DNA from: Bacteroidota bacterium
GTDB lineage: Bacteria; Bacteroidota; Bacteroidia; Bacteroidales; FEN-979
NCBI GenBank assembly: GCA_026391845.1
Contig: JAPLDG010000313.1
Span: 1 to 45,932 of the forward strand
Length of the DNA: 45,932 nucleotides
Direction: 5' to 3'
A program made the translations under genes and the position numbers. Below are positions 1 to 45,932 of the stretch, in pieces. Below the pieces are notes generated by a model. The model ran no database searches. It worked only from the letters and a program-made list of their open reading frames with translations, and was not told the DNA's origin. The first letter of the stretch is position 1, and each line of letters begins with the position of its first letter.

Positions 1-815
<815 letters not shown>

Positions 816-822
816 AAAAATG

Positions 823-850
823 GCGTGACACGTGACGCGTGACGCGTGAC
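823..850. repeat. Four tandem copies of a 7-bp unit ([g/a]CGTGAC) in the atpD-atpC spacer
   Basis: gcgtgac-acgtgac-gcgtgac-gcgtgac read directly. Confidence 0.85.
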
Positions 851-866
851 AAATGAAAATTGACGA

Positions 867-1109
867 ATGAAAGTTGAAATAATCACACCTGACTCAACCA
901 TTTTTACCGGCGATAATGTCGGGTTGATTCAGTTACCCGGCATTGACGGATCGTTTGAAGTGCTGAATAATCATGCTCCCCTGATTTCCGTTCTTAAGAA
1001 AGGGAAAATCAAACTGATCAATAAGGGCGAAAAGGAACCGCAGTTCTTTGATATTAATGGGGGTGTTATTGAGGTAGTTAACAATAAAGTGCTGGTACTT
1101 GCCGAGTAA
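867..1109 (+). CDS. atpC: F0F1 ATP synthase subunit epsilon
   Basis: MKVEIITPDSTIFTGDNVGLIQLPGIDGSFEVLNNHAPLISVLKKGKIKL, typical epsilon N-terminal domain; directly follows atpD. Confidence 0.95.
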   Translation: MKVEIITPDSTIFTGDNVGLIQLPGIDGSFEVLNNHAPLISVLKKGKIKLINKGEKEPQFFDINGGVIEVVNNKVLVLAE

Positions 1110-1160
1110 CCTCGTCTCCTGAGAAGCCATGTGACGGTAGCGTAAAACGGGCAGATATAA

Positions 1161-1193
1161 AAAAAGGCGACACATGGTGTCGCCCTTTTTTTT
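1161..1193. terminator. Bidirectional intrinsic terminator between convergent atpC and PPIase genes
   Basis: Perfect 8-bp stem GGCGACAC (1166-1173), loop ATG, GTGTCGCC (1177-1184), flanked by an A-run on the left and a T-run on the right. Confidence 0.92.
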
Positions 1194-1206
1194 GGCGTAT
1201 CGTATG

Positions 1207-3324
1207 TTAATAGAATCTAAGTCTGTTATCTGAAATCTTTGCAGTTTTTTCAAGGGCAGAATACATATTACTGGTGACCCGTTGATTGAAATTTTGCATT
1301 TGCTGCATTTTTTCATAGGTAAAATCATCCTTGGCAGGAGCTTCAATGATATCATTGATATAAACAAGATAGGCAGCATAATTTCCCGTTAGCGGTCCAC
1401 CCAGATTTCCTTTCTTCATCGTGAATAATTGTCCTACGATTTCTCCTTCACGGCCGATGTTTGAACGGTTAAATCCGGAAAAGGCAACCATGGAAGTGTC
1501 AACTTTTGCATTAAGTTTGATGGCCAATGCTGCAATATCTTTGGTGCCGGCTATTTCCTTTTTCATTTTTTCGGCCATGATTTCGACCTTTTTCATGTTC
1601 TTGACCGAGGGTTCGATACGGCCTTTAAGATCCTTGATTTCCTGTTGTCCCTTTGGCGAAATACTTTTCAGGGTAGCAATTCCATATTTACCGGATAAAT
1701 CAAATACAGGACTTACCTCACCAAGTTTAGTGGTTTCAGCAAATGCCCAGCGAACCATTTCACGGGCAGAGGCGAGTCCCATTACCTGATTGTCCATTTC
1801 CCGGATCCCGGGGGTGGAGCGTTTCTGAAGTCCTTTGTCAATGGAGGCTTTATCAAATGCTTCAATCGTTTTATTCTGGCCGGCAAAAGTACTCGCAAGC
1901 ATGTATGTGTCCTGATAAGTCTGGTTGCTTGGCACAATGGCTCTGGTCACAACCGCTGCCTTCACTTTTACCACCGGGGCTGATTTCTCTGCAAGCATGA
2001 AAAGCGAATAGCCAATACGGGTTTCCACTACCTTCATTTCATTGGGTTTCAGGTCAAGGCCGGAATTGAAAAACGGATCAAAATTAGGATTCCCGTCTTT
2101 AAACCATTTCAAATCACCACCATCGTCTTTTGCGGTAGGATAATCAGATATTCTTTTGGCGACTTCAGCAAAAATTTGCGGATTTTTTTTGAGTGCAGCC
2201 ATAAGACTGTCAGCTTTCGCCTTGGCTTCTTCCTTTGTCCGTTTGACGTTTTCATTTCCGGTACCGGCAAAGGTGAATAAAATCTGCGAACCCTTCATGG
2301 AGTCAGGACGTTCCTGGATAGCTATTAATTTTGCCATATACCATGAGTTGTTGATCTCTGCAGGTGGAAATATCGTTCCGGGTTTCGAGGAAAACAGCAG
2401 CGTGTCGAGCTGGGGAGGGAAGGTGCCTTTTTTAACAAACATCGTGTCTGCCTTAACATCGGAATTGGCATTTGTAAATGTCATTGCATCAAGACTTGTT
2501 TGAAACTCTTTGAAAAGAGAGGCTACATCTTCAGCTGTTCTTTTGCGGTCGATGGCGGATGGTTTCACCTCAAAAAGAACATATTCGAGGTCGCGGGTGG
2601 CTTCTTCAGAAAAGAAGTAAATTTTATTCTTGTCATAAAACTTCTGATAATCGGCATCTGTAAGTTTGATCGTACTATCAGAAATGGAAGTCAGATCGGG
2701 GGAAACTGACAGAACCTGCAGCGACTTTGACTGGTTGATATAATCTTTCTTCAGAAATGCCTTTGGAATATAATAACCCTTGGATATGAGGTTGTTGAAT
2801 TTGGTTTCCTGGCGATCTTCTTTAATTGCTTTTTCGAACTGAAGCCACTGGTTTTTGGCTTTGGGCTCCATTTTTTCAAGATTTTTCAGGTAATTCAGCA
2901 CCACGGAAGGATTGTACTGGCCGGTTGCAGGATCTTTAAAATATTGCAGGATAAAACGGTGGGGTTGTTTTCCCTGAACCTGGTCAAAAAGTTCTTCCGG
3001 AGTAACGGTAATCCCGAGTTCATCATATTCTTCGCCCATCAGGAGCTCTTTTACTGTCGTCGTCCAGGTACTTTGACGTACCTGATAGGTTTCCTGATCC
3101 GTGATTTTATCATTTCCTGAATTCTCTTTCTGCATTTCAAGGTTCTTTTCAACCTTGCTGTTGAATTCAGTGTAGGGAATACTTTCTCCGTTCACCATCC
3201 CGATGTCGTTGGTACCTTTGGGCGTTTTCTTGCTAAAGTCGCCGATAACAAAGGCAGCAATTGCGACACCAACAATGATGACAACCAGGCCTGAGTGCTT
3301 TCTGATATTTCCAATAATCGCCAT
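1207..3324 (-). CDS. SurA N-terminal domain / PpiD-like peptidylprolyl isomerase
   Basis: N-terminal TM anchor MAIIGNIRKHSGLVVIIVGVAIAAFVIGDF, SurA_N-like region, central parvulin-like segment (ADSLMAALKKNPQIFAEVAKRISDYPTAKDDGGDLKWFKDG). Confidence 0.9.
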   Translation of the reverse strand: MAIIGNIRKHSGLVVIIVGVAIAAFVIGDFSKKTPKGTNDIGMVNGESIPYTEFNSKVEKNLEMQKENSGNDKITDQETYQVRQSTWTTTVKELLMGEEYDELGITVTPEELFDQVQGKQPHRFILQYFKDPATGQYNPSVVLNYLKNLEKMEPKAKNQWLQFEKAIKEDRQETKFNNLISKGYYIPKAFLKKDYINQSKSLQVLSVSPDLTSISDSTIKLTDADYQKFYDKNKIYFFSEEATRDLEYVLFEVKPSAIDRKRTAEDVASLFKEFQTSLDAMTFTNANSDVKADTMFVKKGTFPPQLDTLLFSSKPGTIFPPAEINNSWYMAKLIAIQERPDSMKGSQILFTFAGTGNENVKRTKEEAKAKADSLMAALKKNPQIFAEVAKRISDYPTAKDDGGDLKWFKDGNPNFDPFFNSGLDLKPNEMKVVETRIGYSLFMLAEKSAPVVKVKAAVVTRAIVPSNQTYQDTYMLASTFAGQNKTIEAFDKASIDKGLQKRSTPGIREMDNQVMGLASAREMVRWAFAETTKLGEVSPVFDLSGKYGIATLKSISPKGQQEIKDLKGRIEPSVKNMKKVEIMAEKMKKEIAGTKDIAALAIKLNAKVDTSMVAFSGFNRSNIGREGEIVGQLFTMKKGNLGGPLTGNYAAYLVYINDIIEAPAKDDFTYEKMQQMQNFNQRVTSNMYSALEKTAKISDNRLRFY

Positions 3325-3415
3325 GCTATTATATTTTTAATTTAAAACAGGGTGCAAAAGTATAGATAATTCACGAAACTACAAAGCGTTGAAGCCTTTA
3401 ATACGCAGTTTTTCC

Positions 3416-3982
3416 TTAAATGGAGTCTTTTTTTACGGCCATTTCTCCTGTGGGATTCTGGATGGAGTAGTTGGTGAAAGATTCATTTGACTCCATTTGT
3501 GTTCCATATAAAATTTGGTCCGGCCTGGTGATTTTGACCTTCACATCTGAACGGATTTTGTGTCTCTTTTCTTCCCAGATGAGGTGTTCGGTGTTTATTT
3601 GTTCATTTTTCTTTTCATTTCGGACAACCACATTCCCCCATGCCTCCATGATATGGGCGCTTTCATTGCGCATGCCCCTGTTCCCGGTGATGGTCGATGT
3701 GATTTGCCTGACAGAGTCGAACATGTAGATTTTAAATCCTTTGGGAAATTCCAGATACGGATTTTCGCCGGTAAAGCGGTTCATCAGCGGACTGGTCAAT
3801 TGTGCCTGGATTTTCCCGGAGTCGCTGAACAACACATCAATGTTATGGGCAGACATCACCGGGTCATTCTCCTGAACGAGGAGGGTGTCGTTTTCCAGAG
3901 GAGCTTTGCTACAGGAAACAAGAATAAAAATGGCAGCCGGTATTAAGCTGTAAAAAATTCGAAAGAAAAGAGGTGAGTTCAA
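3416..3982 (-). CDS. lptC: LPS export ABC transporter periplasmic protein LptC-like
   Basis: Lipoprotein signal (ILVSCSKAPLE), LptC-like fold (NIDVLFSDSGKIQAQLTSPLMNRF...EFPKGFKIYMFDS...ESAHIMEAWGNVVVRNEKKNEQINTEHLIWEEKRHKI). Confidence 0.8.
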   Translation of the reverse strand: MNSPLFFRIFYSLIPAAIFILVSCSKAPLENDTLLVQENDPVMSAHNIDVLFSDSGKIQAQLTSPLMNRFTGENPYLEFPKGFKIYMFDSVRQITSTITGNRGMRNESAHIMEAWGNVVVRNEKKNEQINTEHLIWEEKRHKIRSDVKVKITRPDQILYGTQMESNESFTNYSIQNPTGEMAVKKDSI

Positions 3983-3984
3983 TG

Positions 3985-5268
3985 TTAGAAATACTTACGT
4001 TTGACGAACCATCGTTCGTAAATGGAAAATCCGATGGTAATTTTAAAGTAACTTTCCCGGATAAGGTGTTCTGTGGTCGTACCCCTTACGCCATATTCTC
4101 CGCCCAGGTTAAGCCCGGTTTTCATTCCCCGCAAAGGAAGTCCGATTCCAAAAGTAATGGCATATTCATTGAGATCCTGACCGCGCAGATGCAAGTAGGT
4201 CCTCCCGTAGTTAAAGCCCAGCCGGTATTGCACACGGGCCAGGTAATTGGAGTAATTGTCCCTGTTCGGGGTAATCTCTCCCCCGATATTGATCTGCCAG
4301 CTGTTTACAAGCGAATCGGTTTGATTGAAAGCTCTGAATTTTTCCCAGTTTTGCCATTTGTAGTCGATGCCGATTACCCATTTATCTGTTTTTGCAAAAG
4401 AGAAACCACCTCCGACCATCACCGGGATTACAATTTTTCCCTGGTATCCTGATGCAACAGCAAGCGTGTCGCGCGGTGATTCAACGCCGGAAGCGCTTAC
4501 AAGAAAGGTTGTAGCGAGGAGATCCGTTTTTGCCGCCATGTTCAGTGTTGGGGAAAAGACAGCGCCCACTGTGAGGTTAATGTCTTTTGTCAATTTTTTG
4601 GTAAACTGGGCTCCAAAGTCAAAGAGGAGATCGTTCATGGTAACATGATAAACCTCCCGGATATTCATGGAATAAGCCGAATCGGGAAAAAACGCAGCTG
4701 CTCCCCGGTTCATGCTGCCAAACAGGTAAGAGATGTTGGCTCCGATTGAAAAATTTTTATACCGGACGGCATTTCCCCAAAACAATCGGCTTATTCCTCC
4801 CGAACCGGAATAGAGGCGAACCACCGTACCGGAATTCGCATACTCTTCATAATTGGCCACATTGTACCCTACATCGCTGAATGGTACAAGACCAAGGGTT
4901 GTTTTCCACCATCTGTTCACAGGCATTCCGAAAAGCAGGTACCCAAGGGAGGCGTAATTGCGGTTGACGTTCTGAGCCCACGATTGAAGGCTCACAAATT
5001 CTCCGCTCAACCCCCCTTCAAAAACAAACGAAAGAGAATCAAATGCACTATAGGAGGCGGGGTTGGTGAAGTTAACATGCTGAGGGCTTCGCATTCCGAT
5101 TCCAAGATGTCCGATAGACTGGTTCCAGGCATTGTTGTTACCGGTCAAATCACCGATGCCGAAGCGGGAATAGGGTGAAATAATCTGAATTTGTGCAAAC
5201 AAGGGCAGGCTTAAAAAAAAGGCGCAGAGGATGATGGGGAACCGGAGGCTATGTGGATTTATGGACAT
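3985..5268 (-). CDS. Outer-membrane beta-barrel protein (OMPP1/FadL-like family)
   Basis: Signal peptide after internal start MSINPHSLRFPIILCAFFLSLPLFAQ; ORF track extends to 5319 but the second Met places the signal peptide at the N-terminus; IISPYSRFGIGDL...GMRSPQHVNFTNPASYSAFDSLSFVFEGGLSG. Confidence 0.75.
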   Translation of the reverse strand: MSINPHSLRFPIILCAFFLSLPLFAQIQIISPYSRFGIGDLTGNNNAWNQSIGHLGIGMRSPQHVNFTNPASYSAFDSLSFVFEGGLSGEFVSLQSWAQNVNRNYASLGYLLFGMPVNRWWKTTLGLVPFSDVGYNVANYEEYANSGTVVRLYSGSGGISRLFWGNAVRYKNFSIGANISYLFGSMNRGAAAFFPDSAYSMNIREVYHVTMNDLLFDFGAQFTKKLTKDINLTVGAVFSPTLNMAAKTDLLATTFLVSASGVESPRDTLAVASGYQGKIVIPVMVGGGFSFAKTDKWVIGIDYKWQNWEKFRAFNQTDSLVNSWQINIGGEITPNRDNYSNYLARVQYRLGFNYGRTYLHLRGQDLNEYAITFGIGLPLRGMKTGLNLGGEYGVRGTTTEHLIRESYFKITIGFSIYERWFVKRKYF

Positions 5269-5983
5269 TAAACGCGAGAATTTGTTGTAAACCGTGTATG
5301 ACGATATTCGGGAGTGCAAAGATGCTAATTTTTAGCCGTTTGACAAAATAATTCAGGTCTCCTCCGCTTAAAATGATTTTCAAACCAGGATAAATTTCCT
5401 GGTAATTACGGGAAATACCTTCAATTTCAGCAACAATTCCGTTGATCACTCCAGACAAAATACTCATGTGGGTATTTGATCCCACAAGTTCAACATGCTC
5501 CCGATAAGATACTAACGGAAGCTTTTCGGTAAAAGTATGCAAGGCGCCGAACCTCATCTGCATTCCCGGGGAGATGGATCCACCGAGATATTCTCCCTGT
5601 GAATTGACAAAATCGAAGGTTAGGGCCGTTCCGGCAACGATAATCAACACGTTTTCCCCTGGGAATGAAGCTGCTCCGGCAACTGCAGCGGCAAGGCGAT
5701 CTTTCCCCAGTGAACTTTGGGTTTCATACCTGTTGACCAGCGGGATTGGCGTGTGCTCGTCCAAAATGATAAACGGCAGGGTTTGTTGCAGGTATTGTTC
5801 AATATCCTCAGCATGTTGAATGACCGATGAGAGGATGCATGAGGTGATCTCAGGATGTGCTCCGATAAATTGTGCGACCAGATCTTTGGTAATGATGCGA
5901 TGATTTTCTGAAAACAGCAATTCGCCTGAATCGAACAGCGCCAGTTTTTTTTGCGTATTTCCGAAGTCGAGGATAAGTTCCAT
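5249..5983 (-). CDS. coaX: Type III pantothenate kinase
   Basis: MELILDFGNTQKKLALFDSGELL...SSLGKDRLAAAVAGAASFPGENVLIIVAGTALTFDFVNSQGEYLGGSISPGMQMRFGALHTFTEKLP, CoaX motifs. Confidence 0.95.
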   Translation of the reverse strand: MELILDFGNTQKKLALFDSGELLFSENHRIITKDLVAQFIGAHPEITSCILSSVIQHAEDIEQYLQQTLPFIILDEHTPIPLVNRYETQSSLGKDRLAAAVAGAASFPGENVLIIVAGTALTFDFVNSQGEYLGGSISPGMQMRFGALHTFTEKLPLVSYREHVELVGSNTHMSILSGVINGIVAEIEGISRNYQEIYPGLKIILSGGDLNYFVKRLKISIFALPNIVIHGLQQILAFNVHKST

Positions 5984-5997
5984 GGATCATGCTGTTT

Positions 5998-7215
5998 TTA
6001 TGGTAGCCGGATCGGAATGCCGGTTTTAAGCGCAATGTAAACAGATAGTATAATAACAACGGACCATGCGAGCCAATGCCAATAAATTTTCACAACTTTT
6101 TCACGCTTGTCAAAATGGAGCGTATCATAACCGGCAGCCCGGGAAGGCAGCGGGAGTAAAAGAAAAAATAATGAAAAGTTCAGCAGCACAAGCGCAAGGT
6201 CAAAATCAGGGATTTGCATTGCAATGGTGACAATTGTTCCGATGATAAACGGGAAAATTGCCTGACTCACCACAAAAGGCATCCGGTTCCTTTCATTCAG
6301 ACTATTCAGGTACATCCTTCCCGAATTGAAAAACTGAACGGAAAAAATATAACCGATTATAACCAAAGCGAGGAAAGCCACCGCCGAAAACAAGAGATCG
6401 AAAGCATAGTTGTTGAAGGCGTACCAGATCACATAACCAAATCTCCGGTGAAACAGAAACGCGTAAAGCATCCCGCTGAAAAAGTAGGTGGCGCTGTGAT
6501 ACAAGGTCCAAAGCAAAAATAACCGGATCGACCAGGAAATACGCTTTTTAACCTTCCGTTTTTCTTCCGGCGGGGTCGTTTTCTGTAACCGTTGTACCTG
6601 CAGATCCAGTTGGTTTTTTCGTCGCAGCTGCCGGTGTTTGCGGCGTTGACTTTTTGTAATGTACCGCAAGCGGTGCAAAATACGGGGTTTCTTCAGGCGC
6701 TGGGTAAAAGGAATGGCAGTTAGCAATGCGATGATCAGTGCAAAGATGGCCGGAACGGAAAAAACCACAATTACCATCTCTTCGGTCCAGTTCCAGTAAC
6801 GAATATGAAAATCGACAAAGGTATAGTTGAGGGTTGTGCTGATATCGCAAAAATACGCTGTTATGCCTGTTACAAGGTGTGTGAGGAAGTGAACCAGAAA
6901 AAATGAGACAAGGTATAAAATGGTCGAATTCAGGATGATAATTAAGTAGTTTGAAGAGAAAACCACCCTGTATTTATCCCATTGCCGCCGGTAAAAAGAT
7001 TTGATTCTCCTGGTAAGGGGAGGTAAGTGTGGTTTAGCCGGACGTCTGCGCTCGACTCTGACGCCTTTTGCCGTCAGTTTTTTAAACCAATGTCTGAACC
7101 GGCTGGAGAGAGACGGTCTTCTGTGTCGTCTTCCCGTACTGCGGTGTTCATCTTTTATCCGGCGAAATTCAAGTTTAATTGCTCTTTTTACACGCTTAAA
7201 AAAGGATGGCCTCAT
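5998..7215 (-). CDS. Hypothetical multi-pass membrane protein with highly basic N-terminus
   Basis: 405-aa ORF, basic N-terminal region (RRHRRPSLSSRFRHWFKKLTAKGVRVERRR) followed by several hydrophobic segments. Confidence 0.7.
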   Translation of the reverse strand: MRPSFFKRVKRAIKLEFRRIKDEHRSTGRRHRRPSLSSRFRHWFKKLTAKGVRVERRRPAKPHLPPLTRRIKSFYRRQWDKYRVVFSSNYLIIILNSTILYLVSFFLVHFLTHLVTGITAYFCDISTTLNYTFVDFHIRYWNWTEEMVIVVFSVPAIFALIIALLTAIPFTQRLKKPRILHRLRYITKSQRRKHRQLRRKNQLDLQVQRLQKTTPPEEKRKVKKRISWSIRLFLLWTLYHSATYFFSGMLYAFLFHRRFGYVIWYAFNNYAFDLLFSAVAFLALVIIGYIFSVQFFNSGRMYLNSLNERNRMPFVVSQAIFPFIIGTIVTIAMQIPDFDLALVLLNFSLFFLLLPLPSRAAGYDTLHFDKREKVVKIYWHWLAWSVVIILSVYIALKTGIPIRLP

Positions 7216-7406
7216 AGATGCTAATCAGTCAAGATGATCTCGTTATATACTGAAAAGAGCGATTTTTCTCTCTCTTCGATGGAATCTGATACAAGTTAGA
7301 ATCTGACAAATATAAATAATCTTCTATCGGAACCATCATTTATCGGATAAATATTATAATGTTGACCCAACCGGGAGAAAAGAAATTCCCGGAAAGGATC
7401 ATTTTG

Positions 7407-7436
7407 TTGAAAATTTAAAAAAATGTATTATTTTTG
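7407..7436 (+). promoter_or_regulatory. Bacteroidota-type promoter for tRNA-Phe
   Basis: TTG (7407-7409), 19-nt spacer, TATTTTTG (7429-7436) fits the TTG/TAnnTTTG consensus; tRNA begins 18 nt downstream. Confidence 0.65.
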
Positions 7437-7453
7437 CACACTCATTTGAGGAT

Positions 7454-7512
<59 letters not shown>

Positions 7513-7526
<14 letters not shown>

Positions 7527-7574
7527 CATCAAAATCAACAAAAAACCCTGATTCTTAAACGTTTCGGGGTTTTT
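7513..7574 (+). repeat. Left copy of ~62-bp imperfect direct repeat (tRNA-Phe 3' end plus terminator)
   Basis: TCCAGTCGATGCCACATCAAAATCAACAAAAAACCCTGATTCTTAAACGTTTCGGGGTTTTT; about 56/62 identical to 8305-8366 by eye. Confidence 0.9.
7540..7574 (+). terminator. Intrinsic terminator downstream of tRNA-Phe
   Basis: AAAAAACCCTGA...TCGGGGTTTTT stem-loop with T tail. Confidence 0.8.
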
Positions 7575-7702
7575 CTTTTGTGAATTGGGTGGGTTTTTGT
7601 TCCGGATCAACTCAGAACACATTCATTTGTCAGAATGTCAGTTATAGGACTATAGTAGTTGCAACAATGAATCAGAAATGTTAACTTTGTAATAAAAAAC
7701 CA

Positions 7703-8008
7703 ATGCCCAGGATTTTTGAATATTAAGGAATTCTATTTTTTTTCTATTCCAACGAGCACGAGCCAATTCATGTACATGGTAAATATGATGGATGTGAAAG
7801 TAAAGCAGAGTTTAATATTGTTGATGGGGAGATTGTTGAGATAAAAATAAAACCTATCAAAGGATTGAAGCCATTGACAGGAGCCAAACTCAAAGATTTT
7901 GAAGAATTTTTAGGAAATTTCGGAGATCAGATCGTTCAAAAATGGATTGACTACTTTGTTTATCATAAAGATATTGAATTTGAGAAAATTAACACCCGGA
8001 TCAAATGA
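7703..8008 (+). pseudogene. DUF4160-family gene with in-frame TAA at codon 8
   Basis: MPRIFEY*GILFFFYSNEHEPIHVHGKYDGCESKAEFNIVDGEIVEIKIKPIKGLKPLTGAKLKDFEEFLGNFGDQIVQKWIDYF; FFYSNEHEPIHVHV-type motif is diagnostic; stop at 7724-7726; frame otherwise open to TGA at 8006-8008. Confidence 0.8.
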
Positions 8009-8283
8009 AAATAACGGAAGAATATATTGATTATGAAGTTGATTTTATTGGGGTTGAATCTGCAAGATATATCGGTGATTATGCTATCAGGGTTTTCTTT
8101 AGTGATGGATTTAACAGGCTTGTTGATTTTAGACCGTTTTTGGAAGCATCAGTTCATCCATCCATCCGGAAATATCTGGATGAGGCTAAGTTTAAGGAAT
8201 ATCAGATTGTTGATGGAAATCTCAACTGGAACGACTATGATTTGATTTTCCCGGTTTATGATCTTTATGAAGGGAAATTGTAA
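8005..8283 (+). CDS. DUF2442 domain-containing protein
   Basis: ARYIGDYAIRVFFSDGFNRLVDFRPFLEASVHPSIRKYLDEAKFKEYQIVDGNLNWNDYDLIFP, DUF2442-like; start overlaps the DUF4160 stop (ATGA). Confidence 0.85.
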   Translation: MKITEEYIDYEVDFIGVESARYIGDYAIRVFFSDGFNRLVDFRPFLEASVHPSIRKYLDEAKFKEYQIVDGNLNWNDYDLIFPVYDLYEGKL

Positions 8284-8304
8284 AGAGTTTTAAATAGAAA
8301 AACG

Positions 8305-8366
8305 TCCAATCTGTGCCACAGCAAAATCAACAAAAAACCCTGATTCATAAATGTTTCGGGGTTTTT
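8305..8366 (+). repeat. Right copy of ~62-bp imperfect direct repeat
   Basis: TCCAATCTGTGCCACAGCAAAATCAACAAAAAACCCTGATTCATAAATGTTTCGGGGTTTTT. Confidence 0.9.
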
Positions 8367-8367
8367 T
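8332..8367. terminator. Intrinsic (bidirectional) terminator between convergent DUF2442 and FISUMP genes
   Basis: AAAAAACCCTGA...TCGGGGTTTTTT with A/T runs on both sides. Confidence 0.8.
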
Positions 8368-8403
8368 ATTTTTTACTGCTAATTGGCTGTGATGCTAAAT
8401 AGT

Positions 8404-9129
8404 TTAGTCTTTAATACAACGGATTGATTTCCCATCGGTTTTTGCGACACCCGACCCATTAAAGCCACGGTCAACCTGGGTTTTATTGTAAAAGAGGTAT
8501 CTATCCCAGGCATAAAAATCAGAGGATTGTGTAGAGGACCAGATATCAGCCCCGATCATAAAATCTGCAAAATCAGAGATTGAACGATACCCACCTGGGG
8601 CGGCGGTAAACCCACTGGAATTGGTTGCCCCGGTATTGGGCTGGGTCCAGTGAGTCGTACCTGCTTCTTTTAAGGGACCTCCCGCAACCCCTTCACCTCC
8701 CAGGAATTTTATCAAGGTTGCCCATTCGGCATCTGTCGGCACATGCCATCCCGGGGGTGCGACTTTTCTGCTGTCGCCTACCGTAAACCAATTATACAAA
8801 GCTCCATAGGGATTCATGTTGGAATTATTGTTGTTATACCAGCAATATGCCGGGGCATCCTGCTGTTGCCACGTGGTAAAATCTTCAATGTTGGGTATCG
8901 GATCGCCATTGTTAAAATGCGTCACCTTAAGGTTTTCGACCAGCCAGGTTTGTGTGCCAATGGTCACAGCATGATAAACATTGCTGTCGATGTCTTTTAT
9001 CACGGCTCCCGGGCTTGCCGGCTCGGGAGGACTCTCTAACTTTTTACATCCATTCACAAGCATAAATCCTGTTGATATGATCAGTATGAAATAAATCAAT
9101 CTTCTGCTTTTTGTTTCCATAATATTCAA
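8404..9129 (-). CDS. FISUMP (fibrobacter succinogenes major paralogous domain) lipoprotein
   Basis: Lipobox LVNGCKK; DIDSNVYHAVTIGTQTWLVENLKVTHFNNGDPIPN...YGALYNWFTV...KVAPPGWHVPTDAEWATLIKFLGG...GFTAAPGGYRS...SVRCIKD-type ending. Confidence 0.92.
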   Translation of the reverse strand: MNIMETKSRRLIYFILIISTGFMLVNGCKKLESPPEPASPGAVIKDIDSNVYHAVTIGTQTWLVENLKVTHFNNGDPIPNIEDFTTWQQQDAPAYCWYNNNNSNMNPYGALYNWFTVGDSRKVAPPGWHVPTDAEWATLIKFLGGEGVAGGPLKEAGTTHWTQPNTGATNSSGFTAAPGGYRSISDFADFMIGADIWSSTQSSDFYAWDRYLFYNKTQVDRGFNGSGVAKTDGKSIRCIKD

Positions 9130-9158
9130 ATTATATAGTTAACAACCTGTCTGTCCCA

Positions 9159-9941
9159 TTATCTCTTAAGAAAAACGCCTACACCAAAAGTCAAATATGT
9201 TTCTTCAAATTTCCTCTCACCGGTACCGTAAACGGCATAGGTGCTTTTGAAAATATTTTTGGCCGGTAAAACACAAAACCTTCCATTCAAATAAACAGGT
9301 CCTATTTGTACCCGAAATCCAACAAACATATTGATACTGAATCTAAAAAAAGCATCAGTGACTTGCATTACATCCTCTACCTGAGGACTCATATAGGTAG
9401 TAGTAGATGAAATTTCAATTTTTCCTGGTTTGATTTTTGCATTCAGAAGATAATCGAAGTTTGCTCCTGCTTCAATGCCAATACCTTCATTCCCGAATAT
9501 TTTAAACAACCTGAGTTGAAAAAACAATGGGATACGTAATGATTGCATTTTCAAATAGCCGCTTTCATCCTCGTTTCCTTTTTTCGGAAATCCATTGGTA
9601 ATGTCACCCTGAGAAATAAAAATCGGATCACCATGGTTTATATAATGCAATCCAATATTAAAGGAAGCTTTCCGGGAGTTTTTAATAATATGAAATTCCA
9701 TATTGGAACCAATGTCATATCCCACATAATCCTTGATATTTGGATTGTCATAGCCGTTATTAAAATAGTTATCAACTGAATTGTAATACTTGGAATCCCC
9801 GGTTAATGATAATGAGGAGGAAAGTCCCTCAACCTCAACTGCAAAGGCAATCCTGGAATTATTGATTTTAATTTTTTCTTCTTTTTGTCCCAATGAATGG
9901 ATAGAAAGAAGCAAAGAGAGGCAGAATAGTATATTTTTCAT
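9159..9941 (-). CDS. Outer-membrane beta-barrel (PorT-like) protein
   Basis: Signal peptide MKNILFCLSLLLSIHSLGQ, alternating beta-barrel strands, C-terminal YLTFGVGVFLKR. Confidence 0.65.
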   Translation of the reverse strand: MKNILFCLSLLLSIHSLGQKEEKIKINNSRIAFAVEVEGLSSSLSLTGDSKYYNSVDNYFNNGYDNPNIKDYVGYDIGSNMEFHIIKNSRKASFNIGLHYINHGDPIFISQGDITNGFPKKGNEDESGYLKMQSLRIPLFFQLRLFKIFGNEGIGIEAGANFDYLLNAKIKPGKIEISSTTTYMSPQVEDVMQVTDAFFRFSINMFVGFRVQIGPVYLNGRFCVLPAKNIFKSTYAVYGTGERKFEETYLTFGVGVFLKR

Positions 9942-9948
9942 GTCATTG

Positions 9949-11223
9949 TCAGTTGTTTATAAAATTCAAATAATCAACAAATTTTTGCAATTTGTATTCA
10001 TTGCTGTTGCCAGCCTCAAAGACCAAATTGTAACTGTTTGCTGAAAAACCCATAATGCCCGCAAAATCTAAATCACCTAACGAGGATGGCTCAGCTGCCA
10101 GGTATTTTTTTCGGATCCTTACAAAATTGCCTGATGTGGAAATTATGATATCAACCAGGTTTGAATGAATTGAACCAATTGAATTTCCTTCATTATCCAT
10201 TGGAGCCATTTTAAAAGCGTTTTTTAAATCGGTGTTTGTCATGTTTTTGTGTCTGAATACCTGGCTGACGCTTCTTTTAGGGTCATATGCATTTCTATAA
10301 TCCCCGTTATATAATTGAACTTCTTTTATGTCTGTCAGTGCGATACTGATTTTATTAATGACACAACTATCATCCCCGGTTATAAGGTTTTTGAAATTTA
10401 TCGCTTCGTAAATCCAGATACTATCAGGTGTGTTTACAATTTTATACAGCTCGACATGAATATCATACAGGTCCTTCCGAAGGATATTTTTCACTATTCC
10501 ATGCCTGCTTTCAATTTTTAAATTTGTAAAATGGTAATCGGTTGATCCACTGATGAAATTGAAAACAGTAGTGGATGTTTTTAATGATCCTTTCATGGTC
10601 TGGTATTCCTGGAGCCTTGCGAGCCTTTCTTCTTCCTCCTTTTTCAGCATAGCGGTTCTTTGGGCTTCCTGGTTTTCAGAAATCCAGGAAATCAATGCCA
10701 TCCCCATTCCGGCTCCGGTATATGCAAGGGAGGTGGTTGGGTCACTTATATTCTGGGCTCCAGCCAGGGTTGCGTCAACCCAGGCTCCGGATTCCTTTTT
10801 TCCGCTGTTAACCGAATTCTGATATGATTCCATTGCTGCATTTTGAGCATTGTTTAATTCCATATGTGTTTGCAGATCTTTTGTTTGCATATCCCTTACA
10901 GGGTCAGGTCCGCCCCCCCGATAAGCCTCATTGCTCACGGCATTGCCATCACCGTTCACCATCATATCAGCTTTACAATCCGGTGCCGGACCTGGTTCTG
11001 AACCACAATTTCTTGGTGTAGCTCCGGCTTTTCCATTGTCACACCAGCATTGCAGATATTCTGCCAGCTTATTCAGGTATGCGGCTCTTTCAGGACACTT
11101 TGTTTGACGTGCTCCTTTTCTGGCTGTTTCTGCTGCTTTCCCATAGGCGTCCCCAACCTGTCCGATTGAATTAAGGGAAAAAAAAACGGGAATAAGCCAC
11201 AGAACAAATGCTGCAATTTTCAT
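9949..11223 (-). CDS. Hypothetical exported protein
   Basis: Signal peptide MKIAAFVLWLIPVFFSLNSIGQ, Cys-rich N-terminal helical region; 7 bp upstream of the barrel gene in an apparent operon. Confidence 0.65.
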   Translation of the reverse strand: MKIAAFVLWLIPVFFSLNSIGQVGDAYGKAAETARKGARQTKCPERAAYLNKLAEYLQCWCDNGKAGATPRNCGSEPGPAPDCKADMMVNGDGNAVSNEAYRGGGPDPVRDMQTKDLQTHMELNNAQNAAMESYQNSVNSGKKESGAWVDATLAGAQNISDPTTSLAYTGAGMGMALISWISENQEAQRTAMLKKEEEERLARLQEYQTMKGSLKTSTTVFNFISGSTDYHFTNLKIESRHGIVKNILRKDLYDIHVELYKIVNTPDSIWIYEAINFKNLITGDDSCVINKISIALTDIKEVQLYNGDYRNAYDPKRSVSQVFRHKNMTNTDLKNAFKMAPMDNEGNSIGSIHSNLVDIIISTSGNFVRIRKKYLAAEPSSLGDLDFAGIMGFSANSYNLVFEAGNSNEYKLQKFVDYLNFINN

Positions 11224-11228
11224 TTTTC

Positions 11229-12347
11229 TTATTTTAAAAGTAAAAAATCTATTTCCGCCAATCCTGCATATAATTCTTGTGTTGACTTTTTAAAAGCCTC
11301 AATGGCATCAAATCCATCTACTGCTGTTTTCAATACTGTTGTCGAATATGGCTTGCCATAATGTACTTCAATAAGGGAACTTACATTATTATGCGATAAC
11401 TGGTCCAAAACTGCTTTGTTTCCTGCGAACTTCTTTTCAATGTCTGAAAAGAATGATACTTTTTCATCCTGCATTGGGTCTGTCAGAATCCCGATATGGA
11501 AAACAGGGGCAGAGATTATGTACAATGTTGTGGAAGATCGAAGTCCTGAAAACCGTCCGGGTTCGGGCATTATCTTTATGCCCGCTGTAAAAAAAACATA
11601 AAAGGAATTTGCAGAGGAGCTATTACTGCTATCTTTGTTTGTGGTGTCGGGCAATGAAATATTAAATTGAATTTCAGTGTAAATTTTGTCAGCTTTTTGA
11701 AAACCTTTATCAATATTTGATATATCACTATTGATTTTTTCAAATTTATTATCAACATTGCTTAACAGTAGATTTTTAAGTTTATCCGTATTTTCAAAGA
11801 CTTGTTTAAGGTTATTGGTATAGTCAATAAAGAGTTCACCAACATGGTCAAATGGCGTTGAAGGCCGCAGAATACCCTTCAATTTCTTTTTCACTCCAAT
11901 GAATACATTGTAATAATCCTGAGCCCTTTTAATAATATCCAAATATTCATCAAAACCCTCCACAGGCTTTTCTTCAGGTTTGGATTCATGGACAATGGCA
12001 ATTGGACCCAGGAAATTGAAATATGTAAAAACTGCGTCCCGCACTCTGCCTTTGCCAATGAAAGCACTAAAATTGAGTTCGAAATCCTGGCTTCTTTTCA
12101 ATTTTGCCATCACATCCTTATCTGTACTGCCATGAATAGTTCCCCAATATGTATTGCCGGTTTTAAAAGCTCCGCGTTTATACAGTCGGACCTGCCATTC
12201 AATCACGACTAATTTTTCCGGGTCACCATTATCAACTTTAATAATGGTGTTTCCCTGGTTAATATAATAGATAGATTGAGCAAGGAGAGTTTCTGAAAGA
12301 CCTTGAATAAAAAGTAGTATGTGCAATATCAAATAGCATTTTTTCAT
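11229..12347 (-). CDS. Hypothetical exported protein
   Basis: Signal peptide MKKCYLILHILLFIQGLSETLLAQ; first gene of a three-gene minus-strand operon. Confidence 0.65.
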   Translation of the reverse strand: MKKCYLILHILLFIQGLSETLLAQSIYYINQGNTIIKVDNGDPEKLVVIEWQVRLYKRGAFKTGNTYWGTIHGSTDKDVMAKLKRSQDFELNFSAFIGKGRVRDAVFTYFNFLGPIAIVHESKPEEKPVEGFDEYLDIIKRAQDYYNVFIGVKKKLKGILRPSTPFDHVGELFIDYTNNLKQVFENTDKLKNLLLSNVDNKFEKINSDISNIDKGFQKADKIYTEIQFNISLPDTTNKDSSNSSSANSFYVFFTAGIKIMPEPGRFSGLRSSTTLYIISAPVFHIGILTDPMQDEKVSFFSDIEKKFAGNKAVLDQLSHNNVSSLIEVHYGKPYSTTVLKTAVDGFDAIEAFKKSTQELYAGLAEIDFLLLK

Positions 12348-12400
12348 CAGAAAGAATAAGTTTTATGGTTCATGCCTAATTGAAAAAATGTTGATATGTA

Positions 12401-12436
12401 CAAATCTATACGAGTTTAATTATTTTTTTTACAAAA
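12401..12436 (-). promoter_or_regulatory. Possible Bacteroidota-type promoter for the 12347-9159 operon
   Basis: On the minus strand TTTTG (12432-12436) then, ~23 nt later, TAGATTTG (12401-12408); -7 matches TAnnTTTG, spacing slightly long. Confidence 0.4.
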
Positions 12437-12630
12437 CTACTGCTGTCATTATCCTAACACAATAGTACTAAAGTGTCATTTTTTATACTATTTTTGCCAG
12501 GAATAAATCAACCTCGACCTTTATCTGTTGAATGATCAGCCTGTAATCAGGTTCCTCTGAAGAACTTCCCCCGCTATCTTTCGTTTAGACTTGTGAATTC
12601 CGAAATAAGAATTTGCACAATAAATGACAC

Positions 12631-13419
12631 ATGAAGAGCAAGAAAAAAAATCGCAATTACTACGAAGAGTATCTTGAGGTATGCAGGTCAGTTTCTGCCG
12701 CAAGCGGAATTCTTGATTTGAAGGAGGCGCTTAAAAAGGAGAATTCCGGAAAATGTCGTTCTCTGCCATTCGGAACCTGCCTGATGGACTATTCCTGTAA
12801 TAATTACGCTTACTTAAGCGACCACTGCGATGATATCATCAGCTACTCAAAAGACGAATATATAGATGGAGGACCCGACTACCATGCCCGGAAATTTCAT
12901 CCTGATGATAAAATCATATTCACCAGTCAGGTTTTTCGCGATATCAGGGAATTTTGGAGCCACATTCCGGCAGGGGAAATTCCCAATTACAGGTTTTCTT
13001 TCAATCACCGTTACTCCCGTAAAGACGGTACAACTTCACAGCTCCTGCAACAGAGCACCTATATGGAACCGGATCCCGGCGGCATCCCGGTGTTAAACCT
13101 GCTGACATTCACCGATATTGGCGATTTTAAAACTGATACAAGTCTGGTGCTGACAGTTTCCCGTCTTATTGACGGCCTGGGATATGTGAAAGTTTTTTCA
13201 AAATCGTATCCCCAATCAGGAAATACCCTCCTGTCGGAAAGGGAACTCGAGGTTCTAAGACTCTGCATTGATGGCTTGACCAGTAAAATGATTGCTGAAA
13301 AGCTTTTCCTGAGTGAACAGACAGTAAAAAACCACAAACGCAACATGATGGCGAAGACCTCGGCAAGTAACATTGCTGCATTGATCAGTTTGAGTCTGAT
13401 GAATAATTGGATATTCTGA
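12631..13419 (+). CDS. PAS-like domain + LuxR-type HTH transcriptional regulator (no receiver domain)
   Basis: C-terminal LSERELEVLRLCIDGLTSKMIAEKLFLSEQTVKNHKRNMMAKTSASNIAALISLSL is a LuxR/GerE HTH; N-terminal region resembles a PAS fold. Confidence 0.85.
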   Translation: MKSKKKNRNYYEEYLEVCRSVSAASGILDLKEALKKENSGKCRSLPFGTCLMDYSCNNYAYLSDHCDDIISYSKDEYIDGGPDYHARKFHPDDKIIFTSQVFRDIREFWSHIPAGEIPNYRFSFNHRYSRKDGTTSQLLQQSTYMEPDPGGIPVLNLLTFTDIGDFKTDTSLVLTVSRLIDGLGYVKVFSKSYPQSGNTLLSERELEVLRLCIDGLTSKMIAEKLFLSEQTVKNHKRNMMAKTSASNIAALISLSLMNNWIF

Positions 13420-14223
13420 TCAACCGGTCACGAAAAATCTATCAAGCACGGCCGCAAGTTCAACGGGTTTTTCTACGATGATAAAATGGCCGCATCCCCT
13501 GATCACCTGGATTTGCTGTTCCCATAGGTTCCTGATTTTCATTTGTTCAAGGTATTGCAACTGAACTGCAAGATCATCAGCAGCATGGATGATTGCAACG
13601 GACCCGTGGAATCGGTTCAGTTTGTCAATCTGATCGCCGGCATGCTGAGCCAGGTTCAAGCAACCGTCGCGGAATGAAGGGCTTGTTTCCCTAATAGAAT
13701 CCTTGATTTCACTTTTTAACTGGATGTTGCCGATCCGGATCACAGCTTGATAAAGTCGTTCAATCTCATTTTCAGAGAGTATGCCTTGCAGAAACAGGGC
13801 GGAATCCTCATTTAAATGGTATGCCGCTGTCATATCCGCCATCGATCGGAGTGGGGGGTGCCCTGCAATGGCAATTTTCTTTATGGCGGGAACCAGGTCG
13901 AAAGATTCCAGCAACAAAAATCCACCCATTGAAAAACCAAAAGCAGCAACCTCAGCAATTCCAAAGTAATCAAGAACGGCGTTGAAAAGCAAGGCAAGGT
14001 TCTCCCTGGTGAAGTCCGATTTATCCCATGCCTCCGATTGATTATGACCAGGAAGGTCAAGTGTAAGTATATGATACCGTGGCTCAAGCAAACAGGTTAA
14101 TGGACTGAAAAAGCCCGAATGAACAGAATTGCCATGAATTAACAGCACCGGAGGATTGACTGCACTGCCAGTTTCATAAATGGCTATGGACTTATTCAAA
14201 CAGTTAATAGAAGATTGCTTCAT
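13420..14223 (-). CDS. Alpha/beta hydrolase
   Basis: VLLIHGNSVHSGFF...LTLDLPGHNQSEAWD...EVAAFGFSMGGFLLLES (nucleophile elbow GFSMGG), C-terminal GCGHFIIVEKP. Confidence 0.9.
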   Translation of the reverse strand: MKQSSINCLNKSIAIYETGSAVNPPVLLIHGNSVHSGFFSPLTCLLEPRYHILTLDLPGHNQSEAWDKSDFTRENLALLFNAVLDYFGIAEVAAFGFSMGGFLLLESFDLVPAIKKIAIAGHPPLRSMADMTAAYHLNEDSALFLQGILSENEIERLYQAVIRIGNIQLKSEIKDSIRETSPSFRDGCLNLAQHAGDQIDKLNRFHGSVAIIHAADDLAVQLQYLEQMKIRNLWEQQIQVIRGCGHFIIVEKPVELAAVLDRFFVTG

Positions 14224-14367
14224 GGGGGACCAGAATTATTAGAACATGCGGCAGCGCTACGTATTACCAAAGGGAACACCACAAAAATACGAATAAATCA
14301 TGACTATAAAGAGGACACTGGGTGGTAGCCAATATCGAAATTGTTTCACAATGTTGAACAAACCTGA

Positions 14368-16248
14368 TCACAGGGGCATGATAATATCGACTGAAATTCC
14401 GGTATTCGGAGTACTTTCAAAAGATAATTTTCCGCCGAACGACTCAACCCTGTTGGTGATGTTGGGTATCCCCTGGCCAACCCGTTTTCCCGTTGAAGCA
14501 GTGAACCCTTTGCCATTGTCGGAATACCGGATCGCCAGTTTACCATCGCTGCGTCGGATATCAAGGCTTATCCTTGTCGCTTCTGCATGTTTCAGGGTGT
14601 TGCTGACCAGTTCGTTGATGCAGCGGTAAACTGCCAGTTCGATCTTTGGCTCCAGTCTTTCATCAAATTCAGAAATAAAGGATATCTCATATTTAGAATT
14701 GGTCATCAGCGGGGCCAGCAAATTGTTTAGCGCGATTGTCAGCCCGTGTTTTTCCAGTACGTGGGGACTGATGTTATGTGAGATCCTGGAAACTTCTTCG
14801 ATTGCCTCGGAAATCACCATCTGCAGCCGGTTTTGGATGGACTCCCTGGTTTCAGGTGTGGCATCAAGAAAGGCTTGAAAATAATGATTAATGGCCGAAA
14901 GAACGGGCCCGAGCCCATCGTGAAGGTCACGGGCGATGCTGCTTCGTTCGTTGTTTTCCGTTTCTACAACTGCCTCGATCAGTTTTTGCTTCAGGACCCC
15001 CTTTCTTCTCAGCCTGAAATAGAACAGGCTGAAAACAAAGGCGAGGGAGAGTGTGATGGAGATGATGATCAGCAGAATGATCTGGCGATGGTTAAAATCA
15101 TTTTTTTTCTGCTCCTCCCTGATCTTCTGTTCCTTGACAAACAGGTCGTACCTGGCCGATTGTTCAAGTATCTGGTTGTTCATCCGGTCTTTGTAGAATT
15201 CACTTTTCAACCAGTTGTAAAGGTTCTGAAAACCATACGCATCCTTGAAATTGCCGAGAGCTGAATACACGGTGGCATATTGACCGTAGATCCGCATATA
15301 GAGATTACGGTTCTCCCATAAGTGTGAAAGCTGTGTTGCCTCATTCAGTGCTCCGAGCGCGGCGTGATAATCCTTTTTACCAATATACAGGTTGCTCAGG
15401 TTGATCAGCGAATTCATCGCCTGGAAAGGCATTCCCGCCGCAAGGAAATTGGATACCGATTGTCGCGACAGATCAAAGGCTTTGTTGTAATTCCTGCGCC
15501 GTATATACTGATAGCTCAGTTCATTCTGGGAAGCGGCAAGGTCGCGTTTGTCGCCGATCCTGCGGGAGAGATCAATGCAAAGAAGGGAATACTTGAAAAC
15601 CGAGTCGGTATAACTCCCTGCCGGTTTTTCGGATTCGTTGTAAAGGGCCGCCAGACGATTCCATGCGTAGGCCAGGTTCTCGTCGGAAAGGGGCGAAGTC
15701 CGTTCCAGCAAGCTGTAAATCAGGCTGATCCCCTTGGGATATTCCAGCTTCTGACGATATGCCTCGCAGAGTTCAATCTTGGCATGGTCAGCCTCTGCCG
15801 TATTTCCCGGGAGAATCCTGATAGCCCTCATCAAAAGCCTGATTGCATTGTCGGGCATGGACCGCTCAAGGTACCATCGGGCGTAATATTGCAGAGAGTC
15901 AGGATGGTTGAGTGAATCAGGGGCAAGGAACTGCGTTTTTCCGGGAATGTCCTTCCCGGCTTTAACTGCCTCATTGATTCTCATCTGAAGGAAGCTGAGC
16001 CTGGCTATCTGTAACATGGTAAGTTCATGCCCGTATGCAGAAAGTGTTTCAATACAATTGACAGAGGTTCTGACATGGGTTGTAAGACTGCCAAGGGCCT
16101 TGTTATACACAGAATCAAAATTTCTTTGAAAACTTTTTTCCTGACCGAAAAGCATTGTGGTCAGCAAAATTGCCAGGCGAGTTGCAACCGACTTGCATGT
16201 TCTTTTCAAGATCAGGAGAGTAAAACCAGTTTCGGGATAAAGATACAA
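14368..16248 (-). CDS. TPR-containing sensor histidine kinase (NarL/DegS-like HisKA_3)
   Basis: TPR region, TM (IILLIIISITLSLAFVFSLFYF), HisKA_3 ERSSIARDLHDGLGPVLSAINHY, HATPase NELVSNTLKHAEATRISLDI...YSDNGKGF...GIPNITNRVESFGG. Confidence 0.93.
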   Translation of the reverse strand: MYLYPETGFTLLILKRTCKSVATRLAILLTTMLFGQEKSFQRNFDSVYNKALGSLTTHVRTSVNCIETLSAYGHELTMLQIARLSFLQMRINEAVKAGKDIPGKTQFLAPDSLNHPDSLQYYARWYLERSMPDNAIRLLMRAIRILPGNTAEADHAKIELCEAYRQKLEYPKGISLIYSLLERTSPLSDENLAYAWNRLAALYNESEKPAGSYTDSVFKYSLLCIDLSRRIGDKRDLAASQNELSYQYIRRRNYNKAFDLSRQSVSNFLAAGMPFQAMNSLINLSNLYIGKKDYHAALGALNEATQLSHLWENRNLYMRIYGQYATVYSALGNFKDAYGFQNLYNWLKSEFYKDRMNNQILEQSARYDLFVKEQKIREEQKKNDFNHRQIILLIIISITLSLAFVFSLFYFRLRRKGVLKQKLIEAVVETENNERSSIARDLHDGLGPVLSAINHYFQAFLDATPETRESIQNRLQMVISEAIEEVSRISHNISPHVLEKHGLTIALNNLLAPLMTNSKYEISFISEFDERLEPKIELAVYRCINELVSNTLKHAEATRISLDIRRSDGKLAIRYSDNGKGFTASTGKRVGQGIPNITNRVESFGGKLSFESTPNTGISVDIIMPL

Positions 16249-16269
16249 TTATTTTAACTTCCGGGAAGT

Positions 16270-19200
16270 CTACCTGGTTTTTACAAGTTTGATCGTCTCA
16301 TTTTGATTTCCAGTCTTGATTTTTACAAAATACAACCCTGCCGGAATCCCTGAGAGGTCAAATTCGTGTCGCTTTTCGCCCGTCATTGACTCCTTCAGCA
16401 TCCGATCTCCGCATAATCCGTAAATTTCCACAGTGATATTCCCTGCCGGGATCGATTCCCTGCTCATCAGCGTGAAGATGCCACTGGTGGGGTTGGGATA
16501 AAGTGAAAAGCTGTTCTTTTCGGCCACAGACTCCGTAGTTTGCTCTCCGGCAGTGAGAACAGGCGCCAACGGTGCGGTACTGCCGCAGATCGTCCCGGTT
16601 TCAATGTATCCGTGGAGGTGACCCCCCCCCTGAACCAGGGTTCCGGGAAGGAAAATGACCTTTGCTCCGGCTAAAAAAGTGGCGTTACCACCGGGTGCAA
16701 CAGTAACCAAAGATCCGGAGCCGGCAACCGTGACCGCATTGACCGCTTCGAATCGCGAAGTGGCTGTAACCGTCACATTCTGAACGCTCCTGAAATCCGG
16801 AGCAAGAATGGCGCAGGTTCCCATGCCCTGGATGGCGAAGGTGTATTCACCGGGGCTACAACCGCTGAAAGCTAACTGTACGGTGGCAGTTTGCAAACCG
16901 GGCAAAGTCGGAAGGAATGTCACCGTAAAACTGGCGGAACCATAACCCGGGACCGGAGATGCAGGAGCAACCGCTCCGATGCTGAAGAAGGAGGCACCGG
17001 CACCGGTTGTTGAGATCGAAGTAACAGCAAGGTCCACCACGCCTGTATTTCTGATCGTATAGGTGTAACCCAGGCTGCTGCCATCGGCGACACTTCCGAA
17101 ATCGGTGTTATCGGCCACACCAGGCATTGGATCTCCATTTTCAATTGTAATGGCTGGTGAGCCTCCCTGCAGTTCAATCCCTTCGCGGGCACTTCCCGCC
17201 ACCCAGTTGGAAGCCGTGCCGTTCATGGCGAAATTGCCCAGGTGACCATCGAAAGCCCCTGGCTGGGCAAGGTTCCCGATCGTATTAATGGCGGTATTGC
17301 TCCCGTCCGCTACACCGTAGTCAAAGCTATAATACAGCACAAGCCCGTTTTGCGGAAGGGTGAGGCTGCACATGCCCGCCCTGATCTGGCTTGGAGTACG
17401 GGCCACATTCCAGATGCGCACTTCATCCAGAGAACCATTCGTAAACTCAGAACTTCCGCCAAGGGCGCCAAGAAACAATCCTCCGGTGATAACAGGAAGG
17501 GGTGAATCAGCGGAATTCCGCTGAGCCACCACCTGACCGTCGAGATACGACGTAAACCCGTTGACCGTGTTGCGCTGCCAGGTGAAAGCAATATGGTGCC
17601 AGTTTCCGTCATTAAAGCCATTCCCCACAGGGAGTCCGGAATTGGTTCCAAGATCATTGGACAAAATATGAATGCTGTTTGCCCAGGCTGCTACGATATA
17701 GGTGTCTCCAGCGGGTTGCATGCGAACCGCCGACTGGCTGCTTAACCCTTTGAACCAGTATTCCACCGTTATGGCATCGCCTCCGTTTACAAGCGGAGTG
17801 GAAGATCCGCAGGGACTGATGCTTACTTGATCATCGATGCCGTCGAAGTTGAGCGCGTTGCTGGTGGTGATGGGTGGAATATTTCCTCCAAGAAGAGTGA
17901 AAGCCAGATGTCCATAGGATTGGCCTCCTCCTTCCGTGATCCTGAATTCGACCCGATCGGTAGCCCCGAGCCAACCTGTCCAGACCCAGCTATGTGAATC
18001 ACAACATCCGCCATGGCTCCATACCATAGTCCCATTGAACAATAATTGGGCTTCATCATCATGTCCGGGAACATCCAGCCGGTAATACCCGCAGGGGAAC
18101 CCCTGCCTTTTAGCGCTGAAGGAATGGTTATCGATACTTACTGCACAGCCGTAATAGCCCGGGGCATCCGAAGGTGACCCGTTGATTTCCCAGAAAGTCG
18201 CCGAATTGAAGTCAAGATTGGTATCGATGTAATACCCCGAGAAATTGGTATTCCAGCTTGTTTCCCCGCTGCTGCTGGCACCACCGGCATTCCAGGCATA
18301 AACGATCCATTCGTTCTGACCGAAATCATTTGTGGAGACATTCGGAATAGCCGTCACGCTTACTGTACTGTTCGTGCTGAAGTCGGGGCAGCCGACGGAA
18401 TGGGCGACCTGGTAGGAATAAGAACCGCTTTGGGTTACCACAATCGATGGTGTGGTTGAACTATTTGACCAAAGAACTGAACCACCAAGGGGTGAGGAGG
18501 ATGGCACCACCCATGCAGGTGAATTGATAAGATTGCCGTTATAACCGTTGGGTGAAGAATCGAATGCCGTGGTTCCTGTGGTTTGATCCAGCGTGTAATA
18601 TGCCACCAGGTTCGGGCTGTTAAAGGCTACCGTGCGGTCATAGTTTTGTATGATATCGGCATTGCTGCGGGCGGTATTCCATATCCTGATCTCATCGAAC
18701 TGGCCGGTAAACCAGGCACCGCTTCCAAGGTTGGTTGCATCCGTTGCTCCAAAAGCCCAGTATTGAGCGCCCGGGGATTGCCTCACCCCGTTGACCGATC
18801 CGGAGGAAAGTACGCCATCGAGGAAACCATCGAGCATGTTGGTGGCCGCATTATACCTGACTACAGCATGATGCCATTGGCCGAAACTGATCGATCCAAG
18901 GACTACGGGATCGAGCGGCCATACCCTCACAAGTACGTGACCATCCGGTATGACTTCGATCTGAGAATCGTGCCAGCCTGCATTGGGGACCGGCGGGTCC
19001 AGTTCTGTTGCGACCACACCGTGGGAGTCAGCTTTAAACCAGATCTCTACAGTCATCGAATTATCCGGGAAAGCCGGTTTTAAATTCGGGGTTAAAAGAT
19101 ATTGCTGGTTGCCACTCAGGGATAATCCATTGCCTCCCCGTGCGACGGACAATGTCACGGAACCTCCCTGGCAGAATGAAGTCGGACCGTTTTCTATCAC

Positions 19201-22200
19201 AGCCAGGTTGTGAACAGAAGGAGGGGATTGTGATTCATAACAACCCAGATCGATTATTTGCCCACCGTCGACAGCGTCGAATTTGCGCGGGTTGCCGTCC
19301 AGGTCGGTGGCGATGGAGGTAGCAGCATCATTGCCCGCATCGATCGCTGGAGAGCAGGTTAGCAAGTGCAGGTCACCATTGGCACCATTGATAAACATCG
19401 GATCTGCGTTGAGATTCCCCGTCCCGGCATAGACTCCTGATGCCTGCTGGACAATGGAATAGGTGATCGTCGGACTGCTGCCGGAGAAATCTTCGATGGA
19501 ACTGCTGTTTCCCCAAAGGATGCAGTTAGTCAGCAACGGATGGGCGTTAGACACGTTCGTCATAATACCCCCGTTTGATGATGCGGAATTTCCTGAAAAG
19601 CTGCAGTTCATCAATACTATCGAAGAGGTATAATTATAAATGGCACCGCCGCTTACCGCTGTATTTCCGGTAAAAATAGCGTTGTTAACCGTAGGATTGT
19701 TGCTCCTGTCGGATATTCCACCACCTGCATTGGCAGTGTTTCCTGAAAAGATACACGATGCAACCACCGGAGAGGAGGATGCTCCATTATCCATGCCTCC
19801 CCCATAACCATCGGTCCTATTCCCGCTGAAAGTGCAATGGGTCATCATGGGAGAACTGGATCCGTCATTGTACACGCCACCCCCGTTCGAAAAAGCATAA
19901 TTGGAGCTAATAATACAATGGGAAATGGAGGGAGCGGCGACAAAATTATAGATCCCGCCACCGTAGTTCTGGTTGCTGCCTCCATTGGCATTCCCGCCCC
20001 GGATGGTAAAACCGTCCAGGATAGCGCTGCCATTCAGCGGACTGCCATTAAAAAAGGTATTGTTGACAACGTGGAAACTGTTGTCAGCAATGTTCGCAAA
20101 ATTTGGTCCATCATCACCCTGAAGGTCGCCACTCAGGATCGTCACGTTGGTATTCCGGTCCCGTTGGCTAACCTGGGTCTCGGTTCCATTAAAACCTCCA
20201 TAGATGGCCAGATTGTTCCGCATAACAAAGGAGGCACTCCGGTCGGTGCCGGAGGTGGGCTTATAGGTGCCTGCCGCTACCCATATCTGCGTTACGCCGG
20301 AACAGGCACTGGTCAGGGCGCTTTGCAGACTGGTGAAAGCATCATTCCATGAGAATCCGGTATTAGTTCCGGTGGCGCCTGTTTTCACGTAGAGAATACC
20401 GGCCGGGCAGCATACATTCCCTTCATCGGTACTCCCGTTGCAGTTATCGTCAATCCCATTGCAAACCTCTGTAACCCCCGGATGGACAGCAGGATTGGAG
20501 TCATTGCAATCGAGGCTGTTTAAAACATAGCCTGCGGGCTGGGTGCATGAAAGAGTGGTCACGGCAAAATTGCCATATCCGTCGTTATCCGAATCGGCAT
20601 ACCAGGTCTTATACCCGGCCGTCGATTCAGTCCAGTTGGAGGTGGTCCCGGTGAGGCCGAACCCGCTCAGGTCTCCGTGAAACTGGTTTTCCGCAAAATT
20701 CTCTACCGTATTGATTCCGTTGTTGTTGCTTCCTGCTGCGCCGTGGTCGAATTTGTAATAGAGCTTCAGCCCGGTTTGTGGTGTGCCGACCCCGCACATG
20801 CCTGCCGCGATTTGTGCCTGGGAGCGCACCACGTTCCATATCCGTAATTCGTCGATGGAACCGTTCATGAATTCAGAATTTCCGTCAAGCGATCCCAGGA
20901 TCATCGCGGCAGTCATGACCGGCAGGTAGGCGCTGTTGGTAAACTTGGTCTCTATGAGCTGGCCATCAAGATACGACCGGAATCCTGCAGGATCGATGCG
21001 ACGCCAGGTAAAGGCCATGTGGTGCCAGTTGCCATCGTTGTATCCGCTCCCCGCAGAGAGTCCCTGACCGGTTGCATCATCCCATGAGATAAGATGCCGT
21101 CCACCCGGGGCGCAGGCTGCAAAATAATCTCCTCCCGACTGAGCATGAACGGCATTCTGACAGTTGGAACCTTTAAACCAGTACTCCACGGTGAGTGCAT
21201 CGCCGCCATTGATGATCGGGCTTACGCCGCAGTCGGGAATGGTCACATAATCATCCACACCATCTAATGTCAAGGCATTGTTGTTCGTCGTCGGAGGATA
21301 TGCATGAGCAGAGAGTGTTGCAGGGGTCGCATAGGTGGTCTGCCCGCTGTTTGAACAGGCGATCGCGCAGCGGTACTGGCCGGCGGCAGATGCTACATAG
21401 GTCGAGCCGTTCTGCCCCGAAATATTCTCAAACAAAGAGTTTGCCTCGTTGAACTTCTGCCATTGAAACGAGATTCCACTGTTGGTATAAAGAGTTTGCA
21501 ATGCAAGGGTTACCGTGCTGCCCGGGCAGATCACTGAACTGGCCGGCGTTACGGATGTGGCATCCGGTGCCCCGCTGCAGGGAACACTTTGGTAAATGCT
21601 GATCACATAATCCTCTACGGTTGCATAACTTATGTCGCCGCAGGGATACAGGTGCACCGGAGGATAATCCGGGTCGTTGCTTGCCCCGACAACCCGCATC
21701 AGGGCGTTCCCGGTCAATGCATTCGCCGGGATATTGATCGTTCCCGTAACCAGACCACTTTTCCGTCCAAGGTATATCATTTCACCTGCATCATGGAAAT
21801 CAAGATCATGATTGAAGTCGATATAGACAAAAAAGAATTCTGGGTTATAACTTCCTGACTGAATGGAGACCGGATAGGTTGATCCACGCGCCAGGTCCGG
21901 CGCAGGAACTGTCGATTTGTAATCCTCATACCAATCCGTTGAGTTGCTGGAGTTATTGAGTGTCGAAAGGGTGATATTTCTAACATAATCAAAGTCGGCA
22001 TAATAAGCAGCAGGCATGCAGTAACACCCGAGAAAGGAGGAGAAACTCACCTGCAGGGGAACGGATGTTCCGGTATTTCCGGCACAGGATACATCACACT
22101 TGTAATATCCCTGGACATTGGTAACATATTGTTCTTCCGTGCTAAGGCCCGGTGCATTGGAATATGTGGAGCCATTGGCCGAGAACTTCCACTGATAGGT

Positions 22201-22968
22201 CACGCCGCTCCCGTAGGTGGGATATTGAAGGCCAAGTAACGTATAACTGTTCTGGCAAAAAGAGGTTATGGTTGAAGTGGTCGCTCCCGGAGCCGGAGTT
22301 CCGGAACACCCGGAAGTGGTATAGGAGAATTTGATGTTGGGCTTGTAGCCAAAAATCTGAAGGTAGTCGCCTGAAAAAACATTGCATTTCGGGTCATCAC
22401 CACATATAGCTGCTATGGAGCCCGTCGCTCCCGGCGTAACCCTTAGACCTCCTGCAGGGTATTCATAAGTATTTGGTCCGGTGCAGGTATTCACAACAAT
22501 GTTGGAGGTTCCGTTCCAGACAAACCCGGTTGTAAAAGGAATCATCTGGAAGCTTCCTTCCGGAACGACCACCGGTATGAATGTAAAGGCGGGCCGGACT
22601 AAGGTAAGGTCAGCTTCGATCATCGTGTCGGCAAGATCCTGGGACGTATTTCCCAAACTTATCGTATAATTGGTCAGGCTGACGGCCGATTCTGAAATGG
22701 AATATCCCATCCCCGTGATCGTTGCGCCGGAGGGCATCCCGGCAGCTACCAGTTCAGCAGCCGTATAGACGAACTGCATATGGCTGCTCACAAAATCCCG
22801 GTCGACAGGATCCAAATAGTAGCCCGCCTCAGACAGATGGTTGGTATTCTGGGTTCCGGTTCCGATGATGACGCTTTGCCCCATCGCGTTGGTGCAAAAC
22901 AATAATACAAAGAGAACAAAGGAATTGATTTTAGTTAAAGACTTCCTGAATGTGTAACGATAATTCAT
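16270..22968 (-). CDS. Giant multidomain T9SS-secreted surface protein (GEVED, three LamG/concanavalin-like, MopE-like Ca-binding, right-handed beta-helix, choice-of-anchor-D-like, T9SS type A sorting domain)
   Basis: 2232 aa; LamG blocks (NALTLDGVDDYVTIPDCG..., LSLSGNQQYLLTPN..., NALNFDGIDDQVSISPCG...); DSDNDGYGN...DCNDSNPAVHPGVTEVCNGIDDNCNGSTDEG; beta-helix NYGGGIYNFVAAPSISHCIISSN; C-terminal SLYPNPTSGIFTLMSRES...GLYFVKIKTGNQNETIKLVKTR. Confidence 0.93.
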   Translation of the reverse strand: MNYRYTFRKSLTKINSFVLFVLLFCTNAMGQSVIIGTGTQNTNHLSEAGYYLDPVDRDFVSSHMQFVYTAAELVAAGMPSGATITGMGYSISESAVSLTNYTISLGNTSQDLADTMIEADLTLVRPAFTFIPVVVPEGSFQMIPFTTGFVWNGTSNIVVNTCTGPNTYEYPAGGLRVTPGATGSIAAICGDDPKCNVFSGDYLQIFGYKPNIKFSYTTSGCSGTPAPGATTSTITSFCQNSYTLLGLQYPTYGSGVTYQWKFSANGSTYSNAPGLSTEEQYVTNVQGYYKCDVSCAGNTGTSVPLQVSFSSFLGCYCMPAAYYADFDYVRNITLSTLNNSSNSTDWYEDYKSTVPAPDLARGSTYPVSIQSGSYNPEFFFVYIDFNHDLDFHDAGEMIYLGRKSGLVTGTINIPANALTGNALMRVVGASNDPDYPPVHLYPCGDISYATVEDYVISIYQSVPCSGAPDATSVTPASSVICPGSTVTLALQTLYTNSGISFQWQKFNEANSLFENISGQNGSTYVASAAGQYRCAIACSNSGQTTYATPATLSAHAYPPTTNNNALTLDGVDDYVTIPDCGVSPIINGGDALTVEYWFKGSNCQNAVHAQSGGDYFAACAPGGRHLISWDDATGQGLSAGSGYNDGNWHHMAFTWRRIDPAGFRSYLDGQLIETKFTNSAYLPVMTAAMILGSLDGNSEFMNGSIDELRIWNVVRSQAQIAAGMCGVGTPQTGLKLYYKFDHGAAGSNNNGINTVENFAENQFHGDLSGFGLTGTTSNWTESTAGYKTWYADSDNDGYGNFAVTTLSCTQPAGYVLNSLDCNDSNPAVHPGVTEVCNGIDDNCNGSTDEGNVCCPAGILYVKTGATGTNTGFSWNDAFTSLQSALTSACSGVTQIWVAAGTYKPTSGTDRSASFVMRNNLAIYGGFNGTETQVSQRDRNTNVTILSGDLQGDDGPNFANIADNSFHVVNNTFFNGSPLNGSAILDGFTIRGGNANGGSNQNYGGGIYNFVAAPSISHCIISSNYAFSNGGGVYNDGSSSPMMTHCTFSGNRTDGYGGGMDNGASSSPVVASCIFSGNTANAGGGISDRSNNPTVNNAIFTGNTAVSGGAIYNYTSSIVLMNCSFSGNSASSNGGIMTNVSNAHPLLTNCILWGNSSSIEDFSGSSPTITYSIVQQASGVYAGTGNLNADPMFINGANGDLHLLTCSPAIDAGNDAATSIATDLDGNPRKFDAVDGGQIIDLGCYESQSPPSVHNLAVIENGPTSFCQGGSVTLSVARGGNGLSLSGNQQYLLTPNLKPAFPDNSMTVEIWFKADSHGVVATELDPPVPNAGWHDSQIEVIPDGHVLVRVWPLDPVVLGSISFGQWHHAVVRYNAATNMLDGFLDGVLSSGSVNGVRQSPGAQYWAFGATDATNLGSGAWFTGQFDEIRIWNTARSNADIIQNYDRTVAFNSPNLVAYYTLDQTTGTTAFDSSPNGYNGNLINSPAWVVPSSSPLGGSVLWSNSSTTPSIVVTQSGSYSYQVAHSVGCPDFSTNSTVSVTAIPNVSTNDFGQNEWIVYAWNAGGASSSGETSWNTNFSGYYIDTNLDFNSATFWEINGSPSDAPGYYGCAVSIDNHSFSAKRQGFPCGYYRLDVPGHDDEAQLLFNGTMVWSHGGCCDSHSWVWTGWLGATDRVEFRITEGGGQSYGHLAFTLLGGNIPPITTSNALNFDGIDDQVSISPCGSSTPLVNGGDAITVEYWFKGLSSQSAVRMQPAGDTYIVAAWANSIHILSNDLGTNSGLPVGNGFNDGNWHHIAFTWQRNTVNGFTSYLDGQVVAQRNSADSPLPVITGGLFLGALGGSSEFTNGSLDEVRIWNVARTPSQIRAGMCSLTLPQNGLVLYYSFDYGVADGSNTAINTIGNLAQPGAFDGHLGNFAMNGTASNWVAGSAREGIELQGGSPAITIENGDPMPGVADNTDFGSVADGSSLGYTYTIRNTGVVDLAVTSISTTGAGASFFSIGAVAPASPVPGYGSASFTVTFLPTLPGLQTATVQLAFSGCSPGEYTFAIQGMGTCAILAPDFRSVQNVTVTATSRFEAVNAVTVAGSGSLVTVAPGGNATFLAGAKVIFLPGTLVQGGGHLHGYIETGTICGSTAPLAPVLTAGEQTTESVAEKNSFSLYPNPTSGIFTLMSRESIPAGNITVEIYGLCGDRMLKESMTGEKRHEFDLSGIPAGLYFVKIKTGNQNETIKLVKTR

Positions 22969-23035
22969 GGCGATTTTGTTTTGATTGATTCCAAATAATT
23001 AGATACAGCAAAATTCCGGGTTCACACTGAGAAGG

Positions 23036-23077
23036 TGGTGGACTATCGTCTCAAAATGGTGGACTATAATCTCAAAA
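23036..23077. promoter_or_regulatory. Two tandem 21-bp repeats upstream of the giant surface-protein gene, possible operator for the adjacent HTCS AraC-type DNA-binding domain
   Basis: TGGTGGACTATCGTCTCAAAA (23036-23056) and TGGTGGACTATAATCTCAAAA (23057-23077); 19/21 identical, 68 bp upstream of the gene start. Confidence 0.55.
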
Positions 23078-23129
23078 AGGAAAAATAAATTCTCAGGATG
23101 AAATGAAAAATTTCATATTCAATGAGATA

Positions 23130-26100
23130 TCACGCCTCCGACTGGAAATCGCTCGGCGTCATGCCATTGGATTCTGTAAACAACTTGCTGAAATATTTGG
23201 GATCGTTGTAGCCAACCTGGTAAGCCACTTCAGATATATTGAGTCCGCCGGCCTTAAGCAGGGACCTGGCCTTCTTCAGACGGATGGCATTGAGGTGCTC
23301 TGAAACGGAGCGACCGGTCAGCGTGGCCAGTTTGCGATATAGTTGGGCCCGGCTCATGCCGATCTCCCGGGCTAGCAATTCCGGGGAAACATCCGGGCTG
23401 GCAAAGTGGGTTTCCATGAGGGCATTAAATTTTCTGACAAAGGCATCTTCAGGGGCTGTGATTTCATCGGGCAATGGGAGAATCTCCCCGGATGCGGTGG
23501 GTTGTACCCCGGAAAAGCGAGCCTGGAGGCTCTTCTGCCGGGCAATGAGCTGCTCAACCCATACCAGTAGCTCCTCTTCATGGAATGGTTTGGAAAGATA
23601 GGCATCCGCTCCCCGTTGTAATCCTGCAATCCTCGATTCCACCGTCACGCGGGCGGTGAGAAGGATAATGGGAATATGACTGGTCCGCTGATCATTTTTA
23701 ACAAAATCGCACACTTCAAAACCATCCTTCTCAGGCATCATCACATCGCTGATAATCAGGTCGGGAATGATCTCCAATGCCTTTTCAATGCCTGCCCGGC
23801 CATTGAAGGAAAATTCGAGGTGGTATCGATCCCTGAGACAAGTGGCCAGGTATTCCGTTACATCAGGGTTGTCTTCGATCAGCAAGACCGTTTTTGCCGT
23901 CTCCGCCTTGTCCTGATGCGACAATCCGGCAGTAAAGACATCGGGACCCGGCTGTTCATAAAACGCCCCGTCCGTCATCGATGCATGATTGGATATGGGC
24001 AGCCTGACAATGAAAACCGTGCCGCCTGATGTCCCTGGAACCGGGCTTTGCGCTGAAATCACTCCGCCCATCGCTGTGATCAGCTCCCTGGTAAGTGAAA
24101 GGCCGATCCCGCTTCCCCCGGCCCCGCCGGCCGGTAGATTAGAACCATACATTGTATTGAATTCCTGGTTCTTCGCCTGGAAAAAACGGTCGAATAGTCT
24201 GGGAAGATCCTCCTGCGGCACCCCCCTTCCGGTATCTGAAACGGTCATGACAAGCTCAGCTTTGTCGCGGGTCACCTGCATGCTGACCTTCCCGCCTGAA
24301 GGAGTGAACTTGATCGCGTTCGATAGCAGATTATAAACGATCTGCATCAGCCGTTCCGGATCATAATCCATCAGAATCTCCGACTGGTCGCTGCCCAGCC
24401 GGAGCATCACATTCTGGGCATTGGCGAGCGAATGAAGGCTCTCGGTGATATACCTCATGTAGGCCAGCACATCGCCCTGTATATAATTCATCTTCAGGTT
24501 GTGGCTCTCCAGTTTTGAGAGATCCAGGATATGATTGATGAGTCGTAGCAGGTTTTCGCCATTGCGTTTGATGAGGGCCAACGGACGGCTGGGTTCCTCC
24601 CGTTCGCTCATCAGCCGTTGGGTCATGCCCAGGATAACCGTCAGTGGGGTCCGGAATTCATGGGTAATATTGGTAAAAAAACGGGTTTTGAAATCATTGA
24701 GGCTTTTCAGCCGGTTCGCCTCCGCCCTTCTCAGCCGTTGTTGGAGCTGGTACTGGTTGAACAGAAACCCGGACACGATAAAAAGGGCGGTATATACAAG
24801 GTAGGCCAGCCAGGTGCGGTACCAGGGGGCGCGGATCACGATATCCAGGGAGACCGGTTGCTTGTTCCATATTCCATTGCAGTTGGCGGCTTTAACCCGG
24901 AAGGTATATTTCCCAGGTGAAAGATTAATGTATTGTGCCGAATGTTCAAAACCCCGGTGAATCCAGGGTGCTTCAGCTCCCTCCAGGTAATAGGAGAACT
25001 GGTTTTGCCAGGGTTCTGTGAAATCCATGGCAGCGAATTGAAGCTCAATATTATTCCGGGCATACGGTAAATCAAGCTTATCCAGGAAGGCAACATCGTG
25101 GCCGATCGGCGCTCCGGAATCTCTCGGATTCACTACCATCCCGTTGATCCTCAAACCGGTGAACATTACCGGAGGAGGTTTTGAATGAACAGCGAGTACC
25201 TTCGGATCGAACACCGTAAGCCCGTTGACACCTCCAAAATACAGCTGTCCAGAGGAAGCCTTGAAGTAAGCATAAGTATTGAATTCATTATCCTGAAGGC
25301 CGTCTGACTGGCTGAAATGCCATGCCGATCCCTTTTCCGGCGAAAAGCAGGTAATCCCCCTGTTCGTTGAGATCCAAAGTCGTCGGGGTTTTTCATCATC
25401 CGGTAAAATTCCGTAGATGACATCATCCGACAGCAGTCCTTCGGATGATGGGATATTTTTGAACCGTTCCCCGGGGATATCGAGCAGATAGAGACCTGCG
25501 CCGTTCGTGCCAACCCAGAGCAGGTTCGGGTGATCAGGATCGGGAAGCAGTGATTTGATGCTGTTGACAGGCAAACTGCCCGGGTCTCCTTTTCTTGCAG
25601 TCAATATAGAAAAGCGAAAACCAGAATCTGAACGAAGTTCGGCTTTGACGAGCCCATCATCGGTTCCCATCCACCAGGTACCGTCGATGCCTCTTTCCAG
25701 CGCAATGATTTGTGCCGGAGCATCCGCCCTGAGAGGAAACAGCCTGAACTTCCTGTCAGCCAGTGTGTACCGGAGCATCTGCCGGGGCGTGACCACCCAC
25801 ACCTGACCGGGCTCAACATATTTCAGTGCAGGCAGGTTGCAGATGAATTCCTTCGGGAGAGGAATTGTCTCTTTCAAACCTGTTTCCGGGTTATAGCGCA
25901 TGAGCATCGACTGGTTCAGACGGGGGTCTTTGAAGGTCCACCAAAAAGCGCCGTTTTCAGTGGCACAAATGTTATTCCCATACGGGGGAACCATTCCCAG
26001 TTCTTTAAAATCCACTGCTTTGCCACTCCCGATGTCGAGGACTCTGGAAAACCAGCCCCCCTGTCGCACATCGATCAGCAGGACATGGTTGATTCCGTTA

Positions 26101-27182
26101 AATACAGGCTTACAGTAGATGGACACCCCTTCCAGGTAGTTTGTAAAAGCGCCCTTCCTCGGGCTGAACTTGAGTATGCCATGGGCATCTGTGCCAAACC
26201 AGAGAATTCCTGTACGATCGGTCAATCCGCACTTCACCGGCTTCCCGACTTCGAAATCCCATGCCAGCCGGGGCCCTGCGGCAGATAAAGTCAAATCCAG
26301 ACCACAGACACGTGTGCCGGTCCTGATCCAAAGAATTCCCGCTTCGCAATCAGCCTGCATGATGCCTGCCGGATCCACAGGCAGTGCGAATACCTTCCAG
26401 TTGCGACCATCATATCTGGCAATCTTATCCTTGCGGATCACCCAGGAGGCTCCTGCGATCTGAGGAAAAACGGAGGACGAAACATGTTCAGGTAACTTGA
26501 TGCCTCTGATCTCATCAGGCAGGAGGATCGATCGGATGGATCCTCCTCCGGGCTTGCGTACAAGAATACTGTCACGGGTGAGCAGCCATTGCTTTTTCTC
26601 ATCCTGCGAGAATCGGAAGCCCTGGAAATCTTTTGGAACCGGGTACTTCTCTACTTTGAAAAGCGGGCGGCATTCTCCATTTCCCGCCGGCCGCATGTAC
26701 GATAAATCCTCCGGGTCAGAAGGCCAGCTGATATGGTACAGCCGATTTGATTCACTATTCCAAAACCAGACCCAAACGCTGTTTTTTCCGAACGGATAAA
26801 CTGCTGCAAGAACCCCGTTGTTACCTCCAAAACTTCCGGGGATACCATAGAAGCGCTGTGTCCTGCAGTTGAACAGCATCGGCTCAGCAGCATTGGTGAC
26901 AACAAACAAAAAATTTCCAACCGCTGTAACATCGATTATGTCGTTGGAATTGAGAGAGAGTGAATCGAAAGGAAGGCTGTGGTATACCTTGAATTGATAA
27001 CCGTCATACCGGTTCAACCCGTTCTTGGTGGCAATCCAGAGGAACCCGTCGTCATCCTGAGCGATGGAGGGAACAAAACCCTGGGAAAGCCCCTGTTCTG
27101 CCGAGATGCTCTTCCACAGGGCATCCTGGCCTTGCAAGAGTATCCCGATCAGCAGGAACATGAAAGTCAGGAGTATTCTCAC
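23130..27182 (-). CDS. Hybrid two-component system protein (HTCS): beta-propeller/Y_Y_Y sensor, histidine kinase, receiver, AraC HTH
   Basis: DALWKSISAEQGLSQGFVPSIAQDDDGFLWIATKNGLNRYDGYQFKVY propeller start; YRVKAANCNGIWNKQPVSLDIVIRAPWYRTW Y_Y_Y; THEFRTPLTVILGM HisKA; LLIEDNPDVTEYLA...ISDVMMPEKDG REC; ISEVAYQVGYNDPKYFSKLFTESNGMTPSDFQ AraC HTH. Confidence 0.95.
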   Translation of the reverse strand: MRILLTFMFLLIGILLQGQDALWKSISAEQGLSQGFVPSIAQDDDGFLWIATKNGLNRYDGYQFKVYHSLPFDSLSLNSNDIIDVTAVGNFLFVVTNAAEPMLFNCRTQRFYGIPGSFGGNNGVLAAVYPFGKNSVWVWFWNSESNRLYHISWPSDPEDLSYMRPAGNGECRPLFKVEKYPVPKDFQGFRFSQDEKKQWLLTRDSILVRKPGGGSIRSILLPDEIRGIKLPEHVSSSVFPQIAGASWVIRKDKIARYDGRNWKVFALPVDPAGIMQADCEAGILWIRTGTRVCGLDLTLSAAGPRLAWDFEVGKPVKCGLTDRTGILWFGTDAHGILKFSPRKGAFTNYLEGVSIYCKPVFNGINHVLLIDVRQGGWFSRVLDIGSGKAVDFKELGMVPPYGNNICATENGAFWWTFKDPRLNQSMLMRYNPETGLKETIPLPKEFICNLPALKYVEPGQVWVVTPRQMLRYTLADRKFRLFPLRADAPAQIIALERGIDGTWWMGTDDGLVKAELRSDSGFRFSILTARKGDPGSLPVNSIKSLLPDPDHPNLLWVGTNGAGLYLLDIPGERFKNIPSSEGLLSDDVIYGILPDDEKPRRLWISTNRGITCFSPEKGSAWHFSQSDGLQDNEFNTYAYFKASSGQLYFGGVNGLTVFDPKVLAVHSKPPPVMFTGLRINGMVVNPRDSGAPIGHDVAFLDKLDLPYARNNIELQFAAMDFTEPWQNQFSYYLEGAEAPWIHRGFEHSAQYINLSPGKYTFRVKAANCNGIWNKQPVSLDIVIRAPWYRTWLAYLVYTALFIVSGFLFNQYQLQQRLRRAEANRLKSLNDFKTRFFTNITHEFRTPLTVILGMTQRLMSEREEPSRPLALIKRNGENLLRLINHILDLSKLESHNLKMNYIQGDVLAYMRYITESLHSLANAQNVMLRLGSDQSEILMDYDPERLMQIVYNLLSNAIKFTPSGGKVSMQVTRDKAELVMTVSDTGRGVPQEDLPRLFDRFFQAKNQEFNTMYGSNLPAGGAGGSGIGLSLTRELITAMGGVISAQSPVPGTSGGTVFIVRLPISNHASMTDGAFYEQPGPDVFTAGLSHQDKAETAKTVLLIEDNPDVTEYLATCLRDRYHLEFSFNGRAGIEKALEIIPDLIISDVMMPEKDGFEVCDFVKNDQRTSHIPIILLTARVTVESRIAGLQRGADAYLSKPFHEEELLVWVEQLIARQKSLQARFSGVQPTASGEILPLPDEITAPEDAFVRKFNALMETHFASPDVSPELLAREIGMSRAQLYRKLATLTGRSVSEHLNAIRLKKARSLLKAGGLNISEVAYQVGYNDPKYFSKLFTESNGMTPSDFQSEA

Positions 27183-27922
27183 CTGGCGATTATTTTCAGA
27201 AATTCATCTTTACGGATGCGGGAAACAGGAACTATTTCGTCATTGCTCATCACGACATATCCTCCTTCACCCCTGACATACCTGGTTACTTCGTGAAGAT
27301 TGATGAGGTGAGACTTATGTATCCGGAAGAAATTGTGTTTCAGCAACCGTATTTCAAATTCACCGAGTGGTTTTGAAACCATGATTTTATTGCCGTCTTT
27401 CATGGAAAAAACGGCATACGCACGATCGGCTTCAGCATGGATGATTTCATCAATGTTCACAAAAACAAAACCATCGGATGTAGAGAGCGGAAGTTTTTTA
27501 AACACAGGCACCTCTTCCTGCATTTTCCGCAAATCGGGACTGCCAGCCTGAAATTTCTTTATGAATTTCACCATGGCAGCTTCCATCTCAGGATAAGCAA
27601 CCGGTTTCAGCAGGTAATCGAGCGCGCTGTGACGGATCGCATCAATGGCATAATTGCTGTGCGAAGTGGTGATGATCACCTCAAAGTGCATCTCCTCCAT
27701 GGAAGCCAGCAGGTCAAACCCTTTGCCATCCGGTAATTCTATATCAAGGAAAACCAGGTCAACCTCGTTTTCCTGCAGAAACAGGCGGGCCTGCACGATG
27801 GATTCTGCAACAGAACAAACATGGATGTAGGGAAAATGAAGGGTAAACAGATCCTTCAGGACTGTGCAGAAGAATGGATCATCTTCAACGATCAGGACTT
27901 TGACATCTCTCATGTTCATCAT
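27179..27922 (-). CDS. LytTR-family response regulator
   Basis: KVLIVEDDPFFCTVLKDLF...VDLVFLDIELPDGKGFDLL REC; C-terminal FKKLPLSTSDGFVFVNIDEIIHAEADRAYAVFSMKDGNKIMVSKPLGEFE...FFRIHKSHLINLHEVTRYVRGEGGYVVMSN LytTR; 4-bp overlap with the HTCS start. Confidence 0.95.
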   Translation of the reverse strand: MMNMRDVKVLIVEDDPFFCTVLKDLFTLHFPYIHVCSVAESIVQARLFLQENEVDLVFLDIELPDGKGFDLLASMEEMHFEVIITTSHSNYAIDAIRHSALDYLLKPVAYPEMEAAMVKFIKKFQAGSPDLRKMQEEVPVFKKLPLSTSDGFVFVNIDEIIHAEADRAYAVFSMKDGNKIMVSKPLGEFEIRLLKHNFFRIHKSHLINLHEVTRYVRGEGGYVVMSNDEIVPVSRIRKDEFLKIIAR

Positions 27923-27937
27923 ACGAATATTAGTGAT

Positions 27938-31213
<3,276 letters not shown>

Positions 31214-31364
31214 TGTGAACTAGTTAACAATGTGAGATTCAACGAATTATTTGCCAAATATATTAAAATAAAGAACAATAACCATACAGCAGTAAAATCC
31301 CACTGGTTATCTGTAAAATTCTGCCGTTAGGAAATTCCCGGAGTAAATTGTTGTTATACAGTCC

Positions 31365-31372
31365 TATATTTG
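31365..31372 (+). promoter_or_regulatory. Possible -7 box (TATATTTG) for the 31408 gene
   Basis: Exact match to TAnnTTTG, 35 nt upstream of the preferred start codon; no clear -33 element. Confidence 0.35.
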
Positions 31373-31407
31373 GCATTGTAATACATAAATGTTTAAAAGT
31401 AAGACAC

Positions 31408-32787
31408 ATGAAAATAAAATTTTATTTTTCAGCGATTTTAATATTCATATCAATCAAAGGGAACTGCCAGTTTGTTCCTATGCCTCTGAATTACCAGGAT
31501 ACGAGTAATTATTACTGGCCGGATTGGATTTCAATAGTTGACGCATCGCATGTCTGGCTCGGAACATTGAGTTACGGATCGGGTGTCCAAATTCCTTATT
31601 CCATTGCTGTCAGGACAACTGATGGCGGTGACACCTGGCAATTCGACTCCATACCTGTTCCCGGGCAACCTATGATGAGCAGTGTATTTGCGGTGGATGC
31701 GAACATTTGCTTTTATGTTTTTACTGATAACGGTTCAGGAGGATCGATCTGGAAAACCACTGACGCGGGAACCAGCTGGTCGAAGAAAACAACCACACAG
31801 TTTTCAGAGCCCGGCGCCTATGCCGATTTTTATTATGGTTTTGATGCCAACGAAGGGGTAGCCGTGGGGGATCCGACCCTTGGATATTTTGAAATACTGA
31901 AGACAACCAATGGAGGGGATACCTGGAGCAGGATTGAATCAGGTTCAATGCCGTCAATCATTCCCGGCGAAATGGGTGGAACAAATGCTTACAGGGCCAT
32001 CGGTGACAATATCTGGTTCCCGACCATGATTTCCGACGGAGCCGGAACCTATTCATGCAGGTGTTTTAAATCGTCCGACCGCGGAGCACATTGGACGGCT
32101 TCTCCCATCTTCGCCGATAATATTGGCTGGGCCAATATGGATTTTTCGTCCCTGCAAAAAGGAGTCCTGTGGGATGCATCCTCGCCAACCCTTAAAAAAT
32201 ACTTCTATGTTACATCTGACGGCGGGAATACCTGGTCACAGGATTCGATAGCAATAAATAATGAACTTATTGCAGGGATGAGCTCTGTCGGCGGTATTGA
32301 CGGTGGTTTTATTGTTTTGACCACGGATACCACAGATTATTTATATACGGCATTATTCACCCCTGATTTTTTCTCCACTTTTGTTGTCATTGACTCAAAT
32401 CTAAGTGCTGACGCATGGGGATTACGATTCAAAGATTCAGAAACCGGTTGGCTCAGCGGGAATGGATTGGATACAAACGGGATATTGAAATTTACCGGCC
32501 TGCTTACCTCTGTTTCAGAAGCAGCAAAATCCTCTGAAAAGATTGTTATTCTTCCAAACCCGTCTTCCTCGGAGGCGCTTGTGAAACTTCCGGGAAAGAA
32601 TGAGCCTGGTGACCTGCGGTTACGGGTTTATGATATCAAAGGTCTGTTGCACAATGACATCACTGTTGAATCCGCAACAGGGTGGACCAAACTGGATGCT
32701 TCGGAATACCGGGATGGAACCTATGTTGTTCAGGTTGTTTCGGGCGACCAGGTAATTGCTGTGACGAAATGGGTTGTGAAACATTGA
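31408..32787 (+). CDS. Ycf48/sialidase-like repeat protein with T9SS C-terminal sorting domain
   Basis: TTDGGDTWQFDSIPV, KTTDAGTSWSKKTT, KTTNGGDTWSRIES, TSDGGNTWSQDSI repeats; C-terminal ILPNPSSSEALVKLPG...TYVVQVVSGDQVIAVTKWVVKH. Start placed at the second Met (signal peptide MKIKFYFSAILIFISIKGNCQ). Confidence 0.85.
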   Translation: MKIKFYFSAILIFISIKGNCQFVPMPLNYQDTSNYYWPDWISIVDASHVWLGTLSYGSGVQIPYSIAVRTTDGGDTWQFDSIPVPGQPMMSSVFAVDANICFYVFTDNGSGGSIWKTTDAGTSWSKKTTTQFSEPGAYADFYYGFDANEGVAVGDPTLGYFEILKTTNGGDTWSRIESGSMPSIIPGEMGGTNAYRAIGDNIWFPTMISDGAGTYSCRCFKSSDRGAHWTASPIFADNIGWANMDFSSLQKGVLWDASSPTLKKYFYVTSDGGNTWSQDSIAINNELIAGMSSVGGIDGGFIVLTTDTTDYLYTALFTPDFFSTFVVIDSNLSADAWGLRFKDSETGWLSGNGLDTNGILKFTGLLTSVSEAAKSSEKIVILPNPSSSEALVKLPGKNEPGDLRLRVYDIKGLLHNDITVESATGWTKLDASEYRDGTYVVQVVSGDQVIAVTKWVVKH

Positions 32788-32874
32788 GACCCCGCCCACG
32801 GCTCTTTCCAAAAAGGGAAGGCAGGGGTGCATAAGTAACCGGAAAACACAAAAACTGATACTATATACTGGAAA

Positions 32875-35031
32875 ATGAAAAATGCAATTATCTTAATGTT
32901 TGTATTCCTGATTGCAGGAACAAACGCCTTTTCCCAGGTAAGCATCAACACCGACGGCAATCAGCCGGCGGCATCTTCCATGCTTGATGTGACCTCAGAC
33001 AACAAAGGCTTTCTCATGCCCCGGATGACCTTTGAGCAGCGAAATGCCATTCCGGCTCCTGCCGAAGGATTGATGGTGTTCTGCACCAATTGCGGCACCA
33101 ACGGCGCATTGAGTATTTTTTCCGACGGGGCATGGAGGCTGCTTTTCCCATGCTTTACCCCGGCTTCGACTTCAGCGGTCAACACAATTTTGCCAGGGCA
33201 GATCATCTGGCGCTGGAACCTGCCTGCTGGCGTTTCAGGATCAAAGTGGAACACGTCAAACAACTATGAAACTGCCATGGATATGGGGAGTGCCACTGCC
33301 AGAACCGAAACAGGAATTGTCTGTGATACCTCCTATACAAGATTTGTCTGGTCCTATGATATATGTGGTAATTCAGCCCCGCTGATTTTATTACAGTCAA
33401 CTTCCACCGGACCCTTAATTCCGACGCATTATCCCATGCCTCCCAGTTTTAATCACATTACATGGGCATGGGAATCCGTTCCAGGCGCAACTGGTTATAA
33501 ATGGAGTATGACCAATGATTATGAATCAGCAATTGATATGGAAATAACCTTTTCTTTTACTGAAAGTGATCTCTCCTGCGCAACATCTTATACCCGTTAT
33601 GTCTGGGCCTATAATAGCTGCGGATATTCCGAACCCCTGTTAATGGAAAGCACTACCTTAAACTGCTTTTATTGCGGAGTTCCTTTTACAAAAGTTCACT
33701 TATCCTCAGAAGGCGTGGCTCCTGTTAATAAATCAGTCACCTATGGCACGGCCATGGGTATATCCGGTCTTAGTACTAGATCTCAATGCTGGTTGACCAG
33801 CAATCTTGGCGCAAGCCACCAGGCAACTGCCGTTGATGATGCAACAGAAGCCTCTGCCGGCTGGTACTGGAAGTTCAACCGTAAACAAGGGTACAAGCAT
33901 GATGGAATGATTTCCCCTGCCTGGACTGATGCAGGGGACTATGGGACTAATAATTGGCAACAGGAAAATGACCCATGCCATCTTGAATTGGGGTCCATCT
34001 GGAGAGTACCCACCATGGTAGAATGGGACAATCTACAAATGTGGGGCTCCTGGACCAACTGGAACGGACCATTTAACTCAGTTTTAAAGATCCATGCAGC
34101 CGGCTCTATCGGGTCAACAGGCAATCTGCAGGGTCGGGGTATTGAAGGGAGATACTGGAGCAGTAATGCAGACCCTTACGACATTATTGTCTATGGTGTG
34201 CTGTTATATATCAATAACTCAGCCGTATTCACAGATGGTGGCAGAAAGGAGAATGGTCGTTCTGTTCGTTGCATTTTATCGATGGATAGTCCGCCGGATG
34301 TTTCAACAACCGCGGTGACAGGGATCAATCAAACAACCGCCACCAGTGGAGGCAATGTAACCTCTAATGGAGGCCACAATGTAATAGCACGTGGGGTTTG
34401 TTGGAGTGCTTCAACAAATCCTACTATTACAGACAGCAAAACCACTGATGGCTCGGGAACGGGAAGTTTTACAAGTAATCTGACTGGATTATCTATCAAT
34501 ACACTCTATTATCTAAGAGCATATGCAACCAACAATGTGGGAACTTCGTATGGTGAACAGGTGAGTTTTACAACACTGCCAGTTGTCATTGGCCAGAATT
34601 ATGGGGGCGGAATTGTATTTTATGTTGACGCTTCAGGAATGCATGGTCTGATTTCTGCCACATCAGATCTTGGTACCAATACAAAATGGGGTTGCAACGG
34701 AACCTCCATCCCCGGAACTTCCGCAGCCATCGGAACCGGGTTGGCCAATACAACAGCCATTGTAGGCGGATGCACTACGGGAACCATTGCCGCACGCCTT
34801 TGCTACGACCTGGTTCAGGGCAGTTACAGTGACTGGTTTTTACCCTCGAAAGACGAACTTAACCAGATGTTCCTGAACAAGACAGCCATCGGAGGATTTT
34901 CTACCGGCAGTTATTGGAGTTCATCTGAATTCAACTCCGGAAGTGCCTGGATTCAATCGTTTACCGGAGGAGCCCAGAGTTCCGACAGTAAAGGCAACGG
35001 CAATTCGGTTAGGGCTATCCGGTCTTTTTAA
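32875..35031 (+). CDS. Exported multidomain protein: FISUMP domain plus C-terminal DUF1566-like domain
   Basis: Signal peptide ...AGTNAFSQVSINTDGNQPAASSMLDV; CWLTSNLGASHQATAVDDATEASAGWYWKFNRKQGYKHDG...SVRCILSM; DSPPDVSTTAVTGINQTTATSGGNVTSNGGHNVIARGVCWS; GGGIVFYVDASGMHGLISA...DWFLPSKDELNQMFLNK...SYWSSSEFNSGSAWIQSF. Confidence 0.88.
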   Translation: MKNAIILMFVFLIAGTNAFSQVSINTDGNQPAASSMLDVTSDNKGFLMPRMTFEQRNAIPAPAEGLMVFCTNCGTNGALSIFSDGAWRLLFPCFTPASTSAVNTILPGQIIWRWNLPAGVSGSKWNTSNNYETAMDMGSATARTETGIVCDTSYTRFVWSYDICGNSAPLILLQSTSTGPLIPTHYPMPPSFNHITWAWESVPGATGYKWSMTNDYESAIDMEITFSFTESDLSCATSYTRYVWAYNSCGYSEPLLMESTTLNCFYCGVPFTKVHLSSEGVAPVNKSVTYGTAMGISGLSTRSQCWLTSNLGASHQATAVDDATEASAGWYWKFNRKQGYKHDGMISPAWTDAGDYGTNNWQQENDPCHLELGSIWRVPTMVEWDNLQMWGSWTNWNGPFNSVLKIHAAGSIGSTGNLQGRGIEGRYWSSNADPYDIIVYGVLLYINNSAVFTDGGRKENGRSVRCILSMDSPPDVSTTAVTGINQTTATSGGNVTSNGGHNVIARGVCWSASTNPTITDSKTTDGSGTGSFTSNLTGLSINTLYYLRAYATNNVGTSYGEQVSFTTLPVVIGQNYGGGIVFYVDASGMHGLISATSDLGTNTKWGCNGTSIPGTSAAIGTGLANTTAIVGGCTTGTIAARLCYDLVQGSYSDWFLPSKDELNQMFLNKTAIGGFSTGSYWSSSEFNSGSAWIQSFTGGAQSSDSKGNGNSVRAIRSF

Positions 35032-35081
35032 CCTGAGCCGGACGTAAAATGACATTTCTTTAATTGTGCAAAAATAATTCT

Positions 35082-36053
35082 ATGAAAAAACTCCTCTTCG
35101 TTGTTGTCCTCGTCCTATTTGCAGGAACAATTGCTGTTGCCCAGGTAAGCATCAACACCGACAACTCCCAGCCCGACGCCTCAGCCGGGCTGGATGTGAA
35201 ATTCAGCGACAAAGGTTTCCTCATACCGCGGCTGACCCGTATTCAACGCAACTCGATCCTCAGTCCGGCCAATGGCTTGATGGTGTATTGCACGAATTGC
35301 GGTTCAAATGGCTCACTGAGCATCTTCACAGCCGGCTCCTGGTTCACTTTTGCTCCGTGTTTCGTCAGTCAGCCGGTGGAGAGTGTTCACCTGATGGCTC
35401 CAAACCAGGTGACGTGGAAATGGCTGGCAATACCCGGGGCCTCCGGCTACCGGTGGAACACCACCCCCGATTACGAAACAGCCATTGATATGGGGACCGC
35501 TCTCTCAAAAACCGAGACCGGCACGAACTGTAATTTCACCTATTCACGATATGTATGGGCATACAGCACCTGTGGTGAATCTGCTGCCGCTGCCCTCAGC
35601 CAGCACATATCCCCTGCTGCCCCCGGGGCACCAACTGCCGGAACGCATGTTGCTTCGCCAAACGCTATTGTGTGGAACTGGAATTCAGTCCCCAATGCTA
35701 CGGGCTATAAATGGAGTTCCTTTGATGATTTTGAAACAGCGATTGATATGGGAACCTCCGTCACTTATAATGAAACCGGGTTGGCCTGTGGGACGGCTTT
35801 AACACGGTATTTATGGTCTTACAACGGGTGTGGACACTCCAATTCACTCGTTTTAACACAATCAACCGTCGCCTGCTGGGTTTGCACGAATACAATCACC
35901 GTCAATCATGCGGTATCAGGGGGAGTCGCGCCTGTTGACAAAACAGTAACCTATGGTACAGTGACCAGTATCCCGGGTGAAGCGACGGAGAGGCCATTCG
36001 CCTTTCCTTTGAATTTCCTGATCACTATTCCGCTCCTGACTTCTGACATTTAG
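35082..36053 (+). pseudogene. C-terminally truncated tandem paralogue of the 32875-35031 protein
   Basis: QVSINTDNSQPDASAGLDVKFSDKGFLIPRLTRIQRNSILSPANGLMVYCTNCGSNGSLSIF parallels the upstream gene; homology stops after APVDKTVTYGTVTSIPGE, where FISUMP should begin, and the ORF ends beside a repeat block. Confidence 0.7.
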
Positions 36054-36325
36054 TGCGGTACAACGCGAAGTAATAGGGACGAATGACGAAGTACGAATGA
36101 CGAAAGACGAAGTACAAAGGTTGGGATTAGCCGGCCGCTGTTCGTCCTTCGAACTTTGTACTTCCCACTTTCGTTTGTCCTTCGAACTTTGTACTTTCCA
36201 CTTTCATTTGTCCTTAAAATGGGCGTTAGTGCGGTAAAAGCCACAGTTGTGAATTTTATGTCATTCAAATTCAATTGCTTGGAAAATGTCAATGCACTAA
36301 AATTAGGAAGCGTCAGAAGTCAGGA
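36034..36325. repeat. Composite repeat block bounded by a 14-bp inverted repeat, with 11-bp direct repeats and 33-bp tandem repeats inside
   Basis: TCCTGACTTCTGAC (36034-36047) vs GTCAGAAGTCAGGA (36312-36325); TTAGTGCGGTA at 36050-36060 and 36226-36236; 33-bp tandem copies 36148-36180 and 36181-36213 (2 mismatches); GAAGTACAAAG (36109-36119) inverted at 36154-36164. Confidence 0.8.
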
Positions 36326-36665
36326 AACATATAACATGGCTTCGTTTTCCGCCGGGAATATGCTGACAATTGAGTTCACTGATCCCCATTCCGCTTTTAT
36401 ATACCAGGAAACCAATCCGGGGAAAGACAAAACTAATGAATATATCTGAAAATAATTGGCAACATCATTTCTGATCCGGTCGGGCGCTTTTAATAATTCA
36501 GTTAACCTGTCTCTAAAAGAAAAGGTAATTGAATAAAAAATCATAAATTTACATGGTGGTGATTTGTCATGCTGGAAAAATCCTTGCTATCTTGATTTAT
36601 TTATGAAACCATTTCCACTCGCGTCCTGATACGAACGCTTACAAGAACCAATCAATCAGATAATT

Positions 36666-38525
36666 ATGAAAATATTTTATTTGAATGCCTGGATAAAAAA
36701 AATGGGATTGACGATTGTCATTATCCCTCTGCTATTTGCCTTTCCAAACACGGTACTTTCGCAGGTTGTCGCAAAGAACCCGTTGTGTTACGGTGAACCT
36801 GTTCAGCTCAAGTGTAATTTCAATGCAGGTTGCAGTAGTCCCGGCGCAACTTTCACCTGGCACAATACCAATAGTTCCTGGATAACACATGTAAAAAACC
36901 CGGTTCTTTATCCCCCGGGTGGGTTCGACATAGGAGATGGGCAGACCGCGGATGGGAGTTCCCTGTGCAATGGTGAAGGTTACGCCACCGACTCGATCTT
37001 TCTTACCATTCACTATGCACCTCCACCGGCTGGATTTTACAGCGGATCTGTACATGTGATGATAAATTCTCCGTATGTAGATATCTCAGGAACCGCTTAT
37101 GCTTATATTGGCAACCAATATTATCCTTTAGATGGCGGACATGCATACCTTTTTAATTCGATCAACGGGGTACTTGACACACTGGTAACGGTACCGGTTA
37201 ATAATGTTGGACAGTTTACTGTTCATAATACCTGTGGAGTGGATGGCTCTCCGATTCTGATCATCCCTAATGGAGATGCCCAGATACCGACCTACCTGGG
37301 GGATGCAGTTTCATGGAATGATGCAACAGCGGTGGTAGCCTCATCCACGGTTAATGTCGGGGCAATCCACATGATCGACTATGCTCCGCAGATTATAACG
37401 GACGTTGCAGCTTTCATCAAGGGGATTGTCTATAAAAATACCTCTGCGAAGGCCAATGATCCGATCGACAATGTGGGTGTTGTCATAAAGAAGAGCGCGT
37501 CACTGAGAGGTTATGCAACATCTGATGATAATGGGTTATTCACACTGGGGAAGTTTGAGCAGGGAGATTACAGCATTAATAGCAATTATCCGGGCATCCC
37601 CATGTATACCAGGAATGGTGCAAATATTATCAGGGTGTTTAATCCAATTGATACAATTAATCTGACAATCAGTGTCGTGTGTGATTCGGTCATGGTCGAT
37701 TCAAATTTCATACGGGTTTCCCCGACATATGTGGTTTCGCCTTCGTGCAGCGTTCAGGATGAAGTGATTACGAATGGTTATACAACATGCTATAATGCCC
37801 TGCAGAATCTAATCGTTTCAGGATCCGACCCGGATGGTGTGGTTGTTAACAATGGAGGCACTGCTTACTTTGTCGCAGGGCAAAAAATAAATTTCAAGCA
37901 AGGGTTCAGGGTGGAGAACGGAAGTTCGGTGTGGGGTCATATCACAACAACCGGCCAGTTCTGCAGCCAGTTGCTGGGATCAAACAATTCACTTGGCGGG
38001 ATGACGATTTCAGGAGGGGAGAGCAGGTGTTTCCAGGCAATGGATGCGCTTTCAACTGGTGCGAACGGCGCGACCTTCCTGGTAAAAAATGGTGCAACGG
38101 CGCATCTGACAGCCGGAAAGAAGATTGTCATGTATCCCAACACCCATGCTGCTTCCGGGGCCTCTTTCCATGCCTATATCTCGACCGACGGAACCTATTG
38201 CAATGAACCGAAAGCTCCGGTTACCGACTATGACGGAAATGAAGACGCGATAGCAGAGAAAGAACCATCTTTGGATCATCAGGCTTTTTTCAAAGTTTAT
38301 CCTGACCCGACCTCCGGCTCATTCACTCTTGAATTATCAGCTGAACCGGGTGAATCAACCGTATCTGTCACCTGTTATAACAATATGGGTTCCCTGGTTA
38401 TGGAGAAGGATTTTTTTTCAGGGAAGAAGCATGAATTATCCCTGGCCGGTCATGCGCCGGGAATATACCTGCTCAGAGTCAGGATGAATGGCAATACAGG
38501 GATTAAGAAAATGATCAAACAATAA
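36666..38525 (+). CDS. Exported protein with 3-coathanger-stack-like repeats and T9SS C-terminal sorting domain
   Basis: NALQNLIVSGSDPDGVVVNNGGTAYFVAGQKINFKQGFRVENGSSVWGHI and a second copy; C-terminal FKVYPDPTSGSFTLELSAEPGESTVSVTCYNNMGSLVMEKDF...GIYLLRVRMNGNTGIKKMIKQ. Confidence 0.87.
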   Translation: MKIFYLNAWIKKMGLTIVIIPLLFAFPNTVLSQVVAKNPLCYGEPVQLKCNFNAGCSSPGATFTWHNTNSSWITHVKNPVLYPPGGFDIGDGQTADGSSLCNGEGYATDSIFLTIHYAPPPAGFYSGSVHVMINSPYVDISGTAYAYIGNQYYPLDGGHAYLFNSINGVLDTLVTVPVNNVGQFTVHNTCGVDGSPILIIPNGDAQIPTYLGDAVSWNDATAVVASSTVNVGAIHMIDYAPQIITDVAAFIKGIVYKNTSAKANDPIDNVGVVIKKSASLRGYATSDDNGLFTLGKFEQGDYSINSNYPGIPMYTRNGANIIRVFNPIDTINLTISVVCDSVMVDSNFIRVSPTYVVSPSCSVQDEVITNGYTTCYNALQNLIVSGSDPDGVVVNNGGTAYFVAGQKINFKQGFRVENGSSVWGHITTTGQFCSQLLGSNNSLGGMTISGGESRCFQAMDALSTGANGATFLVKNGATAHLTAGKKIVMYPNTHAASGASFHAYISTDGTYCNEPKAPVTDYDGNEDAIAEKEPSLDHQAFFKVYPDPTSGSFTLELSAEPGESTVSVTCYNNMGSLVMEKDFFSGKKHELSLAGHAPGIYLLRVRMNGNTGIKKMIKQ

Positions 38526-38543
38526 ATAACGATTTTTGGCTGT

Positions 38544-39848
38544 ATGGAAAATAAATTAAACGCTCTGATTGTTTGCTGTGGTTTATTCTCTTACAAGGAT
38601 GGTGAGAAGGCTGTTCTTTTTCCTGAAACCACCTACAACGACTTTGAAGACCTGTTCGAAAAAGATCCCGGAATAAAAATACTCAGGCAGATTTTTTACC
38701 CGAATTTCACCAGTCTGATAGTTTCGAAAAATTGTCATAAGCAGGACCATCCGTGTACCAGCTTGTTTCAGCATCTTCGGCTAACGGATGTCAGCGGGTT
38801 TAAAAACCTGATTCTAACAAGTGATAAAGAGGAGAGTGTTAAATTTTCCATTGCCAAAGTCGATATTTTTCTTTTTCCGGAAATAATTTCCGAATCATAC
38901 AGGGAAAAACTGGGGATTTATGCATTTCACATTCACCTTGCAGATGAAAATGCGGGCTTTGAAACCATCTCCTCATTCATTCATCGCATTCGGTTATTTG
39001 AAAGCAATAATCGCATAAGGAAGGATGAAACTGATTTTACAACGATTGATTTCATTCAGCAGAAGATTCTTTCCAACCGGATTTCATTGGATTTGATTGC
39101 CAATATTACCGGGAATAAGCTGAAGGTGTTTACCGTGATCAATTCTGCCAGTGAAATTGATGATATCAATAAAAGTTTGCTTGATATCGGAACAGCTCAG
39201 CATATTACAGCCAAAAGCCGGGAGCATTCAACCAAAGGTTCTGAAGAACTATATCATGAATTGTTGAAATCAAACACTATTTCGATCTACTCGAACTGGA
39301 AAGCCCTGGCAGCCTTTGATTCATTTACTGTTATCGGCACTGAACTGAATAATATTGAAACGACCTGGGGGACAACCTATCTATTGATCTATATTCAGTG
39401 TGTTAAAATGAAATTTTATTTGTTTCACGTAAATTCAGCGTTGTCAAATATAAGTTTTTTTGAAAAATATTCAGAGAAGCTGCGTACAAATTTTACCAAA
39501 TTCATCAATAGCAACAACCTTTTTGCCATATCGTTTAACATTCTGCCGAATAAAATCTATCATGCGATAAAAAATTCATTGGAAATTGATGAAGAGGTGG
39601 AGGAACTTGAAAAAAAGATCATCAAAATAGGCAGGATCATCAATGAAAAAAATGATAAGAACCTGAACAAGTTAATTTTCCTCCTTGCCTTGCTGGGAGT
39701 GGTCAGTGTGATCTTTCACGCATCTGAGTTCATCATGAAGGTGTTTTCGATCAGCGAGCATTATTATCCACACCTGGGTTTAACAATAGCCGGCACGGTG
39801 GTGCTGGCGGTTTCAGCTTATTTTTTGTTGCTAAGAAAAAGAGGATAA
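38544..39848 (+). CDS. Uncharacterised protein with C-terminal coiled coil plus two TM helices (CorA-like topology)
   Basis: 434 aa; EIDEEVEELEKKIIKIGRIINEKNDKNLNKLIFLLALLGVVSVIFHASEFIM...LGLTIAGTVVLAVSAYFLLLRKRG; no GMN motif seen. Confidence 0.7.
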   Translation: MENKLNALIVCCGLFSYKDGEKAVLFPETTYNDFEDLFEKDPGIKILRQIFYPNFTSLIVSKNCHKQDHPCTSLFQHLRLTDVSGFKNLILTSDKEESVKFSIAKVDIFLFPEIISESYREKLGIYAFHIHLADENAGFETISSFIHRIRLFESNNRIRKDETDFTTIDFIQQKILSNRISLDLIANITGNKLKVFTVINSASEIDDINKSLLDIGTAQHITAKSREHSTKGSEELYHELLKSNTISIYSNWKALAAFDSFTVIGTELNNIETTWGTTYLLIYIQCVKMKFYLFHVNSALSNISFFEKYSEKLRTNFTKFINSNNLFAISFNILPNKIYHAIKNSLEIDEEVEELEKKIIKIGRIINEKNDKNLNKLIFLLALLGVVSVIFHASEFIMKVFSISEHYYPHLGLTIAGTVVLAVSAYFLLLRKRG

Positions 39849-39861
39849 TTTACAGCGGAAC

Positions 39862-42800
39862 TTATTTTCCCTGCATATCAAATTCTTTCATTTCCTCCCT
39901 GAGATCAGGTATGATCCCCAGCAAATGCTTTTGGTTTACATTGGTTAAAATATCTCCGGCCCGAAGCGGCCATTTTTTAATTAATATTTTTTCCTGGGTA
40001 TTGGTGATGATCAGTAAAGATCGGCAATCTTCAGAAAATTGTGCAAAATGTGTGTGGCCTTTTGTATCCCCTGAATTGATGATATTCAGCAATTCCCCCT
40101 TTCGCGACCAGATCATGATCACATACGGTTTCTTTGAAAGTGTGAAAAAGTAATCACTGTTCGCCGAAAACCCGATCTCCTCGATAGCTGTTCTATGTGA
40201 ATTATCAAGGGTGGTAATATAGACGCCATCGCCACTCCAAAGTATTGCCTGCCCGTCGGATGAAGCGGTCAGTATCGATTTTCCATCCGGAGAATACCGG
40301 GCCTTTATGATATCCGCCTTATGCAATTTCAGCTGCTGAACAATTGTTCCGTCAAGGTTCCTGATGATTGCAACCTTGTTTGCAGAACCGGTAATGATTC
40401 TTTTTCCATCAGGAGAGAAGGAGGCGCAGCGCAATGGATCGTTGTCTGATTTGAATTCTTTGAGTTTGGTTCCCTTGAAATCCCAGATCCTGGCTGCACC
40501 ATCACTGCATGCAGTTAATATGGTATTCCCGTCGGGTGAAAATTCAGTACTTCTCACTTCAAAGGGATGGTCACATCTTGCAATCTCCTTTCCGGCGGTA
40601 TCCCAGATCCTGGCTGTTTTGTCAAATGAAGAGGTCGATATAAATTGATTATCGGGGGAGATACTTACATCCATTCCAGGGCCCTGGTAACCGAAGTCCA
40701 GCAGCCGGTTTTTTTCAACATTGAAACAGCCAAGGCTGTTTTGCTGATTCAGGACGACCAACATTTTCATCTTCTGTGAAATGCGTGCATCAAGGGTTTG
40801 TGATGCCTTTCTATTGATCATTTCACATTCGTTGTTTCTCAGGACCCAGATTTTTATCATGCCATCTGCCGATGCAGTCACAACCGTATCATTGCCCCCG
40901 GCAAACCGTATCTCCCTGATGGCTGCCGCATGCCTTCTCAATTCAAACTGGAATTCCCCGTCGATGCTCCGTACCTGGGAGATCCCATCGTCTGAACCGA
41001 TGGCAAAATATTTACTGTCTGCTGAAACAGTAAAATGTCCGATGCAGCCGATCCCTGCCTGAACTTCTTTGATAACAGTTGCAGGAACAGAATTACCCCA
41101 GATGATGGCTGATCCGTCATCAGAAACGGTGATGATAAAACGCCCGTCGGGTGTAAAATCACTTCGGGTCACACCGCCTGTATGCTTGGCCAGTACCTGC
41201 AGCTCTTTTCCTGACAAATCCCAGATCCTGGCTGTTGCATCATCTGATGAGGTCACCACACGCATATTGTCGGGGGAAAAACCAATGTCGCGTAAAAATC
41301 CGGTATGCCCTTTGAGAACAGCCACACATGTACCGCTGAAATCCCAGATTCTAGCAGTTTTATCATATGAAGTTGTTGCAATATATTTGCTGTCGGAGGA
41401 AAAATGAATTGAGTTTATGGTCGATTCGTGGCCGGTCAGGCTGCCGTGTTTTTCACATCGCAAGGTCTCCTTGTTGAAATCCCAGATCGTGCCTGTTCCT
41501 GCCATAGATGCAGTTACAATATATTTTCCGTCCGGAGAAAAACCGGCAATATAATTCCTCTGATCTTTGTCTTTAATGGTCTGCAGCAACCGGCCGGTTG
41601 TATCCCACAGCCGGACCGTACTGTCGATCGAACTCGTTACGATATACCGGCCATCGGGTGAGAATCTTGCAAACATCACTTTTTGGTGATGCCCTTTTAA
41701 AACAGCAAGTTCTTTGCCGTTCATGTCCCAGATGCGTGCCGTGCTGTCAAATGAAGCGCTTACAATTTTTCTTCCAAGGGGGGTGTAATCCAGACTGTAA
41801 ACGTCATTCGTATGGCCCTCAAGGTTGTTGCTGAACGGATAGTAATCAGCAGTTTCATAACTCAGCGAGAGTGCCTCCATCGCCAGGTGACCACCGTAGA
41901 TTTGAAATGCTTTTTCAGCCAGTCTGAAGCTTAATGTAGGATTTTTATCAATGGTTAAAAGACTATAGGAGGCGAGTTCATTTGAAGTAGCAATGCTGGC
42001 AATTTTTGTGGCCTTGTTCCGCTCGATCAGCGCCCATATCGTAAAACCGGACATGATGATCAATGCCGCCAGAAGAGCGGAAATGATGGTGGCTCTTATT
42101 CTCGTTCTTTTTGATTGGAGCTCTTTCTGACTTTTGGCAATAAAGTCCTTTTTGTCCTGGTTCAGAAAAAGACGATCAAGATATGGTTTAATGTAATTAA
42201 AATCGCTTTCGCTGAGAAGAATTCCTCTGTTGAGGTACTGATCATATGTGTTGGCAATGATCTCTTTGATTTCATTCACCTCTTTTTCCGCCAGGGTGAT
42301 TTTTTCGAAAATTTTTGACGCAAGACTGTCGTGCCTTAACTCATACTTTCCATTTTCATCCTGATCCCGGATGATCCTGAGGGTAATAAATTTATGAATT
42401 AGCGCCCTCACCCTGTTGATATCCACATCGCTGCCGGGTGTCCTGATGTCGGAGGCAATATCTTCGTCAGTAACCTGACGTTTGGTGCCTTTACCGGAAA
42501 CGAATGATTTTAAAATCTTTAGGGCTAACGATTTATCCTGATCATTTAACTGAGAAATCTCAAACTCGAGAAACGTTCCCAGAAGATCTTTGACACTTCC
42601 AACCCGTTTCACAAGATCTTTCGAAAAGACGATCTCCTGCGATCCTGTCATCCCTTCCAGAGCCAGCCAGTACAAGCGATCTAAAAAAATTTGAAGGTAA
42701 GTGAGGTCAATTTCTGCATTTTCAGGACTTAACTCTTTTAAAATCTCCTCTGAACAATCCTTTTCCAGCCGGATTCCATGAGCGTTACACAAACCTTTGA

Positions 42801-43395
42801 TTACTTCCAGCGCGTTTTGACGGGTAACAGAATTTATTCTCAGTCTGTTGGATAGGAATTCGGGTATTCTTTTTTCAAATTCAGTCAGGCTGGCGAGGTA
42901 CTCCTCCCGGATGGAAAAAATAAATTTACATTGAAGATTCGACCCGATGATGCTTTTTACAGTTGTGATCAATTCATCCCGTTCCTTCTCATTGCCAAAA
43001 ATGAAAATTTCCTCAAACTGATCGAAAATGAAGTAGATGGGGCGGAAATGGTCTAAAAATATGCGCTGAACAATTTCCGTTATGGGTTCATTCCGGGCAT
43101 TTGACAACGGTTTATTCAAGCACTTTTGCAGGGTAGTTCCAAGGCTTTTATTTATATCAGAACCTCTCCTGATTTGAATCGGGAACCAGTCGCTTTCCTG
43201 AATTTTATTTGCCAGACCACAATTGATCAGTGAAGACTTTCCAATGCCCGATACGCCGAAAAGAACCAATATCCTGCTCTTGTAAACGCGGTAGTATAGC
43301 TCTTCAATTTCAGCATCCCTTCCGAAAAACGTAGCTTTGTCCTCCCTGGCGTAGCTGTCAAGGAATTTAAAAGGACTTTTTGGTTGATTTCCCAT
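39862..43395 (-). CDS. nSTAND1-type NTPase with TM helix and ~14 WD40 repeats
   Basis: FFGRDAEIEELYYRVYKSRILVLFGVSGIGKSSLINCGL Walker A; PIYFIFDQFEEIFIFG Walker B; TM RATIISALLAALIIMSGFTIWALI; repeated SPDGKYIVTAS...ARIWD blades. Confidence 0.93.
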   Translation of the reverse strand: MGNQPKSPFKFLDSYAREDKATFFGRDAEIEELYYRVYKSRILVLFGVSGIGKSSLINCGLANKIQESDWFPIQIRRGSDINKSLGTTLQKCLNKPLSNARNEPITEIVQRIFLDHFRPIYFIFDQFEEIFIFGNEKERDELITTVKSIIGSNLQCKFIFSIREEYLASLTEFEKRIPEFLSNRLRINSVTRQNALEVIKGLCNAHGIRLEKDCSEEILKELSPENAEIDLTYLQIFLDRLYWLALEGMTGSQEIVFSKDLVKRVGSVKDLLGTFLEFEISQLNDQDKSLALKILKSFVSGKGTKRQVTDEDIASDIRTPGSDVDINRVRALIHKFITLRIIRDQDENGKYELRHDSLASKIFEKITLAEKEVNEIKEIIANTYDQYLNRGILLSESDFNYIKPYLDRLFLNQDKKDFIAKSQKELQSKRTRIRATIISALLAALIIMSGFTIWALIERNKATKIASIATSNELASYSLLTIDKNPTLSFRLAEKAFQIYGGHLAMEALSLSYETADYYPFSNNLEGHTNDVYSLDYTPLGRKIVSASFDSTARIWDMNGKELAVLKGHHQKVMFARFSPDGRYIVTSSIDSTVRLWDTTGRLLQTIKDKDQRNYIAGFSPDGKYIVTASMAGTGTIWDFNKETLRCEKHGSLTGHESTINSIHFSSDSKYIATTSYDKTARIWDFSGTCVAVLKGHTGFLRDIGFSPDNMRVVTSSDDATARIWDLSGKELQVLAKHTGGVTRSDFTPDGRFIITVSDDGSAIIWGNSVPATVIKEVQAGIGCIGHFTVSADSKYFAIGSDDGISQVRSIDGEFQFELRRHAAAIREIRFAGGNDTVVTASADGMIKIWVLRNNECEMINRKASQTLDARISQKMKMLVVLNQQNSLGCFNVEKNRLLDFGYQGPGMDVSISPDNQFISTSSFDKTARIWDTAGKEIARCDHPFEVRSTEFSPDGNTILTACSDGAARIWDFKGTKLKEFKSDNDPLRCASFSPDGKRIITGSANKVAIIRNLDGTIVQQLKLHKADIIKARYSPDGKSILTASSDGQAILWSGDGVYITTLDNSHRTAIEEIGFSANSDYFFTLSKKPYVIMIWSRKGELLNIINSGDTKGHTHFAQFSEDCRSLLIITNTQEKILIKKWPLRAGDILTNVNQKHLLGIIPDLREEMKEFDMQGK

Positions 43396-43402
43396 CTTTT
43401 AT

Positions 43403-44422
43403 TCAGGATGACAAAACCGACAAAATTTCATTAAACTCATCGACCAGTGTGCTATAGTTATGCAGTGACCGGAGGTCACAAACTTCGGGTGCCTCGGTGC
43501 CAACATACATTAAATGGCCGTCACTGTATTTTGAATACAAATAAATATCCCCGATAATGCTAAACCTTTTAAGATCATTGATAACCTCGGATTTTGTATC
43601 AATAACCAAAGGGGACAGATTAAGGTATTCCCCGATTGACTTCGTTTGCTTCATCAGCAGAACTGAATTGCTTTCGGTAAACTTCAACCCTTCGATCCTG
43701 GCCGTGCTGAAATCGGAATGAGTGTTATGAAGTAAATCCATGCTGTGATGAAAAAATGCTTCGTGATTTTTTGACTTCACAACCTTAATATCCTTCACAT
43801 ACACCAACTTGTAATTGACCAGGAATGCAATTTTTGATAACAATCTGGTTAATTTTTCCTCGAAAACGATACAATCTCTTTCAATATCCTGGTCAGTTGG
43901 ATTGGATTGAAAATGCATGAGGATGTTTCTTGGAAGGACCAATGAATTCAGGTTTTCATAAAACCCTTTATTGAAGTTCTCGGAAATCTCAGGGATAAAC
44001 CATTCGAAATTCTGTTGTTTCAGAAAATTCCCGATGGATGTTATCAGCCAGGTATAATCCCCCAAACTTAAGAGCGGGAAACGGTGTTTGAACTCTTTTT
44101 TAAAATTTTCCGGAATTGAAATCCGGTTTCTGACCTTTTCTTCCATGAGTTGGGCGACCATGATAAAACTGATGAACTGCAACGTTCTTTCAAAGGTCCG
44201 GAAGATATGTGTTAGTAAGTCGCGTCCCAGGGTTGTCTTGGTAAACAACCTGCGAAGCTCAATCCCGATCGGCCATGGGAAATTCTCAACCATTTCATTG
44301 CCCAGTTTCGGGAAATTAATGGAATCATCATCGTTATACCGGATATCATTGGCTAACCTTGGCTTAACTTTGACCATTTCATCAAATACTTGCCTGATCA
44401 GGTCTTCTGTATTGTTCAGCAT
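43403..44422 (-). CDS. Uncharacterised protein with HEPN-like domain, cotranscribed with the STAND-WD40 gene
   Basis: Helical region FRTFERTLQFISFIMVAQLMEEK...LSLGDYTWLITSIGNFL...LNSLVLPRNILMHFQSN with an R-N-x3-H (RNILMH) HEPN signature at 43913-43930; 7-bp gap to the STAND gene. Confidence 0.65.
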   Translation of the reverse strand: MLNNTEDLIRQVFDEMVKVKPRLANDIRYNDDDSINFPKLGNEMVENFPWPIGIELRRLFTKTTLGRDLLTHIFRTFERTLQFISFIMVAQLMEEKVRNRISIPENFKKEFKHRFPLLSLGDYTWLITSIGNFLKQQNFEWFIPEISENFNKGFYENLNSLVLPRNILMHFQSNPTDQDIERDCIVFEEKLTRLLSKIAFLVNYKLVYVKDIKVVKSKNHEAFFHHSMDLLHNTHSDFSTARIEGLKFTESNSVLLMKQTKSIGEYLNLSPLVIDTKSEVINDLKRFSIIGDIYLYSKYSDGHLMYVGTEAPEVCDLRSLHNYSTLVDEFNEILSVLSS

Positions 44423-44505
44423 TGTATAGTACGATCATCTAGGTTGTCAAATTCTTTCTCTTCAGTGGTTGTTGTGATTGTGGAACACAACGGGAATAGG
44501 CTCAA

Positions 44506-44536
44506 CAAATATAATCATATCATGTGCTAAAACCAA
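44506..44536 (-). promoter_or_regulatory. Bacteroidota-type promoter for the HEPN-like/STAND operon
   Basis: Minus strand TTG (44534-44536), 20-nt spacer, TATATTTG (44506-44513), 84 nt upstream of the start codon. Confidence 0.65.
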
Positions 44537-44561
44537 CCGGGATTTTTGACAACCTGTTTTC

Positions 44562-45932
44562 CTACTTTCTCTGGTCAATCCACTTATCCACAACCTTTAG
44601 GAAAATGTTGATATCCAATGGTTTGGTTAAATAATCCCGAGCACCGGCCGCCATTAACTTTTTAATTTGATGTTTGGTGGCATCAGCAGTTAAGATGACA
44701 ACCGGGATCGTTTTTGTGATTTCATCTGTCAGGAGGTTTGCTAAAACCTGACTGCCTGCCATGTCGGGCAAATTCAGGTCGAGCAGTATTAAATCAGGCT
44801 GGTTGGCTGTCGCAAATTGCACTGCGGTTTTTCCGTACATGGATACGATCAGATCAATTCCATGCCGGTTGCCCCGGATAATTTCTTCTACCAATTCAGC
44901 ATTATCGATATTGTCTTCGATGTACAAAATGGTTCCGGTTTTTGTATTTGCCGCTGTTTCCATCTCCATGGAATGCTGTTTTTTCAGAGCCGTCAACTCG
45001 GTTGCGCGTTTGGTTTTCTCCTGATTTTGGAAAGCAAGTTCTTTATTGGCGATGACCAGTTCATTTGCCCGATTTGCTTTATCCTCATTCTGGACGGCAA
45101 TCTCCTTATTGGCAACGACCAGCTCAGCTGTCAGTCTTATATTGTTTTCATTCTGATTTTTCCAGCTTATCCGATTCTCAGTTGTTGGCAGATCAATCCA
45201 GAAAGTACTTCCTTCGCCGACAACACTTTCAACGCCAACCGCTCCTTCAATGGCAGCCATGATTTTTTTAACCACGGCAAGTCCCAGTCCTGAACCTTCA
45301 ATTTGAGTTTTTTCGGCCCCAACCCGCTCGAAAGGGATGAAAAGCTTCGGGATATCGTCAGGATGAATTCCCATTCCGGTATCCTTTACCGCAATCCTGA
45401 CGGAAACAACCCCCTTGTCGTCTTGTGGCAGGGTTTCAGTTTTGATGAAAACGGAACCACCCGGCCGGTTATACTTGACGGCATTGTTCATCAGGTTTAT
45501 CAGTACCTGTTTTAGCAGTTTCCGGTCGGACATTACAAAAAGCTGATTTGCGGGCGAATCTTCCAACTCAATTTTAATTTCCCTGGCATCGGCAAGTGGC
45601 TGGACAGTGTCCATTATTTCTGCAATAATGCTGCCAGCAAGAATAGGTTCGGGTATAAATGAGATCCTCCCCGATTCGATGCGCGAGATGTCGAGCACTT
45701 CATCAATCAGAACGAGCAAATGTTTGCCGCTGATTAAAATATGATCGACGCTTTTCTTTTGTTTTGGGCTGAGTTCACCCATATTCATCAGCTGCGCAAA
45801 GCCAAGAATCGAATTCATGGGCGTACGCAGTTCATGGCTCATCCGCGAGAGGAATTCACTCTTTGCACGATTTGCCTTTTCGGCTTCATCCCGTGATTTG
45901 ACTATTTCTACTTCTGCATTCTTCCGCGCAGT
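44562..45932 (-). CDS. Hybrid histidine kinase with C-terminal receiver (5'-truncated by window edge)
   Basis: SEFLSRMSHELRTPMNSILGFAQLM HisKA; HATPase NLMNNAVKYNRPGGSV...GSGLGLAVVKKIM; REC ILYIEDNIDNAELVEEII...DLILLDLNLPDMAG; frame open to 45932 upstream of the ORF-track Met. Confidence 0.95.
   Translation of the reverse strand, partial: TARKNAEVEIVKSRDEAEKANRAKSEFLSRMSHELRTPMNSILGFAQLMNMGELSPKQKKSVDHILISGKHLLVLIDEVLDISRIESGRISFIPEPILAGSIIAEIMDTVQPLADAREIKIELEDSPANQLFVMSDRKLLKQVLINLMNNAVKYNRPGGSVFIKTETLPQDDKGVVSVRIAVKDTGMGIHPDDIPKLFIPFERVGAEKTQIEGSGLGLAVVKKIMAAIEGAVGVESVVGEGSTFWIDLPTTENRISWKNQNENNIRLTAELVVANKEIAVQNEDKANRANELVIANKELAFQNQEKTKRATELTALKKQHSMEMETAANTKTGTILYIEDNIDNAELVEEIIRGNRHGIDLIVSMYGKTAVQFATANQPDLILLDLNLPDMAGSQVLANLLTDEITKTIPVVILTADATKHQIKKLMAAGARDYLTKPLDINIFLKVVDKWIDQRK

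What the first reader, a model, noticed from the sequence alone, without database searches (positions are those of the whole stretch)
39862..44536. HEPN-like protein + nSTAND-WD40 ATPase operon with its own promoter: candidate conflict/defence module
Seen: two minus-strand genes 7 bp apart with a clear TTG-N20-TATATTTG promoter just upstream. The downstream gene encodes a STAND NTPase (GVSGIGKSS, FDQFEE), a TM helix and ~14 WD40 blades (two propellers). The upstream gene encodes a helical protein with RNILMH, matching the R-N-x3-H signature of HEPN RNases. Established: STAND NTPases are common sensors/switches in prokaryotic immunity, and HEPN proteins are common RNase effectors in abortive infection. 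Inference: WD40-STAND senses a trigger and the HEPN-like protein acts as effector or signalling partner; this exact pairing is not one I recognise as a named system.
Basis: partly seen in the sequence, partly recalled or inferred. Interest (0 to 1): 0.82.

Follow-up and report, generated by a model that had tools for sequence, protein, structure and literature searches.

The report
HEPN–membrane STAND–WD40 conflict module
In an uncultured Bacteroidales-type bacterium, a probable RNA-cutting protein is encoded next to a membrane-anchored sensor ATPase, and this partnership recurs across many relatives with the killing part swapped for a caspase or a TIR domain, which makes it look like a bacterial counterpart of animal and plant immune sensors.

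Summary
A (43403-44422, 339 aa, RNILMH) and B (39862-43395, nSTAND1 + one TM + WD40) lie 7 bp apart behind a Bacteroidota-type promoter conserved in two sister genomes. The pairing is not chance: among 393 genomes of the order, 18 have A, 20 have the B-clade NTPase and 16 have both (Fisher 6e-23). B-clade genes lie within 1.4 kb downstream in 16 of 19 resolvable A loci. The RN-x3-H motif is invariant in 16 stand-alone A proteins (27-91% identity). It is lost in relatives fused to a caspase or TIR domain, so the effector looks exchangeable. The C-terminal half of A is shared by all forms and is the likely docking part. Every examined B-clade protein has a TM helix with positive charge on the NTPase side. 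Sensors differ (WD40, FGS, LRR, TPR, GldM periplasmic domains), which suggests an outside sensor and an inside effector. A convergent CorA-like membrane gene (C, 38544-39848) belongs to the same island. Best reading: a membrane-anchored STAND switch that turns on a HEPN RNase, probably abortive defence. The HEPN fold was not confirmed (low-confidence model), and no function has been tested. I call it a new variant of a known kind (STAND conflict systems).

The parts
44506..44536 (-). Bacteroidota-type promoter TTG-N20-TATATTTG upstream of A
   Evidence: Only exact match on either strand of the window; conserved at -114/-117 in L004 and L005
43403..44422 (-). Gene A: predicted HEPN effector, 339 aa (helical N-terminal ~210 residues, conserved C-terminal region 205-339 shared by all effector-swapped homologues)
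43913..43930 (-). RNILMH = RN-x3-H HEPN catalytic motif (residues 165-170)
   Evidence: R165, N166 and H170 are among 30 invariant columns in 16 homologues down to 27% identity
39862..43395 (-). Gene B: nSTAND1 NTPase - TM helix - WD40 propellers, 1177 aa
42316..43374 (-). nSTAND1 NTPase domain of B (Walker A 43231-43257; Walker B 43009-43026)
   Evidence: PF20703 E 3.2e-37; PF20703 match coordinates
42037..42093 (-). Single TM helix of B (residues 435-453), net +5 on the NTPase side
   Evidence: Hydropathy; found in every B-clade protein scanned
39976..41835 (-). WD40 beta-propeller sensor region of B (approximate limits)
   Evidence: PF00400 E 9e-88, 11 stretches
38544..39848 (+). Gene C: CorA-like protein with two C-terminal TM helices, 434 aa, convergent with B (13 bp between the stop codons)
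   Evidence: PADLOC CorA-like E 1e-11; conserved beside B in L004, L005 and G016; co-occurs with A across the order

Best explanation
A and B form a two-component, NLR-like conflict switch. B is a single-pass inner-membrane STAND ATPase with its NTPase in the cytoplasm and its WD40 sensor outside the cytoplasm. When the sensor meets a trigger (an envelope-side phage or rival event), B exchanges nucleotide and oligomerises. It then clusters and activates A, which docks on B through its conserved C-terminal half, and A's HEPN domain cuts RNA to stop growth or kill the cell. C is a CorA-like membrane protein of the same island, probably an accessory effector or regulator. Shown here: the genes, motifs, purifying selection, near-obligate A/B co-occurrence, the effector swap and the conserved TM helix. 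Inferred: membrane orientation, oligomerisation, docking, RNase activity, trigger and anti-phage role.
For: Co-occurrence: A in 18 of 393 order genomes, B-clade in 20, both in 16, Fisher 6e-23. Both A-only genomes have A at a contig end; two of the four B-only genomes carry a divergent A-like gene directly beside B. Adjacency: 16 of 19 resolvable loci have B within 1.4 kb downstream on the same strand, while these genomes hold only 0-9 nSTAND1 hits each. Other nSTAND1s in the same genomes are mostly only 20-28% identical to B. HEPN: R, N and H invariant across 16 proteins (P 6e-4 for three preset columns). Divergent members hit HEPN_RiboL-PSP (E 5.6e-4), HEPN_Apea (E 1.4e-3) and a Cas13a HEPN model (E 9.6e-5). 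Profile alignment to 17 RiboL-PSP HEPNs is centred on the motif (P 0.004, against at least 0.22 in 30 shuffled controls). Effector swap: Peptidase_C14 fusions E 4e-13, 7e-8 and 7e-3 (the last truncated) and TIR_2 E 1.2e-18 sit beside B-clade NTPases, and all have lost RN-x3-H. Topology: one TM segment in every B-clade protein scanned, with N-side charge +2 to +8. Two B-clade sensors are GldM domains (E down to 4e-18), periplasmic in the T9SS (PMC5790014).
Against: No experiment. The window's A has no Pfam hit. AlphaFold models had pLDDT 34 (full length) and 63 (helical part), and no HEPN structure was matched. The WD40 region shows dN/dS about 0.12 with no sign of an arms race. No copy of A in plasmid or phage collections. 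Three A loci lack an adjacent B. Orientation rests on the positive-inside rule and on analogy with GldM.
Confidence: 0.6

Rival explanations
1. Housekeeping or envelope-signalling switch: B senses the cell surface or the T9SS/gliding machinery, and A and C regulate RNA or ion flow as part of normal physiology, not defence.
For: Low dN/dS in all three genes; GldM-type sensors in two B-clade members; C homologues sit in operons with TPR-SpoIIE phosphatases; no mobile-element copies found.
Against: Patchy distribution (about 5% of genomes of the order; 3-4 of 19 in the genus); caspase and TIR domains in the same position; sensor variety typical of conflict systems as described in PMC8195603.
Confidence: 0.22
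2. A is not a nuclease but a helical adaptor with a fortuitous RNxxxH; the real effector is C or an unlinked protein recruited by A.
For: A has no Pfam hit and no confirmed fold; the A-like domain persists without the motif when fused to TIR or caspase, so the family certainly has an adaptor role too.
Against: R, N and H stay invariant across a split where overall identity is 27-29%, and are lost only where another domain, or an unidentified N-terminal extension, is attached.
Confidence: 0.15
3. A and B work as a toxin-antitoxin-like pair, with B restraining A until B is inhibited or degraded.
For: Tight operon with near-obligate co-occurrence.
Against: Stand-alone A genes without a neighbouring B exist in G343, G089 and G187, which keep a B-clade gene elsewhere; STAND ATPases with sensor domains act as activated switches in known systems.
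Confidence: 0.1

Closest known systems
nSTAND1-FGS conflict systems and the EAD principle (Kaur, Burroughs, Iyer, Aravind 2021, PMC8195603)
   Same: nSTAND1 NTPase with variable C-terminal sensors (FGS among them) and variable caspase/TIR effectors
   Different: Here the effector is a separate gene built on a HEPN-type module with its own constant C-terminal docking half; B carries a TM helix after the NTPase; the passages read name no HEPN effector for nSTAND1
HEPN-STAND fusions (Anantharaman 2013, PMC3710099, e.g. Npun_F6454)
   Same: HEPN effector coupled to a STAND NTPase with repeats
   Different: Single-chain fusions with TPR/S1; here two genes, nSTAND1-TM-WD40, and a HEPN family without its own Pfam model
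Two-gene STAND system with an inactive STAND fused to HEPN or GT4 (PMC8195603, GT4 section)
   Same: HEPN used as an exchangeable effector of a STAND system
   Different: There HEPN is fused to an eroded STAND; here A has no STAND domain and B keeps intact Walker motifs
Apaf-1 / TEP1-type NLRs (discussed in PMC13174449)
   Same: STAND NTPase with C-terminal WD40 propellers switching an effector
   Different: B is membrane-anchored and the effector is encoded separately
CorA-like effectors of PADLOC (type III CRISPR-associated, from background knowledge)
   Same: C matches the profile (E 1e-11) and has two C-terminal TM helices
   Different: No CRISPR locus was looked for or seen next to C; no GMN motif; homologues sit in TPR-SpoIIE operons beside nSTAND1

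Membership tests
HEPN RNase superfamily | R-x4-6-H (often RN-x3-H) motif conserved | tested here: met
   Invariant in 16 of 16 stand-alone members
HEPN RNase superfamily | Profile-level homology to known HEPN families | tested here: inconclusive
   Weak hits in divergent members only; hhalign P 0.004, probability 8%
HEPN RNase superfamily | Four-helix HEPN fold with R and H juxtaposed | tested here: inconclusive
   All-helical model, pLDDT 63 (82-84 around the motif), no HEPN match
HEPN RNase superfamily | RNase activity | not testable with these tools
   Needs a bench assay
STAND NTPase, nSTAND1 (PF20703) | Match above gathering score with Walker A/B intact | tested here: met
   129.5 bits against a cut-off of 27.1; motifs invariant in the clade
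Avs / AVAST or another PADLOC-listed STAND system | Match to PADLOC models for the STAND protein | tested here: not met
   B hits only a WD40-driven HEAT-ARM_XIII profile
HEPN-MNT toxin-antitoxin | Adjacent MNT nucleotidyltransferase | tested here: not met
   The partner is nSTAND1; no MNT-type gene beside A
CorA transporter (gene C) | GMN motif between the two TM helices | tested here: not met
   The sequence between and around TM1/TM2 lacks GMN
CorA-like effector (gene C) | Profile match and two C-terminal TM helices | tested here: met
   PADLOC CorA E 1e-11; TM 377-395 and 411-429

The most novel reading that the evidence does not exclude
A family of transmembrane bacterial NLRs: one conserved cytoplasmic STAND NTPase, exchangeable outside-facing sensors (WD40, lectin-fold FGS, LRR, and pieces of the T9SS/gliding motor protein GldM acting as built-in decoys), and one docking module that carries either an active HEPN RNase, a caspase or a TIR. 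A single effector may serve several sensors in the same cell.
Probability: 0.35. Interest if true: 0.85.

Novelty: new variant of a known kind. Interest (0 to 1): 0.64.

Why it matters
Characterised bacterial NLR-like defences are mostly cytoplasmic with a fused effector. Here sensing seems to be on the other side of the membrane, and the effector is a separate, swappable protein whose HEPN motif is lost when a caspase or TIR is attached. If true, it gives a clean natural experiment on how STAND switches dock effectors, and a candidate surveillance system for the Bacteroidota envelope and its T9SS motor.

Tried and rejected
AlphaFold of full-length A with three close sequences: pLDDT 34, unusable. 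The helical fragment gave pLDDT 63; Foldseek against PDB and BFVD gave no significant match. Viral-contig searches failed for lack of an answer from the machine, so carriage by uncultivated viruses is untested. No A in plasmid or phage records. PDB sequence search: nothing. Weak bSEFIR hit of A (E 0.011) not pursued. A search for an empty insertion site instead found a fourth cassette carrier (G016) cut by a contig end. Toxin-antitoxin reading rejected as main explanation because of unlinked A genes. First idea that C is window-specific was dropped.

Full report
Observation. A is 43403-44422 (339 aa), B is 39862-43395 (1177 aa), and the gap is 7 bp. B matches nSTAND1 (PF20703, E 3.2e-37) and WD40 (E 9e-88) and has one hydrophobic segment at residues 435-453. 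A carries RNILMH at 165-170. The promoter TTG-N20-TATATTTG (44536-44506) is unique in the window, and nearly the same element sits 114-117 bp upstream of A in two sister genomes.

Close relatives. In the genus, A was found in three of 19 genomes. A fourth, G016, shows the end of B plus C at a contig end. In the window and two sister genomes the order is the same: A, 7 bp, B, 13 bp, then C convergent. All three genes are under purifying selection. The neighbours differ, so the unit is A-B-C, perhaps with the secreted gene next to C.

Wider family. A profile of A found 18 of 393 genomes of the order, and a phylum-wide sample added one. I mapped the neighbourhoods. Of 22 A loci in the genus and order, three end at a contig edge. 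Of the other 19, 16 have an nSTAND1 gene on the same strand within 1.4 kb downstream. The exceptions are G089, G343 and G187 (5 kb away), and all three keep a B-clade gene in the genome. This tally was made by hand. The N-terminal part of these NTPases forms a recognisable clade (PFKFLDSY...FFGRD), 33-55% identical to B in most members, whereas other nSTAND1s in the same genomes mostly reach only 20-28%. Searching with that clade found 20 of 393 genomes, 16 shared with A, Fisher 6e-23. Both A-only genomes have A at a contig end. Of the four B-only genomes, G159 and G304 carry a divergent A-like gene directly beside B, G197 is fragmented, and G169 is a distant outlier. G430, G383, G089 and G187 hold one A and two to four B-clade genes, so one effector might serve several sensors. 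Genomes are related, so Fisher values overstate independence, but the families are spread over 15-16 genera.

Is A a HEPN protein? R165, N166 and H170 are three of 30 invariant columns in 16 stand-alone homologues down to 27% identity. Divergent members hit HEPN_RiboL-PSP (5.6e-4), HEPN_Apea (1.4e-3) and a Cas13a HEPN model (9.6e-5), all below curated cut-offs where such exist. A profile-profile alignment with 17 RiboL-PSP HEPN proteins from the same order centres on the RN-x3-H motif with P 0.004; 30 column-shuffled controls gave P 0.22 or more. The fold could not be confirmed: only three sequences could be given to AlphaFold, the model had pLDDT 63, and Foldseek found nothing significant. 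I hold HEPN at about 0.8.

Effector swap. In G098 (two loci) and G215, an A-like region is fused to a caspase domain (PF00656 E 7e-8, 7e-3 in a truncated copy, and 4e-13), overlapping or abutting a B-clade NTPase. In G159 it is fused to a TIR domain (TIR_2 E 1.2e-18) 15 bp before B. In G790 it carries an N-terminal domain that looks DUF4062-like by eye but had no Pfam match. In all five the RN-x3-H motif is gone, while the C-terminal half (KYKLVS.REI.V ... YLNLSPLVID) stays recognisable. Motif kept in 16 of 16 stand-alone and 0 of 5 fused gives Fisher 5e-5. The tree suggests only about two independent losses, with long unreliable branches. Two more A-like proteins with an unidentified N-terminal extension (G337, G304) also lack it. 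Inference: the C-terminal half docks on the NTPase, and the killing activity is either the HEPN site or an added domain.

Topology and sensors. The hydropathy scan found a TM segment just after the NTPase in every B-clade protein examined, with net charge +2 to +8 on the NTPase side. By the positive-inside rule the sensor is outside the cytoplasm. The sensors are WD40 (window, G208, G187 and others), FGE-sulfatase/FGS (G131, G233), LRR (G790), weak TPR (G107, G212) and GldM third and fourth domains (G187; weaker in G233). GldM/PorM spans the periplasm in the T9SS (PMC5790014), which agrees with the predicted orientation. That these GldM pieces are decoys is speculation.

Gene C. C has a CorA-like profile match (E 1e-11) and two C-terminal TM helices, but no GMN motif. 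It occurs in 8 of 393 genomes, five of which also have A (Fisher 6e-6). Elsewhere it usually sits in a TPR-SpoIIE phosphatase - C - 200-aa operon, fused to the phosphatase in G068, and beside a B-clade NTPase in G068, G343, G383 and G197. So C is linked to B-clade systems; its role is unknown, and an accessory effector or regulator is my guess.

Mechanism and standing. The simplest model is an Apaf-1-like switch turned outward: an outside trigger, NTP-driven assembly of B at the membrane, clustering of A, and RNA cleavage. Kaur et al. 2021 (PMC8195603) describe nSTAND1 with FGS sensors and caspase/TIR effectors, and Anantharaman et al. 2013 (PMC3710099) describe HEPN-STAND fusions, so the kind is known. 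The papers I searched did not show this two-gene membrane form. The library is incomplete, so absence there is not proof of novelty. Main doubts: no functional test, no confirmed fold, and a possible housekeeping role.

Noticed in passing
window 36666-38525 (+): Secreted protein with a T9SS sorting tail sits next to C; near-full-length homologues in the genus occur only in the four genomes that carry the cassette and lie beside or near C there. Could be a fourth component or just island linkage.
   Followed up: partly
L056, L057, L058, L059, L060, L061: Conserved operon TPR-SpoIIE phosphatase / CorA-like C / ~200-aa protein without Pfam match; phosphatase and C are fused in L056.
   Followed up: partly
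L028:142-2217 and L033:2564-4966: nSTAND1-TM proteins whose sensor is made of GldM third/fourth domains of the T9SS motor; possible built-in decoy.
   Followed up: partly
L057:8970-9770 (-): GldL_N-type membrane protein (E 3.9e-14) between a B-clade NTPase and the SpoIIE-C operon.
   Followed up: no
L033:4963-6216, L059:4653-5825, also near L043, L056, L058: AAA_14/DUF4143 ATPases (PADLOC PDC-S01 in the two scanned) recur beside or between A, B-clade and C genes; common in this phylum, so perhaps only hitchhikers.
   Followed up: no
L042:2-1318 and L108:4328-4798: A-like proteins with an N-terminal stretch of the type NQNIVVQDVSSSNITINVNG, which resembles effector-associated adaptor segments by eye; HEPN motif lost.
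   Followed up: no
L034:9874-12753 (-): TPR-PAS-SpoIIE protein directly upstream of A on the same strand, echoing the SpoIIE link of gene C.
   Followed up: no
window 14368-31213: Cluster with a TPR histidine kinase, a hybrid kinase with AraC-type output, a TPR hybrid kinase with Hpt, and a 2232-aa laminin-G surface protein with a T9SS tail.
   Followed up: no
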